Positions 1 through 64,000 of a stretch of DNA of 64,000 nt are shown here, piece by piece. Below the pieces are notes generated by a model that ran no database searches, was not told where the DNA came from, and was given only the letters and a program-made list of their open reading frames with translations. The position numbers were made by a program, and so were the translations under genes. The stretch lies in assembly GCA_001603035.1 (NCBI GenBank), contig LVAS01000063.1, positions 124,001-188,000 on the forward strand, in the 5' to 3' direction. The DNA comes from Clostridiales bacterium Firm_13 (GTDB lineage: Bacteria > Bacillota > Clostridia > Saccharofermentanales > Saccharofermentanaceae). The stretch's first letter is position 1. Each line of letters starts with the position of its first letter.

Positions 1-1787
1 AATTGCTGCGCAAAAAACCGCTTCAGAAATACGGTCAACCATTTCTCAATCGTTTCGTCGTCATACGTGCCGGTAAAGGCGATCCGTGCGAGAAGAAAAA
101 TCTTCTCCGGCGGGAATCCGAGGCGCATAAAATAGTACAAGAAAAAATCATGAAGAACGTAAGGCCCGACAAGATCTTCCGTAACCTGCGTGATCTGATC
201 GTTCTTGTGCGGAAGCAGTTCCGGGCTTACCGGGGTTTCGAGAATATCCTTCAGAATACCAGAAATTGTATCGGAAGTGCTCGAAGCGGCGTAGGAAATT
301 AGATATCGTACCAGAGTCTTCGGAATCGAACTGTTTACGGCATACATCGACATATGGTCTCCGTTATACGTAGCCCAACCGAGCGCCAATTCCGAGAGGT
401 CGCCGGTGCCGATTACAAGCGCGTTGCATTGATTTGCCAAATCCATAAGTATTTGCGTTCGTTCTCGCGCCTGACTGTTCTCGTAGACAACATCGAGAAC
501 GTGGGGATCTTGTCGTATATCACGAAAATGCTGATGCACAGCAGCTTCAATCGAAATCTCCAGAAAGGACGTACCGTAGGCGGCCGCCAACTGGCAAGCA
601 TTGTCGTATGTCCGACTTGTCGTTCCAAATCCCGGCATCGTAACGGCGTGTATTCCTGTCAAGGGAAGATCAAGAAGAGCAAACGCACGTATACAGACAA
701 GATAGGCGAGTGTGGAATCAAGCCCGCCGGACATACCGATTACGACGTTTCGTATACCGGTATGACTAAGACGCGTGGCAAGTCCCGTCGCTTGTATCGA
801 CAGAATCTCTTCGCAGCGTCTTTCTCGCTCCGTCAAGTCGGACGGAACAAACGGATAGGGGTCTACCGAGCGTAAAAGGGTCGACGGTCGTGTACTTAAC
901 GAAAAGACATGCCGAACATAATGCGCATCTTCGGAGGAGGACAGAGGATATGTCGTCTGTCGGATTCGCTCTTGCGTAAGGATATCGCCGTCCAGGTCCT
1001 GCAGAATCATTTCGGAAGAGAAAAGGCGAGACTCGGAAAGAACTTTCCCGTTCTCGGCAATTAAATTGTGCCCTGCAAATACCATGTCCGTCGTGGATTC
1101 GCCGAAACCGGCATCCGCGTATATATATCCGCAAATGCAACGGGCGGATAAAGAGGAGACGAGCGTTCTTCGGTAAGATGCTTTGGCGATCGTCTCGTCA
1201 CTTGCGGATAAATTTGCAATGACCGTCGCGCCGGCAACGGTATGGCGTACTGAAGGCGGTGAAGGGACCCAGAGATCCTCACAAATCTCGACGGCTAAGC
1301 GCAATCCGGGTATTTCGGAACAAATGAAAAGTTGATCGGTTCCCAGCTCATATTCGATTCCGCGAAGAATGACTTTGCGCGATCGGGAACCTGGCGCAAA
1401 ATGCCGCCTCTCATAGAATTCTCCGTAATTGGGTAAGTGCGATTTCGGGACAAATCCCAAGACTTGTCCGCCGGTGAAGACGGCAGCACAATTATAAAGC
1501 TTGTTATCCGCTTCGATCGGAAGACCGACAATCGAAAGAATCGGGAGATTGCGCGTGGAATCGACAAGCGAGAAGAGAGCGTCCAACGCACTTTCACGAA
1601 GCGCTCTTTGAAAAAACAGATCGCCGCATGTATATCCCGTCAGAGACAACTCCGGAAAGACGAGAAGACTGACCCCTCGCTCAGACGCTTCAACAATGCA
1701 TTTTTCGATCTCTTTGGCATTCATTACCGGATCGGCAACGGCAAGTTTGGGCGTTGAAGCAGCGACTCGAAAATATCCTTGGATCAT
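1..1787 (-). CDS. nadE: NAD+ synthase, glutamine-hydrolysing (3' end cut by window)
   Basis: Makes NAD from deamido-NAD, ATP and glutamine-derived ammonia in the cytosol. The N-terminal half is a nitrilase-type glutaminase: Glu in a PELSLTGY motif near residue 45 and the catalytic Cys at about residue 169 in EICEDLW. The C-terminal half is a PP-loop synthetase with SGGLDST at residues 353-359, followed by the family block GTGDLSELALGW. The frame is open without interruption for 595 codons, and the last visible residues (KRFFAQQ) precede the usual C-terminus by a few dozen residues, so the end lies beyond base 1. The ATG at 1787 starts the family's N-terminal FRVAA strand and has a GGCGGAA-like site upstream. 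It is divergent from the GNAT gene. Confidence 0.95.
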   Translation of the reverse strand, partial: MIQGYFRVAASTPKLAVADPVMNAKEIEKCIVEASERGVSLLVFPELSLTGYTCGDLFFQRALRESALDALFSLVDSTRNLPILSIVGLPIEADNKLYNCAAVFTGGQVLGFVPKSHLPNYGEFYERRHFAPGSRSRKVILRGIEYELGTDQLFICSEIPGLRLAVEICEDLWVPSPPSVRHTVAGATVIANLSASDETIAKASYRRTLVSSLSARCICGYIYADAGFGESTTDMVFAGHNLIAENGKVLSESRLFSSEMILQDLDGDILTQERIRQTTYPLSSSEDAHYVRHVFSLSTRPSTLLRSVDPYPFVPSDLTERERRCEEILSIQATGLATRLSHTGIRNVVIGMSGGLDSTLAYLVCIRAFALLDLPLTGIHAVTMPGFGTTSRTYDNACQLAAAYGTSFLEISIEAAVHQHFRDIRQDPHVLDVVYENSQARERTQILMDLANQCNALVIGTGDLSELALGWATYNGDHMSMYAVNSSIPKTLVRYLISYAASSTSDTISGILKDILETPVSPELLPHKNDQITQVTEDLVGPYVLHDFFLYYFMRLGFPPEKIFLLARIAFTGTYDDETIEKWLTVFLKRFFAQQ

Positions 1788-1832
1788 ATACACTCAATTC
1801 CGCCAGAGACTGGCTTTCGATTTCCTAATAGA

Positions 1833-1860
1833 ATTATACATCATTTCAATTTTACAAGAA
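1833..1860 (-). promoter_or_regulatory. Putative nadE promoter
   Basis: On the minus strand TTCTTG (1860-1855) and a perfect TATAAT (1838-1833) are separated by 16 bases, about 45 bases upstream of the nadE ATG. The -35 box is weak. Confidence 0.45.
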
Positions 1861-1890
1861 CATCGTAATGAGAGTCTCGATAACGGCTTA

Positions 1891-1899
1891 TGCTATAAT
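1891..1899 (+). promoter_or_regulatory. Extended -10 element ahead of the GNAT gene
   Basis: TGC followed by TATAAT forms a consensus extended -10 box. I find no good -35 at the right spacing. The same nine-base string recurs before the topoisomerase operon at 3446. Confidence 0.5.
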
Positions 1900-1961
1900 T
1901 TCTTTGAAGGGTGGTGGTCCGACTGGAGAAGCTATTTTGCTTGACAAGAAAGGGACCCGTT

Positions 1962-2537
1962 ATGCGGCTCGAGACGGAACGTCTGCATTTGTCTGTACTA
2001 AGACCCGGTCATGCCGATCAAGTCGCCTCCTATCTTTCGCGGAATCGCGAATTTCATAAGCCCTTTCACCAAAGCCATGATGATCTCTATTTCACTTTGC
2101 AAGAACAAAAAGAGTATCTTCGATCAGATCTCAGACGATATTATGAAGGAAACATGGTTCCGTTCTGGATCTCTTTAAAAGAATCGCCGGATCAAGTCAT
2201 CGGTCGCCTGTCATTTTCCTATATTATTCGCGGCGCCATGAAGACATGCCTTGTCGGCTATCATCTGGATCGGGAGAAAACAGGCTGCGGCTATATGCGC
2301 GAAGCGCTGCGCGGGGGATGTGACTACATGTTTCGCGTGCATGGACTCCATCGAATTCAAGCTGATGTCATGCCCGAGAATGAAGCTTCAAGGAAAGTCG
2401 TCGAGGCCGTGGGCTTTGAAGAAATGGGTTACAATCGACTGTACATGGAGATTGACGGAACGTATCGCGATCACGTTCTCTATGTCCTTCTTTCCAATCG
2501 AGGATGTTCCGTTACCCGCCTCGAAGCAGAGGATTAA
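1962..2537 (+). CDS. GNAT family N-acetyltransferase (RimJ/RimL-like)
   Basis: A 191-residue acetyltransferase that should transfer acetyl from acetyl-CoA to an amino group. It opens with the typical METERLHLSVLRP-like strand (here MRLETERLHL) and contains the motif pattern of the RimJ/RimL subfamily: a YHLDREKTGCGYMREAL acetyl-CoA loop region, then HRIQADVMPENEASRKVVEAVGF. An upstream in-frame ATG at 1911 would add 17 atypical residues. The ATG at 1962 is preferred because it starts at the conserved strand and has an AAGAAAGGGA site upstream. Ribosomal-protein acetylation is the family role; the actual substrate cannot be told. Confidence 0.85.
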   Translation: MRLETERLHLSVLRPGHADQVASYLSRNREFHKPFHQSHDDLYFTLQEQKEYLRSDLRRYYEGNMVPFWISLKESPDQVIGRLSFSYIIRGAMKTCLVGYHLDREKTGCGYMREALRGGCDYMFRVHGLHRIQADVMPENEASRKVVEAVGFEEMGYNRLYMEIDGTYRDHVLYVLLSNRGCSVTRLEAED

Positions 2538-2625
2538 CGAAATAGTAATATGTCGAATTAGTTCGAAGAGTTATAATATATTTATCTATTTCCAATGCGG
2601 ATTACGCGAACGGGAGGAATCGATC

Positions 2626-3057
2626 ATGATAATGACTCGCCTTACTCAATCTGTGGTGATCTTTGCGGCAATGACCGTGTCGATTCTCTCGCTTACCGCT
2701 TGCGGTAGCGGGACAAAGGTTACTCCGGAGACGACTCCGCCTTCTTCGGCGCCTTCGGCCGTCGATACGACCGTCGCCACGACGACGATGCCGGACATGC
2801 CGATTATCTCGGGCACGATGGCGACCAACACGCAGGCGGTGACCTGGACGGTAACGACATTCGACGCAAAGACGATGTATGTCAAACTCGATAAAGGTTT
2901 TCTCAAGGTAAGAACCGGCCCCGGAACCGAATATAGTCAGATCGCCGCGTTGTCGAACGGGATGGCGGTCACCGTGATCGGGAAGACGGACACCAATTGG
3001 TACCAGATGCAAGACGGTTACTATGTGTTCGGCCAATACTTATCGGATACACAGTGA
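2626..3057 (+). CDS. Lipoprotein with C-terminal bacterial SH3 domain
   Basis: A 143-residue secreted lipoprotein. The N-terminal signal peptide ends in a lipobox, SLTAC, and is followed by a Thr/Pro/Ala-rich linker (about residues 30-70). The last 60 residues form an SH3b-like domain with the hallmark LKVRTGPGTEYSQIAAL followed by a WYQM strand. Such domains bind peptidoglycan or act as targeting modules. The ATG at 2626 sits after CGGGAGGAA and starts the signal peptide; the frame extends further upstream without a ribosome site. A TATAAT at 2572-2577 may be its -10 box. Confidence 0.8.
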   Translation: MIMTRLTQSVVIFAAMTVSILSLTACGSGTKVTPETTPPSSAPSAVDTTVATTTMPDMPIISGTMATNTQAVTWTVTTFDAKTMYVKLDKGFLKVRTGPGTEYSQIAALSNGMAVTVIGKTDTNWYQMQDGYYVFGQYLSDTQ

Positions 3058-3110
3058 CGGTTGCCTCCCGCGATTTGTCAACAATATCGAACAATACCCA
3101 CAGATCGGGG

Positions 3111-3139
3111 TAGACAGGACGCGGATCATGTTGTATTAT
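3111..3139 (+). promoter_or_regulatory. Putative tRNA-Gly/tRNA-Arg promoter
   Basis: TAGACA (3111-3116) and TATTAT (3134-3139) are separated by 17 bases, about 50 bases ahead of the first tRNA. Confidence 0.55.
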
Positions 3140-3190
3140 AGCGGAGCGAGTTTTGAGTCGGTGAAGCACTTTTACTTTGCCGATGAAGAC

Positions 3191-3264
3191 GCGGGTGTAG
3201 TTCAATGGTAGAACTCCAGCCTTCCAAGCTGATCACGTGGGTTCGATTCCCATCACCCGCTCCA
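3191..3264 (+). tRNA. tRNA-Gly (anticodon UCC)
   Basis: A 74-base cloverleaf: acceptor GCGGGTG pairs with CACCCGC, the anticodon loop carries TCC, the T-arm has GGTTCGATTCC, and CCA is encoded. It is followed after 39 bases by tRNA-Arg, probably on the same transcript. Confidence 0.97.
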
Positions 3265-3303
3265 ACATGAATGGCGGTCTTTCGTGGCCGCCATTTGCAT
3301 CGT

Positions 3304-3380
3304 GGGTCTATAGCTCAGTTGGATAGAGCAACAGCCTTCTAAGCTGTGGGTCGGAGGTTCGAATCCTCCTAGGCTCACCA
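3304..3380 (+). tRNA. tRNA-Arg (anticodon UCU)
   Basis: A 77-base cloverleaf: acceptor GGGTCTA pairs with TAGGCTC using two G-T wobbles, the anticodon loop CTTCTAA gives UCU, the T-arm is GGAGGTTCGAATCCTCC, and CCA is encoded. Confidence 0.97.
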
Positions 3381-3382
3381 GA

Positions 3383-3432
3383 AAAGAGAGGAACGGGACG
3401 CGGTAACGCACCTTGCGCCTCTCTTTCTTTTT
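3383..3432 (+). terminator. Rho-independent terminator after the tRNA pair
   Basis: AAAGAGAGG (3383-3391) pairs with CCTCTCTTT (3418-3426), followed by a CTTTTT run. The loop is long and GC-rich. Confidence 0.7.
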
Positions 3433-3445
3433 GTGCGAATCAATA

Positions 3446-3454
3446 TGCTATAAT
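3446..3454 (+). promoter_or_regulatory. Extended -10 promoter of the topoisomerase operon
   Basis: TGC plus TATAAT (3449-3454) lies 33 bases before the ATG at 3487, immediately after the tRNA terminator. Confidence 0.6.
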
Positions 3455-3486
3455 CAGACCGGAACCATAAATGAAGGGAAGATTGC

Positions 3487-5472
3487 ATGACTAAAAATAA
3501 TGCATATGACAACAACAGTATTTCGTCGTTAAAAGGAGCCGATCGTGTTCGTAAGCGCCCGGCTGTAATTTTTGGATCCGACGGGTTAGAAGGGTGTGAG
3601 CACTCCTTCTTTGAGATTCTCTCTAACTCGATTGACGAATCCAGAGAAGGCCACGGAGATCGCATCGAGATCGTACGTTTTCGCGACGGGTCCATTCAGG
3701 TTGAGGACTACGGACGCGGCATTCCGCTCGACTATAATGACAAAGAAGGTCGTTATAACTGGGAGCTTGTCTATTGCGAACTCTATGCGGGCGGTAAATA
3801 CAATAATAACAGCGGTGAGAATTATGAGTTTAGTCTCGGACTGAACGGACTCGGCGCGTGCGCGACGCAATATGCGTCCGAGTATTTTGACGTTCAGGTA
3901 TTTCGAGACGGCCAGAAGTTTTCCCTTCATTTTGAAAAGGGCGAAAATATAGGAGGTCTTCACAAAGAACCGATTCGAACGAAGAGAACCGGAACCATTC
4001 AGAAGTGGAAGCCCGACCGAGATGTCTTTACCGAGATATCGATTCCTCTTGAGTCGTTTCTGCAGATGATCAAGAGGCAAGCTGTTGTCAACAGCGGCGT
4101 TACTTTTCATTTTGTCGATGAGACGACAAAAGGCGATTACACATTTTTCTACCCGGAAGGAATTCTCGGGTATGTCACGGAATTAGATGAAGAGAAGGGA
4201 ATGTCAAAGCCTTTTCTCTTCGAAGGAGCCGGAAAAGGGAAAGATCGCGATGACAAGCCGGAATATAAGGTAAGAAGTCAAATCGCTTTCTCGTTTAATA
4301 ATGAGATTAACATTATCGAATACTACCACAATTCAAGTTATCTTGAACATGGCGGTGCTCCGGACAAAGCCGTCCGCAACGCGTTGACAGCCGAAATCGA
4401 CAGACAGATCCGCCTTCGCGACAAGTACAAAGCCGGTGAGAGCAAGGTCACTTTTCAGGATATCGCGGACAGTTTGATCCTAGTCGCGAGTTCATTTTCG
4501 ACCCAGACAAGTTATGAGAATCAGACCAAAAAGGCGATCAGCAATCGATTCGTTCAGGAATTTATGAGCGACTTGATTCGGCAGAAGATGGAGATCTGGT
4601 TTATCGAGAATAAGCCGGATGCCGATAAGGTAATAGAACAACTCCTGATTAACAAAAGAAGCCGTGAAAACGCCGAAAAGACCCGATTAAATGTCAAAAA
4701 GAAGCTCATGGGCACAATTGACATTAATAATCGGGTGAAGAAGTTCGTCGACTGCCGCACAAAGGAAGTGAACAAACGCGAGCTTTATATCGTGGAAGGC
4801 GACTCGGCTTTGGGCTCTTGCAAGATGGGTCGAGACGCAGAATTCCAGGCAATTATGCCTGTCCGCGGAAAGATTCTGAACTGCTTAAAGTCCGATTACG
4901 ATGTTATTTTCAAAAATGACATTATCGTCGACCTGATCAAAGTCCTCGGGTGTGGCGTCGAGATTAAGACGAAGCACAATAAGGATCTGTCTTCCTTTGA
5001 CGCGGAAATGCTTCGCTGGAACAAGATAATCATCTGCACGGATGCTGACGTCGACGGGTATCAGATCCGCACGTTGATTCTCGCGATGCTGTATCGCTTA
5101 ACGCCAACGTTGATCGATATTGGCAAAGTGTTTATCGCGGAATCCCCGCTTTTCGAAATCACCTATCGCAACAAGAAGTCGGAAGAGACCTATTTTGCCT
5201 ATACCGAGAAAGAGAAGAGTGAAATCCTTACTCGTGTTCCGCCGGACTCCTGTACGATACAACGGTCGAAAGGTCTTGGCGAGAATGAACCGGAAATGAT
5301 GTGGCTTACAACGATGAATCCTGCGACAAGACGATTGATTCGCGTTATGCCTTCGGACGTGACCGAGACGGCGGACACATTTGACCTTCTTCTCGGGGAT
5401 AATTTGGCGGGACGAAAAGCCCATATCGAACAAAACGGACACCTATATCTTGACCTTCTCGACATCGGATAA
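3487..5472 (+). CDS. Type IIA topoisomerase ATPase subunit (ParE/GyrB-like paralogue)
   Basis: A 661-residue ATPase/toprim subunit that should drive strand passage with the next gene's product. The GHKL ATPase is visible: E43, N47 and D50 in ILSNSIDES, DYGRGIP at 74-79, and GLNGLGA at 118-124. The toprim domain has EGDSALG at 437-443 and DADVDG at 519-524, then QRSKGLGENEPEMMW. Those last motifs depart from the usual QRYKGLGEM and TDADVDGAHI, which marks a divergent paralogue like the second pair found in many Clostridia. It probably acts as topoisomerase IV, but I cannot exclude a specialised gyrase-like role. Its partner starts 39 bases downstream. Confidence 0.9.
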   Translation: MTKNNAYDNNSISSLKGADRVRKRPAVIFGSDGLEGCEHSFFEILSNSIDESREGHGDRIEIVRFRDGSIQVEDYGRGIPLDYNDKEGRYNWELVYCELYAGGKYNNNSGENYEFSLGLNGLGACATQYASEYFDVQVFRDGQKFSLHFEKGENIGGLHKEPIRTKRTGTIQKWKPDRDVFTEISIPLESFLQMIKRQAVVNSGVTFHFVDETTKGDYTFFYPEGILGYVTELDEEKGMSKPFLFEGAGKGKDRDDKPEYKVRSQIAFSFNNEINIIEYYHNSSYLEHGGAPDKAVRNALTAEIDRQIRLRDKYKAGESKVTFQDIADSLILVASSFSTQTSYENQTKKAISNRFVQEFMSDLIRQKMEIWFIENKPDADKVIEQLLINKRSRENAEKTRLNVKKKLMGTIDINNRVKKFVDCRTKEVNKRELYIVEGDSALGSCKMGRDAEFQAIMPVRGKILNCLKSDYDVIFKNDIIVDLIKVLGCGVEIKTKHNKDLSSFDAEMLRWNKIIICTDADVDGYQIRTLILAMLYRLTPTLIDIGKVFIAESPLFEITYRNKKSEETYFAYTEKEKSEILTRVPPDSCTIQRSKGLGENEPEMMWLTTMNPATRRLIRVMPSDVTETADTFDLLLGDNLAGRKAHIEQNGHLYLDLLDIG

Positions 5473-5511
5473 TTCGACGCACGAGGATTAATTAAGAAGC
5501 GGGAGCGAGAA

Positions 5512-7782
5512 ATGAAACGCAAAGAACAACAAGCGGATGATATACTTCCAAAGTCCTCGAAAGGCAAGCAGGAAGGTTTTCGAACGAACGAGAATATGCC
5601 GGAAAACGCTCCTGTCGAGCAGCGGATTACGGCGACACTCGAAGAAAACTACATGCCTTACGCGATGAGTGTAATCGTGTCCCGGGCGATTCCGGAAATT
5701 GACGGATTTAAGCCTTCTCATCGCAAACTTCTCTACACGATGTACAAAATGGGTCTTCTGAATGGCAACCGCACCAAATCTGCCAATGTTGTCGGACAGA
5801 CGATGAAGCTCAATCCGCACGGCGATATGGCGATCTATGAGACGATGGTCCGTCTCACAAGAGGGAACGGTGCGCTTCTGCACCCGTATGTCGATTCCAA
5901 AGGAAATTTCGGCCGCCAATATTCGCGTGACATGCAATTTGCCGCATCAAGATATACTGAGGTTCGTCTCGAAAAACTCTGCGAAGAGATATTTCGCGGG
6001 CTCGACAAGAACGCAGTCGACTTCTGTGATAACTATGACGGCACAATGAAAGAGCCGGTTCTTCTGCCGACCGCTTTCCCCGCAATTCTTGTCAACAGTA
6101 ATCAGGGAATTGCAGTCGGTATGGCTTCCAATATCTGCTCGTTTAATATAAGGGAGGTCTGCGACGCGACGATTCGCTACATGCGCGATCCCCTTACGGA
6201 TTTGATCGAGATCATGCCGGCACCGGATTTTTCGGGCGGCGGAACGATTCTTTACGACAAATCAGAGATGCGTCAGATCTATGAGACGGGAAGAGGTCCA
6301 ATTCGCATTCGATCGAAGTATCGTGTCGACAAGAAAAATAACCTGATTGAAATCTATGAAATTCCGTACACGACGACCGCCGAAGGAATTATCGACGAGA
6401 TTACCGAACTTGTTCGTTCAGGCAAAATCAAAGAGATTAACGATATTCGTGACGAAACCGACTTAAATGGTCTCAAAATCACGATGGAATGTAAGCGTGG
6501 AACCGAACACGATACACTGATGACAAAGCTCTTCCGTCTGACCAAATTGCAGGATACGTTTTCTTGCAATTTCAACATTTTGATTAACGGAATGCCCCGC
6601 GTACTTGGCGTACGTGGGATTCTCGCCGAATGGCTCGTATGGCGAAGAGCATGTCAAAAGAGAGAAGTTCTGTATGATTTAGACAAGAAGCTTGACCGGC
6701 TGCACCTTTTGGACGGCCTTGCCAAAATCCTTCTGGATATTGATAAAGCGATTGCGATTATCCGGAACACGGAACTTGAGGCCAATGTCATTCCGAATTT
6801 AATGGAAGGCTTCGCGATCGATTCGCTGCAGGCAGAATTTGTCGCCGAGATCAAACTCAGAAATATAAACCGGCAGTACATTCTCAATCGTATCAATGAC
6901 CGCGAGAACCTTCAAAAGGAGATTGCGGATCTGGAAGACATCCTTAGGAAACCGCAAAGGATCGACGCGCTCATTGTTAAGACGCTTGAGAATGTCGCCA
7001 AGCGATATGGTCAGGACCGAAGAAGCGAGATTCTTCATGTCGACGAGGTTGAAGTTCTTACCAATGACCAGATGATTGAGGATTATCGCCTTCGGCTATT
7101 TCTTACCGAACACGGCTATCTTAAGAAGATTCCGCTTACTTCTCTTCGGAGCGCCGGCGAGTTGAAGACGAAAGAAGAGGATAAGATTATCCAAGAACTG
7201 GAAGGGAAGAACAAGATCGATGTCCTCTTCTTCTCCGACAAATGCAATGTCTACAAGATGAAGGCATATGAGATCAGTGACAGTAAACCTTCCGAACTGG
7301 GGTCCTATTTGCCGAATATTCTGAATATGGAAGAGGGGGAGCACATCCTTTTCATGCATGTGACCGAGGAATACAATGGGGATATTCTGTTTGCGTTTGA
7401 GAACGGCAAGGCGTCGCGAATCTCTCTTAAGTCCTATGAGACGAAGACAAATCGCAAGAAACTGGTCCATGCTTGCTGCGAGGCGTCGAAGATTGTCGCG
7501 ATTTTCTACCTAGAACAGGATGAGGATTTCGCCGCATTTTCAAACCTTCGCAAGGCGATTACCTTCTCGTCTTCCCTGATTCCGATGAAGACGACGCGGT
7601 CGACGCAGGGAGTCCAAGTGCTCGTCTCCAAAAAGGGAAGTAGCCTTACATCGGTTGTACGACTGGAAGACGCGGGATTCGCCGATCCGGAGTATTATCG
7701 CATTAGAAGAACGCCCGCGATAGGGTATTATTTGAAGGAAGAGACACTGACCAATCGGCAAATGAGCCTGGGAGACGTTTGA
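5512..7782 (+). CDS. Type IIA topoisomerase cleavage subunit (ParC/GyrA-like paralogue)
   Basis: A 756-residue DNA breakage-rejoining subunit. After a charged 35-residue N-terminal tail come the winged-helix motifs YMPYAMSVIVSRAIP and the catalytic tyrosine Y148 in AASRYTEVRL. The drug-binding helix reads NPHGDMAIYE (residues 101-110), so the positions matching E. coli GyrA Ser83 and Asp87 are Met106 and Glu110. A long coiled-coil region follows. The C-terminal domain shows no QRRGGKG-type GyrA box, so DNA wrapping of the gyrase kind is unlikely and a decatenase role fits better. The start has GGGAGCGAG upstream. Confidence 0.92.
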   Translation: MKRKEQQADDILPKSSKGKQEGFRTNENMPENAPVEQRITATLEENYMPYAMSVIVSRAIPEIDGFKPSHRKLLYTMYKMGLLNGNRTKSANVVGQTMKLNPHGDMAIYETMVRLTRGNGALLHPYVDSKGNFGRQYSRDMQFAASRYTEVRLEKLCEEIFRGLDKNAVDFCDNYDGTMKEPVLLPTAFPAILVNSNQGIAVGMASNICSFNIREVCDATIRYMRDPLTDLIEIMPAPDFSGGGTILYDKSEMRQIYETGRGPIRIRSKYRVDKKNNLIEIYEIPYTTTAEGIIDEITELVRSGKIKEINDIRDETDLNGLKITMECKRGTEHDTLMTKLFRLTKLQDTFSCNFNILINGMPRVLGVRGILAEWLVWRRACQKREVLYDLDKKLDRLHLLDGLAKILLDIDKAIAIIRNTELEANVIPNLMEGFAIDSLQAEFVAEIKLRNINRQYILNRINDRENLQKEIADLEDILRKPQRIDALIVKTLENVAKRYGQDRRSEILHVDEVEVLTNDQMIEDYRLRLFLTEHGYLKKIPLTSLRSAGELKTKEEDKIIQELEGKNKIDVLFFSDKCNVYKMKAYEISDSKPSELGSYLPNILNMEEGEHILFMHVTEEYNGDILFAFENGKASRISLKSYETKTNRKKLVHACCEASKIVAIFYLEQDEDFAAFSNLRKAITFSSSLIPMKTTRSTQGVQVLVSKKGSSLTSVVRLEDAGFADPEYYRIRRTPAIGYYLKEETLTNRQMSLGDV

Positions 7783-7785
7783 TAC

Positions 7786-9657
7786 ATGCCCAAAGAGTAT
7801 TACTTCGGCAGTCGTCCGGATGAGAGCGGATCTTTAGTAAGAAACATTTTTATGTTCTTCTACTTGGGTGTACTCGTCGTTGCCGTCGTGATCTTTGGAT
7901 GGATCTATGCTTACAACGAGCAACTCAATTCTGTCATTCCGACTTTCCAGAGCGCGCTTGATTCGGGACGATATAAAGCGGCGCTCGAGATGTATCGCGA
8001 CGTGCAGGCGGAGGTAATCAGCCGTGACCCCAATCAGTCGGAGGATACGGCCGAGAGGGAAGTGCTGACCGAAATGGAGGATATTGTTTTTACTCGCGTG
8101 GATTCGATTGAAAATAGTATTCGAACCAACCGGTACAGTCCATCCGCGGATGATCGCGCTTTTCTTGAACAGATGGGCGAGTTGACCGGCTCTCGAATGA
8201 CGGTCTGGCTCAACAGCTTGTGTCAGGAATTCCTTCTCGGGCAAATCGAACGTCCGACGCTGCAATTTGTTTTCGACAGCGTTGCCGATTATGCCAATAT
8301 AACCGCCGCGGCGACGCCTCTCGAGAAGGAATTTGATCAGATCGAACAAGCTCGCGGAGACATTTCTACCGCCGAAAACTATTATAATACAAAGTCGTAT
8401 ATTGAGGCGGTCGAGACCTATGAAGATATTATTGCCCATACGACAGGCTTTGTCAGTTCCTACGCGCAAGCCCGACTCCAGACCTGCGAAAAAGAAATGT
8501 ATCAACCAATTATGGATCAATGCGACCATTTACTAAAGACATACCGCTACTACACGGCTGAGGATATTCTTTCGGATATGGCAAGGATCTTTCCGGACGA
8601 CCAGAAGGTGCAATCCAAACTTCTGGAAGCGACATCGAATACGTCACCCGTCGTCGACTATAAGGGCAATGTGGAAGTTCTTTGCGTTAAACCGTTGATT
8701 GCGGATACGACGGTTGCCTTTTCTGGAACGCAGGCTTCGACAGCGGATTCGTTATGCCTTACGGCGGGAGAATTCGAGAAGATCCTAGAGCAAGTCTATA
8801 AAGCGGATTATATTCTGATCGACGTGCGAACGATGACGGATCAGACGAACCTAAGCAGCGTTACCGAAAAGACGCTTACGCTTCCGGAAGGCAAGAAACC
8901 ACTCGTTATTGTTTTTGAAAACGCAAACTACTCCGCTTACCAGAAGGGGATGGGCACGTGCAATCGATTGGTTCTGAACGACCAGAACCAGGTTTGCGGC
9001 GAATATACCAATGCCAACGGACAAACGGTTGTGTCGCGGGGCAGCGAGGCAATCGGCATTTTGGACGCTTTTGTGGAGTCGCATCCGGACTTTTCCTTTG
9101 ACGGAGCCAAAGGCATCATTTCGTTTTCGGGATACGAGACGATGATGGGTTATATTGTCAATGCAGACCAAGTTGATGACCGAAACAGTGCGCTACAAGC
9201 GGTAAGCCTTCCGGCGATCAATCCGTCGGAAGCGGATATTCAGACGAATCAGACAACGGTGAAAGCGATTCTGTCGGTCCTGTCTGATAACGGCTGGGTT
9301 TTCGCGTCTTCGACATACGGCTTTATTAATGCGAACAGTTGCGATTTGCAGGCGATTCAAAATGATACGAATAAGTGGCTCGATCAGATCGGGTCTTTGA
9401 CTGGCGCCGTTCAGATTCTTGTCTACCCGAACGGAGATTTCATTAAGGGCTCGGATCCTCGCTGCGGTTTCCTGAAGGAGAACGGTTTCCGAATCTTTTT
9501 CGGCGTGGGGCCCACGCCGTACTATACGTTTGGCGACAATTATTTGTACTTAGATCGTGCAATGTTAAATGGAGATACGCTACGCAAAATGGATTATTCG
9601 CGCCTGTTCGACGCCGATCAGGTATATGATACAAGTCGACCGCTTTCGCTTCACTAA
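7786..9657 (+). CDS. Membrane-anchored protein with degenerate polysaccharide-deacetylase-like domain
   Basis: A 623-residue protein starting three bases after the topoisomerase stop, so probably translationally coupled. A single TM helix lies near residues 20-43. Residues 45-290 look helical and repeat-like (tetratricopeptide-like pattern with YNTKSYIEAVETYEDII). Residues from about 300 resemble a clostridial NodB-related family with the order: strand PLVIVFENANY, then LDAFVESHPDFSFDGAKGIISFSGYETMMGY, then DNGWVFASSTYGF. Where relatives normally have an Asp pair after the first strand this protein has Glu-Asn, and SSTYGF replaces the metal-binding SHTxGH. It is therefore probably an inactive, extracellular carbohydrate-binding or scaffolding protein. 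That function is inference. Confidence 0.65.
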   Translation: MPKEYYFGSRPDESGSLVRNIFMFFYLGVLVVAVVIFGWIYAYNEQLNSVIPTFQSALDSGRYKAALEMYRDVQAEVISRDPNQSEDTAEREVLTEMEDIVFTRVDSIENSIRTNRYSPSADDRAFLEQMGELTGSRMTVWLNSLCQEFLLGQIERPTLQFVFDSVADYANITAAATPLEKEFDQIEQARGDISTAENYYNTKSYIEAVETYEDIIAHTTGFVSSYAQARLQTCEKEMYQPIMDQCDHLLKTYRYYTAEDILSDMARIFPDDQKVQSKLLEATSNTSPVVDYKGNVEVLCVKPLIADTTVAFSGTQASTADSLCLTAGEFEKILEQVYKADYILIDVRTMTDQTNLSSVTEKTLTLPEGKKPLVIVFENANYSAYQKGMGTCNRLVLNDQNQVCGEYTNANGQTVVSRGSEAIGILDAFVESHPDFSFDGAKGIISFSGYETMMGYIVNADQVDDRNSALQAVSLPAINPSEADIQTNQTTVKAILSVLSDNGWVFASSTYGFINANSCDLQAIQNDTNKWLDQIGSLTGAVQILVYPNGDFIKGSDPRCGFLKENGFRIFFGVGPTPYYTFGDNYLYLDRAMLNGDTLRKMDYSRLFDADQVYDTSRPLSLH

Positions 9658-9705
9658 CTTAAGAAGGGGATTTGCCGCGAGATGGCATAGCGATAAAGGA
9701 TCAGT

Positions 9706-10773
9706 TTGATCGGAAAGGAGAAGAGTACGGCGAGAAGAATTGCTGCCCAACCCACTTTGATCCCTATACCCAAAGCGGGAGAGAGAAAGAAATCCCGCCT
9801 TATTTTCTTATGCCTGTCGCTCGTGATTTCGCTTTCTCTGACGGGTTGCGCGTCTTTGAACCCAAATGGAGCCGACGGAACCAATCCTATTTATTCATTC
9901 CAACAAGGTGTGCAAGAGCTGATTCTCGATTGCTCCATTGCGACACCGGCAGCGGCGACGGAATCCGAAGAGCCGTTACAAGAAATCGGGAGTGAACAGG
10001 ATTTATTCTTCTTTTTGCAAGATGCCCTTTATTCATTTAAAACAGAGGCATCCTTTCGGATCGAAAGTTATGACCTTTTTCTTCAGTATTGGAAAGAACT
10101 CGAATCGGAGGGCGCATTACATTCCGCGTTTCAAACCGGCGATGTCAGCGTCATTTATGACTCCCTTACCCCTTGCACGGTCAACCTGTCTTTTGCCTAT
10201 GATCCGGCGGGATTGATAATGTCTGCGCTCCGGACCGAACAAACGCCATCCTTTGCCGACTCCGAGACGAAGAAGCTCTACGGTGCGTGTCAGTCGATTT
10301 TATCGCAGATCATTACAAACGATATGACTGATCTCGAAAAAGAAATTGTGATTCATGATTATATCGTAATTCACACCGAATACCAAGAAACAGGGGATAT
10401 GACCGAATTGTCCCAAGCTTCAAGCGTTTTACTGAACGGAAAAGGGCAATGTCAAGGCTATGCGGAAGCGGTGTCACTCCTCTTAGCGATGGAAGGGATT
10501 GAATCGCGCGTCATATCGGGAGTCGCCTATAACAGTGATAATATCGGAACGGGACACGCTTGGAACCAGGTCCTTCTTGACGGAACCTGGTATCATGTCG
10601 ACGCAACTTGGGATGACCCGGTTCCGGACACAGGGAATTATGCATCTCGCGACTATCTCAATCGATCGGATGCTTTTTTTGCGCTGGACCATTCTTGGTC
10701 CGGACTCTTTCCTTCTTGTCCGACGGATATGGCGACACAGTCCTCCGATCAGCCTCAGATATTCGAACCCTGA
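9706..10773 (+). CDS. Transglutaminase-like lipoprotein
   Basis: A 355-residue secreted protein. A basic N-terminus is followed by a hydrophobic stretch and lipobox SLTGC near residue 48. The C-terminal 150 residues carry a transglutaminase/protease-like fold with a complete Cys-His-Asp triad: Cys in GKGQCQGYAEA, His in GTGHAWNQV, Asp in YHVDATWDDP. Families of this type act as extracellular peptidases or crosslinkers; the substrate is unknown. The start is TTG at 9706 with AAAGGA at 9695-9700; there is no in-frame ATG ahead of the signal peptide. It follows the deacetylase-like gene by 48 bases and is probably in the same operon. Confidence 0.8.
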   Translation: MIGKEKSTARRIAAQPTLIPIPKAGERKKSRLIFLCLSLVISLSLTGCASLNPNGADGTNPIYSFQQGVQELILDCSIATPAAATESEEPLQEIGSEQDLFFFLQDALYSFKTEASFRIESYDLFLQYWKELESEGALHSAFQTGDVSVIYDSLTPCTVNLSFAYDPAGLIMSALRTEQTPSFADSETKKLYGACQSILSQIITNDMTDLEKEIVIHDYIVIHTEYQETGDMTELSQASSVLLNGKGQCQGYAEAVSLLLAMEGIESRVISGVAYNSDNIGTGHAWNQVLLDGTWYHVDATWDDPVPDTGNYASRDYLNRSDAFFALDHSWSGLFPSCPTDMATQSSDQPQIFEP

Positions 10774-10855
10774 ACTCTTCATATTTCATGGACGAAAATC
10801 AAAAGAAATATTATAATTAAACAACTGTAGATTTACGTATTCAGGGAGGGATAGT

Positions 10856-11281
10856 ATGTCAAAGAAGTCGGAGACTCCATCAGGCTTGCCTATTCTTTGG
10901 AAAGACCGCAAACGTCATCTTGGATTGCCGCTCTCATTTACCGTATACAGTATGGATGAGAATCGATTCTATCTTAAGTCCGGGTTTTTTAATACGAGTT
11001 TCGACGAATTACTTTTGTACCGAATTCTTGATATTAAGTTGACACGTTCCTTAGGACAGAAGATATTTGGCGTCGGTACGATTACCCTTATGACTGCAGA
11101 CCAGAGTAACCCGAACCTTCTTATTCGCAACATTAAGCATTCCGAAGCGACAAGGCGACTGATCAGCGACAAAGTCGAAGAACAAAGAGATAAGAAACGC
11201 ATCATGGGCAAGGAGATGTTCGGCGCTGCCGGCATGGAGATGCTTGACGACAGCGGAATGAATGTCGGAGTTCACAACTAA
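10856..11281 (+). CDS. PH-like (bPH2/DUF304-type) domain protein
   Basis: A 141-residue soluble protein. Residues 20-105 form alternating strands typical of bacterial PH domains (FYLKSGFFNTSFDELLLYRILDI, then GTITLMTADQSNPNLLIRNI), ending in a helix with VEEQRDKKR. The C-terminus is short and Met/Gly-rich. No TM helix is visible, unlike many bPH2 proteins. GGGAGGG precedes the ATG, and TATAAT at 10812-10817 is a likely -10 box. Function unknown. Confidence 0.7.
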   Translation: MSKKSETPSGLPILWKDRKRHLGLPLSFTVYSMDENRFYLKSGFFNTSFDELLLYRILDIKLTRSLGQKIFGVGTITLMTADQSNPNLLIRNIKHSEATRRLISDKVEEQRDKKRIMGKEMFGAAGMEMLDDSGMNVGVHN

Positions 11282-11315
11282 TTGGTTGACATCGGTTTCG
11301 GAAACATAAGGAGGT

Positions 11316-12146
11316 TTGGCACAAGACATTGCGCTTGCCTTCGGAGGAAATTATCGAGCAGTGGAGACGAGACTTGACCGTTACGACGGAGCACGCGAGA
11401 AGAAGATTGCGCAGCTTAAATCAATAATCGCCGAATCGAATGACATCGTTTTTCTGGGCGGCGCCGGCGTATCAACCGAGAGCGGAATTCCTGATTTCCG
11501 TAGCGGTCAGGGTATCTATAACCAAGACAGCGGGCTTTCCTATCGGCCGGTTGATATTATCAGTCATACCTTCTTTTTAGATCATACACAGGAGTTCTTT
11601 GATTTCTATCGCCGCAAGTTATGTTATCCGGATGCCAAACCGAATGATGCGCATAAGGCACTTTGCCGACTTGAGAAGCAAGGTAAGTTGAAGGCGATCA
11701 TTACGCAGAATATTGATAATCTTCATCAGATGGCCGGAAGCAAGGTTACCATTGAATTGCACGGATCTGTACATCGCAATTATTGTATGTCTTGCAAGGC
11801 GCCTTATCCCTTATCCTTCATTCTTCAAAGTGAAGGCGTTCCTCACTGTCCGCTATGCGGCGGTATCGTTCGGCCGGATGTCGTTCTATATGAAGAGCAT
11901 CTTGACCATAAGAATATCGACGCGGCGATTGCCGCGATCGAGAAGGCGGATCTTCTTATAATCGGAGGAACGTCACTTACCGTTTACCCCGCGGCGACAT
12001 TTGCACAATTCTTGCCGCATGATCGTGTCGTGATTATCAATAAGAGTACAACTTATTTGGATCTTCAGGCGATGCTCACGATACATGACAATATCGGCGA
12101 GATTTTGAACGAAGTTGTGCCCAAGCGAATCAGAAAGAAACAGTAG
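11316..12146 (+). CDS. SIR2-family NAD-dependent protein deacylase
   Basis: A sirtuin that removes acyl groups from lysines using NAD+. The Rossmann signature GGAGVSTESGIPDFRS, the TQNIDNLH motif, the catalytic His in ELHGSVHR, and the zinc-site Cys pairs CMSCK and CPLCG are all present, followed by GGTSLTVYPAA. The start is uncertain. The TTG at 11316 lies only one base after AAGGAGG (11308-11314), which is unusually close, whereas the GTG at 11361 would give the shorter N-terminus normal for the family but has a distant ribosome site. The gene's 3' end overlaps the convergent ABC transporter by 17 bases. Confidence 0.9.
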   Translation: MAQDIALAFGGNYRAVETRLDRYDGAREKKIAQLKSIIAESNDIVFLGGAGVSTESGIPDFRSGQGIYNQDSGLSYRPVDIISHTFFLDHTQEFFDFYRRKLCYPDAKPNDAHKALCRLEKQGKLKAIITQNIDNLHQMAGSKVTIELHGSVHRNYCMSCKAPYPLSFILQSEGVPHCPLCGGIVRPDVVLYEEHLDHKNIDAAIAAIEKADLLIIGGTSLTVYPAATFAQFLPHDRVVIINKSTTYLDLQAMLTIHDNIGEILNEVVPKRIRKKQ

Positions 12147-13932
12147 TTCCCTCTGCCGGGTCATCGGCAAATTGAATTTGATAGAGTTCCGAATAAGGCC
12201 CGCTTCTTTGCAAAAGTTCTTTGTGGGACCCTTCTTCCTCGATTCCATTTTCACTGAGATAAACAATCTTATCTGCGCTGCGAATCGTGGATAATCGATG
12301 CGCGATAACAACGCTCGTACGCCCGGTGGACAATAATTCGAGAGCATGTTGTATCTCGTGCTCGGTCTGAGTATCTAGAGCACTTGTCGCTTCGTCAAGA
12401 ATCAGAATCGGCGGGTTTTTGAGGAAGACGCGTGCGATCGCGACACGTTGTTTCTGCCCTCCGGAAAGGAGTAATCCTCGCTCTCCCACATAAGTATCAT
12501 ATTGATCGGGAAGGGCGCGTACAAAGGTATCCAACTGTGCCTTCTTCGCCGCCTCGATGACTTCTTCGTCTGTTGCGGACAGATCTCCGTATCGGATATT
12601 TTCCATAATTGTAGTCGGGAAGAGAAAGACATCTTGTTGCACGATGCCGATATTCCTGCGAAGGGAATGGATTTCAATGTCGCGAATATCCTTGCCGTCG
12701 ATACATATTTCGCCTTCGTTTACCTCATAGAAACGTGGGATGAGATGACAGAGTGTCGTCTTTCCTGATCCGGACGGCCCGACGACCGCAACCGTTTTTC
12801 CCGCGGGGATAATGAGGTTAATATCAGAAAGGATTTTGTCGGATGAATCCTTCTGATTATAGGAGAACGAGACGTGGCGAAACGTAATATCGCCGTGAAC
12901 CGAATCAAGCGTTACCGCATTGGGGCGATTCAGTATATCCGGCTCATAACGCATTAGATCGACAAACCGCTTGAAGCCGGCCATTCCGGACTGAAATAAC
13001 TCAGTGAAGTTCGTGAGTTTACGGATCGGCGAAAGGAAAGCCGAAATGTAGAGAGTGAATGCAACCAGATCGATTACGGTCATTCGATCCTTCATAATTA
13101 AATACCCGCCAAGTGCGATGGCAAGTAAATTCAGAAGGCTGATCATAAATTCCATTCCGGAGAAAAAGGTCGACATAACATAATAGAATCGGCCTCGAGC
13201 ATTTCGATAGTTCTTTGTCCCTCGAAAAAAGCGATTTGCCTCATGATCCTCATTCGCAAAAGCTTTCGAGACACGAACCCCCGCAATACTTGATTCAAGG
13301 TCCGAATTGATACTCGCGGTGGTCTCTTTGAGTTTCATTGCGGCATGCGACATTTTCTTTCGAAGCGTAAGCGTGAAAAGGATGAGAAGAGGAAGAAATA
13401 TCGCCATGGCGATTGTAAGTTGCGCATTGATAAAAAGAAGAGCCGCAAAAGACCCGACCAAAGTGACAACCGAGATAAAAATGTCTTCGGGGCCGTGATG
13501 AGACAACTCGGTAATATCGAAAAGATCAGATAGAATCCGACTCATCAGGCTCCCGGTTCGGCTGCTGTCATAGAACGAGAATGACTGTTTTTGGAGATGG
13601 AGAAATAAATCGCGCCGCATTTGCATCTCGATATTTGCGCCCATCAGGTGACCCCAATAAGATACGACAAATTGCATTCCTGCGCGAAGAACAAATGCCA
13701 GAAGTAAAGCGCCCACGACAAAAAAGAACGTCCGATAATCTTTGTCCGGAAGATATGTTTGGAGAGCTTGCCGAGAGATCATCGGAAAGGCGAGATCGAT
13801 TCCGGCAATCAGAAAAGCACATATCATGTCGATCAAAAATAGACCAATGTTGGGGCGATAGTAGGAGAGGAAGAGTGAAAACACTTTCTTCTTTTTGAAA
13901 TCTTCTTCGGTGACTGTCATTTTTGCATTCAT
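12130..13932 (-). CDS. ABC exporter, fused permease and ATPase (MsbA/LmrA type)
   Basis: A 600-residue half-transporter that should work as a homodimer or heterodimer. Six TM helices occupy about residues 20-320. The ATPase has Walker A GPSGSGKTT, the signature LLSGGQKQR, Walker B ILILDEATSALD and a switch His in VVIAHRLST. The substrate cannot be deduced; drugs, lipids or peptides are typical. It stands alone on the minus strand, divergent from the MutS-like gene and convergent with the sirtuin gene. Confidence 0.93.
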   Translation of the reverse strand: MNAKMTVTEEDFKKKKVFSLFLSYYRPNIGLFLIDMICAFLIAGIDLAFPMISRQALQTYLPDKDYRTFFFVVGALLLAFVLRAGMQFVVSYWGHLMGANIEMQMRRDLFLHLQKQSFSFYDSSRTGSLMSRILSDLFDITELSHHGPEDIFISVVTLVGSFAALLFINAQLTIAMAIFLPLLILFTLTLRKKMSHAAMKLKETTASINSDLESSIAGVRVSKAFANEDHEANRFFRGTKNYRNARGRFYYVMSTFFSGMEFMISLLNLLAIALGGYLIMKDRMTVIDLVAFTLYISAFLSPIRKLTNFTELFQSGMAGFKRFVDLMRYEPDILNRPNAVTLDSVHGDITFRHVSFSYNQKDSSDKILSDINLIIPAGKTVAVVGPSGSGKTTLCHLIPRFYEVNEGEICIDGKDIRDIEIHSLRRNIGIVQQDVFLFPTTIMENIRYGDLSATDEEVIEAAKKAQLDTFVRALPDQYDTYVGERGLLLSGGQKQRVAIARVFLKNPPILILDEATSALDTQTEHEIQHALELLSTGRTSVVIAHRLSTIRSADKIVYLSENGIEEEGSHKELLQRSGPYSELYQIQFADDPAEGTTVSF

Positions 13933-14003
13933 TTTATTACCTCATACAAACGAAACTACATTTTACCGGAAATCCTCCGTTTATGCCAGAACTGTCGAAA
14001 TAA

Positions 14004-14022
14004 ACTATGATAAAATCATAGT
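14004..14022. promoter_or_regulatory. Perfect 8-3-8 palindrome before the MutS-like gene
   Basis: ACTATGAT, three A bases, then ATCATAGT. It lies 25 bases upstream of the ATG at 14047 in the divergent intergenic region and covers the likely -10 box (TAAAAT). It could be a repressor operator or an RNA hairpin. Confidence 0.4.
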
Positions 14023-14046
14023 AATTTCAACCGGGAGAGCGTCGCT

Positions 14047-15894
14047 ATGCCAGAGGATAAAAGGAAAGAAAGAGACCAGCTCTTTGATACCAAAGAAGAG
14101 CAAATGCAGAACCAAATTCTTCACGAGGAGAAGGCGTCCGGACGCTATTCTACGCTTCGCTCCGTTTGCTTTCTTTGTGCGGTCGCAGCGTTTTTTGCGC
14201 TTCGCTATTTTGGAAATTTGGCGGGAGCCATTATTTTGTCCGCGGTATTTCTGCTGCTATTCGTTTTTTTTGTCGTTCGACATCGTTTTGTTCTTAAGAG
14301 AATTCAAATTCTTCAGAATCGACTCTTGGTCCTTTCCGAGTATAGAGCACGCACACAAAACGACTTCACGTTGCTCCAAGATACCGGTTCGGACTTTATT
14401 TCCGTCGATCATGATTTTTCATCTGATCTTGATCTTTTCGGCGCCCGTTCTCTTTTTAACTTATTGTCAACGGCAAAAACCTGGTACGGAAGGCGCATTT
14501 TTGCGGAGTACCTGTTATCCGGGAGTCAAATTACCGACGTCCGTTCCTGTTTGCGCCGTCAGGAAGCCGTAAAAGAGATTTCGGGAAATATAGATTACCT
14601 TTTGGATCTGCAAGCCGCGGGGAAGCGATCCCGACGTGCGGCGGAAGACCCGTCCAAGCTCTTGTCCTATATTCGTTACCGCGACGATGCGAAAAGCGAA
14701 ATAGGAGCACTTTATACTGCCTTCTCCGTTCTGTCTTCCGCCGGCTTTCTTCTCTCGATTGTAGCGGGATTTTTTCTTTCCATTATTCCGGCATATGTTC
14801 CCGGTATTTTTCTTATTACGCAGCTTCTTCTCATGGCCGGTAAGTATGCTGCCTTCAAACCCATTTTCTCTTCTGTGTCTCTCTATAGCGCGCAACTGCG
14901 AGCATATGAGGATATGTTTCGGATCGAGGAAGGAATGTCCTATTCCGCCTCGCTTCTTCGCGAAAACCAGAAGAATTTGAAGCATCAAAATGGAGAACAA
15001 ATTGTACCGGCTTCTGCCTCGATTCGTTCTCTTCACAGAATTTCCGTTGCCGTTCAAAGCCGAAGCCAACCGATTCTCTTTTTTCTTCTCAATCTTTTCT
15101 TGCCTTATGATGTCTTCTGCGTAAGATCATTAGTTCGATGGAAGAAAAGCTATGGCGCGGTGCTCGAGAGCGCTTTGCAAGCATTAGGAACTTCTGAGGC
15201 TCTTATGAGTCTTGCCACAATGTCCGTGCTGTATCCGGAGTGTAATTTTCCGGAGTTCGTCGAGGACCCTCACGGTGTTTGCTTTGAAGCGCACGGTATC
15301 GGACACCCTCTTATCCCCGCAGATCGCAGAATTGCGAACGACTTCGCAATCCGATCCGGAGTTGCGCTTATTACCGGTTCTAATATGTCCGGCAAGACAA
15401 CACTATTGCGTACCGTCGGAATTAACGCCGTTCTTGCTTATGCGGGCTCCGTGTGTTGCGCGGCGGATTTGCAATTAACGCCGATGAACATTCTGACCTC
15501 CATGCGGATTGCGGACAATCTCGGAGAAGGGCTGTCGACTTTCTATGCGGAGTTGATCCGGATCGGTCGCATGGTCGAAAGGGCGAAAGAAGGAGAGCCG
15601 TGTCTCTTTCTGATCGACGAAATATTCCGCGGAACCAATTCAAGAGACAGGACGGACGGTGCCAAAATTGTTCTCCAAAACCTTTCCAAGGATTACATTA
15701 TCGGACTTATGTCCACGCATGATTACGAGTTGTGCTCGCTCGAAGATATTGATGCCTTTCGTGTGCGTAATTATCATTTTTCAGAGAATTATGACGCCGA
15801 TGGAATCCATTTTGATTACCGCCTTAAGCCGGGAATTTCGAAAACGACAAACGCCAGATATCTCATGCGCCTGATTGGGATAGATTATGCCTGA
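14047..15894 (+). CDS. Membrane-anchored MutS-family ATPase
   Basis: A 615-residue MutS-like protein. Two adjacent TM helices (about residues 40-60 and 63-85) precede a MutS core (helical lever region about 110-420) and a C-terminal ATPase with Walker A GSNMSGKTT, Walker B CLFLIDEIFRGTN and a late STHDYEL motif. It lacks the MutS mismatch-binding domain with its Phe-x-Glu motif and lacks an Smr nuclease domain, so canonical mismatch repair is unlikely. Relatives of this membrane subtype are common in Firmicutes but poorly understood. GGGAGAGC precedes the ATG. Confidence 0.85.
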   Translation: MPEDKRKERDQLFDTKEEQMQNQILHEEKASGRYSTLRSVCFLCAVAAFFALRYFGNLAGAIILSAVFLLLFVFFVVRHRFVLKRIQILQNRLLVLSEYRARTQNDFTLLQDTGSDFISVDHDFSSDLDLFGARSLFNLLSTAKTWYGRRIFAEYLLSGSQITDVRSCLRRQEAVKEISGNIDYLLDLQAAGKRSRRAAEDPSKLLSYIRYRDDAKSEIGALYTAFSVLSSAGFLLSIVAGFFLSIIPAYVPGIFLITQLLLMAGKYAAFKPIFSSVSLYSAQLRAYEDMFRIEEGMSYSASLLRENQKNLKHQNGEQIVPASASIRSLHRISVAVQSRSQPILFFLLNLFLPYDVFCVRSLVRWKKSYGAVLESALQALGTSEALMSLATMSVLYPECNFPEFVEDPHGVCFEAHGIGHPLIPADRRIANDFAIRSGVALITGSNMSGKTTLLRTVGINAVLAYAGSVCCAADLQLTPMNILTSMRIADNLGEGLSTFYAELIRIGRMVERAKEGEPCLFLIDEIFRGTNSRDRTDGAKIVLQNLSKDYIIGLMSTHDYELCSLEDIDAFRVRNYHFSENYDADGIHFDYRLKPGISKTTNARYLMRLIGIDYA

Positions 15895-16059
15895 CACGCA
15901 ACGTCTTCGTGACGGAAGCGATGATAAATCATGCAAGAATCGCTTGAATCTGCTGGGAATGTGGTCTAAAATGAAATGTATAAATGCAGGAGTTGCATAA
16001 ATCTTGCACTGCAATCGCGGTGCTTGCAGAAATTACCTCGATACAATCGGGAGGCGAAT

Positions 16060-17322
16060 ATGATTTCTTTTACGCAAACCACGAATTTCTTTGGAAACAC
16101 CAATCCAATGGAGTTGGCGAACCGTTATGGTACTCCTCTCTATGTCTATAACGAGAATATTCTTCGCCGCCAGATGAGAAATGTCGCTAATTTGATCCCG
16201 ATACCTAATTTTACGGCGAACTATTCCATAAAGACGAATTCCAATCTGTCGATCTTGCGATTAGCGATGGAAGAGGGGTTATCTGCCGATGCCATGTCTC
16301 CGGGAGAAATTTATGTGCTCCTGAAAGCGGGCTTTCCCAAAGAGCGGATCTTTTATGTATCCAACAATGTTTCTGCTGAGGAATTACAGTATGCGATCGA
16401 TCAAGGGATTATGACCAGTCTCGACAGCCTATCGCAACTCGATCTATATGGACAATTGAATCCGGGCGGACGTTGTGCCGTGCGTTTAAATCCCGGTGTC
16501 GGCGCGGGTCATCATGAAAAGGTGATCACAGGAGGCAAGAAGACAAAGTTTGCGATCGCAGAATCAGATGTTCCCGAAATTGCCCAGATTGCCGCACGTC
16601 ATAATCTGAAAATAGTCGGTGTCAATCAGCATATCGGATCGCTCTTTATGGACGGAACGCCGTTCATTACTGCGGTTGAACACTTTCTTCAACTTGCTTT
16701 ACGTTTTCCTGATCTCGAGTTCGCCGACTTTGGCGGAGGATTTGGCATTCCCTATCACAAACTTTCGGGTGAGAAAGAATTTGACCTTGCGAGTTTTGGT
16801 AAAGATATTGAGAAAGCCGTAGCCGATTTTACGTCGAAATATGGCCGCTCTATTGTTTTCAAATGCGAACCCGGGCGATATGTCGCCGCGGAAGGTGGCG
16901 TCCTTCTTGGCCGAGTCCATGCGCTTAAGCAGAACAGTGGCGTCTCCTATGCCGGTACCGATATCGGCATGAATGTCCTTGTCAGACCTTCGATGTATGA
17001 TTCCTGGCATGATATTGAGGTCTATCGCGATGGTGCTCCTGTCATTGCGGAGGAAGGAAATATGCATGCCGTAACCGTTGTCGGGAATATATGTGAGAGT
17101 GGTGACATTTTGGCAAAAGATCGAGAATTGCCAACGATCCAAGAGAACGATGTTCTATGTGTTTTGGATGCGGGTGCTTACGGATATTCGATGTCGTCAA
17201 ATTATAACAATCGTCTGCGTCCCGCCGAGGTATTGATCGGGATTGACGGGGAGCCCAGACTGATTCGCCGAAGGGATCGACTTGAAGATCTGGTTGCCGG
17301 ATTTACAGAACTAGAATCTTAA
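16060..17322 (+). CDS. lysA: Diaminopimelate decarboxylase
   Basis: A PLP enzyme (420 residues) that decarboxylates meso-diaminopimelate to lysine. The PLP lysine is K58 in YSIKTNSN. HIGS, the glycine loop FADFGGGFGIPYHK, the EPGR phosphate-binding motif, the substrate motif CESGD and the C-terminal DAGAYGYSMSSNYN are all present. The frame is open from 15976, but CGGGAGG directly before the ATG at 16060 and the family length favour this start. The 165-base upstream gap shows no T-box or lysine-riboswitch motif that I can recognise. Confidence 0.92.
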   Translation: MISFTQTTNFFGNTNPMELANRYGTPLYVYNENILRRQMRNVANLIPIPNFTANYSIKTNSNLSILRLAMEEGLSADAMSPGEIYVLLKAGFPKERIFYVSNNVSAEELQYAIDQGIMTSLDSLSQLDLYGQLNPGGRCAVRLNPGVGAGHHEKVITGGKKTKFAIAESDVPEIAQIAARHNLKIVGVNQHIGSLFMDGTPFITAVEHFLQLALRFPDLEFADFGGGFGIPYHKLSGEKEFDLASFGKDIEKAVADFTSKYGRSIVFKCEPGRYVAAEGGVLLGRVHALKQNSGVSYAGTDIGMNVLVRPSMYDSWHDIEVYRDGAPVIAEEGNMHAVTVVGNICESGDILAKDRELPTIQENDVLCVLDAGAYGYSMSSNYNNRLRPAEVLIGIDGEPRLIRRRDRLEDLVAGFTELES

Positions 17323-17372
17323 ATATTTCTGACAAATTTTCAAAAAATGGGATAAAAAAGTGAGTATGCGCC

Positions 17373-17401
17373 TTGTCAAAATGAATTTAGTATTGTAATA
17401 T
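17373..17401 (+). promoter_or_regulatory. Promoter of the kinase/vWA/PP2C operon
   Basis: TTGTCA (17373-17378) and TAATAT (17396-17401) are spaced by 17 bases in an AT-rich gap. ATGCGCC (17366-17372), just upstream, is the reverse complement of GGCGCAT (17433-17439) next to the start codon; the first copy lies outside the transcript. Confidence 0.6.
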
Positions 17402-17441
17402 TTAGTAAATTGTTAATTTTTCGGAAATTTGAGGCGCATCA

Positions 17442-19292
17442 ATGACATCCGAATGGCGTGATTCTTTGCAATCTATCCGCTATATTCTTCTCGATTATCC
17501 TGCTGTATTCGAGGCGGGGAAATCGGAAGATTTTGTGCGCTTTTTAGATGCAGTCGAAGCTTTGCCGATCGACATTATTGTTTGCCAGTCCTTTGATCTT
17601 TACGATCAATGTGTCGGTCGTGTCATTCGCTCTTCCGGACAATACGGAACGCATTCCGCCGAACTGTTGCGATCTTTTGCCGAGAGCGGGAGAATGCATG
17701 TATCCGATCAGATTTCGGTTTTTAATTATATCGAACGCGGGAATTCGGATCCTGGTTTTTGCCTTGTCACAGGGAGTAAATCATCTGTATTGAATAAGAT
17801 CGGATTATCGGTTCCGTCCGTCCGATATCCGTTACTTATTTTCTCTGCCGATTCAGTTTCTCAGTACGACGACGTCTCTCTTTATGTTGAACAATATTCG
17901 GCCAGACGAGCTAATCCAATCGCATCGTCGATGGATTATCTTGACGTTGCGATTTATGTCAATGTCGGCGATACGGTTTTTACAGACAAAGGGGACAAGA
18001 TCCAATTGACGGAGAAGATAAATACGGGAGCGGAAGGTCTGGTATTCCGCACCAGCCGTGCGGATCTGGTTGCCAAAATCTATCATCGCGGCGTAATGAC
18101 ACCGCTTCGCTGGCAGAAACTAAGGCATATGACAAAGATGAATTTGGATGCCGACGGCATCTGCTGGCCTGTCGCTCTACTATATAACGCCAATCATGAA
18201 CCGGTCGGCTATGTTATGCCGCGTGCGGAAGGGTACACACTGGGAAGTGTTTTTGACGGACAGGACGCGATTCTTGACCGATTTCCGGATTGGGATCGAG
18301 CGAGCGTCGTAAAAGCGACGGTTCGGGTTCTTGAAAAGATTGTTTTCCTTCATCTATGCGGGATTCTGATCGGCGATATCCAACTGAAGAACATTATGAT
18401 TTCGGATCCGGATCACGTCTACCTCATTGATATGGACAGTGTTCAAATCGAGGACTTACCCTGTCCGGTAGGGACGGAAGAGTTTACGCCTCCCGAATTG
18501 TGGGACAGATCTTTCCAGTCCTTCTTACGAACTCCGCTCGACGAAGATTATTCATGCGGGATTCTGTCGTTTGTGATGATTTTCTGCGGTCAACATCCTT
18601 ATAATCAACGACAAGGCCATGAGACACTGCGCGAAGAGATTCAGGCAAAGGCATTTCCGTATGACTTGCGGAATATTGACAATTCCTCGATCCCTCTGGG
18701 CGGGTACGAACAGATCTGGCTTCATCTCACTTCGGAGATGCGTGATAAATTATTTCTTGCATTTGCTAAGGGCGATCGATATGAGACGATCGAATGGTAC
18801 TCTTATCTTCGATCCTATTTGAACGTCTTGAACAAAGGCGCGCTGCCCGATTCGGAATCGTATCGACTGTTTCCGAACCAGATTCGACATAAGCAACAAG
18901 TTACCGCAGAATATGGGAAACGCTCATTTCGCGATGCGATTATCCATAATCCGAGTGATTCGACCCAAGAAGAGCAAGAGCGGCGCGAAGAGAATCAGAA
19001 AGTATATTATAACGGAAGAAGAATTGGTGTTGCGTTTGTGAATCAGGATCGTTTATCCGGTTTTGAAAGAACGCAAAACAATGTCGGAGATGATGTACTT
19101 GTCGAACGAGATGCGAAAAACAATTCTCGCGTCGAAAAGCGAGAACCTTTCAAGGCGAAGACAGATTCACATACGAATCATTTTCGACAAAGAAAACAGA
19201 AAAAGATTCGTCCGTTGCCGATCCTTCTTACCGTCCTTGCCATCCTATTACTTGCTACTTTGGTTATTCTATACACGATATACGTATTATAA
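17442..19292 (+). CDS. Tail-anchored YegI-like protein kinase with unknown N-terminal domain
   Basis: A 616-residue Ser/Thr kinase-like protein. Residues 1-160 are an unassigned alpha/beta domain (strands IDIIVCQ and FCLVTGS give a PIN-like or Rossmann-like look). The kinase domain spans about 185-460: glycine loop GAEGLVF at 196-202, lysine K212 in VAKIY, catalytic loop GDIQLKN with D312 and N317, and DMD at 330-332 in place of DFG. These variants match the YegI/TerY-associated kinases rather than PknB kinases. Residues 465-590 are charged and disordered, and one TM helix (about 591-613) sits at the extreme C-terminus, so the kinase faces the cytosol. It leads an operon with a vWA protein and a PP2C phosphatase. 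Confidence 0.82.
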   Translation: MTSEWRDSLQSIRYILLDYPAVFEAGKSEDFVRFLDAVEALPIDIIVCQSFDLYDQCVGRVIRSSGQYGTHSAELLRSFAESGRMHVSDQISVFNYIERGNSDPGFCLVTGSKSSVLNKIGLSVPSVRYPLLIFSADSVSQYDDVSLYVEQYSARRANPIASSMDYLDVAIYVNVGDTVFTDKGDKIQLTEKINTGAEGLVFRTSRADLVAKIYHRGVMTPLRWQKLRHMTKMNLDADGICWPVALLYNANHEPVGYVMPRAEGYTLGSVFDGQDAILDRFPDWDRASVVKATVRVLEKIVFLHLCGILIGDIQLKNIMISDPDHVYLIDMDSVQIEDLPCPVGTEEFTPPELWDRSFQSFLRTPLDEDYSCGILSFVMIFCGQHPYNQRQGHETLREEIQAKAFPYDLRNIDNSSIPLGGYEQIWLHLTSEMRDKLFLAFAKGDRYETIEWYSYLRSYLNVLNKGALPDSESYRLFPNQIRHKQQVTAEYGKRSFRDAIIHNPSDSTQEEQERREENQKVYYNGRRIGVAFVNQDRLSGFERTQNNVGDDVLVERDAKNNSRVEKREPFKAKTDSHTNHFRQRKQKKIRPLPILLTVLAILLLATLVILYTIYVL

Positions 19293-19315
19293 TTTAGGGA
19301 GGAGGGCCTGCTAGT

Positions 19316-20056
19316 ATGGATGGTAAGAAGCATGTGTTTAGCGAATCCGATTTTGGCAGAAGTACCAAGCGCAGATTGCCGATATGTTTCTGCTTAGATG
19401 TAAGCGGCTCAATGTCGGGGAGCCCTATTCAAGAATTGAATGAAGCGCTTCAGAGCTTTCTCGCTTCGATTCGTGAAAATGATGAGACAAGAGCGGCGGC
19501 GGATATCTGTGTTGTAACCTTTGGGGGCAGTGTTGATATTCTTCTTCCTTTTACCCGAATCTCGAAAGATCAGGTTATCCCTAAGCTTCTTGCGACGACA
19601 AGCCTCACTCCGCTCGGCGAAGGAATTCTCACTTCTCTCGAACTTCTTTCCGAACGAAAGGAAGGATATAAACATCTTGGAATAAAGTATTATCAACCGT
19701 GGCTTGTCGTGATTACTGACGGTGCTCCGCAGGGCGAGGAAGCGATGGAGAATATGGAGACGGCGATTAACGCCGCATGTGAGCTCGAGTCGCTGGGGCG
19801 TCTCGTTGTTTTCAATATCGGCGTCGGTCACAATGTTGACTTCTCCCTTTTGCAGCGATTGTCAGCCAAACGCGCGGAACCGATTCGAATTCAATCGACG
19901 CAGTTTACCAAACTGTTCGAATTCTTGGGATCAAGCAGCTCGTCGATTATTTCTGGAGGGATGCGTGACGAGGCGCTATATGACTTTTCTGTGAAACCGC
20001 AAGGCAAATCCATAGCGATGGACGATTTTTTCAAATATCTTGAGGATAAAGAATGA
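19316..20056 (+). CDS. TerY/YegL-like von Willebrand A domain protein
   Basis: A 246-residue cytosolic vWA protein. The metal-ion-dependent adhesion site is complete: DVSGS at 28-32, Thr98 in SLTPLGEG and Asp135 in VVITDGAP. The strand VVFNIGVGHNVD and the C-terminal helix region match TerY/YegL proteins, which partner with a kinase and a PP2C phosphatase and are thought to be scaffolds or phosphorylation targets. GGAGGAGGG precedes the ATG, 23 bases after the kinase stop. The stop overlaps the phosphatase start by four bases. Confidence 0.9.
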   Translation: MDGKKHVFSESDFGRSTKRRLPICFCLDVSGSMSGSPIQELNEALQSFLASIRENDETRAAADICVVTFGGSVDILLPFTRISKDQVIPKLLATTSLTPLGEGILTSLELLSERKEGYKHLGIKYYQPWLVVITDGAPQGEEAMENMETAINAACELESLGRLVVFNIGVGHNVDFSLLQRLSAKRAEPIRIQSTQFTKLFEFLGSSSSSIISGGMRDEALYDFSVKPQGKSIAMDDFFKYLEDKE

Positions 20057-21126
20057 TCATTCGGGATGAACCTGAAATCGAATATCTCTCTCTTGCAGGA
20101 AGGAAGCATCGCGATAAAGGACTTCCCAGTGAAGACGCGTGTTTGGCGATTACGAAGAATGGGGTTACTGTCCTTTGTCTAGCCGACGGTGCGGGCAGCA
20201 GCCAATACACCAATTCCGATAAAGGGGCAAGTTCCGCGGTTCGCACGGTTTGCGAATTGTTGGTCGAACACTTTGACGCCTTTTACGTTGATAACCATGA
20301 GGCGTTGATCCGAAGTGTTCTCATCGCGGCAATTCAATCCGACATGGTCATTCTTGCCAAAGAGGAAGGGCTTCCCGATATCGAGAGCTTTTCGGCAACG
20401 CTTATGTTTACTGCGGTAAAGGATAAGCGAGTCATTTACGGACATATCGGCGACGGCATCATCGTTCGAGTATCCGGGTCGGGTCTTTCTCCCGTTACAC
20501 TTCCGCAGAATGGTGAAGATATTTCGAGTACGATTTTTGTTACTTTACCGGATGCACAGAATTACCTTCGAGTCATACGCACAACGCTTGACGATACACA
20601 TGCGATCGTCATGTTAACAGACGGCATTTCCGACGTTGTATTTGACGGAACCAAGCTTCTCGCTCTTCCTGTTATCGCAAGGCTGGCAGATCTTTGTGAA
20701 TATCCGCATGAAGAAAGAGAACGATTATTAGCGCAAGCGATTCGTAAGTTTGTCATCGATGCGACGCCTCTTTCTGATGACGCTACGATAGGGATCCTCT
20801 GTTGGCCGAATACACCCAAACCTTCGCCGGATCTCCTTCCGGAAGACGGACCGATTGTCATCAGTGAGCGAGCCGACTCGATCCGAGAAGTTCAGAAAGC
20901 AATTCTTCCTCGCGTAACGCGAGCAAGAGAAATCCTTGCGACCGGACAAGGTGAAGAGGGTGCTCCCCACGAAGGGAATAAATTGCAGAATGATACGCCG
21001 CCGGTGCCGGAGAAGACTGTTGACCAAGCGGCATCCAATCGAAGCATGCGAATTGCGCTATATATCTCCTGCGGCGCGGGACTTATTCTATTGGCAATCA
21101 ATTTTTTCCTGTGGATGAAGAGGTAG
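20053..21126 (+). CDS. Tail-anchored PP2C-family protein phosphatase
   Basis: A 357-residue metal-dependent Ser/Thr phosphatase. The PP2C motifs are seen in order: SEDAC near residue 27, ADGAGS with D45, GHIGDG near 147, LTDGISD near 195, and DDATIG near 247. A disordered linker from about 260 leads to a single TM helix near 332-353, so it is tethered like the kinase two genes upstream. It should reverse that kinase's phosphorylations. It starts in an ATGA overlap with the vWA gene. Confidence 0.9.
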   Translation: MIIRDEPEIEYLSLAGRKHRDKGLPSEDACLAITKNGVTVLCLADGAGSSQYTNSDKGASSAVRTVCELLVEHFDAFYVDNHEALIRSVLIAAIQSDMVILAKEEGLPDIESFSATLMFTAVKDKRVIYGHIGDGIIVRVSGSGLSPVTLPQNGEDISSTIFVTLPDAQNYLRVIRTTLDDTHAIVMLTDGISDVVFDGTKLLALPVIARLADLCEYPHEERERLLAQAIRKFVIDATPLSDDATIGILCWPNTPKPSPDLLPEDGPIVISERADSIREVQKAILPRVTRAREILATGQGEEGAPHEGNKLQNDTPPVPEKTVDQAASNRSMRIALYISCGAGLILLAINFFLWMKR

Positions 21127-21130
21127 AGAG

Positions 21131-21538
21131 ATGGAAAAGAAGAAGCGATACGAATTTCAATCCAAAGTGAAAGTCCCCAATATGCAAGAAATATCGGCCG
21201 CCGCCGGTAACTTTGGAGAACCCGTCACAAAATCTTTGAACGAAAAGTACCCGCTTCTTCCGGAAGCGGTCAATCACGTGCCGGGCCGAAGCGGTAAAAA
21301 GCTCAAAGGTGAACTCTACACAATGAAGAACGAATTGGAAAAACTTGCCCAGGCGGTTATTGAGGATGAAGAACTGCATGCCGAGGATTTGCCTCGTGCG
21401 AGTTCTGACGATGAGAATACGCCAAATGAAAACGAGACGAAGGAATCTTCTGAAGAGATGTCCCGTGATCCGATAATTTCTTCTTCCGAAACGAATACAG
21501 CTGCCGACAAAAATACGGATTCCGGACGGAAAAAATAG
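21131..21538 (+). CDS. Small acidic protein of the kinase operon, unknown
   Basis: A 135-residue protein that I do not recognise. It begins four bases after the phosphatase stop. Residues 1-80 are basic-to-neutral with helical stretches (KGELYTMKNELEKLAQAVI). Residues 85-135 are a disordered Ser/Thr/Glu/Asp-rich tail that would suit phosphorylation. There is no TM helix or signal peptide. Its position as the last gene of a kinase-phosphatase operon makes substrate or adaptor the natural guess. Confidence 0.7.
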   Translation: MEKKKRYEFQSKVKVPNMQEISAAAGNFGEPVTKSLNEKYPLLPEAVNHVPGRSGKKLKGELYTMKNELEKLAQAVIEDEELHAEDLPRASSDDENTPNENETKESSEEMSRDPIISSSETNTAADKNTDSGRKK

Positions 21539-21562
21539 AATTCCTCTTTTACGAATTATGAA

Positions 21563-22960
21563 TTAACCTTGTCGTTTGGCGGCAAGTCCCAGTATTTTAC
21601 CGGCGATCGGAGCCGCTGTTTCGCCACCCGCTCCGCCTTCTTCGACAATGACAGCAACGGCATAGGGCGCCGAGTCATCCGTAATATAAGCCACGCATAA
21701 CGCGTTGTTCTTTTGTCCCTGTACCTGCACGGTGCCTGTCTTTGCGGCGACCGTATAACCAGAAACGGCGGCGCTCGTACCTGTTCCGTGCTCTGTAGTC
21801 CCGATCATCATCGTTTCTAATTGCGAACATAATTCGGGGGAAAGCGCGGTCAATTCATTCGAAACACTTCTCTGATTGTATACTTCCCCGGCCGGAGTCG
21901 TAAAATACTGAACAATATGCGGCTTGACCATCACGCCGCCGTTTGCAATACATCCGGCAATCATCGCCATATGAAGCGGAGAGGTATAAAGAACGCTGTC
22001 CGCTACGGGCTGGCCGATCGCGACCCAGGACAGGGTAGACACGTTGTCCGGAATTTGAATCGCACCGGGAGTCGCAGTCAATCGATCGACGGAAAATGTG
22101 CGTCCATATCCGAATGCTTTCGCCGTGTCGGTCAAAGCATCACGACCGGTCATAACGCCGACTTGTCCGAAAAAAACATTACATGACCTTGCGATCGCGT
22201 CGGACAGATTTACGGTTCCGTGGCCGTCTCCCGTTTCGCTTGCTCCGTAAGCGTCAACGGTTGATTGTCCGTCGCAATCGATCGTAAAATCAGGATTATA
22301 AGCGGGCGACTCCAAGTAAGCGCTTGCCGTGATTAATTTGAAAGTAGATCCTGGCGCATAAGAGCCGGAAAATGCGCGATTAAATAGAGCGGTATCCGGA
22401 ATATCCTGATAGCGGATTACCGAATCGGGACTCGTGCTCGGAGAACTCACCGAAGCCAGAATGTCGCCTGTCTGGTAATTGAGGACGACGATGGCTCCCT
22501 TTCGTCCGTCAAGTAAATGATAGGCAGACTTTGCGAGTTCGCCACTTTCGGTCAAGGTTATATCATCTCCGTAAAGGCCTTTTCCGAATAGATCCAAAGC
22601 GAATTGTCGGAATAGATTCCTGTCGTTTCCGAGAAGAATATTCTGATAATTCGATTCGATCGTATTCCCGATATTATGCGTATAATCGCCTACAACTTGA
22701 AGAACCGCTTCTGCGATATCGGGATCATCCGCATAAATTCTCTCGCCGTCCTTACTTTGCGCCAAAATAACTCCGTCTGCATCATAAATCGTTCCGGCAA
22801 GAGCATACCTTGTCTTTAGGGCTTGCTTATTCTCTCCGGCGGCGGCATTCAATTCATTTTTACTTCTGTATTGCTGGAAGGATAATCCGACTAAGAGTGC
22901 GATAGAGACAAGAAGGAAAAGGACCAGAACACCTTTTAGATTTCTAAGTAACATCTTCAT
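21563..22960 (-). CDS. Class B penicillin-binding protein (PbpA/FtsI-type transpeptidase)
   Basis: A 465-residue peptidoglycan transpeptidase with an N-terminal TM anchor (about 8-27) and an extracellular catalytic domain: SxxK as STFK at 205-208, SCN in ARSCNVFF, and KTG in AAKTGTVQ. The short N-terminal module is like mycobacterial PbpA and clostridial PbpA rather than full-length FtsI. It overlaps the upstream SEDS gene by an ATGA and should form a glycosyltransferase-transpeptidase pair with it. GGAGGAG precedes the start. Confidence 0.92.
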   Translation of the reverse strand: MKMLLRNLKGVLVLFLLVSIALLVGLSFQQYRSKNELNAAAGENKQALKTRYALAGTIYDADGVILAQSKDGERIYADDPDIAEAVLQVVGDYTHNIGNTIESNYQNILLGNDRNLFRQFALDLFGKGLYGDDITLTESGELAKSAYHLLDGRKGAIVVLNYQTGDILASVSSPSTSPDSVIRYQDIPDTALFNRAFSGSYAPGSTFKLITASAYLESPAYNPDFTIDCDGQSTVDAYGASETGDGHGTVNLSDAIARSCNVFFGQVGVMTGRDALTDTAKAFGYGRTFSVDRLTATPGAIQIPDNVSTLSWVAIGQPVADSVLYTSPLHMAMIAGCIANGGVMVKPHIVQYFTTPAGEVYNQRSVSNELTALSPELCSQLETMMIGTTEHGTGTSAAVSGYTVAAKTGTVQVQGQKNNALCVAYITDDSAPYAVAVIVEEGGAGGETAAPIAGKILGLAAKRQG

Positions 22961-24723
22961 AAAGTTTCTCCTCCGTCTTCCTTTCGGGCCGAAAGACCGA
23001 GTAGAATTCCAAACAAAACAAGAATTGTCAACACAGAACTCCCGCCCTGTGCGATTAAGGGGAGCGTAGCGCCGGTGAGCGGAAGAAGGCCGGTAACACC
23101 GGATATAACGATGACCGCCTCGATAAAGAGAAGGGTCCCGATCCCGAGCGTCAGTCCGGACGAATAACCATCATGCGAGAGAACCGCAATTTTGGCGGAT
23201 CTTAACCAGACAATAATAAAAAGAAGCACGATACAAAGTCCCGTAATAAGGCCCAACTCTTCACACAGAATGGAGAAGACCATGTCGGAATTGACCAGTG
23301 GTATGCCTCCGGGACTGCCGTTTCCGAGACCGCGGCCGAAAAGCCCACCTCGCCCCACGGCTTGAAGACCATAAACGATTTGCCGGTTGTTGTCGTTTAC
23401 CTCGGTCCAGAGCGTAGACCAACCGAGTATTCTTCGACGAACATGCGGAAAAATTGTAAAGGCAAGAGCGCCGACCGCAGAACCGGACAATAAAATAATG
23501 AGTGTTGTAAAATACTCCGACGTCATCACCACATAAACGATCAGCGTCGTCGGTAGGAGTATCATCGCCGATCCTAAATCGGGAAGAAGCATAATGAGAG
23601 CAAAGACAATAGCCGCCCAAATCGCGAAAATGAATTGGTCCTTCCTCGTAGTTCGATTCTTGAAAAAGCTTGCCAAAACGATGAGGTACGTAACCTTGGC
23701 AAATTCGGTCAATTGCACGGAAAATCCTGCGATAGTTACCCAAAGGGTTGCTCCGTTTGATTCGGCTCCGTGCCCCAAAATCAGTGTAACAAGAAGAAAC
23801 AGCGGAGTAAGGACAGCACAAACTTTGCCGAGATGCTCCAAGATGAATGTTCGCGCACAGAGGAAGATTATGAGAGGAAGGAGAATAAATCCGATAGAAA
23901 AGGAGATAAATTGCGTGGTAAGTCCTGAGAAAATCGATTTCTCTCCTGTCGCGCCGACAGCCGCAAGACGAATTTGAATGAGAAGGCCGATAAGTGACAG
24001 CATGGAAAGAATGAGAAAAATCGAACGATCCAATTTGGGAAAAATGAGCGGAAGTAGCCAGAAATAAAGATTGAAAAGAACAAAGAAAGCCCCGGCTCCA
24101 ATCAGAAGGAGGGAAATATCCTTTGTATTCTCGGATGGGATAAATAAGGTGAGGAGCGAGAATCCGATCAGATAAAAAAGGCAAAAGGAGAAGTAACCGC
24201 CCAATATCTTGGAGAAGGCTTTGGATTTAGGGTATTCAGGATCTTCCACATAATCTTCGTATGTCAAACTTGCTTCACCTGCTGAAGCCGCTTCGTCGAT
24301 AAACAGAAAAGAGTACGCGCCGATGCCGATTCTGTCCTGGTTCTGCAAAGGAACCGGATGAAGAATCTCCGTATTGTTGATATATACGGGGGAACGAGGT
24401 GTCAGCGCACGAATAAACCAGACCCCGTCAAAAAGGTATATGATCGCGTGTCTTCGACTGACAAGCCGGCTTTTCACGCGGATATCGCTTCCCGATGACG
24501 ATCCAATCGTTGTCGTATGGAACAAGGGCAGTGTCTGAATATTCCCTTCCGAGCGGATATCCGCAGAATCTGACATCAAAAAGAAACCCTTGGAAGGTGT
24601 AATGCTATACTTGAATGTAAATCGTAATTCGCGCGACGACAAAAGAAGGAATCGCCATACAAAAAATGCAAGCAAGAAGACGAGTGGGTATCGGAGGAGA
24701 TAAGAGAGTTGAAAGATATCCAT
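22957..24723 (-). CDS. FHA domain fused to SEDS peptidoglycan glycosyltransferase (FtsW/RodA)
   Basis: A 588-residue fusion. One TM helix (about 12-29) is followed by a cytosolic FHA domain (about 45-145): TTIGSSSGSDI, then SRLVSRRHA containing the phosphothreonine-binding Ser-Arg-x-His, and INN. The rest is a ten-helix SEDS protein with the family blocks LPDLGSAMI, YGLQAVGRGGLFGRGLGNG and DMVFSILCEELGL. SEDS proteins polymerise lipid II; the FHA domain should dock a Thr-phosphorylated partner. The frame extends to a TTG at 24771, but the ATG at 24723, two bases after the previous stop, is preferred through translational coupling. Confidence 0.9.
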   Translation of the reverse strand: MDIFQLSYLLRYPLVFLLAFFVWRFLLLSSRELRFTFKYSITPSKGFFLMSDSADIRSEGNIQTLPLFHTTTIGSSSGSDIRVKSRLVSRRHAIIYLFDGVWFIRALTPRSPVYINNTEILHPVPLQNQDRIGIGAYSFLFIDEAASAGEASLTYEDYVEDPEYPKSKAFSKILGGYFSFCLFYLIGFSLLTLFIPSENTKDISLLLIGAGAFFVLFNLYFWLLPLIFPKLDRSIFLILSMLSLIGLLIQIRLAAVGATGEKSIFSGLTTQFISFSIGFILLPLIIFLCARTFILEHLGKVCAVLTPLFLLVTLILGHGAESNGATLWVTIAGFSVQLTEFAKVTYLIVLASFFKNRTTRKDQFIFAIWAAIVFALIMLLPDLGSAMILLPTTLIVYVVMTSEYFTTLIILLSGSAVGALAFTIFPHVRRRILGWSTLWTEVNDNNRQIVYGLQAVGRGGLFGRGLGNGSPGGIPLVNSDMVFSILCEELGLITGLCIVLLFIIVWLRSAKIAVLSHDGYSSGLTLGIGTLLFIEAVIVISGVTGLLPLTGATLPLIAQGGSSVLTILVLFGILLGLSARKEDGGETL

Positions 24724-24725
24724 CT

Positions 24726-25703
24726 TTAGTACCGCAGACGGATTACCGTTACTGCCAAATAGAGGAAACAAATGCCGGCGTGAATCAAGGTCATCCGATA
24801 TGTGACTTGCGGATTAGACCAATGAAGTCGTTTGCGTAAATGATCGTGAAAAGGCGTTAGCGTATTCTTCAGAATACTGATTTTGAGGAAACGCTTCAGA
24901 GAAATCTTAACGATGCCGGCACCGCCGTTCAGTATGAACAGGAGACAAAGGAATAGATAGGAAACCGGCATGCGACTTTGCATGAAAGAAATGGCAAGAA
25001 ATACCCCGAGAGCTCTTGAACCGGCGTCGCCCATCAGTAAGCTGCTCGGATTCGTATTCTTCCAGAGATAGACGCAAAGAACGGAAAAAAGGAGAAGATA
25101 GGTGCCGGACCAACTATCCCCGCGATTCGTGATATAAGAGAGTATGGCAAGCGCGCCTACGGAGACGATGGTCATCGAAGAAGACAACCCGTCGACGCCG
25201 TCGGTGCAATTCGTGACGTTGATGGCGACCCAGACAAGCAGCGTGCCCAACAGAATATACAAAGGAAAAGGAATCAAAACGGCAAGATGCAGAATCGGGA
25301 AATAGATCGTTCGATCAAAAAACAGTGCAAAGGTTAAGGCGGCGCTAAAAGAAATCGCAAGATCGATGGCGCCCTTTAGATATTCATTCCAGGGCTTGGA
25401 GGCGGCGTCATCGAGAAAACCAAAGATCATAGCGGCTTCGATCAGAAAAATATAAATGGCATACGGTAAGGAAGGTGTTAAAAACAAATAGGATACGACG
25501 CAAAAAACGGTTATAAAAAGAAAGCCCGCGCCCGTCGGCTTCCCTTTGCTTGCGGAGCCTTCCACGGCATACGCGCGTCCGTGGTCAGTGGGTAACAGAA
25601 AGAGCAGAAAACGGAAGGCGACAATTGTCAAAAGGACGGCAAGAACCGCACCGATCAGAATATTACTGAGTGAGTCTCCTTCAAAAAAGAAACGCGTAAG
25701 CAA
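24726..25703 (-). CDS. MraY/WecA-family phosphosugar transferase
   Basis: A 325-residue polytopic enzyme that attaches a phospho-sugar to undecaprenyl phosphate. MraY-like features are PTGAGFLF, the catalytic Asp region FGFLDDA, NCTDGVDGL, LLMGDAGSRALG and a late TPFHDHLRK replacing the usual TPxHHH. It lies in an operon with SEDS and PBP genes, so it may supply lipid I for that pair, although a WecA-type role is possible. The TTG at 25703 has GGGAGG at the right distance; an upstream TTG at 25730 does not. Confidence 0.85.
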   Translation of the reverse strand: MLTRFFFEGDSLSNILIGAVLAVLLTIVAFRFLLFLLPTDHGRAYAVEGSASKGKPTGAGFLFITVFCVVSYLFLTPSLPYAIYIFLIEAAMIFGFLDDAASKPWNEYLKGAIDLAISFSAALTFALFFDRTIYFPILHLAVLIPFPLYILLGTLLVWVAINVTNCTDGVDGLSSSMTIVSVGALAILSYITNRGDSWSGTYLLLFSVLCVYLWKNTNPSSLLMGDAGSRALGVFLAISFMQSRMPVSYLFLCLLFILNGGAGIVKISLKRFLKISILKNTLTPFHDHLRKRLHWSNPQVTYRMTLIHAGICFLYLAVTVIRLRY

Positions 25704-25761
25704 GAGAAAACCTCCCAACATTTGTAGCAAAGTGAAAAGACAGTAGTAATAATATCATAAA

Positions 25762-25790
25762 TTGACGGCAAAGCGATGAAATGATACAGT
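25762..25790 (+). promoter_or_regulatory. Putative argS promoter
   Basis: TTGACG (25762-25767), 17 bases, then TACAGT (25785-25790), about 65 bases ahead of the TSS-proximal end of the argS leader. Confidence 0.5.
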
Positions 25791-25862
25791 GACTAGGCAT
25801 ATCCGGTACCGGCGATCAAGCTTTTTCTAACCGTCCCGGTATTGAAGTTGGAGGCGAATTTC

Positions 25863-27596
25863 ATGGACTTTAAGTATAAAGTAGCCGAACTTTTGAGTGA
25901 GGCGTCCGGCATCTCTTCGAGCGACTTGATTGAAAAGATCGAGATCCCGCCGCAAAGAGAATTAGGCGACTACGCGTTTCCTTGTTTTGTGTTATCCAAA
26001 TCCCTTCGAAAGGCTCCGCATCAAATCGCGGGCGACCTCGCCGCCAATCCGATTTTGCAAGCGCCTTTTCTCGAAAAGGTGCAGCAAGTCGGAGGCTACG
26101 TCAATTTTTTCATTAAGAAGGGAGAGTATGTAAAAGAAGTTCTCTCCGAAGTGCTCTTTGAAGGCGAGCAATATGCGCGTTCATCCGAGGGAGAGGGAAA
26201 GACGGTCCTCGTCGAATTCTCCTCTCCGAATATTGCCAAACCTTTTCACGTTGGGCATGCGTTTACGACGGTTCTGGGACATTCAATTTCAAGAATCTAT
26301 GAGAAACTTGGATACCCGGTTGTTCGCATGAACCATTTAGGCGATTACGGAACACAATTCGGGAAACTGATCACCGCTTTCCGGCTCTGGGGCGATGTCG
26401 ACGCATTACATGAAGCACCGATCAAAGAACTCTTGCGCATTTATGTTAAGTTTCATGATGAAGAGAAGAAGAATCCTGACTTGACGCTGCGTGCCCGAGA
26501 GAATTTTCGGCTTCTGGAGAGCGGAAACGAAGCCGAAGTGAATCTTTGGAACGAGTTTCGCGAACTCTCGCTGAAGGAATTTGCACTGATTTACGATCGA
26601 CTCGGCGTCCGATTTGATAATTACAACGGGGAGAGTTATTACAGCGACAAAATTCCGGCTGTCGTCGACATGCTAAACGAAAAGGGCCTTCTTATCGAAT
26701 CAGAGGGCGCGAAAGTCGTGATGTTAGACGAGTACAAGCTTCCGCCCTGCATTATCCTCAAGTCAGATGGGACGACGATTTATGCTTCAAGAGATATCGC
26801 CGCCGCACTGTATCGATATGACACGTATCATTTCCACAAGAATATCTACGTGGTCGGGACACCGCAGGCCCTGCATTTCCGACAGGTTTTTTCGGTGTTG
26901 GACAAGGCGGGGTATACCTTTTCAAAGGACTGCGTACATGTCGGATTCGGACTCGTCAAATTCGCCGACATGAAGTTCTCGACGCGTGAAGGAAACATTA
27001 TCGTACTTGATGATCTTCTCAAAGAGAGCGTCGCTAAGACCTACGATATAATTAAGGCGAATGCGGAATTGCGCAATACCGGCATGTCCGAATCGGAGAT
27101 TCGTGAGATATCGGAAAAGGTTGGGATCGGCGCGGTAATTTATACGTTTGTCAAATCCGGTCGCGAGCGGGATATCGTCTTTTCCTGGGATGAGATGCTC
27201 GATTTTGAAGGCGACACCGCTCCTTACCTAATTTATACCTACGCACGTTCCCGTTCGATTTTGCGGAAAGCCGCCGAGCAGGGGATTTTCCCGGCTCCGC
27301 CTGAATCAGAATCCCTTCTTTTGCTTTCAACCGAAGAAGAGTTTGCGGTTACACGTTTAATTGCCGAAATGCCGGATGCGATCAAGCGTGCCGCGCAAAG
27401 TTATGAACCTTTCATGATTGCGCGTCAGACAAGTCAGATAGCGCGTGCATTTAATCGTTTTTACAATAACACGTCTATTTTGAACGGCACGGATTTACAT
27501 GAGAAAGAAGCGCGCCTTGCACTTTGTTCGGCGGTATGCACGTCGATTGCGATCGGTACGAACCTCTTGGGTATCGATATCGTCGAGCGAATGTAA
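25863..27596 (+). CDS. argS: Arginyl-tRNA synthetase
   Basis: Class I synthetase (577 residues) charging tRNA-Arg. It has the N-terminal additional domain with GDYAFPCF, the HIGH motif as HVGH at 129-132, the block NHLGDYGTQFG, the KMSKS region as MKFSTREGN, and a C-terminal DALR anticodon-binding domain ending in LLGIDIVERM. The ATG at 25863 has GGAGG nine bases upstream; an in-frame TTG at 25842 would overlap that site. It opens a run of four co-oriented genes. Confidence 0.96.
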   Translation: MDFKYKVAELLSEASGISSSDLIEKIEIPPQRELGDYAFPCFVLSKSLRKAPHQIAGDLAANPILQAPFLEKVQQVGGYVNFFIKKGEYVKEVLSEVLFEGEQYARSSEGEGKTVLVEFSSPNIAKPFHVGHAFTTVLGHSISRIYEKLGYPVVRMNHLGDYGTQFGKLITAFRLWGDVDALHEAPIKELLRIYVKFHDEEKKNPDLTLRARENFRLLESGNEAEVNLWNEFRELSLKEFALIYDRLGVRFDNYNGESYYSDKIPAVVDMLNEKGLLIESEGAKVVMLDEYKLPPCIILKSDGTTIYASRDIAAALYRYDTYHFHKNIYVVGTPQALHFRQVFSVLDKAGYTFSKDCVHVGFGLVKFADMKFSTREGNIIVLDDLLKESVAKTYDIIKANAELRNTGMSESEIREISEKVGIGAVIYTFVKSGRERDIVFSWDEMLDFEGDTAPYLIYTYARSRSILRKAAEQGIFPAPPESESLLLLSTEEEFAVTRLIAEMPDAIKRAAQSYEPFMIARQTSQIARAFNRFYNNTSILNGTDLHEKEARLALCSAVCTSIAIGTNLLGIDIVERM

Positions 27597-27612
27597 GGTA
27601 GGGGTATTGCGG

Positions 27613-29301
27613 ATGGATATGCCGAATTTTGCGGATATACCTTACGAGAGACCGTCACTTACGGAATTTCGAGATGTTGTTTTGCGTGTCCGACTTCGAA
27701 TTATGACTTCGCATTCGGCGGAGATCGTCGAAGCCGCGCTGACGGAGTTCCAGAAGGAATTGAGTCGGTTCGACACTTGTTCGCAACTTGCAATGATCCG
27801 ACATGACTTAGATACGAGAGACCTGCATTTTCAGGAAGAAATCGAATTTTATGAGGAAGCGGCGGCCGTCGTGTCGGAGTTGTCCGCAAGTGTCTATACG
27901 CTTCTTTTGAGTTCTGACGCATCGGATGAACTTAAAAAGAAGTACGGCCCGATGATTTTTCGAAAGGCGCAAAATCGGAAGGAGACGGTATCCGCAGAGG
28001 TGGTTCCCGCCATGACGGAAGACACCTCTAAGAAGAACGAGTATAGTCAAATTCTTTCCGAGGCGATGATTTCTTTTGATAACAATGTGTATCCGCTTGC
28101 GATGATGGAACCGTTTCTCGAATCGGAGGACCGGGATGTGAGGCGGCGCGCGCACCTTGCGGTCGCCGACTATTTTGAAGCGAATTCCGATACGTTCGAT
28201 GCGATTTTTGACCGAATGGTCACGCTTCGTACGGAGACGGCAAAGAGATTAGGCTGCGAGAACTTCGTTCAACTCGGTTATAAAAAAATGGAGAGATATG
28301 ATTATACTCCGGAAATGGTCGAGTCCTTTCGCTCCCTTGTCGTGAAATACATCGTGCCGGTTACAATCGAAATACGGCGTTTACAGAAGGAACGACTCGG
28401 CGTGGACTCGCTCAAATACTATGACCTCCCCAGTCTGTTTTCGAATGGGAATCCGGTTCCCTCAATCGCGCCGAACGAACTTCATCCGGTGGCGTCCGAG
28501 ATGTTTCGACGTATTTTTGAGAAGAATCCCAGCTTCTATGACGTACTCTTTTCTCACGGCTTTGTCGATTTGGAAGCGAGACACGCCAAAGGGACCTGCG
28601 CGTATTGCGCTACGCTTGTGGATTACGGAATTCCTTTTATTCTCATGAACGCGAGCGGAACCGCTGACGATGTGTCGACTCTTGTACATGAGTCCGGTCA
28701 CGCTTACGCCGCAATTCGAAGCGTTGATTGCTCCCCTTTTATCGAGTGCCTTTCGCCGACTCTTGAAACCTGCGAGATTCATTCAACCGCAATGGAGTTT
28801 CTTTCGTATCCTCATATGGAACTCTTTTTCGGGAATGAGGCGGATGCCTATCGACAACTGCACATGACGCAATCCCTGCTGTTTCTTCCGTACGGATGTA
28901 TGGTTGATGAGTTTCAACACCACATTTATGAGAACCCGTCTCTTTCTATGAATGAGAGACATGAAGTCTGGCGCCTCTTAGAACAAAAATATCAACCCTA
29001 TCTTGACTATGACGGAGTGCCTTTCTATGAAAAGGGCGGAGCTTGGCAAAAGAAGGGACATATCTTTACCGATCCCTTCTATTATATCGATTATTGCCTC
29101 GCCCAAGTCGTCGCACTGGAGATCTGGGATATGGCTGGAACGGATCCGAAAGCGGCGCTTCAGACGTACGATCACCTTTGTGTGGAAGGCGGTAACGGAA
29201 CGTTTCTCGAGTTACTTTCTCGCGCGGGGCTATCCTCGCCATTTTCCGCCGATGTCTTTAAGCGTGTCGCATACAAAGCATGCGCTTTTCTGTCCTTATG
29301 A
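27613..29301 (+). CDS. M3-family oligoendopeptidase (PepF-like)
   Basis: A 562-residue zinc metallopeptidase cutting oligopeptides in the cytosol. HESGH lies in the block STLVHESGHAYA, and the third ligand Glu lies in SPTLETCEIHS. The all-helical fold and length fit the M3 oligoendopeptidase group. The ATG at 27613 is 17 bases after the argS stop with AAGGTAGGGG upstream. The 3' end shares an ATGA with the methyltransferase gene. Confidence 0.92.
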   Translation: MDMPNFADIPYERPSLTEFRDVVLRVRLRIMTSHSAEIVEAALTEFQKELSRFDTCSQLAMIRHDLDTRDLHFQEEIEFYEEAAAVVSELSASVYTLLLSSDASDELKKKYGPMIFRKAQNRKETVSAEVVPAMTEDTSKKNEYSQILSEAMISFDNNVYPLAMMEPFLESEDRDVRRRAHLAVADYFEANSDTFDAIFDRMVTLRTETAKRLGCENFVQLGYKKMERYDYTPEMVESFRSLVVKYIVPVTIEIRRLQKERLGVDSLKYYDLPSLFSNGNPVPSIAPNELHPVASEMFRRIFEKNPSFYDVLFSHGFVDLEARHAKGTCAYCATLVDYGIPFILMNASGTADDVSTLVHESGHAYAAIRSVDCSPFIECLSPTLETCEIHSTAMEFLSYPHMELFFGNEADAYRQLHMTQSLLFLPYGCMVDEFQHHIYENPSLSMNERHEVWRLLEQKYQPYLDYDGVPFYEKGGAWQKKGHIFTDPFYYIDYCLAQVVALEIWDMAGTDPKAALQTYDHLCVEGGNGTFLELLSRAGLSSPFSADVFKRVAYKACAFLSL

Positions 29302-30746
29302 TACTGCCGGATTCATTTATTCGTCGTCAACGCGAGTACTTTCGCGACCATCCCGAGAGCGATCCGGATCGCTTTTTCCAAAGCTTTGAGTTGGAGTCCT
29401 TTTCCGGAGTCCGACTCAATCGCATGAAAACAGGGAGAAAATCCATCGGAGATATTCTGCCCGGAGCGTCCGCGTGGGCTCCCGTTCCCTGGTGTCAAGA
29501 CGGTTGGTATGCCGATTCGGATTATTCACTGGGGAGAGATCCGCTCTATCACGCCGGCGCCTATTATATACAGGAACCGAGCGCGATGCTTCCTGCGGAA
29601 ATTCTTCGTGCAAACCCGGGCGATCGTGTTCTCGACTTGTGTGCGGCGCCGGGAGGGAAGGCAACGCGCCTCGGCGCGGATCTGAACGGGGAAGGAGTTC
29701 TTGTCGCCAACGAAATCTCAGAAGAGAGAACGAGGCCGCTACTTCGCAATATTGAATTGTTCGGCATTGAAAACGTTGTAATCACAAATGAAACCCCGGA
29801 TCGTCTGGCGGATCGTTTTGGGTCTTTCTTTGACAAGATTCTGATTGACGCTCCGTGTTCCGGCGAAGGAATGTTCCGGCGCGACAAAAATGCCGTGAAG
29901 AGTTGGGAGAGATTCGGGCCTTCTGCCTGCGAGCCGATTCAAAGAGAGATTCTTCACGCCGCGCATCGCCTGCTCAAACCGGGCGGAGAGATCGTCTATT
30001 CAACTTGTACTTTCGGCGAATCGGAAGACGAGAATATGATGGAGTGGTTTTTGAATTCTTACCCCGAATATGATGTTATTTCACATGAGATTTCTGGGGT
30101 AACGCCTTGCGGCACCAAGAATCAATTTATGAGAATTTGGCCGCACCTTACAAACGGCGACGGGCATTTTTGCGCGCATCTTCAAAAACACGAATCGGGT
30201 CTTCAACAGGATGGGATACCGGCTCCGGCACGCCCTGCGAAATATGACACTTCGACTTCTTATTCGACGAGAACCGCGCGTGAAGCCTTTCTTTCATTCT
30301 GCCGAACGATTCTTACTGACACCGCATATTCGCGATATGTAAGATTGGCGAATGAAGGGTTTCTCGCCGCAGGTGGTCGCGTTCATCTGTCGCCGCTCCC
30401 GCCTCGCATGTTTGACGGACTTCGCGTCGTCAAGATGGGGGCGTACCAAGGCGAGGTGAAGACAGGAAAGGACAAGACAATCTTTATCCCGTCGCACGCT
30501 TTCGCGTTATCGTTATCGCCTGCGGATGTAAGGTCCGATATGCGAATTTCATTATCCCGAGAAGACGAACGTGTGACTCGTTATCTCAAAGGCGAGACCC
30601 TTTCGCTTACGGAAGAAGAGGCGGCATCCCTTGTTCCGAATGCGTTTATTCTTCTTGCCGTCGAAGGGTTTTCGCTTAGTTTTGCGAAAACGGCCGGTAA
30701 TTCACTCAAAAATCTGTACCCCAAATCCTGGAGGCTTATGTCATGA
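29298..30746 (+). CDS. NOL1/NOP2/Sun-family rRNA m5C methyltransferase (RsmF-like)
   Basis: A 482-residue SAM-dependent RNA cytosine-C5 methyltransferase. The SAM site is CAAPGGKATRL (115-125). The two catalytic cysteines are C187 in DAPCSGEG and C237 in STCTF. A C-terminal region of about 170 residues resembles the RsmF-specific PUA-like module (VKMGAYQGEVKTGK, then ERVTRYLKGETL). The start at 29298 makes an ATGA overlap with the peptidase; an ATG at 29280 is possible. Confidence 0.93.
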   Translation: MILPDSFIRRQREYFRDHPESDPDRFFQSFELESFSGVRLNRMKTGRKSIGDILPGASAWAPVPWCQDGWYADSDYSLGRDPLYHAGAYYIQEPSAMLPAEILRANPGDRVLDLCAAPGGKATRLGADLNGEGVLVANEISEERTRPLLRNIELFGIENVVITNETPDRLADRFGSFFDKILIDAPCSGEGMFRRDKNAVKSWERFGPSACEPIQREILHAAHRLLKPGGEIVYSTCTFGESEDENMMEWFLNSYPEYDVISHEISGVTPCGTKNQFMRIWPHLTNGDGHFCAHLQKHESGLQQDGIPAPARPAKYDTSTSYSTRTAREAFLSFCRTILTDTAYSRYVRLANEGFLAAGGRVHLSPLPPRMFDGLRVVKMGAYQGEVKTGKDKTIFIPSHAFALSLSPADVRSDMRISLSREDERVTRYLKGETLSLTEEEAASLVPNAFILLAVEGFSLSFAKTAGNSLKNLYPKSWRLMS

Positions 30747-31354
30747 ATCATCGAGAAGACAATCAGGCTTGTTTTGTCGTAGCAACAAAGAACGAAGATA
30801 AGGTTCGCGAAATTCGCGAGATTTTGAAAGACTTCCCCTTCCGAATCATGACGATGACAGAAGCGGGTGTTACGGACGAAATCGAAGAAGACGGCGCAAC
30901 ATTTCGCGAGAATGCTCTCATTAAAGCGCGTGCCGTTCATGAAAAGGTCGGAGGGTACGTTATGGCAGACGATTCCGGCCTTGCGATCGACGCACTTCAC
31001 GGTGCTCCGGGTATTCTGTCCGCGCGATTTTGCGGAAAGGATACCGGCTATCATGAGAAAATCCAAGCCTTATGGGATCTTCTCGCCGATATTCCGCTTG
31101 CCGAGCGAACCGCACACTTCGTATGCGCAATCGCAGTCATTCGACCGGACAGCTCCTATTTTACGGTGGAGGAGCAATTGGACGGTATTTTCTACGACAA
31201 AATCTGCGGAGAACATGGATTTGGCTATGATCCGGTGTTCTTCCTGCCGGATAAAGGAATGACGACGGCGGAACTCGACCCAGCGGAAAAGAACCGCATC
31301 AGTCATCGTGGGAAAGCGCTTCAAGCAATGCTTGCGGAACTGAAAAAAACGTGA
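30743..31354 (+). CDS. rdgB: XTP/dITP diphosphatase (RdgB/Ham1)
   Basis: A 203-residue enzyme that removes ITP, dITP and XTP from the nucleotide pool. It shows ATKNEDKVREI at the N-terminus, the metal/base site ADDSGLAIDAL, GAPGILSARF, and the late HGFGYDPVF and SHRGKAL blocks. It shares an ATGA with the methyltransferase gene and closes the argS run. No terminator is visible behind it. Confidence 0.95.
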   Translation: MNHREDNQACFVVATKNEDKVREIREILKDFPFRIMTMTEAGVTDEIEEDGATFRENALIKARAVHEKVGGYVMADDSGLAIDALHGAPGILSARFCGKDTGYHEKIQALWDLLADIPLAERTAHFVCAIAVIRPDSSYFTVEEQLDGIFYDKICGEHGFGYDPVFFLPDKGMTTAELDPAEKNRISHRGKALQAMLAELKKT

Positions 31355-31414
31355 TATATTTTCCTGAAAGAACAGTTGTCTTTTCTGGAAGGACACATCC
31401 GATAAGGAGGCAAC

Positions 31415-31858
31415 ATGACGCAAAACGACGAATACTTACTGGTTAAGGCAGATGTTCTGCCTGAGGTTTTTGTCAAAGTCATGGAAGTGAAACGCCTTCT
31501 TAACGGAGGTAAATCACGGTCTGTCAATGAAGCCGTACAACGAGTCGGGCTTTCTCGTAGCGCCTACTATAAGTACAAGGATTCTGTGATGCCTTTCTAT
31601 GAAACCAGCAAAGGGAAACTTGTTACACTGATTGTTGCCGTAGAGAATTTCCCCGGCATCCTTTCCGGAATCATTCAGTGTATCGCTTTTGCAAAAGGCA
31701 ATATTCTTACCATTAATCAAAACATCCCGATTAATGGTCTTGCCGATGTCTCGATATCGCTGGAAACAGATCTGATGATTAAATCGATTGATCTGTTGAT
31801 TTCCGATATCGGCAGAATACCCGGAGTGCGTTCAACACGAATTCTGGCGCGGGAATAA
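31415..31858 (+). CDS. ACT-domain protein of the PheB/UPF0735 family
   Basis: A 147-residue regulator. A helical N-terminal part (AVQRVGLSRSAYYKYKDSV) precedes an ACT domain (about 70-145; VTLIVAVENFPGILSGIIQCIA). In other Firmicutes this family sits before homoserine dehydrogenase, as here, and is believed to sense amino acids. GATAAGGAGG precedes the ATG. The gap to hom is 22 bases, so the two are co-transcribed. Confidence 0.88.
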   Translation: MTQNDEYLLVKADVLPEVFVKVMEVKRLLNGGKSRSVNEAVQRVGLSRSAYYKYKDSVMPFYETSKGKLVTLIVAVENFPGILSGIIQCIAFAKGNILTINQNIPINGLADVSISLETDLMIKSIDLLISDIGRIPGVRSTRILARE

Positions 31859-31880
31859 TTCATCTATCAGGAGGCACCGC

Positions 31881-33116
31881 ATGGTAAATATTGCAGTTTT
31901 AGGATTTGGCGTTGTCGGCTCCGGCGTTGCCGAAGTGATCGCCATGAACGAAAAGCAGTTGGCTGCTCATCTCGGCGAACCGATTCGCGTTAAAAAGATT
32001 CTGGATATCCGCGACTTTGAGAATAATCCCTTTTCGGAACTAATGACAAAGAATGCCGACGATGTCTTTTTGGATCCGGAGATCTCGGTTGTTGCCGAAA
32101 CGATCGGAGGAGCACAAATCGCCTATGAATTCACAAAACGGGCGCTTTCTGCCGGTAAATCGGTTGTTACTTCGAACAAGGAACTTGTCGCAAAGCATGG
32201 CGTAGAATTGATGCAACTTGCTTTGTCCAACCATTGCACATATCTCTTTGAAGCTTCGGTAGGCGGTGGGATCCCGATTATTCGACCGTTACACCGTTGT
32301 CTTGCCGCCAATCGCATCTCTAAAGTGGCCGGAATTATCAACGGAACGACAAACTATATCCTGACGCAGATGTCCGAAATTGGCACGGATTTTGCGGATG
32401 CGCTGCGAGAAGCGCAGCAGAAGGGTTACGCGGAACAAAACCCTACCGCAGATATTGAAGGTCATGATGCTCGAAGAAAGATCGCCATTCTTGCCAGTAT
32501 TATTTTAAACGGCGCCTATGTTGACAATACGGTCATTCATACAGAAGGCATTTCTTCTGTCACACAAGAAGACATCGCGTATGCCAAGAGACTTGACAGC
32601 AAAATTAAGTTGCTGGCGATTTTCAGACATCCCGAGAAGGCCCGCAATTCAGCGATCGTCGCGCCGCATATTATATCTCGCCAGGACCCGCTTTCTGTGG
32701 CGGACGGGGTCTTCAATGCGATTGCCGTACGCGGAAATGCAATCGGCGACGTGATGTTTTACGGACAAGGCGCCGGGAAGATGGCAACCGCGTCCGCAGT
32801 CGTCGGCGATATTCTTGACGCGGCGCTACACCACGATCGTTCCGCGCATATTACGCCTTGGTATAACGCCGAGGAACCGGTCCTTTACGACCATTCGGAT
32901 TCTTTTGTTAAAGCACTCATTCGCGTAAAGCCATCGGTTACGGATCGAAGAATCGAATCTGTTTTCCCTGGTGTCCTCTATGAACGTGTCGACGGGGTTG
33001 TCGATGGAGAAGTGGGGTTCATACTCGGAACGGATCGGTCCATGAATGAGAAGACTCTTTTATCCGGTACGGCCGAATTAGGGGACCTTTTTATCAGCCG
33101 CATTCGTATCTATTGA
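31881..33116 (+). CDS. hom: Homoserine dehydrogenase
   Basis: A 411-residue NAD(P)-dependent enzyme converting aspartate semialdehyde to homoserine for threonine and methionine. It shows the dinucleotide fold GFGVVGSGV, the NKEL and EASVGGGIPII motifs, GIINGTTNYIL, the catalytic block GYAEQNPTADIEGHDARRK, and a C-terminal ACT-like regulatory region. GGAGGCACC precedes the ATG. A strong terminator follows. Confidence 0.96.
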   Translation: MVNIAVLGFGVVGSGVAEVIAMNEKQLAAHLGEPIRVKKILDIRDFENNPFSELMTKNADDVFLDPEISVVAETIGGAQIAYEFTKRALSAGKSVVTSNKELVAKHGVELMQLALSNHCTYLFEASVGGGIPIIRPLHRCLAANRISKVAGIINGTTNYILTQMSEIGTDFADALREAQQKGYAEQNPTADIEGHDARRKIAILASIILNGAYVDNTVIHTEGISSVTQEDIAYAKRLDSKIKLLAIFRHPEKARNSAIVAPHIISRQDPLSVADGVFNAIAVRGNAIGDVMFYGQGAGKMATASAVVGDILDAALHHDRSAHITPWYNAEEPVLYDHSDSFVKALIRVKPSVTDRRIESVFPGVLYERVDGVVDGEVGFILGTDRSMNEKTLLSGTAELGDLFISRIRIY

Positions 33117-33139
33117 TGAATTACTATTTAATAGGCAAG

Positions 33140-33170
33140 AAAACGGCGGGTTATCCCGCCGTTTTGTCTT
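33140..33170 (+). terminator. Rho-independent terminator after hom
   Basis: AAAACGGCGGG and CCCGCCGTTTT form a perfect 11-bp stem with loop TTAT; the second arm's T run continues into GTCTTTCT. Confidence 0.93.
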
Positions 33171-33181
33171 TCTCGGAGATG

Positions 33182-33208
33182 TTCGAAATTTGATTCAATA
33201 TGTATAAT
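33182..33208 (+). promoter_or_regulatory. Putative promoter of the Fe-S/DRTGG cluster
   Basis: TATAAT at 33203-33208 with a weak TTCGAA (33182-33187) only 15 bases upstream. The start codon is 48 bases downstream. Confidence 0.45.
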
Positions 33209-33255
33209 GGAAATAAAGAAAACAGTTGCCCTAGGCAATGATGCGGGAGGTTTCC

Positions 33256-33612
33256 ATGATACTGAGAGATTGCGCCGAACTTCTCAACGCTACAATCATT
33301 ATCCCGGCCGATAATCTCGATATGGATGTCCAGGTTGCGTGCGGATCGGATCTTATGAGCGATGTAATGGCTTTCTCCTGCGCAAGCAATCAAATGATGC
33401 TGACAGGACTTGTCAACCCGCAGACGATTCGCACCGCGGAAATGATGGATGTTCGCGCCGTTGTTTTTGTGCGGGGAAAGACCCCGGACGAGACCATGTG
33501 TAATCTTGCAAAGGAGAAGGGGATTTCACTTCTTTCCACGCCGCTTCCGATGTTTACAAGTTGCGGACTTCTCCACGAAGCCGGTGTAAGAGGGAAGGGG
33601 GAAGAAGCATAG
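33256..33612 (+). CDS. DRTGG-domain protein (first of two)
   Basis: A 118-residue single-domain protein. It reads LRDCAELLNATII at the start and has the core strands VQVACGSDLMSDVMAF, VNPQTIRTAEMMDVRAVVFVRGKTP and GISLLSTPLPMFTSCGLL, which match stand-alone DRTGG proteins found beside clostridial hydrogenase genes. The role is unknown; nucleotide or ligand sensing is suspected. The ATG at 33256 follows CGGGAGG. Confidence 0.82.
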   Translation: MILRDCAELLNATIIIPADNLDMDVQVACGSDLMSDVMAFSCASNQMMLTGLVNPQTIRTAEMMDVRAVVFVRGKTPDETMCNLAKEKGISLLSTPLPMFTSCGLLHEAGVRGKGEEA

Positions 33613-34028
33613 AACCCATAATCCGCGAATATCCGATTCCGGCCAATGACTTTACGCATGCCGGTGAGGCATCCAGTAATATGAAGAAGATGTTGACTCG
33701 CATCGGCGTTCGCCCGGAATCGATCAAACGCGCGGCGATTGCTATGTACGAAGCGGAGATTAATGCGGTTATTCATGCTCGCGGCGGTAAGGCGATCGTC
33801 ATGATTCTCCCGGACTCCGTCCGCATTGAGATCGTCGATCAAGGTCCGGGAATTCCAGACGTTGACCTTGCGATGAAAGAAGGTTACTCAACAGCGCCCG
33901 ATACGGCGCGTGAAATGGGATTCGGTGCGGGCATGGGACTTCCCAATATTAAGAAACACTCTGACGAAATGAAGATTGATACAGAAGTTGGAAAGGGCAC
34001 GACGGTTACGATTATCGTTCGTTTTTAG
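33561..34028 (+). CDS. GHKL ATPase, anti-sigma-factor-like (first of two)
   Basis: An ATP-binding HATPase_c protein. The N box EAEINAVIHARGG, the G1 box VDQGPGIPD and the G2 region MGFGAGMGLPNIKK are clear. It resembles RsbW/SpoIIAB-type proteins in the clostridial hydrogenase-linked cluster. The start is doubtful: the only conventional upstream start is TTG 33561, which overlaps the previous gene by 52 bases and has no ribosome site, while homologous sequence begins around EPIIREYPI. An ATA codon at 33609, overlapping the previous TAG stop, has AAGGGGG at ideal distance. Confidence 0.8.
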   Translation: MRTSPRSRCKREGGRSIEPIIREYPIPANDFTHAGEASSNMKKMLTRIGVRPESIKRAAIAMYEAEINAVIHARGGKAIVMILPDSVRIEIVDQGPGIPDVDLAMKEGYSTAPDTAREMGFGAGMGLPNIKKHSDEMKIDTEVGKGTTVTIIVRF

Positions 34029-34036
34029 GAGGGCAT

Positions 34037-35389
34037 GTGGGTAAACTGCACAGCGTTTCGCTCAACCGTGATCGATGTATGGGATGCACGAACTGCATTA
34101 AGGGGTGCCCCACGGAAGCCATTCGCGTAAGAGACGGGAAGGCTTGCATTGACGAGAATCGCTGTATTGATTGTGGCGAGTGCATCCGTATTTGCCCGCA
34201 CCATGCAAAGAGTGCCCAATGTGATCCGTTTCCCGATCTTACGTCTCGCAACGCAAGTAAGCCCGCGGCTGTTCTGTTGCCGCCTTCTTTGTACGCGCAA
34301 TTCGGACCGCCTGCTACTCGGTCGATGATCATACGCTCCATGTATGCGATCGGATTTGACTTTGTTTATGAAGTTGCGATCGGCGCCGAAGCATGTTCCT
34401 TAAGGACAAGAGAAATTATCGCCGAAAAAAGAGCGCTTGTTCAGTCTGGCGGATCGGATTTCTCTTCTGTCTTTCCGCTGATCTCTTCGGCATGTCCTGT
34501 TGTTGTCCGCTTAATTCAGATGAAGTATAAGGCATTGATCCCGCATCTAATTCCGTTCGATTCTCCGATGGAGATCACAGCGGGATTTGCAAGGAAAGAT
34601 ATCGCGAGTAAATTGGCGATTTCACCCGATGCTATTGACATCTACTTCTTATCGCCTTGCCCATCCAAGCGTACCGTAACGATTAATCCCCTCGGTCAAA
34701 ACAAATCCGAAGTCAATTTCGTTTTGGCGCTTCACGACGTTTACCCGCTGATTCTCTCCGCGCTTGAAAAGGAGCAGAAGGATACAGACGCAGCGACATT
34801 GCATGCATTTGTCGGGCTTGCGGGCTCGGAGGGGGTGCAATGGGCTTGCGCAGGCGGTGAAGCATCGACACTGGATACCGAGAAATATATGGCAGTGGAC
34901 GGAATTCACAATGTGATTTCGATTCTGGATGAGATTGAAAACGAGCGATTGAAGGACATAGAGTTTGTTGAACCTTCCTGCTGTTTTGGCGGGTGTATCG
35001 GAGGCCCTTTAACCGTAACAAATCCGTTTTCGGCGAAGGCCAGAATGCGCGGTTTTATTAAGGCGGCAATCGATGATGAAGAACGATCACCCGATAAATT
35101 CTTGCGTTTTCGCCATCTTCAACTTGCTTCCTCGTGGAAAATTCCTTTGGAAGCCAATAATTCAATGCAGCTTGACGCGGATATCAATACGGCGATGGAT
35201 AAATACGAGCAGATGGAACGGATTCTTGAGACCTTGCCAGGCCTTGATTGCGGCGCCTGCGGCGCACCGACTTGTGCGGCTTTAGCGGAAGATATCGTAC
35301 AAGGAAACGCACTCGAGACGGATTGCATCATTAAGCTAAAAGAACATATCCGTAAGGTGGCACAGGATATTAATCTGCTTGACCTCTGA
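34037..35389 (+). CDS. [FeFe]-hydrogenase-like Fe-S protein, probably sensory and non-catalytic
   Basis: A 450-residue protein. Two [4Fe-4S] ferredoxin motifs lie at the N-terminus (C14-C17-C20-C24 and C43-C46-C49-C53). A hydrogenase large-subunit-like domain follows with the cluster cysteines C153, C208, C316 and C320. The residue before C153 is Ala where catalytic enzymes have the proton-relay Cys, and LSPC replaces MPC. The C-terminus adds a PF04060-like cluster motif, CGACGAPTC at 405-413 with C430. There is no PAS domain, unlike many HydS proteins. The start is GTG after AGGAGGG. A redox or H2 sensor is the inference. Confidence 0.82.
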   Translation: MGKLHSVSLNRDRCMGCTNCIKGCPTEAIRVRDGKACIDENRCIDCGECIRICPHHAKSAQCDPFPDLTSRNASKPAAVLLPPSLYAQFGPPATRSMIIRSMYAIGFDFVYEVAIGAEACSLRTREIIAEKRALVQSGGSDFSSVFPLISSACPVVVRLIQMKYKALIPHLIPFDSPMEITAGFARKDIASKLAISPDAIDIYFLSPCPSKRTVTINPLGQNKSEVNFVLALHDVYPLILSALEKEQKDTDAATLHAFVGLAGSEGVQWACAGGEASTLDTEKYMAVDGIHNVISILDEIENERLKDIEFVEPSCCFGGCIGGPLTVTNPFSAKARMRGFIKAAIDDEERSPDKFLRFRHLQLASSWKIPLEANNSMQLDADINTAMDKYEQMERILETLPGLDCGACGAPTCAALAEDIVQGNALETDCIIKLKEHIRKVAQDINLLDL

Positions 35390-35420
35390 ACATAAGATTT
35401 CACGTAAAAGGGGGGACAAA

Positions 35421-35762
35421 ATGGCATACAATATATCGCATCTGATCATTGATCTCGAAGCGGAAGTTCTAACCGAAAATTTTACAAATGAGCGCATCGA
35501 AACGGGGTATTGTTGCGATATGCTGAGTTTTGTTATGTCTCGCATATCCGCGCACACCGTATGGTTTACCATATTAAACAGTATGAATGTCATCGCCGTT
35601 GCCTCTCTTTCCGGTTGCGCCTGTATCGTTCTGAACGAAGACGTACGAATGGATCCCGACGTTCTTTTACGTGCGACAAGCGAACGGATAACGGTTCTTC
35701 GTACGCATATGTCTTCCTATGAGGCGGCTGCCAGATTGGCGGTCGCTTTGTCGCGAGCCTGA
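35421..35762 (+). CDS. DRTGG-domain-like protein (second of two)
   Basis: A 113-residue protein with the same general fold and size as the DRTGG protein at the head of the cluster (EAEVLTENFTNERIETGYCCDMLSFVMSRI; later VIAVASLSGCACIVLNEDVRMD). GGGGGG precedes the ATG at 35421. An in-frame codon at 35379 lies inside the previous gene and is rejected. Confidence 0.78.
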   Translation: MAYNISHLIIDLEAEVLTENFTNERIETGYCCDMLSFVMSRISAHTVWFTILNSMNVIAVASLSGCACIVLNEDVRMDPDVLLRATSERITVLRTHMSSYEAAARLAVALSRA

Positions 35763-35766
35763 TCCG

Positions 35767-36522
35767 ATGATTGTACGATGCGATTTACATATTCATTCCG
35801 CTCTGTCGCCGTGTGCGTCCGATGACATGACGCCCGGCAATATCCTCGGGATGGCGTATCTGAATGGACTCGATGTTATCGCGATTACCGATCACCAGTC
35901 ATGCGGGAATATTCGAAGTGCGCTAGCGGCTCGATGTCGTTTGTTTGAAGAACAAGGACGAGCTCCGTTATTGATTCCCGGCATGGAACTCGAATGTGCC
36001 GAAGGTTTTCATATCCTCTGTTATTTCCCCTCCGTTGAGAGTGCCGAAGATTTTTGGCACTTCTGCGATACATATCGAATTCATATTGCCAATAAACCTA
36101 CCGTTTTTGGAGAACAAGTATACTTTGATGCGGATGATGCGCCGTTGGGGGTTGAGAAGGATCTTCTGCTTACGTCGTCAACGTTGGATTCGATTACGTT
36201 GGCAAACGAGGCGCTGCGACTCGGCGCGGCCGTAATTCCGGCCCATATTGATCGCGATTCATACAGCATTTTGGCAAGCCTCGGGAGTATACCGCCGGAA
36301 TTTCCGTCGCGCGGCTACGAACTGTCACGCAATTGTTCGATCGATGCGTTCCGTACCCTTCATCCCGAACTCCGCGAGAATTTCTACATAACCGGATCGG
36401 ATGCGCACAACTTAACCGGGATATTCGACGGGGGCTTTGCTATTTTGGTGCCGGACAAATATGGGGACGAGCTCGACGCGCCGAAATTTGTTGAAGCGTT
36501 GCGGGCTTTGACTTCGGAGTGA
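35767..36522 (+). CDS. PHP-domain metal-dependent phosphoesterase
   Basis: A 251-residue PHP protein. The first metal motif is DLHIHS (residues 7-12), followed by AITDHQ, the Glu in GMELECAEGFH, the His in PAHID and the final GSDAH. These ligands match the YciV/TrpH-like group, which hydrolyses nucleotide or oligonucleotide phosphates. Its ATG is four bases after the DRTGG stop. This gene is a usual member of the clostridial hydrogenase-linked set. Confidence 0.88.
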   Translation: MIVRCDLHIHSALSPCASDDMTPGNILGMAYLNGLDVIAITDHQSCGNIRSALAARCRLFEEQGRAPLLIPGMELECAEGFHILCYFPSVESAEDFWHFCDTYRIHIANKPTVFGEQVYFDADDAPLGVEKDLLLTSSTLDSITLANEALRLGAAVIPAHIDRDSYSILASLGSIPPEFPSRGYELSRNCSIDAFRTLHPELRENFYITGSDAHNLTGIFDGGFAILVPDKYGDELDAPKFVEALRALTSE

Positions 36523-36528
36523 TATAAT
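36499..36528 (+). promoter_or_regulatory. Putative internal promoter within the redox cluster
   Basis: TTGCGG (36499-36504), 18 bases, TATAAT (36523-36528). It lies over the end of the PHP gene and 51 bases before the second HATPase start. Confidence 0.45.
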
Positions 36529-36578
36529 AACCGGAGTCTGCTTCTTCTACATATTCTAACGGAAGGCAGGATCGAACT

Positions 36579-37130
36579 TTGCGAGAAATTTCCCTCCATT
36601 TGCTTGATATTCTGACGAATTCCGTCGCCGCCGGTGCGACAAGAATCAGTCTTGATATTTATGCGAATAACAAGGACGATTCATTAATTTTAAAAGTTAC
36701 GGACAACGGCAAAGGAATGAGCCCGGACTTTCTCCGCTCGGTAACCGATCCGTTTACCACGACGCGGACAACTCGCAAGGTGGGCCTCGGAATTCCGCTT
36801 TTTAAAGAGGCATGTGAACTTTGCGGCGGAAAAGTTCGAATTGAGTCGAAGCAAAACGCGGGGACGACGGTATACGGCAATATGCGTATTCGTTCGATCG
36901 ATCGTTTGCCGATGGGAGACTTGGGCGATACTTTTGCGGCGCTGATCGGATCTTACCCGGATCGCGATTTCGTGGTACGATTGCAATCGGATACGGCGGG
37001 CATCTCCATAACCAGCACGGCGGATATCCGCAAAAGAATCGGCAATCTTCCGATTACCGATACGCATATACTTATGTTTATTCGGGACTATATACGCGAG
37101 CAGCAGCAGAGAATACTCGGAGGTATTTAG
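36579..37130 (+). CDS. GHKL ATPase (second of two)
   Basis: A 183-residue histidine-kinase-like ATPase without a phosphoacceptor domain. N box as LLDILTNSVAAGA, G1 as TDNGKGM, the lid TDPFTTTRTTRKVGLGIPLF, and G2 as GGKVRIES. The TTG at 36579 follows GGAAGGCAGGA. It is a regular neighbour of the thioredoxin-like ferredoxin gene that begins one base after its stop. Confidence 0.85.
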   Translation: MREISLHLLDILTNSVAAGATRISLDIYANNKDDSLILKVTDNGKGMSPDFLRSVTDPFTTTRTTRKVGLGIPLFKEACELCGGKVRIESKQNAGTTVYGNMRIRSIDRLPMGDLGDTFAALIGSYPDRDFVVRLQSDTAGISITSTADIRKRIGNLPITDTHILMFIRDYIREQQQRILGGI

Positions 37131-37131
37131 C

Positions 37132-37500
37132 ATGAAATCACTTGCAGAACTCGAAAGCATCAAGAAGAAGGCGATGTCTGACCTTGTCGCCCGCAACACA
37201 TCCGGCAAGAGAATTGTCGTCGGAATGGCCACTTGCGGAATTGCCGCAGGCGCCCGTCCGGTGATGACGCAGCTGATTGAGGAACTTCGCACGCGCGGAA
37301 TCGAAGATGTTTCTGTGACAATGACCGGTTGTCTCGGACTTTGCCGTCTTGAACCGATGGTTGAAGTAATTGATGAAGACGGGACGAAGGTAACTTACGT
37401 AAAAGTTGACGAGAACAAGGCGAAGCGCATCATCTCCGAACATATTGTGAACGGAAAGGTGTGCGAAGATCTTACAATCGCCGCCGCGGATCGGAAATGA
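37132..37500 (+). CDS. Thioredoxin-like (2Fe-2S) ferredoxin-domain protein
   Basis: A 122-residue protein like the N-terminal part of NuoF/HndC and stand-alone HndA relatives. It has CGIAAGA near residue 35 and TGCLGLC near residues 65-70, giving only three of the usual four cluster cysteines in these two motifs. The visible pattern is seen in other clostridial members. GGAGG precedes the start. In relatives, NuoF-like and catalytic hydrogenase genes follow; here they do not. Confidence 0.88.
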   Translation: MKSLAELESIKKKAMSDLVARNTSGKRIVVGMATCGIAAGARPVMTQLIEELRTRGIEDVSVTMTGCLGLCRLEPMVEVIDEDGTKVTYVKVDENKAKRIISEHIVNGKVCEDLTIAAADRK

Positions 37501-38273
37501 ATTTTCTGGGTCTTGCCGTTGAGTCACTGAAAATCGATAAACTTAAGAAGAGATGGGCCGGCAGAGGTATTTTTTTGCTTGTCTTTCTTGTCATGGGGCT
37601 CATCGGGCTTTTCCCGCCGGGGGATCCCGATTTTTCCCGACTCTATGCCTGGGTTGACAAATACGGCAATAACCCGACTCTTCTTTACTCGACCGCGACG
37701 CCGGATTTACCGGATATTACGATCGGTAATGTGATTTTCGTTCTTGTTTCACTTTTTGTTTTCTTTGTTTTGATCATGCTTTCCTTTCTCTATATGCGGA
37801 TTTATCTGGGAGATTGGAAAGGGGAGAAGATCGCATCGTCCATTTCCGCCTACCTTAGAAGAGGATGGATTGCCGCGGCGTTTCTCCTGATTCTCGGACT
37901 GATCCTGCTTACAACTTCATTCTTCATCTATATTTTGATCCCGGTTGTTCTTGCGTTTTTCTTTCTTACGCCGGCCTTTATTCTGTATGACAAGAGAGGG
38001 TTGATTCGCTCGACAGCCGACAGTGTTCTATCTTCTCGCGGTTTTCGCATTCCCTTTCTGCTGAGCGCATTTTTCTTGTTGCTGATGTACTATTCGTTTG
38101 ACAGCATTTGTTCCTTTGCGCTTGGAGATTACCCGGAAGCGGGTGTTTTGCTTAATGCTTTTGCGATTGCGTATCTTGTCACCGCGTTCGGACGTCTGCT
38201 CGGAATCTATTACCAGGTCATCTTTAACCCGTTGATCGCGAAGGATAAGGATCAAACAAACCCGTTCATTTGA
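37497..38273 (+). CDS. Polytopic membrane protein, unknown
   Basis: A 258-residue protein with about six TM helices, for example near residues 24-38, 80-103, 123-142 and 146-166. It has no catalytic motif that I recognise. The layout, with a middle segment DKRGLIRSTADSVLSSRG, resembles DUF975-like or YckC-like small membrane proteins only loosely. It begins in an ATGA overlap with the ferredoxin-domain gene, so it belongs to that operon. Confidence 0.75.
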   Translation: MNFLGLAVESLKIDKLKKRWAGRGIFLLVFLVMGLIGLFPPGDPDFSRLYAWVDKYGNNPTLLYSTATPDLPDITIGNVIFVLVSLFVFFVLIMLSFLYMRIYLGDWKGEKIASSISAYLRRGWIAAAFLLILGLILLTTSFFIYILIPVVLAFFFLTPAFILYDKRGLIRSTADSVLSSRGFRIPFLLSAFFLLLMYYSFDSICSFALGDYPEAGVLLNAFAIAYLVTAFGRLLGIYYQVIFNPLIAKDKDQTNPFI

Positions 38274-38358
38274 TTTTTCGTTTTCTAGTAAATTCGCCAC
38301 AAAATCCTTCTGAGCGAAAAGAACTGAAAGTATTTTCCGGTCCTTTTCCGAAAAATGG

Positions 38359-38387
38359 TTGTTTTTTTGCCGAAACATCTCTATTAT
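38359..38387 (+). promoter_or_regulatory. Putative malic enzyme promoter
   Basis: TTGTTT (38359-38364), 17 bases, TATTAT (38382-38387), 47 bases before the ATG. Confidence 0.55.
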
Positions 38388-38434
38388 GATTCTGGTCAAC
38401 AAACACATGAATATATTGCTGGAGGTTTTCTGAC

Positions 38435-39604
38435 ATGGAAAAGAGCATCGCAATTCAGAAACATATCGAATGGCAGGGTAAGATCGAAGTAATTGCCCGC
38501 GCCCCCGTCGGTTCTAAGGCGGAACTTGCAGTGGCTTATACGCCCGGAGTTGCGGAACCTTGCCTTGAGATCTCGAAAGACGTTGATCTTTCTTATCTTT
38601 ACACTCGCAGACACAATCTGGTGGCGGTCGTAACAGACGGTACTGCCGTACTCGGACTTGGTGATATCGGTCCCGAGGCGGGAATGCCGGTTATGGAAGG
38701 CAAGTGTGCTCTTTTTAAGGCCTTCGGGGATGTAGACGCTTTCCCTCTTTGCATTCGTTCTAAGGACGTTGACACGATTGTCGATACGGTTGCGCTTCTT
38801 GCGGGATCTTTCGGCGGAGTCAATCTTGAGGACATTTCAGCGCCTCGTTGTTTCGAAATCGAGAAGAAGTTGAAAGAGCGCTGTGACATTCCGATTTTCC
38901 ATGACGATCAGCACGGCACTGCCGTTGTTACTCTTGCCGGCATGGTCAACGCACTTCGTATTGTCGACAAGAAGTTGTCCGACGTCGCCGTTGTTGTAAA
39001 CGGAGCAGGCGCCGCCGCAACGGCCATTACACGTCTCCTTATTTCCTGCGGCCTTTCCGATGTCGTGCTTTGTGATCGATCCGGCGCGATTTTTGAAGGA
39101 CGCGAAGGCTTGAATGAAGCCAAGACCGAGATTGCTGCCATCACAAATCGCAAGATGAAGAAGGGCTCTCTCAAGGATGTCATCGTCGGTGCGGACGTAT
39201 TTATCGGAGTATCCGCTCCTGGCGTATTAACGGAAGAAATGGTCGCTTCCATGGCAAAAGATCCGGTCGTATTCGCTTGTGCGAATCCTGTTCCGGAGAT
39301 TATGCCGGATGTCGCCCACAAAGCTGGTGTCAAGGTTATGGCAACCGGTCGTTCGGATTTCCCGAACCAGATCAATAATGTTCTTGCTTTCCCGGGTATT
39401 TTCCGCGGAGCACTCGATGTTCGCGCAAGCGACATCAACGATGATATGAAGCTTGCGGCAGCTTACGCGATCGCCGATCTTGTATCTCCGAGTGAACTTT
39501 CTCCCGAGTTTATTATTCCGGATGCTTTTGATCCCCGCGTCGGCAAGGCCGTTGCGGCGGCAGTCAGCGAAGCGGCAAGAAAGAGCGGCGTAGCCCGTAT
39601 CTGA
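38435..39604 (+). CDS. Malic enzyme, NAD-type short form
   Basis: A 389-residue malate dehydrogenase (decarboxylating) producing pyruvate, CO2 and reduced nucleotide. It shows YTPGVAEPC at the N-terminus, the catalytic Lys region [18 protein letters not shown], the metal site HDDQHGTA, the dinucleotide loop [10 protein letters not shown], and the late block [13 protein letters not shown]. The length fits the short bacterial NAD malic enzymes without a phosphotransacetylase domain. GGAGG precedes the ATG. Confidence 0.96.
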
Positions 39605-39645
39605 TTGATTCTGCCCGACTTAGTCGGACCGATATTCCAAAATCG

Positions 39646-39683
39646 ACTCACAGCTTATACCAATAGGCTGTGAGTTTTATTTT
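39646..39683 (+). terminator. Rho-independent terminator after malic enzyme
   Basis: ACTCACAGC (39646-39654) pairs with GCTGTGAGT (39667-39675), followed by TTTATTTT. Confidence 0.85.
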
Positions 39684-39736
39684 GCGAAAAAATAGCTAGA
39701 CGCAATCCAAACATTACCCCCAAAGGCGGAGGCAAT

Positions 39737-41149
39737 ATGCAAATACGATCACATTTTCCATCTATACAAGGAATTTTTCAGGATAAGAAATATTGGCATA
39801 CGATTTATACGATCGGTCTTCCCGTTGCACTCCAGAATCTTTTCAGCGCGGGTCTTAATCTGGTTGACAGTGTAATGGTCGGCAACCTAGGTGACGCGTC
39901 GTTGGCGGCAGTAGGAATTGCCAACACGGTTTTCTTTCTCATGATTGTCTTTATGTTCGGAATCGGATCCGGATGCGCGATTTTTATCGCGCAATTTTTT
40001 GGAAGGGGAGACAAAGAGGGCGTAAGGAAAACGATGGCAATCGGGATTGTCTCCGGTGTTGTTGTCTCTGGTTTCTTTCTGCTCATATCGCTTCTTTTTC
40101 ATCGGGAAATTCTATCCATCTTTACGGATGACAAGGAGGTTATCGGATTAAGCACGGACTTCCTTTTGATTGTCTGTTTCAGCTTTCCGTTATCCGCGAT
40201 ATCCAATGTCTTTTACAGCGGGCTTCGCAGTGTTAAGAAGGCATCGCTTCCGCTTCTTGTCTCGGCGGCTGCAATTATTCTCAATACATTTCTGAATATT
40301 GTTCTTATTAACGGCTACCTTGGATTTCCGCGGTTGGGCGTACGCGGTTCGGCGATCGCGACGCTACTTTCACGTATTCTCGAAATTGTTATACTTTTTA
40401 TCGCCGTCTATGCGAAAAAGTACCCGATTGCAATTCGTTTTCGTGATTTTCGCGCCGTCGATCGAATTTTCCTCTATCAAATTCTTCGCGTTACCACGCC
40501 GGTTGTCCTCAATGAGGGCCTTTGGTCCTTAGGAGTATCGACGTTCACGGTATTATTTTCGCGTATGGGGACGGAACATATCGCGGCATACAATATTCTT
40601 TCGACGATTGACCGTCTGTCATTTTCGCTGTCGATGGGTATCGCAGCGGCTACGGCAGCCATGGTTGGGCACAGGATCGGAGAAGGGAACAAGAAGGCGG
40701 CATATACGTATGCGGCTCGTACGAATATCATCGGTGTTTTGATCGGGACACTCATCGGTATTGTTCTTTTCTTTTTGCGACATGAAATTGTCAGTTTCTT
40801 CGCCATTTCTGACGAAGCGTCCGGATATGCGCTGATATTGATTACCGTGTTTTCGTTTGCGCTTCCGATCAAGACCTTTAACTTGGAAAACCTTTTGGGC
40901 GCGCTTCGAGCTGGCGGGGATACGAGATTTGCTTTTCTTGCTGAAATCCTGCCGCTTTGGCTGGTTGCCGTTCCCGCCGCATTTGCCGCGGGTCTATGGG
41001 GGGCACTTCCGCTTGCTGTCGTCTACTTATTCTGCATATCAGACGAAGCGATTAAAGCGATCGTCGGCTTGCGGCGATTCCTTTCCCAAAAATGGATCAA
41101 CGAACTTGGCACAACTCCGGAGATAGAGCGTGAAGCCGAAGGCGTCTAA
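39737..41149 (+). CDS. MATE-family multidrug/metabolite exporter
   Basis: A 470-residue, 12-TM antiporter of the NorM/DinF superfamily. The two halves begin with the typical IGLPVALQNLFSAGLNLVDSVMVGNLG and RVTTPVVLNEGLWSLGVSTFTVLFSRMG. Each half carries a proline-rich helix pattern. GGCGGAGGCAAT precedes the ATG. The substrate cannot be told. Confidence 0.94.
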   Translation: MQIRSHFPSIQGIFQDKKYWHTIYTIGLPVALQNLFSAGLNLVDSVMVGNLGDASLAAVGIANTVFFLMIVFMFGIGSGCAIFIAQFFGRGDKEGVRKTMAIGIVSGVVVSGFFLLISLLFHREILSIFTDDKEVIGLSTDFLLIVCFSFPLSAISNVFYSGLRSVKKASLPLLVSAAAIILNTFLNIVLINGYLGFPRLGVRGSAIATLLSRILEIVILFIAVYAKKYPIAIRFRDFRAVDRIFLYQILRVTTPVVLNEGLWSLGVSTFTVLFSRMGTEHIAAYNILSTIDRLSFSLSMGIAAATAAMVGHRIGEGNKKAAYTYAARTNIIGVLIGTLIGIVLFFLRHEIVSFFAISDEASGYALILITVFSFALPIKTFNLENLLGALRAGGDTRFAFLAEILPLWLVAVPAAFAAGLWGALPLAVVYLFCISDEAIKAIVGLRRFLSQKWINELGTTPEIEREAEGV

Positions 41150-41163
41150 AACCGCTTCTCTCG

Positions 41164-41193
41164 TTGCTCATTCATTCTTTTCTATGTTAGAAT
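41164..41193 (+). promoter_or_regulatory. Putative promoter of the Lrp-aminotransferase-prfB run
   Basis: TTGCTC (41164-41169), 18 bases, TAGAAT (41188-41193); the ATG is 33 bases downstream. Confidence 0.5.
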
Positions 41194-41226
41194 AAGCGGA
41201 AACGCCCATACAATGGAGGAGAAATT

Positions 41227-41715
41227 ATGCTGGATCGTTATGAATTGCTTCGTCTGATCGAACACAACGCTCGACTTACACAGCCCGAACTTGCTGTGAT
41301 GTTAGGTGTTTCGGAGGAAGAGATTGCGGCGGAGTTCGCTCGGCTCCATGACGAGAATATTATCCTCGGCTACACGACCGTAGTGAATTGGGATCGAACA
41401 AAGAGAGAAGCGGTTACCGCGTTGATCGAAGTTCGTTTGAATCCACAGAGAGATCAGGGCTTTGATCGAATTGCCCGACACCTCTATCAGTTCCCGCAGG
41501 TTTCCTCCTGCTACCTCATGTCTGGCGGCTTTGATCTGATGCTTATAATTGAGGACTCAACCCTTCGAGAAGTCGCGTCTTTCATTTCCAATAAGGTCGC
41601 GCCGATTGACGGAGTCGTTTCGACCGCCACACACTTTATTCTTAAGAAATATAAGAGCAACGGAGTTATCTTCGATGATAAGCCGACGGATCGCCGCGAG
41701 GCCGTAATCCTCTGA
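41227..41715 (+). CDS. Lrp/AsnC-family transcriptional regulator
   Basis: A 162-residue regulator. The N-terminal winged helix (LLRLIEHNARLTQPELAVMLGVS) is followed by a RAM/ACT-like effector domain with SSCYLMSGGFDLMLIIE. These proteins form octamers that respond to amino acids. The next gene, 41 bases downstream, is an aminotransferase, the usual partner in Clostridia, so it may control that gene and prfB. Confidence 0.9.
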   Translation: MLDRYELLRLIEHNARLTQPELAVMLGVSEEEIAAEFARLHDENIILGYTTVVNWDRTKREAVTALIEVRLNPQRDQGFDRIARHLYQFPQVSSCYLMSGGFDLMLIIEDSTLREVASFISNKVAPIDGVVSTATHFILKKYKSNGVIFDDKPTDRREAVIL

Positions 41716-41756
41716 CTGCCGGATTTTCGATTAGCGGGAGAGAGGATGAAGGATTT

Positions 41757-42953
41757 ATGAATTACGAGAAACTACTGTCCGATCAAGTCAAGGCGATTGA
41801 ACCGTCCGCTATCCGGCGATTCTTTGATTTGGCAAACGAAATGAAGGGCGAAGTTATTTCACTTTCAATCGGTGAACCTGATTTTGTTACGCCCTGGCGT
41901 ATTCGCGAAGCCGGCATCTATTCTCTGGAACAGGGATATACACATTATTCGCCCAATCCGGGCTTTATTGAATTACGCGAAGCGATTGCCGGATATATGA
42001 ATCGAAGATTTGGGCTTCGATATGAAGCGAAAACAGAAGTTGTCGTTACGGTCGGGGGGAGTGAGGCGATCGATCTTGCGGTTCGATCGATTGTGAATCC
42101 CGGCGACGAAGTCATAATCGTTCAACCCTGTTTTGTCGCGTACAAGGCGATTGTTACGATGGCACGGGGGATTCCCGTCGTTGTGCCGACGTATGAAAGG
42201 GACGGATTCAAACTTCTTCCCGAGGCGCTTCTCTCTGCGATTACCGATAAAACGAAATTAGTCATGTTGGGTTATCCCAATAACCCGACGGGGGCGACCA
42301 TGAGTCGGGAGGATCTCGCCCCAATCGTTGAAGTTCTGGAAAGATATCCGGATATTCTGGTTCTGTCCGACGAGCTTTACGGCGAATTGACGTATACGGA
42401 AACACCCCATACGTCGATTGCCTCATTCCCCTCGATGCGAGAACGAACGGTTGTGATTAACGGTTTTTCCAAAGCATATGCGATGACCGGATGGAGAATC
42501 GGATATATTACGGGTCCGGAAGAATGGGTCCGGGCAATGAACAAGATCCATCAGTACTGTATAATGAGTTCGCCGACGACCGCTCAACATGCGGCGATCG
42601 AAGCGGCGAATAATGCCGACAAAGAGGTTTCTGAAATGCGCGCCGAATACAATCGCCGTCGCAGAGTCATTGTAAACGGATGTCGTGAAGCGGGTCTGTC
42701 GTGCTTTGAACCGACCGGTGCATTCTATGCGTTTCCGTCGATTCGCGGACTCGGGATTGATTCAGATACCTTTTGCGAGCGATTTCTCCGTGAGAAGAAA
42801 GTCGCCATTGTACCGGGGAAAGCATTCGGCGAATCAGGTCAAGACTATGTACGTATAAGTTATGCCGCCGCGCTCGAGGATATTCGGACCGCGATGGTAC
42901 GACTGAAGGAATATGTGGATCAACTTAAAAGCGAGGGAACACAAAGACCATGA
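41757..42953 (+). CDS. Class I/II pyridoxal-phosphate aminotransferase
   Basis: A 398-residue fold-type I transaminase. The PLP lysine is K239 in GFSKAYAMTGWRIGY, with NNPTG at 175-179 and SDELYGEL at 204-211. It belongs to the group commonly called aromatic or AspC-like aminotransferases in Firmicutes; the amino donor cannot be fixed by sequence reading. It shares an ATGA with prfB. Confidence 0.92.
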   Translation: MNYEKLLSDQVKAIEPSAIRRFFDLANEMKGEVISLSIGEPDFVTPWRIREAGIYSLEQGYTHYSPNPGFIELREAIAGYMNRRFGLRYEAKTEVVVTVGGSEAIDLAVRSIVNPGDEVIIVQPCFVAYKAIVTMARGIPVVVPTYERDGFKLLPEALLSAITDKTKLVMLGYPNNPTGATMSREDLAPIVEVLERYPDILVLSDELYGELTYTETPHTSIASFPSMRERTVVINGFSKAYAMTGWRIGYITGPEEWVRAMNKIHQYCIMSSPTTAQHAAIEAANNADKEVSEMRAEYNRRRRVIVNGCREAGLSCFEPTGAFYAFPSIRGLGIDSDTFCERFLREKKVAIVPGKAFGESGQDYVRISYAAALEDIRTAMVRLKEYVDQLKSEGTQRP

Positions 42954-44059
42954 TAGAATTCGATACCATTCGACTCGAGCTCGAAGGCTACGAAGGGCAG
43001 ATTGCCCTTCTTAAGGACGCGCTTCATATCGGACAGATCCAAGACGAAATATCCGAATTAGAGATTCACGCGCAGGAACCTGATTTCTGGACCAATGTTG
43101 AACGCGCCCAGACCGTTCAGACGAGAATGCGCCAACTGCAGCGGCGCGTTGAGAAGTATCGCTCGCTCGAGAAGGAGAGAGAGGAACTACTCGTTCTCTG
43201 TGAATTGGGCAATGAAGCCGACGACAAAGATGTATTAGTCGAACTTCAAGAATCTGTCGCAAAATTTCGGCACGAGTTGGAGTCCATGCGTCTTGAGACA
43301 CTCCTTACCGGTGAATACGACAAGAATAATGCAATCTTGACACTCCATGCGGGTGCCGGCGGAACGGAGGCCCAGGACTGGGTCGAGATGCTCTACCGTA
43401 TGTATAATCGATGGGCGGAGGATCATGATTTTGAGATTAAAGAACTCGACTATCTTGACGGCGATGAAGCCGGAATTAAGAGTGCGTCGATTTTGATTTC
43501 CGGTGATAATGCTTATGGATTCCTTCGCTCAGAAATCGGAGTCCATCGCCTTGTTCGCATTTCGCCCTTTGATTCCTCCGGGCGAAGACATACGTCATTT
43601 GCATCTTGCGAGGTCATTCCAGAATTGGACAATTCGATTCAGATTTCTATCAATCCGGCCGATCTTCGTATAGATACGTATCGAGCATCCGGTAAGGGCG
43701 GCCAACATATTAATAAGACTGACTCCGCCGTTCGTATTACTCATATTCCGACCGGCTGTGTGACATCTTGTCAATCGGAGCGATCGCAGGTTCAGAATAA
43801 AGAAACCGCGATGAATATGCTGAAGGCCAAATTATTTGCTTTAGCGCAGTCGGCACATATGGAAAAGATTGAAGACCTAAAAGGAAATCAGATGGACATA
43901 GCGTGGGGGAGTCAGATCCGATCCTATGTATTTTGCCCCTATACGATGGTGAAGGACCACCGCACAGGGTACGAGGTAGTCGATGTCGATTCTGTGATGG
44001 ACGGTGATCTGGATGGCTTTATTAACGCATTTTTGTCAGGGATGCAGATTGAAAAGTAA
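42950..44059 (+). CDS. prfB: Peptide chain release factor 2
   Basis: RF2 (369 residues) recognises UAA and UGA stops. The anticodon-like SPF tripeptide lies at 205-207 in RISPFDSSG. The catalytic GGQ lies at 250-252, within GKGGQ rather than the common GAGGQ. The full-length protein reads in one frame from the ATG at 42950, so the autoregulatory +1 frameshift with an internal UGA found in many prfB genes is absent. It starts in an ATGA overlap with the aminotransferase and ends at a strong terminator. Confidence 0.96.
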   Translation: MIEFDTIRLELEGYEGQIALLKDALHIGQIQDEISELEIHAQEPDFWTNVERAQTVQTRMRQLQRRVEKYRSLEKEREELLVLCELGNEADDKDVLVELQESVAKFRHELESMRLETLLTGEYDKNNAILTLHAGAGGTEAQDWVEMLYRMYNRWAEDHDFEIKELDYLDGDEAGIKSASILISGDNAYGFLRSEIGVHRLVRISPFDSSGRRHTSFASCEVIPELDNSIQISINPADLRIDTYRASGKGGQHINKTDSAVRITHIPTGCVTSCQSERSQVQNKETAMNMLKAKLFALAQSAHMEKIEDLKGNQMDIAWGSQIRSYVFCPYTMVKDHRTGYEVVDVDSVMDGDLDGFINAFLSGMQIEK

Positions 44060-44089
44060 TAGGTTGTTCTCTCTCGACGGAGAAACTTA

Positions 44090-44123
44090 AAAAGGCCTCC
44101 CTTTTAGGGAGGCCTTTTCTTTA
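44090..44123. terminator. Bidirectional terminator between prfB and the Ser/Thr-rich gene
   Basis: AAAAGGCCTCCC and GGGAGGCCTTTT form a 12-bp stem with loop TTTTA, with T runs on both sides. The stop codon of the convergent gene falls in the tail. Confidence 0.92.
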
Positions 44124-46193
44124 CTCATAGCATTTTATGAAGTACTTAATTGTAAATTTGCCGATATCCGCACCGTCGGTCTTCGCTTCGATATCAATTG
44201 TCGCGGTGCCGCGGAAAGGAATCGTGTCCGTACTGGTGGGAGTCCCGATAAATGTATTTGGCTTACCGGGCTTTGGAACAAAAGTAAAATCATCCGAAGT
44301 TACCGAGGTAATCGTAGCACTCGTATTAAAGACGATCTGAAGATATTCGACTCCGTCATAGAGAGAGACATCCTTCCCCCCCGTATTCTTCAGTGCAATG
44401 GAAAAACTGCCGGTATCTCCGGAAGATTTTCCATTCTCAATGGAGGAGGAGAACCCGGACGGAATCTTGGCGGGCTCTTTTACGACGGCGGACGTCGCGT
44501 TGGGTTCATTCGTAGATTCCGTTGTCGTAGCGGCGGTAGTTTCCGTTGTCGTAGCAGCGGTTGTCTCCTTCGAGGTTGCCGCTGTTGTCTCCTTTGAGGT
44601 CGCCACGGTCGTTGTTTCCTGCGTCGATGGAGTCGGCGTGAGAGTTGTCTTAGCCGTTTCATTTCCGGCGGCATTTCCCGACTCGGCGGTCGTCGAAACG
44701 GCAGTAGAAAGGGTCGTACTGAACGTCGGGGGAACCGCTTGCGCTTCCCCGAAGATAACCTTTCCAAGGTCAAAATAATTCCATACCGAAAAGAAGATCA
44801 CGAGAACCGCAACATCAATCAGAAGAAAAATCAGCAGTTTGTGATGATCACGTTTTTGCTTCTTTTTCTTTGTGTCACGAGGCGCAATCGGTGCGACATT
44901 TCCCATCTGCTGTGCGGCGGAATATCTTCCGCCGGGACGAACCGGTAAGGTAGCGGCATCTTTATCTTCCTCGGATGAACCGGGTCTTGCATCCACCGCC
45001 GAACGAGATGCCTTCGCCGAAGACGGTGCGGATTTGCCGGAAGCCGATCGGGAGACAGGCGAGGAAGCAGGTTGGCTGGGAGCAACGCGAGGTGAAGCAG
45101 CTTTTCTTGTTTCCGCGGCGGTCGCCGGGGCAACATGTTCGGCGAAAGGTTCGCTAACGGTGACAGAAGAAGCGGCCGCGGCAGGAGTTACGTCCACGGC
45201 AGCGGCCGGAGGCGCAAAAATTGGCTTTTCTTGCGGAACACTCCCGCGAGAAACGGGATTCTTATTCGTGTTTAAAGAGGAAACGGGGGCTTCGCTTGGG
45301 CGATTGAGAGCATATACGGGAGGAAAGTCCAGTATCCGTTCTTCCTCTTGAGTAGAGCCCGATTTATCTGCCTTGTCATTCGAATGCAACACAGGTATCT
45401 CATCTGCGGATGGAGACGTATCCAATGACTGCGACACATTATCCGTTACAGATTTACTATCCGATCCTTCTTTTGCAATAAGCGGCTTAAAAATAGGCGT
45501 GTCTTCATCATGGAGAGAAATGGAGGAAAGATCGTCAGAAGATACATCCTCGATAGAATCTGCGGAGACTAGGGAGGAGGTGAGAGGCTCCGTTAGCGTT
45601 TCGGATGTATCGAGCGACGTTGATACTTGCTTTTCGTTTCTTTCTTTGAGGACATCCGATATGGAGCCGCCATTTTCATTTGCTTTGAAAGAAAGGAAAA
45701 GAGGAAAAACAGGTTCTTGTTCCGAAGACAGCTCGTCGGATGGCGAGCTTGACGTCGAATCCAATGCTATTTCCTCTTCAGAAGGGATCGGCGACGATTC
45801 CCAGATCGGGCGTAGCGGTGAGGAAGGTTCTTCGGATGACGTCGTGACATTCGAATCTTCTTTCGTATCGGGCGCGCCGGGCAACTCGGAGGAGTCGCTG
45901 TTGTTAACCTTTTCGCTATCGGATAAAGTATTCGAAATCGGCGCGCCGTTCAGTCCAACAGAATCGAATGATATCGGCTGGTAATTCTCATCATTATAAG
46001 AGGAGAACAAGCGCGGTTCTGACGAATCGGACGCGGAAGACTGGCGAGATCCCAAAAGAGATGAACCCTCCCCTTCCGAAGATGTATTCATAAAGGAACG
46101 AAAAACCGAGCTGTCTTTATCATTATTCAGATTACGCAAATCCGGCGAAGAATTAGACCGCGAATCATCGCCCCCCGATAAATTCTCAAGCAT
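44121..46193 (-). CDS. Large Ser/Thr-rich single-pass membrane protein, unknown
   Basis: A 690-residue protein that I do not recognise. Residues 1-430 are a cytosolic disordered domain dominated by Ser, Asp and Glu, becoming Ala/Pro/Ser-rich near 310-400. A lysine cluster (KKKKQKRDHHK) precedes one TM helix at about 447-470. Outside lies a Thr-rich linker with eight-residue repeats (about 520-555), then a 115-residue C-terminal domain of beta character (SFSIALKNTGGKDVSLYDG; GTATIDIEAKTDG) like a carbohydrate- or cohesin-type beta sandwich. AAGGAAGG precedes the ATG. The inside domain looks like a phosphorylation platform; this is inference. Confidence 0.75.
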   Translation of the reverse strand: MLENLSGGDDSRSNSSPDLRNLNNDKDSSVFRSFMNTSSEGEGSSLLGSRQSSASDSSEPRLFSSYNDENYQPISFDSVGLNGAPISNTLSDSEKVNNSDSSELPGAPDTKEDSNVTTSSEEPSSPLRPIWESSPIPSEEEIALDSTSSSPSDELSSEQEPVFPLFLSFKANENGGSISDVLKERNEKQVSTSLDTSETLTEPLTSSLVSADSIEDVSSDDLSSISLHDEDTPIFKPLIAKEGSDSKSVTDNVSQSLDTSPSADEIPVLHSNDKADKSGSTQEEERILDFPPVYALNRPSEAPVSSLNTNKNPVSRGSVPQEKPIFAPPAAAVDVTPAAAASSVTVSEPFAEHVAPATAAETRKAASPRVAPSQPASSPVSRSASGKSAPSSAKASRSAVDARPGSSEEDKDAATLPVRPGGRYSAAQQMGNVAPIAPRDTKKKKQKRDHHKLLIFLLIDVAVLVIFFSVWNYFDLGKVIFGEAQAVPPTFSTTLSTAVSTTAESGNAAGNETAKTTLTPTPSTQETTTVATSKETTAATSKETTAATTTETTAATTTESTNEPNATSAVVKEPAKIPSGFSSSIENGKSSGDTGSFSIALKNTGGKDVSLYDGVEYLQIVFNTSATITSVTSDDFTFVPKPGKPNTFIGTPTSTDTIPFRGTATIDIEAKTDGADIGKFTIKYFIKCYE
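44521..44619. repeat. Imperfect 24-bp tandem repeats coding a Thr-rich linker
   Basis: Four imperfect 24-27-base units, each ending in TTTCC, CTCC or TTCC on the plus strand. They encode an eight-residue period rich in Thr and Ala (SKETTAAT and variants) in the Ser/Thr-rich protein. Confidence 0.75.
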
Positions 46194-46372
46194 GTTCGTA
46201 TTCCTTCCTTATTGTGCCGATACGGGATATAGGTATAATCATTTCTCGGCAAAAATTCTAGATAAATCGTACATCGAAACGCATTTTTCTGCAACCGCAC
46301 AATAAGAGTCTATAAGAAGGTGCTCGGTGAAAACGGAGGGCAAAGAACATTTTTCTTTGATAGCGATTTCGT

Positions 46373-46401
46373 TTGACAGAGAAAATCTCGCGTGCTACAA
46401 T
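46373..46401 (+). promoter_or_regulatory. Strong promoter of the tRNA-Leu/tRNA-fMet operon
   Basis: TTGACA (46373-46378), 17 bases, TACAAT (46396-46401) preceded by TGC. The tRNA begins 25 bases downstream. The remaining 170 bases back to the Ser/Thr-rich gene show nothing else that I can name. Confidence 0.85.
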
Positions 46402-46425
46402 AGCAAGGCACCGAAACGGGAACAG

Positions 46426-46512
46426 GCTCGTGTGGCGGAATCGGCAGACGCAACGGACTTAAAATCCGTCGGGATAACACCCGTACCGGTTCAAGTCCGG
46501 TCACGAGCACCA
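46426..46512 (+). tRNA. tRNA-Leu (anticodon UAA)
   Basis: An 87-base class II tRNA. Acceptor GCTCGTG pairs with CACGAGC, the anticodon loop is CTTAAAA, a long variable arm is present, and CCA is encoded. Confidence 0.96.
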
Positions 46513-46537
46513 ATCTTATTTTGGGTGGCACTTATAT

Positions 46538-46614
46538 CGCGGAGTGGAGCAGTTGGTAGCTTGTCGGGCTCATAACCCGAAGGTCGTGTGGTTCGAGTCC
46601 CACCTCCGCAACCA
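46538..46614 (+). tRNA. Initiator tRNA-fMet (anticodon CAU)
   Basis: A 77-base tRNA with initiator hallmarks: a C1 x A72 mismatch at the acceptor end and three G-C pairs (GGG/CCC) in the anticodon stem around CTCATAA. CCA is encoded. It lies 25 bases behind tRNA-Leu. Confidence 0.95.
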
Positions 46615-46620
46615 TTTGGA

Positions 46621-46654
46621 ATCCGGCAAGAAGTATTCTTGCCGGATTTTTTTA
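46621..46654 (+). terminator. Rho-independent terminator after the tRNA operon
   Basis: ATCCGGCAAGAA and TTCTTGCCGGAT form a perfect 12-bp stem with loop GTA, followed by a run of T. Confidence 0.94.
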
Positions 46655-46732
46655 CGTGCTTCCAGCGTCACAAATGTTACGAATATTGATTGGAAAAATT
46701 GCAATAATGAAATCAATATAAGAGGTGATTTT

Positions 46733-47692
46733 ATGGCTACTATCTATTTTGCCGCAGGTTGTTTCTGGGGCGCTGAGAAGTATTTCTCTCTGGTTCACGG
46801 TGTATCGAACACGCTTGTCGGGTATGCCAACGGAAAAACGCAGAATCCGACTTATCAAGATGTTCTTACGCATACTACGGGACACGTTGAGACGGTCCAG
46901 GTTACTTTCGATCCTGAGATCGTATCGCTCTCCTTCCTCTTGGATCTCTTCTTTGACATTATTGATCCATCTCAAAAAGACAGACAAGGCCCAGATATCG
47001 GTTCGCAATATCGCACCGGTATCTATTATGTCGATCATAAGGATAAAGATCTGATTGAAAAGGCGCTCCAAAAAGTAGCGCAAAAAACGGACAGTCCGAT
47101 ATATACGGAGTGCCTTCCCTTATCTTCCTTCTATCCTGCCGAGGAGTATCACCAAAAATACCTTGAAAAGAATCCGGGCGGTTACTGTCATATTCGTGCC
47201 GAGCATTTCGAACATGCCGCGAAGGCAAAAGACAGAGAAAAGTCCGAAGAGGATTCAAAGAATCGTCTTACGGATCGTTTGACGGAACTTCAATACCGGG
47301 TCACGCAGGAGAGTGCCACGGAGCCGCCGTTTCAAAACCCATACTGGGATTTTAGCGAAAAGGGTATTTATGTTGATGTTGTCTCGGGAGAGCCGCTGTT
47401 CTTGTCTTCGGACAAGTTTGATTCGGGATGCGGTTGGCCAAGCTTCTCTAAACCGCTTGCGTCGAAAGCGATATCCGAGCTGCCGGATCACTCTCTCGGC
47501 AGAGACCGGACGGAAGTAAGGAGTGCCGGAGCGGATTCGCATCTTGGCCATGTGTTTTCGGACGGACCTGCGTCTCTTGGCGGTCTTCGATACTGTATAA
47601 ACAGTGCGGCATTGCGATTTGTTCCGCTTTCGGAGATGGAGAAGGAAGGCTATGGAAAATGGATTGAACAGATAAAAGATACCGATCAATAA
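46733..47692 (+). CDS. msrAB: Fused methionine sulfoxide reductase MsrA-MsrB
   Basis: A 319-residue fusion that repairs both S and R forms of oxidised methionine. The MsrA half has its catalytic Cys at position 10 in [12 protein letters not shown] and the GYCHI block. The MsrB half (from about 185) has [14 protein letters not shown] and the catalytic Cys in [11 protein letters not shown]. The two CxxC zinc pairs of many MsrB proteins are absent (VSGEPLF and [10 protein letters not shown] replace them), so the MsrB domain is the zinc-free type. The ATG at 46733 follows AAGAGGTGAT. Confidence 0.95.
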
Positions 47693-47791
47693 TTTGCAAG
47701 AGTTCTGGGTTTGAACGTAAGTTTATGCTAATATGTGAGTAGATGATCGGGGTCATACCAAACGAGGAAAACCAAGGGAGGTTCAAGAACA

Positions 47792-48022
47792 ATGGTAACC
47801 AAGAAGTTGATTTCAAGCATTACAGAATTGCAGTCCATTCAGAATATGGCGATCCGCTACCAGGAGGATGTCGGAATTCATTCCGAAGACAGCTCCGTTA
47901 TCGTAGACGCCAAATCCTTTATCGGGCTTTTCGCACTTGATTTCAGTAAGCCTGTACTGGTTGTGTCTGAGTCAGAAGCGTTTCACAAAGCGATTCGTGA
48001 TATCGGCGAGACAGTCGAGTAA
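47792..48022 (+). CDS. HPr-like protein lacking the phosphorylatable histidine
   Basis: A 76-residue protein with the HPr/Crh fold pattern. The segment VDAKSFIGLFALD matches the HPr regulatory-serine helix and keeps its Ser. The HPr active-site loop GIHARPA is not present; the corresponding part has no His in the catalytic position (the only nearby text is RYQEDVGIHSEDS). It therefore cannot carry the PTS phosphoryl group in the normal way and is reminiscent of Crh, a regulatory HPr relative. An extended -10 box TGC-TAATAT lies at 47726-47734. Confidence 0.8.
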   Translation: MVTKKLISSITELQSIQNMAIRYQEDVGIHSEDSSVIVDAKSFIGLFALDFSKPVLVVSESEAFHKAIRDIGETVE

Positions 48023-48040
48023 TCAATACCCGCCATTAAG

Positions 48041-48088
48041 AAGAAGCCGGTTCCAGACGTTTACGTCTTTGGGCCGGCTTCTTTTTTT
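48041..48088. terminator. Bidirectional terminator between the HPr-like and MscS genes
   Basis: AAGAAGCCGG (48041-48050) pairs with CCGGCTTCTT (48074-48083), followed by TTTTT. The 3' end of the convergent MscS gene lies inside the loop. Confidence 0.85.
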
Positions 48089-49305
48089 GTTCCGCGCATA
48101 TCATATCCTGTCGGTTCCTGGAAAAGTCGAAGATCAAAGGAGGGGGCGATCGCGTAAATATGATCGAAAATATCCGACACGATGTTCTCGTATAAAACCC
48201 AATCCGTCTGCACAGAAAAACAGTATATCTCCAAAGGCAACCCGCGATTTTCTGCGGGAAGTTGTCGTACAAGAAGCGTCGCGTTCTTCAATATCTGCGG
48301 GTTATTTTCGAGATAATGCTCCAAGTAATAGCGGAATACGCCAATATTGGTAAGTCGAGAATAAACATCTGAATCTTCCGGCTTTTTTGAAGTGACGTTT
48401 CTTTTCCTTTGTTCGCGTTTGACGGCAATGTAAGCGTGTAAGTAAGGGAATGAGGCAAATCGTTCCAACATTTCCTCCGTACAGAAGGAGACGCTGTTCA
48501 TGTCAATATAAACGGCTCGCTTGATACGACGAGCCCCGGAGTTCTTCATCTCACGCCAGTTTTTAAAAGAATCCGAGACGAGGGCATATGCGGGTACGGT
48601 TGTCGTCGTATTGTCGAAGTTATTGATCTTAACGGAGATCAGGGAGATATCTGTTACGGTTCCGTCGACATCGTATTTGGGCATTTCGATCCAGTCACCG
48701 ATTCGAATCATATCATTTGTGGATAACTGTAAGCCCGCGACAAAGCCAAGGAGCGTGTCCTTAAATACAATGCTCAAAATTGCGGTAAAGGCGCCGATTC
48801 CGCTTAGCAGTACAAACGGACTTTCTCCGATCCAACTCGCAATTAAGACTGTAAGAAAGACGATGCTGAGAATGATCTCAAGGATCTGGAGAGGACCTTT
48901 GATCGGCCGCTTTTTAGAAAGTTCATGCGTGCGGTAAACATCATCGATCACTTGGAACAGCGCATTGATAATAAGAATGATGAGAACAACGAACAGTAGA
49001 GTAATAATTCGCTGAACCGTCAGAACATAGGGGACAAACTCGTCTTGAAACACACCGAAAACGAGAAGCGGAATGCAGTGCAGGATCTTTTCCGGAAGTT
49101 TTCTTCGCCGGAGAAATTGAAATACCGGACGTTTCGCTCTTTTGGTGATCACGTAGAATAATTTGAGGATGACAAATCGGAAAAAAAGCTCGATCAGAAC
49201 GCCGGCGAGAAGGAGGAGAACGGCTAACAGAATGAGATAGAACTCGGTAGATGCACCGGTAAAAAGATCATGCGATTGCAAAAAATGAATAATCCACTTC
49301 AGCAC
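48061..49305 (-). CDS. MscS-family mechanosensitive channel (YbdG/MscM-like)
   Basis: A 414-residue membrane channel that releases solutes under hypo-osmotic stress. About five TM helices are visible; the pore-lining TM3 region reads GIGAFTAILSIVFKDTLLGFVAGLQLS, followed by the MscS beta domain with RIGDWIEMPKYDVDGTVTDIS and NNFDNTTTTVPAYALVSDSFKNW. The soluble part carries the roughly 50-residue insertion (VKREQRKRNVTSKKPEDSD region) typical of YbdG. The start is GTG at 49305 with AAAGGAG upstream. That ribosome site is inside a long inverted repeat. Confidence 0.9.
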   Translation of the reverse strand: MLKWIIHFLQSHDLFTGASTEFYLILLAVLLLLAGVLIELFFRFVILKLFYVITKRAKRPVFQFLRRRKLPEKILHCIPLLVFGVFQDEFVPYVLTVQRIITLLFVVLIILIINALFQVIDDVYRTHELSKKRPIKGPLQILEIILSIVFLTVLIASWIGESPFVLLSGIGAFTAILSIVFKDTLLGFVAGLQLSTNDMIRIGDWIEMPKYDVDGTVTDISLISVKINNFDNTTTTVPAYALVSDSFKNWREMKNSGARRIKRAVYIDMNSVSFCTEEMLERFASFPYLHAYIAVKREQRKRNVTSKKPEDSDVYSRLTNIGVFRYYLEHYLENNPQILKNATLLVRQLPAENRGLPLEIYCFSVQTDWVLYENIVSDIFDHIYAIAPSFDLRLFQEPTGYDMRGTKKEAGPKT

Positions 49306-49315
49306 AAAGGAAACT

Positions 49316-49352
49316 CCTTTCTTTGTTCTATCTCTATCTTAACAAAGAAAGG
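49316..49352 (-). promoter_or_regulatory. 12-bp perfect inverted repeat sequestering the MscS ribosome site
   Basis: In the MscS mRNA, CCTTTCTTTGTT, a 13-base loop, then AACAAAGAAAGG. The second arm contains most of the AAAGGAG ribosome site of the GTG start at 49305, so the hairpin would hide it. Confidence 0.55.
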
Positions 49353-49363
49353 AAAGAAATGTG

Positions 49364-49400
49364 TTGAAATAAAATCAAGAATCATTTATTATCATGATAA
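49364..49400 (+). promoter_or_regulatory. Promoter with overlapping palindrome ahead of the lipoprotein gene
   Basis: TTGAAA (49364-49369), 17 bases, TATTAT (49387-49392). A perfect 12-base palindrome, TTATCATGATAA (49389-49400), overlaps the -10 box and the expected start point, the classic position of a repressor operator. Confidence 0.55.
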
Positions 49401-49437
49401 ATTGACCTGTTTGTTTTTCATAATGATGGAGGTATTT

Positions 49438-49992
49438 ATGAAGCAGATCGTTAAATTGTCCGCTGTTTTAATTTGCGGAGTCATGCTCTTTTTTTCCACA
49501 TCTTGCGGGTTAATCACCGGAAAGATCGCGGATGCTGCCAAGGACAAAATTCAAGATCAGATCGAAGAAAATCTTACTGAAGAAGTGACCGAGAACGATA
49601 CCGAAGACACGACAACGGCCGGAGATGAGAATGTTACCGACGCTGCGACCGATGAAGCAGGCGGCGATTCGACCGCCATTACGACTTCAGACGGGAAGGG
49701 TATGGACTACCCCACGGATAAGATGGGAAATCTTCCGAATATTTTCCCGAAGATCACATGGGTTGCGTCTGATTCTTCTGCCTGTTCGATCGCTTTTGAG
49801 GGCCTGTCCAAAGAAGATGCCGAGGGATATGTGGATACATTGACAAGTCTTGGTTACACAGACGGATTGTCGGGGGAAGATTCCAGTGGTATCACCTTTG
49901 TAAAGACGGATTCTGCCGGCAATAATGTTTGGTTCTCTTATGACCCGAGCAACGGAACCGGTGCATTGATCTATACTCCTGCCGCATCATAA
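49438..49992 (+). CDS. Lipoprotein of unknown function
   Basis: A 184-residue secreted lipoprotein. Signal peptide residues 1-22 end in lipobox STSC. An amphipathic helix with KIADAAKDKIQDQIEENL is followed by an acidic Thr/Asp-rich linker (about 45-85). The C-terminal 90 residues form a small alpha/beta domain (FPKITWVASDSSACSIAFEGLSKEDAEGYVDTL). Many clostridial lipoproteins share this domain, whose role is not known. The ATG at 49438 follows GGAGG; the longer frame from 49270 is rejected. Confidence 0.8.
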   Translation: MKQIVKLSAVLICGVMLFFSTSCGLITGKIADAAKDKIQDQIEENLTEEVTENDTEDTTTAGDENVTDAATDEAGGDSTAITTSDGKGMDYPTDKMGNLPNIFPKITWVASDSSACSIAFEGLSKEDAEGYVDTLTSLGYTDGLSGEDSSGITFVKTDSAGNNVWFSYDPSNGTGALIYTPAAS

Positions 49993-50002
49993 ATCAGCTT
50001 TC

Positions 50003-50030
50003 TTGCTATGTGCAGTTTGGATGATATAAT
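50003..50030 (+). promoter_or_regulatory. Promoter of the CDF transporter gene
   Basis: TTGCTA (50003-50008), 16 bases, TATAAT (50025-50030). The expected start point falls in the 5' arm of the hairpin that follows. Confidence 0.55.
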
Positions 50031-50032
50031 AA

Positions 50033-50064
50033 AAAGAGTGTCGTTAACGCGGCGCTCTTTTTTT
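50033..50064 (+). terminator. Terminator-like hairpin between the lipoprotein and CDF genes
   Basis: AAAGAGTGTCG pairs with CGGCGCTCTTT using two wobbles, followed by seven T. It should end transcripts from the lipoprotein gene. Confidence 0.75.
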
Positions 50065-50089
50065 CGCTTTCCAGAAAGGAGCCGTACAC

Positions 50090-51259
50090 GTGACCGAGAT
50101 GCTCATACGCTTGTTCATAAAGAATCGAGATAACCCGACGGATTCCAAAGTCCGCGGGACATACGGCAAATTTGCCAGTGTCATCGGTATGATTATCAAT
50201 TTGATGCTCTTTTCGGGCAAATTGATCGTCGGTCTTATGGCAAACAGCATTGCGATCATTTCGGACTCCGTCAACAATTTGTCCGACGCCGCGACTTCCT
50301 TCATCAATTTATTTGGATTTATCATGTCCGGTAAACCCGCCGACAAGGACCACCCGTTTGGTCACGGCCGTATCGAATATATAACCGGTTTGATCATGTC
50401 GTTTCTGATTCTGCTGATCGGTTTTGAATTCGCGAGAACTTCCTTTGACCGCATTATTCACCCCGAGACGATTCATTTCTCAATCCCGATGATTTTTGTT
50501 TTGGCGGCTTCCATTCTGCTTAAGTTCTGGCTTTTTTTCTTTTATCGCAAAATCGGCAATCGGATCGCATCGCAATCGATCATAGCCGCATCTGTTGACA
50601 GCATTTCAGATGTCCTCGTCACGCTTGTCACTTTGATCGCTCTCGTTGTTTCGCAATTTACGACAATCAGCATTGACGGTTATGTCGGCCTGGTTGTATC
50701 TGCGGTTGTTCTCTATGCCGGTTATAAGGTCGCCAAAGACGCATTATCTCCTCTTCTGGGTCGAACACCGGACCTTGAAACCGTGAAGACTTTGTCGTCG
50801 ATTCTTACGTCTGATCCGAATGTTCTCGGGGTTCACGATGTTATCCTTCATGATTACGGGCCGGGCCGCGTCATCGCCTCCGCGCATGTGGAAGTAAGTT
50901 CACACGCGAACTTTATGGATGTTCATGACGCCGTAGATCTTCTCGAAAAGCGGATCGTAAATGAAATGGGAATTCCGACGACAATTCACATGGATCCGAT
51001 TAACGCGGATGATGAGAAGACCAAAGAGCTGCGAGAGTTTATTCGAAAGGCAATCGGCAATATATCGCCCAAGCTTTCTCTCCATGATTTTCGTATGGTT
51101 ACGGGGAAGACGCATACAAATTTGATCTTTGACTTATCGGTCCCCTCCGAAATCAAAATGAGTAACGATGAGATCCGGGCGAAATTAGAAGAGGAACTGG
51201 CGGTCTACGGCAAAGAGACCTATTTTCTCGTCATTCAATTCGACCGCTATTTCCTATGA
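50090..51259 (+). CDS. Cation diffusion facilitator family metal exporter
   Basis: A 389-residue divalent-cation/proton antiporter. Six TM helices are followed by a cytosolic domain of about 180 residues, longer than usual. Metal-site motifs are SDSVNNLSDAATS in TM2, GHGRIEYI in the loop and SVDSISDVLVT in TM5. Zn, Mn, Fe or Co are possible; the TM2 and TM5 sites read D-x3-N and D-x3-D, with N in place of the first His/Asp seen in zinc exporters. The start is GTG with GAAAGGAG upstream. Confidence 0.92.
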   Translation: MTEMLIRLFIKNRDNPTDSKVRGTYGKFASVIGMIINLMLFSGKLIVGLMANSIAIISDSVNNLSDAATSFINLFGFIMSGKPADKDHPFGHGRIEYITGLIMSFLILLIGFEFARTSFDRIIHPETIHFSIPMIFVLAASILLKFWLFFFYRKIGNRIASQSIIAASVDSISDVLVTLVTLIALVVSQFTTISIDGYVGLVVSAVVLYAGYKVAKDALSPLLGRTPDLETVKTLSSILTSDPNVLGVHDVILHDYGPGRVIASAHVEVSSHANFMDVHDAVDLLEKRIVNEMGIPTTIHMDPINADDEKTKELREFIRKAIGNISPKLSLHDFRMVTGKTHTNLIFDLSVPSEIKMSNDEIRAKLEEELAVYGKETYFLVIQFDRYFL

Positions 51260-51280
51260 CGAGCCGTCCGCTGTTTTTGT

Positions 51281-51308
51281 TTTCGATCTATCTTAACTAC
51301 GGTATAAT
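51281..51308 (+). promoter_or_regulatory. Putative promoter of the sensor/transporter/sigma-like operon
   Basis: TTTCGA (51281-51286), 16 bases, TATAAT (51303-51308), 33 bases before the ATG. Confidence 0.5.
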
Positions 51309-51340
51309 ATCTTCTATATAGAACGCGCAGGAGGAATAAG

Positions 51341-52039
51341 ATGTCGCATAACACGGAGCTTAATGACGGTAGAGTGCCCGGATATCGGGGACTTCGTATC
51401 TTCATTTTAGCCGTTTTTGCCATTGTTACCGCTGTCGTATCCGTGTCGTTTGCTGCGAACCACATGCGTATCGGATTCGAGACTGAATACCGTAGTCAGG
51501 TAAACGAAAAGGCAGTACAGATCGCCGAGGTGTGCTCCAACATGATTTCCGGCGACGAAATCGAATCGGATCCGACAACCGCGCAACAGAAGTATGCGGC
51601 TGTTCTTCCCGCGATCGTCGTTTCCCCTGAGATCAGTTCTTCTGACGACGGGTCGACGCGGGATTCTCGCGTGTATGCACTTTATTCCTACTCGAACGGG
51701 GCACTTACAACATTACTCCAAAGCAGTCCCGACGGGATCTATGCCACGACGATTCCTGTATCCGTTTGGCTGACTGAGAATGCGTCGATTTACTCCATTC
51801 AGGAGGGAAATCGGACCACGGTTCTATCTCCGATTAAAGACAGTCAGGGGAAAGTAACGGGTTTGTTTGAATTGTCTGTTTCGTATGATTTTCTTGGACA
51901 TTTCGGATCGCAAGTTGAAAAGCGCGCGTTGATGAGTGCGCTTCTTGCAGTTGGGTTTGGCATTTTTCTCTTCTCCTTGCAGTTCATTGTGCCTGCGACC
52001 GTCCGGTTGATCAGAAAGAAGGGAGGGCTTTCCAAATGA
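51341..52039 (+). CDS. Membrane protein with extracytoplasmic Cache-like sensor domain
   Basis: A 232-residue protein: TM helix at about 18-40, an outside domain of about 145 residues, and a second TM helix at about 197-219 with a short basic tail. The outside domain has the strand-helix order of single Cache/PAS-like sensors (LPAIVVSPEIS; VYALYSYSNGALTTLL; TTVLSPIKDSQGKVTGLFELSVSYD, the last being the usual exit strand before the TM). There is no cytosolic output domain, so it must signal through a partner. It overlaps the next gene by an ATGA and its outside half resembles that gene's N-terminus. Confidence 0.72.
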   Translation: MSHNTELNDGRVPGYRGLRIFILAVFAIVTAVVSVSFAANHMRIGFETEYRSQVNEKAVQIAEVCSNMISGDEIESDPTTAQQKYAAVLPAIVVSPEISSSDDGSTRDSRVYALYSYSNGALTTLLQSSPDGIYATTIPVSVWLTENASIYSIQEGNRTTVLSPIKDSQGKVTGLFELSVSYDFLGHFGSQVEKRALMSALLAVGFGIFLFSLQFIVPATVRLIRKKGGLSK

Positions 52040-54225
52040 AGAACTATTTTCTTTCCGGCCTTTCCGAATACCCGCGCGGCAATCGCTCACTCGCATCGCA
52101 AATCGGATATACCTTCGTAATTCTGCTTATTGTTTTGCTTGTGATAACTTCTTCGGTATCCGATGCCTACACATCGATTCTTAAGGAGGATCGTTCCGAT
52201 ACTTTACTGGCCCTTTCCGCTTCCGAAGCGGCTGCCGCCGCACATTTACAAATGGAAGACGGAATGTCTTTCCCGCTGCCGGCTCCGACCTATACACTTG
52301 GCCGGACGACATATTCCTATACGATTAATCTCTATACCAAAGCCGGTAACTCTTTCCTCCTTGTCTATACTTCCGCGGAAAGAAGCCCGACAGAGAGTGA
52401 ACAACAAGTAACTTTGACGGGAGCCGGTGAAGGGTATCAACTTGCTTTTGATCAACAAAAATCTGTCGTCGCGCGCAGAACGGACAGTGATGGTTCTTAT
52501 GTCGCCGGAATTTCGCCGGTGATTGGAAAAGAGGGAACCGTAGTCGGAATTATCGAAGTCTTGATGCCGGCAGCGCATTTTTCTTACACAGAAACAGGTT
52601 TGTCGTTGTCGTGGTTATTCACGATGATCTCGATTGCGGTCGCTATTTGCATGGTTTATTACGAGACGCATAAGCTGTTGAACACAATGTTCACGCAACC
52701 GGATCGGCAACTCCCCAAAATCATTCGATATGGGTTATCGGGGTGTCAATCGATTGCCTTTTTCTCGGCTATGGCCTGCTCGATGCCGCCGTTAATCATC
52801 GTTTCTTTTGTTCTCACTCATGCTCCGACCGATTTAGGTGACGTTCGAATCAAAACGATTCTGGTCGGGATATCCGCTTTCCTTTTTGCTTGGGGATTTT
52901 TTGGGTTTCAATCCTTACGGTCCTATCTCGTCCGTCAGTTGACGACAAGAGTTGCATTAGTGGCGTCGGTATTTGCTTCATTTTTGTTGCTCATTCCGGC
53001 GGCGATATTTAGAAACGTCTATCTTTATATGGCACTTCTATTGCCGGCAGGATTTTTTCTTGGCATGGTGTTCTATTTCCAACGCGAATATCGAATTTAT
53101 GCTTCACGCCTTGGATACGAGAACTTCAGCGAGCGCGTGATCCATTCGACACAGACGACCGGGTTTTTTCTTGGAGCTTCGGTCGGCGCCGTAATTGCGG
53201 GAATCATCTATGAAAGATTTGGATTACTGTCCGTGTCATTGATGACTGGATTGACGTTATTCCTTGTCGCGATTCAAGCGCTGCTTTTCATTCAGCACTG
53301 TCCGCCTTCTCCGGAACCTGCGGTTCACTTACCGGCTCTCCTTTCCGAACTGTCTGCCGGACGTTCCGGCGCATTTCTCTGGAGCGGTATTGTGACTCTC
53401 GGTATTCAGATTCCGTTCTTCTTCCTCTTCATTCCGGAACTGTTGCACTCGTTGGCTATCCCTTTGGCTACTGTGGCTTTTTACTATATTCTCTTTTTCT
53501 TGGTCGGAAGTGTTCTGCTACGACTCCTTCTTCTTTTCCTGCCGGCGCCACTCGGTTTAACGGGGAGAATTTTGATTTCTGCCGTGTTGCAGTTGGTAGG
53601 GTTCCTCGCCTTGGCGTTTGTGCCGTCTGCCAAAATGCTTGTTGTTGTCGTTGCCCTTTTCGCGTTGAGTTTGTCACTTCATGAATTCCGATATCTTGAA
53701 TTCTTTCAAGGGATGTCACAAAGAAAGCCGCTCGCCTATGTTCGCGAGGTGATCGAACGCGCCTTAACATTAGGTGTCTTTATTGGTACCATCGCATTTT
53801 CTTCCGTATTTCTTTTCTACGACTTGACGATCCCACTTCTGATTTTTGCGCTATTCGATGCGGTTTTACTATTCGCCTATCCTGTGCGACAGCTTCTTCA
53901 AAGTTCCGACCCTCATTCAACTCCTTCCGGAGAGAATCGGTCACCAGACAGAAGTGAGCAGTCACAGAATCGCAATCTTGCATGGGGAGGGCAGACGTAT
54001 CGTGGAAATACGGATGAATATCAGCCGATAAATCCATATACGACGCCGCAGTCGCCGTACCCTGATTATTCTGCAAATTACGAGAATCCGAGTGCACCCT
54101 ATCCGTATGCGAATCCACCGACGGATGACCCATATACAGATCAAGATGTAAAGATCTACTCGCCGCCTCCAAAGAGAGCCCCGGAAGATGATCGCTGGCC
54201 GGGATCCGGAAGGGAGGGCCGCTGA
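52036..54225 (+). CDS. Sensor-domain fused to MFS-like transporter with Pro/Tyr-rich tail
   Basis: A 729-residue protein. TM1 (about 22-44), an extracytoplasmic Cache-like domain (about 45-190; VAGISPVIGKEGTVVGIIEVLMP is the exit strand) and TM2 (196-216) repeat the layout of the preceding gene product. About twelve more TM helices follow in MFS style (for example VIHSTQTTGFFLGASVGAVIAGIIYERFG, a typical helix-loop pair). Residues 640-729 are a soluble tail rich in Pro, Tyr, Asn and Ser. I know no named family with this order. Transport plus sensing, or a transceptor, is the inference. Confidence 0.72.
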   Translation: MKNYFLSGLSEYPRGNRSLASQIGYTFVILLIVLLVITSSVSDAYTSILKEDRSDTLLALSASEAAAAAHLQMEDGMSFPLPAPTYTLGRTTYSYTINLYTKAGNSFLLVYTSAERSPTESEQQVTLTGAGEGYQLAFDQQKSVVARRTDSDGSYVAGISPVIGKEGTVVGIIEVLMPAAHFSYTETGLSLSWLFTMISIAVAICMVYYETHKLLNTMFTQPDRQLPKIIRYGLSGCQSIAFFSAMACSMPPLIIVSFVLTHAPTDLGDVRIKTILVGISAFLFAWGFFGFQSLRSYLVRQLTTRVALVASVFASFLLLIPAAIFRNVYLYMALLLPAGFFLGMVFYFQREYRIYASRLGYENFSERVIHSTQTTGFFLGASVGAVIAGIIYERFGLLSVSLMTGLTLFLVAIQALLFIQHCPPSPEPAVHLPALLSELSAGRSGAFLWSGIVTLGIQIPFFFLFIPELLHSLAIPLATVAFYYILFFLVGSVLLRLLLLFLPAPLGLTGRILISAVLQLVGFLALAFVPSAKMLVVVVALFALSLSLHEFRYLEFFQGMSQRKPLAYVREVIERALTLGVFIGTIAFSSVFLFYDLTIPLLIFALFDAVLLFAYPVRQLLQSSDPHSTPSGENRSPDRSEQSQNRNLAWGGQTYRGNTDEYQPINPYTTPQSPYPDYSANYENPSAPYPYANPPTDDPYTDQDVKIYSPPPKRAPEDDRWPGSGREGR

Positions 54226-54227
54226 AT

Positions 54228-54989
54228 ATGATACTTTGGGATAAACCGCTGAACAGAGATACAATTGACGAGTTTTTCCGTATGTTCTCGCCCGCTGCGT
54301 ATCGGTCGGCATATCGGATTCTTGGAGATACGACAAGAACAGAGAATGCGCTTCTCGAATCATTTCTTGAGGTGTACCAACAAAGGAATAAAGAGGAGGA
54401 TACGGATCTCGTTTTTCTATTCAGTGAGATTCTTCAAAAACGCGTACAAGTGCTGGCCGCGCGCTATCCAAATATTGAGAACACGAGACAGGTAAGAAGT
54501 ATTGATGAATTCACAACAAATTCGCTTCTCGACGAGTTGCACCGCAGAATTGATTCGACGCCTTTCCGAATCCTCGATATCATAACGTCACCGACAACGT
54601 CGAAGACAAATGTCCAAGCAGCTCCTGTCCTCGAGAAAATTAGGGGGAGCGGACTGACTTTGCTTCTTCTTGCGCAGTTGGTTCTGGTTGCGATATTGAT
54701 TTATATGGTTGTATCGGTCGGCGCCGATCATGTCTTTGACATCGCTAAACTTGCACCGGCAAATCCGGCATCGTTGGAGGCGCCTCTTGCGGATTATCTC
54801 GTGCCCGCTTTGAATTATTTGCCTGTTCTCGTGAACCCGAGTGCGGCAAGCTCCGAGGCAGCAGCGGCAGGTTCGGAAGAATCGACCCCTTTGTCCGGGG
54901 AATCCGTTCCTTCCGAACAACAAAGCGCAAATATTTCTTCTTCCGCCGCTAATTCCGAGGCGGCTACTGTATCCGCAACCAGAGGATAA
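54228..54989 (+). CDS. Sigma-70-region-2-like domain tethered by one TM helix
   Basis: A 253-residue protein that I cannot name. Residues 10-75 have the helical pattern of ECF sigma region 2 (FRMFSPAAYRSAYRILGD, then ENALLESFLEVYQQR), but the DNA-melting and DNA-binding region 4 is missing. A TM helix at about 144-166 leads to an outside part of about 85 residues rich in Ser/Ala/Glu. Its ATG is two bases after the transporter stop with GGAAGGGAGGG upstream, so it is coupled to that gene. It may be an RNA-polymerase-binding or anti-sigma-like partner, or merely a look-alike fold. Confidence 0.6.
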   Translation: MILWDKPLNRDTIDEFFRMFSPAAYRSAYRILGDTTRTENALLESFLEVYQQRNKEEDTDLVFLFSEILQKRVQVLAARYPNIENTRQVRSIDEFTTNSLLDELHRRIDSTPFRILDIITSPTTSKTNVQAAPVLEKIRGSGLTLLLLAQLVLVAILIYMVVSVGADHVFDIAKLAPANPASLEAPLADYLVPALNYLPVLVNPSAASSEAAAAGSEESTPLSGESVPSEQQSANISSSAANSEAATVSATRG

Positions 54990-55021
54990 TGGAGATTACC
55001 TGCCGGGACAAAAAGGATATC

Positions 55022-56494
55022 TTAGCCTTTATCGCTTTTGTATTGAACCGGAAGGACGATTGTGAATACGGCGCCCTCCTTCGGCGGTTCTTGGTTTCCC
55101 GCACTGACAGACCCGCCGTGCTCTTGTACAATTGCTTTCACGAGTGCGAGGCCGATTCCATGTTTCCCGTCATCTCCGTGCACAAAGCGATCAAAAACCG
55201 TCGATATTAACTCAGGACGGATCCCAGGGCCGTCATCTTCAATCCGGATTGTAACGGAGCCGTTCTTCTCCTTGCATAGTGTTACAAGAATTTGCTGTTT
55301 CGCATAGCGAATTCCGTTGGAGAGGATATTTTCGAACGCTCGAATCAAATCGTTATCATTCCCGACAATATAAACAGATTCGTCCGGGAAATTCAGGTCG
55401 ATCGTCTTCTGTGAAAGAAGAGCTGAGCCGCGCACCTTTTCAATAACGCTCTCCAATAACTCGCTGAGATCAAGTTTTTGCTTTTTGCCCTGTTGACCTC
55501 CGGTATTTGCCATATCCAATCTTGATATACTGAGAAGGTTTTCAACCATTCCCGTTAATCGCTGTGATTCGGATATGATTACATCCGCCGCGGCGTCTTC
55601 ATCGTCGAAAACTTTGTATTTGATTCCTTCCGCGTAACCCTGAATTGACATGAGCGGCGTACGAAGTTCATGGGAGGCGTTTTGGAAAAACGTCTTTTGA
55701 TCTTTGTCGGCTTTCCCGATTTTTTCAGCCATCTGATTCATATCGGCGCCTAATGTCTCAAGTTCTTTATCGAAGAAATCAAAGGATTCTTGATCGTATT
55801 TTCCCGAACCGATCTTGCTTGCGAACTGCGTCAGTTTCTTCGTCGCCTGAATGATGCTGTTTGAGATAGCCATAGATGTTATGAGAGAGAGAAGCAGGGC
55901 CGCGAAAAGGATAAGAACAAGAATTGTATTTACATTATCGGAAAAATGAATAAAAGGAGATACGTCTGAATAGAGAAGCAAATAGTAAGGCGTGTGAGTA
56001 TCGTCCGAATCCGGATTCTGGACTTGAATCTTAATTACGGAAATATAGTAAACCGTCTTATCGGTGATCAAAACTCGCTTTATTCCGGATTCCTCAAGGT
56101 CATAATCCGATGTTTTCATTTCGGCTGTTATCGCGTTCAACATAACTCGCTCTTTCGGAGCGTCGGTAACAGCGGGATACTCAATACCAAAGTTCTTATT
56201 TAACAATGCGGCATAGACGTCAGAACTGTTTGCGAGAGGGCGGACGATCTTCTGGATAACAAGATCTCTGTCATCTGTATAGAGAGGAACGTTGACGCCA
56301 TTCGTCGCATTCTGCATCGAGGCGAGTTGCCTCGCCGAATCCGTAGCGGCGCGAATCTTCCTCGTCGCATCACTATTAATATAGTTTTGAAGTACCAAAT
56401 TAAACGTAATAATGATGACCGAAAAGGACAATAAAAAAACGACAAGAAAGGCAAGAAAGATATGAAGACGTAAGCTTATCTTGACCTTGCGCAT
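55022..56494 (-). CDS. Two-component sensor histidine kinase
   Basis: A 490-residue membrane kinase. Two TM helices (about 12-34 and 188-210) flank an extracytoplasmic domain. HAMP spans about 212-265, the phosphoacceptor is H275 in NASHELRTPL, and the ATPase has N box ENILSNGIRYA, G1 DDGPGIR and G2 GIGLALVK. The ATG at 56494 has GGCGGAG at the right distance, two bases after the response-regulator stop; a start at 56542 would overlap that gene. It faces the sensor/transporter operon, 32 bases away. Confidence 0.94.
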   Translation of the reverse strand: MRKVKISLRLHIFLAFLVVFLLSFSVIIITFNLVLQNYINSDATRKIRAATDSARQLASMQNATNGVNVPLYTDDRDLVIQKIVRPLANSSDVYAALLNKNFGIEYPAVTDAPKERVMLNAITAEMKTSDYDLEESGIKRVLITDKTVYYISVIKIQVQNPDSDDTHTPYYLLLYSDVSPFIHFSDNVNTILVLILFAALLLSLITSMAISNSIIQATKKLTQFASKIGSGKYDQESFDFFDKELETLGADMNQMAEKIGKADKDQKTFFQNASHELRTPLMSIQGYAEGIKYKVFDDEDAAADVIISESQRLTGMVENLLSISRLDMANTGGQQGKKQKLDLSELLESVIEKVRGSALLSQKTIDLNFPDESVYIVGNDNDLIRAFENILSNGIRYAKQQILVTLCKEKNGSVTIRIEDDGPGIRPELISTVFDRFVHGDDGKHGIGLALVKAIVQEHGGSVSAGNQEPPKEGAVFTIVLPVQYKSDKG

Positions 56495-56495
56495 A

Positions 56496-57230
56496 TCAGA
56501 TCTCCGCCGATTCCTCATCCGAATCCGATACACCGTCTTCATCGGATTGCGCCTTCAGACGAAAGCCGTAGCCCCAAACTGTTTTGATGACAACGTGAGA
56601 TCGGGACAACTTCTTTCGCAATCTTTTCACGGTATCATCGGCCACGCGAGTCTCGACCTCCGTCTCGTATCCCCATATGCGATCCAATAGTTCGGTTCGT
56701 GAAACGGCCCGATCCTGGTGAATCATTAGATAGGAGAGAAGAGCAAATTCGTTAGGTGTCAATTGCAAGTCATCGTCTCCGCAAGTCGCGGATTTCGTCT
56801 TGGTCATAATGACAATATCTTCGAAATGGAGATTGTCATCTTGCGTGTCTGCTTTCTTGTTTTCGGATTCCAGCCGACGAAAGATGGCCTTCACCTTCGA
56901 AACCAATTTGACCGGACTGAATGGCTTCGTGAAATAATCGTCACTGCCGAGAGAAAGACCGGCAATATAGTCGGAATCGCTGTCTCTTGCGGTCAACATG
57001 ATGATCGGGACGTCGCTTATCTTACGAAGATCACTGCAAATGAAGAATCCGTCTCTTCCGGGCATCATGACATCGAGAATAACGAGATCTGCCGGATTTG
57101 TTGAAAAGTAACGGAGCAAAGACTCTCCGTCGCCGAAAGCGGTAACTTCATAGCCCTCGCGTTCCAGAAAGGTCTGGACCAGATGGCGGATATTCGATTC
57201 GTCGTCTGCAATGTAGATTGATTTTTTCAT
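56496..57230 (-). CDS. OmpR-family response regulator
   Basis: A 244-residue regulator. The receiver domain has the acidic pair DD at 9-10, phosphoacceptor D53 in ILDVMMPGRDG and K in TKPFSP. A winged-helix domain (about 150-232) follows with LTPNEFALLSYLM and TVWGYGFRL. It ends in a short acidic tail. It is co-transcribed with its sensor kinase. GGAGGTCC precedes the ATG. The 191-base gap behind it shows no recognisable element beyond the likely promoter region. Confidence 0.95.
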   Translation of the reverse strand: MKKSIYIADDESNIRHLVQTFLEREGYEVTAFGDGESLLRYFSTNPADLVILDVMMPGRDGFFICSDLRKISDVPIIMLTARDSDSDYIAGLSLGSDDYFTKPFSPVKLVSKVKAIFRRLESENKKADTQDDNLHFEDIVIMTKTKSATCGDDDLQLTPNEFALLSYLMIHQDRAVSRTELLDRIWGYETEVETRVADDTVKRLRKKLSRSHVVIKTVWGYGFRLKAQSDEDGVSDSDEESAEI

Positions 57231-57421
57231 ACAAGGACCTCCGTTCTTTCCAAAGTGACTCTTAAATTATCGTACAAAAGTCATTGGCAGCCTTTGTGTG
57301 AAAACTGCATGAAACCATCGGGATAGGGAAGGCATATCGCGCCAAAAAAGGAATCACCTATCTCAAATTCATTATACGACATATCGAATCCGCGCGACGT
57401 ACAGGATTGAACCGGATTGAT

Positions 57422-58771
57422 TCAGAGAGAGAGCCCGTTGCTTTTAACGATGTCGCGATACCAATACCCGGAGTCCTTTATCGTTCTTTCCCCCGTAACA
57501 TAATCGACAAATACAAGCCCAAATCGTTCGGCGAATCCGAGTGACCACTCGAAGTTATCGAAAAGAGACCAATGAAAATATCCCCGAATATCAACACCGT
57601 CATCGACCGCAGACCGCATACATTTGAGATAGCGATGAAGGAAATCGATTCGATCCGCATCATGAATATGCCCGTCGACATGGATCCAGTCGTTGCCGGA
57701 CATGCCGTTTTCTGTTACCAAAATCGGGACGCGGTATCTTTCGTAACAGAACTTAAGCGTCCAATACATGATCTCCGGCCGGACATCCCAATCAAGAGCG
57801 GTTCGAGCATATCCCTTTATCCTTGGTACAACAACCGGTTTGCCGTCGACGCCTCTCTGCACAAAATCTCCGCCATAGAGATTAAGTCCGAAATAGTCAA
57901 GCGGCGCAGAAATTAGGCGCATATCGTCATCCGTTATCACCGGCAAAATATCCTGGTAACGAGATAAATATTCATCCGGGTATTTTCCGCGATAAATCGC
58001 ATCCGTATAAAGAACTCCTGAATTTGCGAAGGAGTCCGACAACATGAACTGTCTATCGCGCGCCGCTTCAATATCTTTCTCGGTTACGGGAACGCTTGTA
58101 AAAGGGGTTGCCTGCACAAAAGCGACTTTTGCCTTTGTCTTCGCGAACGTACGAATGACATGAAGAATCTTGCCGTGGCAAAGCAGTGTATTATGCACCG
58201 CAAGCGCCATCTCGCGGTCGCTTAACCGCCAGCCCGGAGCATGGACCGCATCTTTATATGCAAGCCCCAGGAAGCATTGCGGCTCGTTGAGGGTTATCCA
58301 ATTGGAAACTCGATCCGACAAAGCGTCAACGACAACTTTCGCATAGTTCTCCATCCAAGAAGGCATAGCGGGATTCAAAAAACCGCCTTGTAAATGGAGA
58401 TTGTAGGGGAGATCCCAGTGATATAGCGTGACATAAGGCGTTATTCCGACTTCAAGAAGTGTGTCGACAAGTTCGTTATAAAAGCGAAGTCCGTCCTGAT
58501 TCACTTCCCCTGTTCCCTGCGGAAGAATTCGAGGCCATGAAATCGAGAATCGATATGCGCGAATACCGAGCTCTTTCATCAACATAACATCGGAGCGCAT
58601 ACGCCGATAATGATCGACTCCTTCTAAAGGTGAATCGCCTCCTTTAATCGCACCGGGAATTTCACTGAACACATCCCAATTGGATAAAGAGCGACCGCCT
58701 TCTTGTCCTGCTCCTTCTATTTGAATCGCTGCGGTTGCGGCGCCCCATATAAAATCACTGCGTAGTCCCAT
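57422..58771 (-). CDS. Glycoside hydrolase family 1 beta-glucosidase/6-phospho-beta-glucosidase
   Basis: A 449-residue TIM-barrel retaining glycosidase. The acid/base is E163 in TLNEP and the nucleophile is E354 in VTENGMSG. The N-terminal FIWGAATAAIQIEGA block is the GH1 signature, and the end has WSLFDNFEWSLGFAERFGLV. The WSLxDNFEW and SLGF residues suggest a non-phosphorylated glucoside as substrate. The ATG at 58771 has AGGAGA upstream, and TATAAT (58803-58798, minus strand) is a probable -10 box. No PTS genes are adjacent. Confidence 0.93.
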   Translation of the reverse strand: MGLRSDFIWGAATAAIQIEGAGQEGGRSLSNWDVFSEIPGAIKGGDSPLEGVDHYRRMRSDVMLMKELGIRAYRFSISWPRILPQGTGEVNQDGLRFYNELVDTLLEVGITPYVTLYHWDLPYNLHLQGGFLNPAMPSWMENYAKVVVDALSDRVSNWITLNEPQCFLGLAYKDAVHAPGWRLSDREMALAVHNTLLCHGKILHVIRTFAKTKAKVAFVQATPFTSVPVTEKDIEAARDRQFMLSDSFANSGVLYTDAIYRGKYPDEYLSRYQDILPVITDDDMRLISAPLDYFGLNLYGGDFVQRGVDGKPVVVPRIKGYARTALDWDVRPEIMYWTLKFCYERYRVPILVTENGMSGNDWIHVDGHIHDADRIDFLHRYLKCMRSAVDDGVDIRGYFHWSLFDNFEWSLGFAERFGLVFVDYVTGERTIKDSGYWYRDIVKSNGLSL

Positions 58772-58972
58772 ATGTAATCTCCTATGTTTTTTCAATCATT
58801 ATAGTCAATATCTGTACGGAAAAGTAGCGCAGAATTACCCAATTTATCGTCTGTTCAATTTATCCTATCTGGTTTATCATATTCGTTGTTGATTTAAAAA
58901 CGGACAAAAGAAATGTATTTTCTGGAGCGTAACGTTTCGCTCCGTCAAACGGCCGATGACCGGAAGGAGGCA

Positions 58973-58998
58973 GCAAAGAGAAGTACTCTTCTCTTTGC
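58973..58998 (+). promoter_or_regulatory. Hairpin between the ribosome site and start codon of the LCP gene
   Basis: GCAAAGAGAAG, loop TACT, CTTCTCTTTGC: a perfect 11-bp stem. It lies between GGAAGGAGG (58961-58969) and the ATG at 59009. Folding would bring the two to about 13 bases. Confidence 0.5.
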
Positions 58999-59008
58999 GA
59001 GAACTTTA

Positions 59009-60262
59009 ATGAAAAACAGACCGACTTCGCGAGTACCTCAACCGAGTGCCCGCCCAAGGCAAGCAGGACCTCGTGACAGAAATCCCCAATATGGATATCC
59101 TTATCAGACAGCGCAGCGCGGCCGCAACCAACAACATCTTCCGCCGTCCGGAGTTCGTCGTCCCGTCAAGAGAAAGAAGAAGAAGGCGAAACGAGTTGGA
59201 CTTGCTATTTTGTTTTCGTTGCTTGCAATTATCTGTGTTTTATTGATTGCCGGCTACTTCATAAAAGAACATCTTCTGAACCAGGTTCAATATGTTACAG
59301 ACGCATCGAATCCTACGATGATAAATGAAGACGGATCGGTCGTCTCCCTGTCCGATGTCGCTACGCAGACGACAAATATTGAGATCCCCAAATTTGATTA
59401 TATTCACAATATTCTTCTGATCGGAATAGACAGTCGCGATAACTCTTATGCATCGGACGGAACCGGAAGCCGTTCCGATATAATGATGATTCTTACGATC
59501 GACGAGCACAGCAATACAATCAAGCTTACGTCGATTCAAAGAGACTGTTACGCCGATATACCCGGATATACAAAGCCGCAGAAAATCAACGCGGCGATGG
59601 CGTATGGTGGCCCTCAACTATTGATGTTAGTCCTTCAAAACGAATTGCGTATGAATATCGATCAGTACGCCTATGTCAATTTTTACCACATGTCAAAAAT
59701 AATCGACGAGGTTGGCGGAGTTCGAGTGAATGTCTCGGAGGAAGAGAAGTCATTTATGCCCGGCCAATACGATACCGGAGACTGTATTTTGGACGGCGAT
59801 ATGGCTGTTGTCTACGCACGGATTCGACATCTCGGAAACGGCGATTATGATCGCTCTAAGCGGCAGGTGGAGATTCTGCAATCCCTGCTCAATTCGTATA
59901 TGAAAATGAGTCTTGTCAAAAAGACGACGGTTCTCGATGACGTTCTGGGTGAAATCGTGACAAACATGACCAAAACGGATATTGAAAACTACGCATTTAC
60001 TCTTATTCCCAAATTAACATCTCCGAAGATTGATTATTTGCAGGTCCCGATCGACGGATATTACAACGAAGGAATGTATTCCGATGTGACCGCAAATGAG
60101 TGGAGTATACGTGCGAACTGGAACGGGATGATTCCGCTGATTCAACAACACATCTTTGGTCAGACCTATGCCTTTGATCCCGTAAACAGTATTCCAGGAG
60201 CTCCGACGGTGACACCTACGCCTACGCCGGGGGATGATCCAACGGGAACAGGCGGCGCCTGA
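59009..60262 (+). CDS. LytR-CpsA-Psr family wall-polymer ligase
   Basis: A 417-residue extracellular LCP protein that should transfer polyprenyl-linked glycopolymers to peptidoglycan. The cytosolic N-terminus is rich in Pro, Gln and Arg, followed by a basic cluster and one TM helix (about 63-85). The LCP domain shows LLIGIDSR, SDIMMILTID, KLTSIQRDCYADIPG, KINAAMAYGG, the DEVGGVRVNV block and the late YARIRHLGNGDYDRSKRQ. The C-terminus is Thr/Pro-rich. The start is uncertain: the frame is open from 58913, but 59009 is the first ATG behind the strong ribosome site. Confidence 0.88.
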   Translation: MKNRPTSRVPQPSARPRQAGPRDRNPQYGYPYQTAQRGRNQQHLPPSGVRRPVKRKKKKAKRVGLAILFSLLAIICVLLIAGYFIKEHLLNQVQYVTDASNPTMINEDGSVVSLSDVATQTTNIEIPKFDYIHNILLIGIDSRDNSYASDGTGSRSDIMMILTIDEHSNTIKLTSIQRDCYADIPGYTKPQKINAAMAYGGPQLLMLVLQNELRMNIDQYAYVNFYHMSKIIDEVGGVRVNVSEEEKSFMPGQYDTGDCILDGDMAVVYARIRHLGNGDYDRSKRQVEILQSLLNSYMKMSLVKKTTVLDDVLGEIVTNMTKTDIENYAFTLIPKLTSPKIDYLQVPIDGYYNEGMYSDVTANEWSIRANWNGMIPLIQQHIFGQTYAFDPVNSIPGAPTVTPTPTPGDDPTGTGGA

Positions 60263-60311
60263 TCCGGCGCAATTTGATTTTGACTTTTTTTGACATTCGT
60301 GTGATTATCCC

Positions 60312-60340
60312 TTGACACTGCAAAAGAAAAGCCCTATATT
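60312..60340 (+). promoter_or_regulatory. groES-groEL promoter
   Basis: TTGACA (60312-60317), 17 bases, TATATT (60335-60340), directly upstream of the CIRCE element. Confidence 0.9.
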
Positions 60341-60349
60341 AGTGATTGA

Positions 60350-62341
<1,992 letters not shown>

Positions 62342-62370
62342 TCGGACAATAACTCTAAGACATAAGACAT

Positions 62371-62406
62371 AAACCGCCGGGAGGAACTCCTTCCCGGCGG
62401 TTTTTC
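62371..62406 (+). terminator. Rho-independent terminator after groEL
   Basis: AAACCGCCGGGA (62371-62382) pairs with TCCCGGCGGTTT (62392-62403), followed by TT and CTTC. Confidence 0.9.
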
Positions 62407-62503
62407 TTCATTTTTCTTACAAGATTTATGCAAAATCAGCGATGTAGTTTTTACGGAAATACGTTATGATGGGAAGAGTTAGTACATATACGGGAGAGCG
62501 AGC

Positions 62504-63049
62504 ATGCAGCAAGATCTTTTTGTTGAGAAAATTGTGAAGAGAAAGCGTCGCGGCCTAGAAATTCTTCTTTCCGTGATGATCGTTTTTGCGACCCTATTTA
62601 TTATTCTGATTTCATTCGCTTTGCCGATTCTATTAGCGGTCAATTTCTTTTATATATCCGCTTTGGTTTCATTCGGAGCCGGGTATCTTGCGTATCGACT
62701 GATAACGGGGCTCAGCAAAGAGTATGAATATAGTATTACAAATGACGATTTTACGGTTGACCGAATTGTCGCGCAAAGGAAAAGATCGCATCTTTTTTCG
62801 GGGTCATGCAAAGACTTCCTATCTGTAGCCCGAATAACCGATACCGCGCTGGCGCCCTATCATGCGAAACGTGATCTGATTCGTCTTGACGTTCGTTCGG
62901 GTGATCCGGATGCGGATGCATGGTTCATTTATACACAACAGAATGGCGTGCAGTATCTGATTCTTTTTGAACCGGACGAGCGATTTATCGCCCAATTTCG
63001 TCGCTATAATCCGCGTAATGTTTCGGTATTTCAAGTCACGCCTCTATAA
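62504..63049 (+). CDS. DUF6106-like membrane protein
   Basis: A 181-residue protein. The N-terminus DLFVEKIVKRKRRG, two close TM helices (about 20-42 and 46-68), then EYEYSITNDDFTVDRIVAQRKR and a soluble beta-rich domain match what I recall of the clostridial DUF6106 family (from memory, not searched). The role is unknown. CGGGAGAGCG precedes the ATG. Confidence 0.75.
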   Translation: MQQDLFVEKIVKRKRRGLEILLSVMIVFATLFIILISFALPILLAVNFFYISALVSFGAGYLAYRLITGLSKEYEYSITNDDFTVDRIVAQRKRSHLFSGSCKDFLSVARITDTALAPYHAKRDLIRLDVRSGDPDADAWFIYTQQNGVQYLILFEPDERFIAQFRRYNPRNVSVFQVTPL

Positions 63050-63103
63050 TTGATTTCATAATGTCTGTTTTTCGGTTCGAATAAGACAGTGGGGGGAAGA
63101 ATT

Positions 63104-64000
63104 ATGTTTGAGGAGAGTAAAGCACCGGATCAATCACAATCAAATTCCCGAGAGTTACGAAAGGAACAAAGAAGAAGTAAGAAGTTTACGAAAGCAGAAC
63201 GAAGCTGGATGTTCTATGACTGGGCGAACTCGGTCTATGCGACGAACATTATGGCTGCGATTTTTCCGATCTATTTCTCTTCCGTTTGCGGTGCGCAAGG
63301 TGTTTCGGGTGACCAGATTTGGGGATACGGAACTTCGTTTGCGACATTTATTGTGGCAATCCTTGCTCCTTTTCTCGGCGCAATCGGGGATTATAAAGGA
63401 ATGAAGAAGAAGCTTCTGACATTCTTTATGATTCTGGGTGTCGTCTTTACAGGCGTAATGGCGATATCGGATCATTGGCAACTGATGCTTGTCGGCTACA
63501 TTATTTCGTATATTGGATTTTCCGGCGGCAACTTGTTCTATGATTCCTTCCTGACTGACGTTACCACGGAGGAACGAATGGATCGGGTTTCGGCAGCCGG
63601 ATATGCGATGGGATACATCGGCGGCAGTACGATTCCTTTCCTTGCCTCCATTGCAGTCATTATCTCTCCGTTTGGCAAAGCGAACGGCGCTCTGGCTGTG
63701 AAAATTGCGGTTGTCCTGACATGCGTATGGTGGGCGGTTTTCAGTATTCCGATTATTAAGAATGTTCACCAGAAGCATTTTCTTCTCGTCCCGCAGAAAG
63801 AACTCGTTAAAAACACGTTGCGAAGTGTCGGGAAGACTGCCGTAGAGATATTCCAAAATAAGGGCATCTTCATTTTTGTGTTGGCCTATTTTTTCTATAT
63901 TGACGGTGTCAATACCGTTATTCACATGGCCACCGCATACGGCGCGACACTCGGCCTCGATTCGACCGGTATGATATTGGCACTTCTTGTGACGCAATTA
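63104..64000 (+). CDS. UMF1/Atg22-like MFS transporter (3' end cut by window)
   Basis: The first 299 residues of a major facilitator protein. The signature WMFYDWANSVYATNI, an MFS loop with GAIGDYKGMKKK, and the segment FYDSFLTDVTTEERMDRVSAAGYAMGYIGG are typical of UMF1 proteins, which resemble yeast vacuolar amino-acid effluxers. Seven or so TM helices are visible. GGGGGGAAG precedes the ATG at 63104. It runs past base 64000, so the remainder cannot be judged. Confidence 0.9.
   Translation, partial: MFEESKAPDQSQSNSRELRKEQRRSKKFTKAERSWMFYDWANSVYATNIMAAIFPIYFSSVCGAQGVSGDQIWGYGTSFATFIVAILAPFLGAIGDYKGMKKKLLTFFMILGVVFTGVMAISDHWQLMLVGYIISYIGFSGGNLFYDSFLTDVTTEERMDRVSAAGYAMGYIGGSTIPFLASIAVIISPFGKANGALAVKIAVVLTCVWWAVFSIPIIKNVHQKHFLLVPQKELVKNTLRSVGKTAVEIFQNKGIFIFVLAYFFYIDGVNTVIHMATAYGATLGLDSTGMILALLVTQL

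Follow-up and report, generated by a model that had tools for sequence, protein, structure and literature searches.

Kinases of the YegI/TerY-P type are widespread, though little is known about the signals and substrates involved. In the TerY-P triad, adjacent genes encode a kinase, a TerY-like vWA protein with a MIDAS, and a PP2C phosphatase; it has been proposed to be a metal-dependent switch (PMC11090510, citing Anantharaman 2012), and such modules are tied to restriction and phage defence (PMC11090510, PMC4978471). In Escherichia coli, autophosphorylation of YegI takes place at the membrane and is reversed by PphC (YegK) (PMC13232886, citing Rajagopalan and Dworkin). PrkC/Stk1 PASTA kinases with PrpC/Stp1 phosphatases form another kinase/PP2C pair controlling Ser/Thr phosphorylation. 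The gene set and order of the triad in the locus described below recur in PIN-kinase triads of Paenarthrobacter sp. AT5 (plasmid, RI444_RS23000-22990) and Lysinibacillus capsici (pFN9B, OCI51_RS26225-26215). Here, we report a kinase, vWA, PP2C, and fourth-gene operon (the quartet) in a 64,000-nt stretch of Clostridiales bacterium Firm_13 (contig LVAS01000063.1; the window), which is a core locus of one family of anaerobes from gut and sediment. On balance, we favour reading it as a TerY-P-type PIN-kinase triad that became a fixed core phospho-switch at the membrane and has a fourth protein specific to the lineage.

Operon layout and homology to known triads

An earlier note on this DNA described four tightly spaced genes comprising a YegI/TerY-P-like triad and a small acidic protein with a Ser/Thr/Glu tail, and that description holds. 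The four open reading frames lie on the forward strand at the coordinates it gave, overlapping or close, with spacings of 23 nt (kinase to vWA), −4 nt (vWA to PP2C, an ATGA overlap), and 4 nt (PP2C to fourth gene).

17373..17401, + strand: candidate sigma-A-like promoter TTGTCA-17-TAATAT, about 40 nt upstream of the kinase start (consensus scan, 9/12)
17442..19292, + strand: Ser/Thr kinase, YegI/TerY-P type, 616 aa (ORF, Pfam, YegI comparison, kinase tree)
17442..17951, + strand: kinase N-terminal domain, aa 1-170, PIN-like element order, D18 kept, later acidic motifs absent (predicted fold; alignment with outgroup PIN domains)
17964..18881, + strand: kinase domain, aa 175-480, with GAEG loop, VAK Lys212, GDIQLKN 311-317, IDMDS 329-333, and PCPVGTEEF (invariant columns; tree)
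19215..19286, + strand: predicted kinase C-terminal transmembrane (TM) helix, aa 592-615, in part of the family only (predicted structure; tail survey)
19316..20056, + strand: vWA protein with complete MIDAS, 246 aa (Pfam, MIDAS alignment, YegL comparison)
20053..21126, + strand: PP2C phosphatase, 357 aa (Pfam, PphC comparison)
21052..21114, + strand: PP2C C-terminal membrane anchor, about aa 334-354, universal in the family (hydrophobicity; tail survey)
21131..21538, + strand: fourth protein, 135 aa, no Pfam match, acidic Ser/Thr/Glu-rich C-terminal half (ORF, locus alignments)
21143..21232, + strand: conserved N-terminal segment of the fourth protein, aa 5-34, consensus K-K-Y-E..V..PD..EI..AASDFS (family alignment)

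Promoter-like matches in the region were not above the count in shuffled sequences in the consensus scan, so the promoter is a candidate only. Pfam scores were 34 bits for Pkinase (kinase), 51 bits for VWA (vWA protein), and 127 bits for PP2C_2 (phosphatase). The three enzymes are homologous to E. coli YegI (E = 2e-21), YegL (E = 7e-37, 37% identity), and PphC (E = 8e-11), respectively. YegI is membrane-bound, and with a kinase domain that begins at residue 7 it lacks an N-terminal domain, which agrees with the earlier reading of the window kinase as carrying an extra domain; the E. coli gene order differs, and the fourth gene has no counterpart there. Unlike in TerY-P modules, the window kinase does not end in a zinc ribbon or OB fold, and the operon has no ter or restriction/DNA-processing genes nearby and is core rather than accessory. 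PASTA repeats are not found in the window kinase; a separate PASTA kinase/PP2C locus lies on another contig (PASTA domains of the genome are on contigs C59 and C2), and the genome encodes two kinases that pass the Pfam cut-off (the quartet and PASTA kinases), two PP2C proteins, and two FHA proteins.

Lys212, catalytic Asp312, Asn317, and metal-binding Asp330 are invariant in the family alignment of the kinase; the alpha-C Glu is not conserved. At the DFG position the window kinase reads LIDMDSVQ. We dropped the DMD as a mark of novelty: YegI has DSD (IDSDS against IDMDS in the window) and the plasmid and Bacillota relatives mostly DTD, so the variant is ordinary among YegI/TerY-P kinases. A disordered linker (residues 484-590, pLDDT <50 in the predicted structure) leads to a predicted hydrophobic helix formed by the last 24 residues (592-615, pLDDT 83-96). 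From these conserved residues and the TM helix, the window kinase is predicted to be catalytically competent and membrane-located.

The earlier note also placed C-terminal anchors on both enzymes and expected them in close homologues, which proved right for the phosphatase and wrong for the kinase. PP2C catalytic motifs are conserved, and the hydrophobic end segment (starting at residue 334, Kyte-Doolittle mean 2.1) recurs as a C-terminal membrane helix in 21/21 aligned loci and in 75/78 of a second set; the exceptions are two proteins cut by the locus end (L105, L132) and one that ends early in frame (L097). Only 12/80 relatives have a kinase with a membrane helix at its end, and the kinase tail anchor was rejected as a defining trait. 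Of the other 68, which lack the helix, 58 have a short basic-aromatic end (KKxFxGLF), such as KKKFFGLF or KFKKGLF. No zinc-binding Pfam match was found in the kinase, and family kinase tails are either a TM helix or KKxFxGLF. The KKKFFGLF end in kinases without a membrane helix (e.g., L132-L158) may serve for docking or for peripheral membrane attachment. Tail exchange also occurs outside the family, since the kinase of the Paenarthrobacter plasmid has an amphipathic-looking end (KKGLWARIADWFWN) and that of a Bacillota relative (L181) a hydrophobic tail.

In the vWA protein, the MIDAS residues D28-x-S30-x-S32, T98, and D135 are invariant across relatives, and the motif is complete, as had been claimed. 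Two unannotated faecal phage records (MT835511.1 and MT836238.1) encode vWA relatives with 25-30% identity, and judging by these sequences phages may carry related modules.

Distribution and chromosomal context in the family

The kinase is present in 93/98 genomes of the family (Saccharofermentans/Mageeibacillus relatives) and in 62/62 of those of high quality (completeness at least 90%, contamination at most 5%), as a single copy apart from fragments. Genomes without it are lower-quality drafts, one of which (G047) still has the fourth gene. It was not found in other families of the order, except for one marginal match (E = 8e-4), and outside the family the kinase profile matched only 5/399 genomes of a phylum sample (G000 excluded). 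Relatives among named records include Saccharofermentans, Mageeibacillus, Ruminococcaceae bacterium KHP2, YRB3002, YAD3003, and numerous MAGs from rumen, horse, and other environments. Loci from these records and from the 98-genome search stem mostly from shared genomes, and the two sets of counts are not independent.

Kinase, vWA, PP2C, and fourth gene follow one another in this order in 21/21 aligned loci (about 13-19 kb each; the vWA of L068 was hidden in this count by an overlapping ORF), and a profile scan of the second set (n = 80) placed the fourth gene directly 3' of PP2C in 72/74 loci with room. Because the same order recurs in the 21 annotated relatives and in these 72 loci, the arrangement is not a matter of chance, and the gene-neighbourhood search suggested in the earlier note confirmed the fourth gene as a conserved operon member alongside the triad. 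One exception (L116) has a frameshifted copy of the fourth gene; in the other (L132), other genes, including a two-component system, stand between vWA and PP2C, and PP2C lies about 6 kb further on, at the locus edge. The roughly 6 kb of extra genes in L132 (about 10400-16480) is either an insertion or an assembly join.

The chromosomal context is essentially one across the family. In the 21 loci, a MutS-like gene generally lies upstream, usually with a decarboxylase gene, and a glycosyltransferase-4 (GT4) gene on the opposite strand often lies downstream; the window neighbours are MutS-like, decarboxylase, PBP, FHA-FtsW, and GT4 genes. No empty site was found in three genomes of a sister family, searched via the upstream MutS-like gene, where synteny is too eroded, and the acquisition event itself is therefore not seen. 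Fixation in the entire family leads us to expect a housekeeping role.

This distribution bears on a reading of the quartet as simply another TerY-P/YegI stress or anti-phage module, its fixed position the result of drift and its fourth gene an accessory with no defined role. All three enzymes are clearly homologous to YegI/YegL/PphC and to TerY-P-like triads, and TerY-P modules are connected with restriction and phage defence (PMC11090510, PMC4978471). However, presence in every high-quality family genome at essentially one chromosomal position, set against the sporadic occurrence of the outsiders, argues the other way, as do the window, in which no nuclease, restriction, or ter gene was found next to the operon, and the PADLOC scan, which gave no system match and only weak kinase matches. 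We regard this reading as improbable.

The immediate neighbours suggest a further alternative, in which the switch in the window genus acts mainly on cell-wall synthesis and the adjoining FHA-FtsW/RodA and PBP proteins read phospho-threonines.

21563-24771, − strand: PBP transpeptidase gene and FHA-domain FtsW/RodA fusion, convergent to the operon (window neighbours)

One of only two FHA proteins in this genome of two kinases and two phosphatases is FtsW/RodA-like (22957-24771), and the same PBP/FHA-FtsW neighbours occur in a second genome of the genus. The quartet is family-wide, whereas the FHA-FtsW gene is absent from four other genera tested, in which the search gave one distant FtsW-only match (G024); moreover, the usual partner would be the PASTA kinase, which has its own PP2C. 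This alternative therefore appears highly improbable even for the window genus, and a family-wide link of the quartet to FHA-FtsW was rejected, the FHA-FtsW gene being genus-restricted.

The kinase N-terminal domain and PIN-kinases outside the family

In the five outsider genomes and in G372, the neighbours of the kinase are vWA and PP2C genes. Where the N-terminus is complete, the outsider kinase starts with a PIN domain in which the D...E...D motifs are mostly kept (that of L170 matches Pfam PIN_4 at the cut-off). The Paenarthrobacter plasmid, which is conjugative, encodes a PIN domain-containing protein, VWA, and PP2C adjoining transposition genes, and the Lysinibacillus plasmid has the same PIN-kinase, vWA, and PP2C architecture. 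The window kinase and vWA are 36% and 42% identical to Bacillota members of the PIN-kinase triads. Like the window operon, these triads have an extra domain N-terminal to the kinase; unlike the family, they keep the PIN motifs intact, mostly end in a zinc-rich stretch, occur sporadically and partly on plasmids, and have no counterpart of the window's fourth gene. In the maximum-likelihood kinase-domain tree, the family forms one clade (100/100) grouped with the PIN-kinases, and YegI and another kinase fall outside this group (99/97); the branch placing the family inside the PIN-kinases is weakly supported (82/69), and its stem is long.

Two side observations concern the genes around the outsider triads. 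On the Lysinibacillus plasmid the triad is followed by a different fourth gene (L193:10526-11182), whose product, judged by eye, probably has a TM segment and resembles a J-domain at its C-terminus. Outgroup PIN-kinases are preceded by an XRE-type HTH protein that carries a second PIN-like domain, apparently a degenerate one.

L170:4529-5515; L181:6480-7340; L194, frame starting near 5388: XRE-type HTH and PIN-like protein, 5' of the PIN-kinase

The N-terminal domain of the family kinases (about 170 aa) was predicted with a pLDDT of 84 (AlphaFold, 67 sequences) and the element order b-a-a-b-a-a-b-a-b-a-b, which is the canonical order of PIN domains. It is not a second kinase domain, as the earlier note had supposed: none appears in the predicted fold or in Pfam. 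D18, at the end of strand 1, is 97% conserved and is the only residue of the PIN acidic active site (D...E...D.D) kept in the family, the EEL and TQDxD positions not being acidic. A joint alignment with outgroup PIN domains spans all strands. Comparison with these PIN domains in hhalign (E of 0.27 and 0.039) and its permutation control (14/60 local, 5/60 global) were not significant. Foldseek gave no match to the domain with E <0.001, listing PIN domains at target TM 0.5-0.57 interspersed with methyltransferases that scored a lower TM; the whole kinase matched kinases only, and a Pfam scan of the 67 N-terminal domains gave scattered chance matches only.

We consider it likely that the domain is PIN-like, a PIN relic without nuclease activity; homology is probable on grounds of topology, position, and phylogeny, the sequence tests being not significant. 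The lack of a significant sequence or fold match to PIN would also suit an unrelated Rossmann-like sensor fused independently to a YegI-type kinase. That origin seems unlikely to us, however, given that the domain shares its position, element order, and first Asp with the PIN domain of the nearest kinases and that the joint alignment is continuous through all strands. If the pseudo-PIN reading is true, the locus clearly exemplifies how a nuclease-kinase module of the conflict type can turn into a core regulator.

The fourth protein and the proposed phospho-switch

The fourth protein, which has no hydrophobic segment, gave no match in Pfam, NCBIfam, or PADLOC and only weak matches in PHROGs (E of 0.018 and 0.33). 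Past its conserved first 30 or so residues, it is charged, mostly non-hydrophobic, and variable in length; the window copy is one of the shortest, most relatives having 200-350 aa. Many longer copies have an acidic-aromatic end, such as DEETxDDFSEFL, or contain FKETxLxDDY...DTSESVDDDF. Because these phosphorylatable C-terminal motifs are clade-specific, differing between genera, and are missing from the window copy, the N-terminal segment rather than the tail must be the part that matters everywhere. Its invariant linkage to the triad and its conserved N-terminus lead us to infer that the fourth protein is a lineage-specific docking adaptor or substrate. For kinases of this type, an obligate fourth partner is an obvious first substrate candidate.

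In the phospho-switch reading favoured here, the ancestor would have been a TerY-P/YegI-type kinase, vWA, and PP2C triad with a PIN nuclease domain at the N-terminus of the kinase. In the family ancestor, this triad would have been fixed in the chromosome as a core locus. The acidic nuclease motifs of the PIN domain would have disappeared, the kinase would have exchanged its zinc-ribbon tail for either a membrane helix or a short tail of basic and aromatic residues, and the fourth gene would have been gained. More tentatively, a mobile nuclease-kinase triad of the defence type might have been captured just once, its PIN domain inactivated to a sensor or restraint, and, with a new docking partner, have become indispensable to core signalling of the family.

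The biochemical roles suggested for the four proteins follow from homology and conservation. With its ATP-binding and catalytic residues intact, the kinase would phosphorylate itself and its partners, and ligand sensing or restraint of the kinase is the most likely task of the pseudo-PIN domain. MIDAS conservation and the role proposed for TerY-P suggest that the vWA protein would then bridge kinase and phosphatase via a divalent metal. The membrane-anchored PP2C would undo the phosphorylation, by analogy with the action of PphC on YegI in E. coli. The fourth protein would bind the complex via its conserved N-terminal segment, its flexible acidic Ser/Thr-containing tail serving as a dedicated substrate or adaptor.

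The vWA protein ends in DDFFK(F/Y)(L/M)EE (window 20017-20053), and many fourth proteins end in DDFSEFL; the short motif that they share possibly marks a common docking site.
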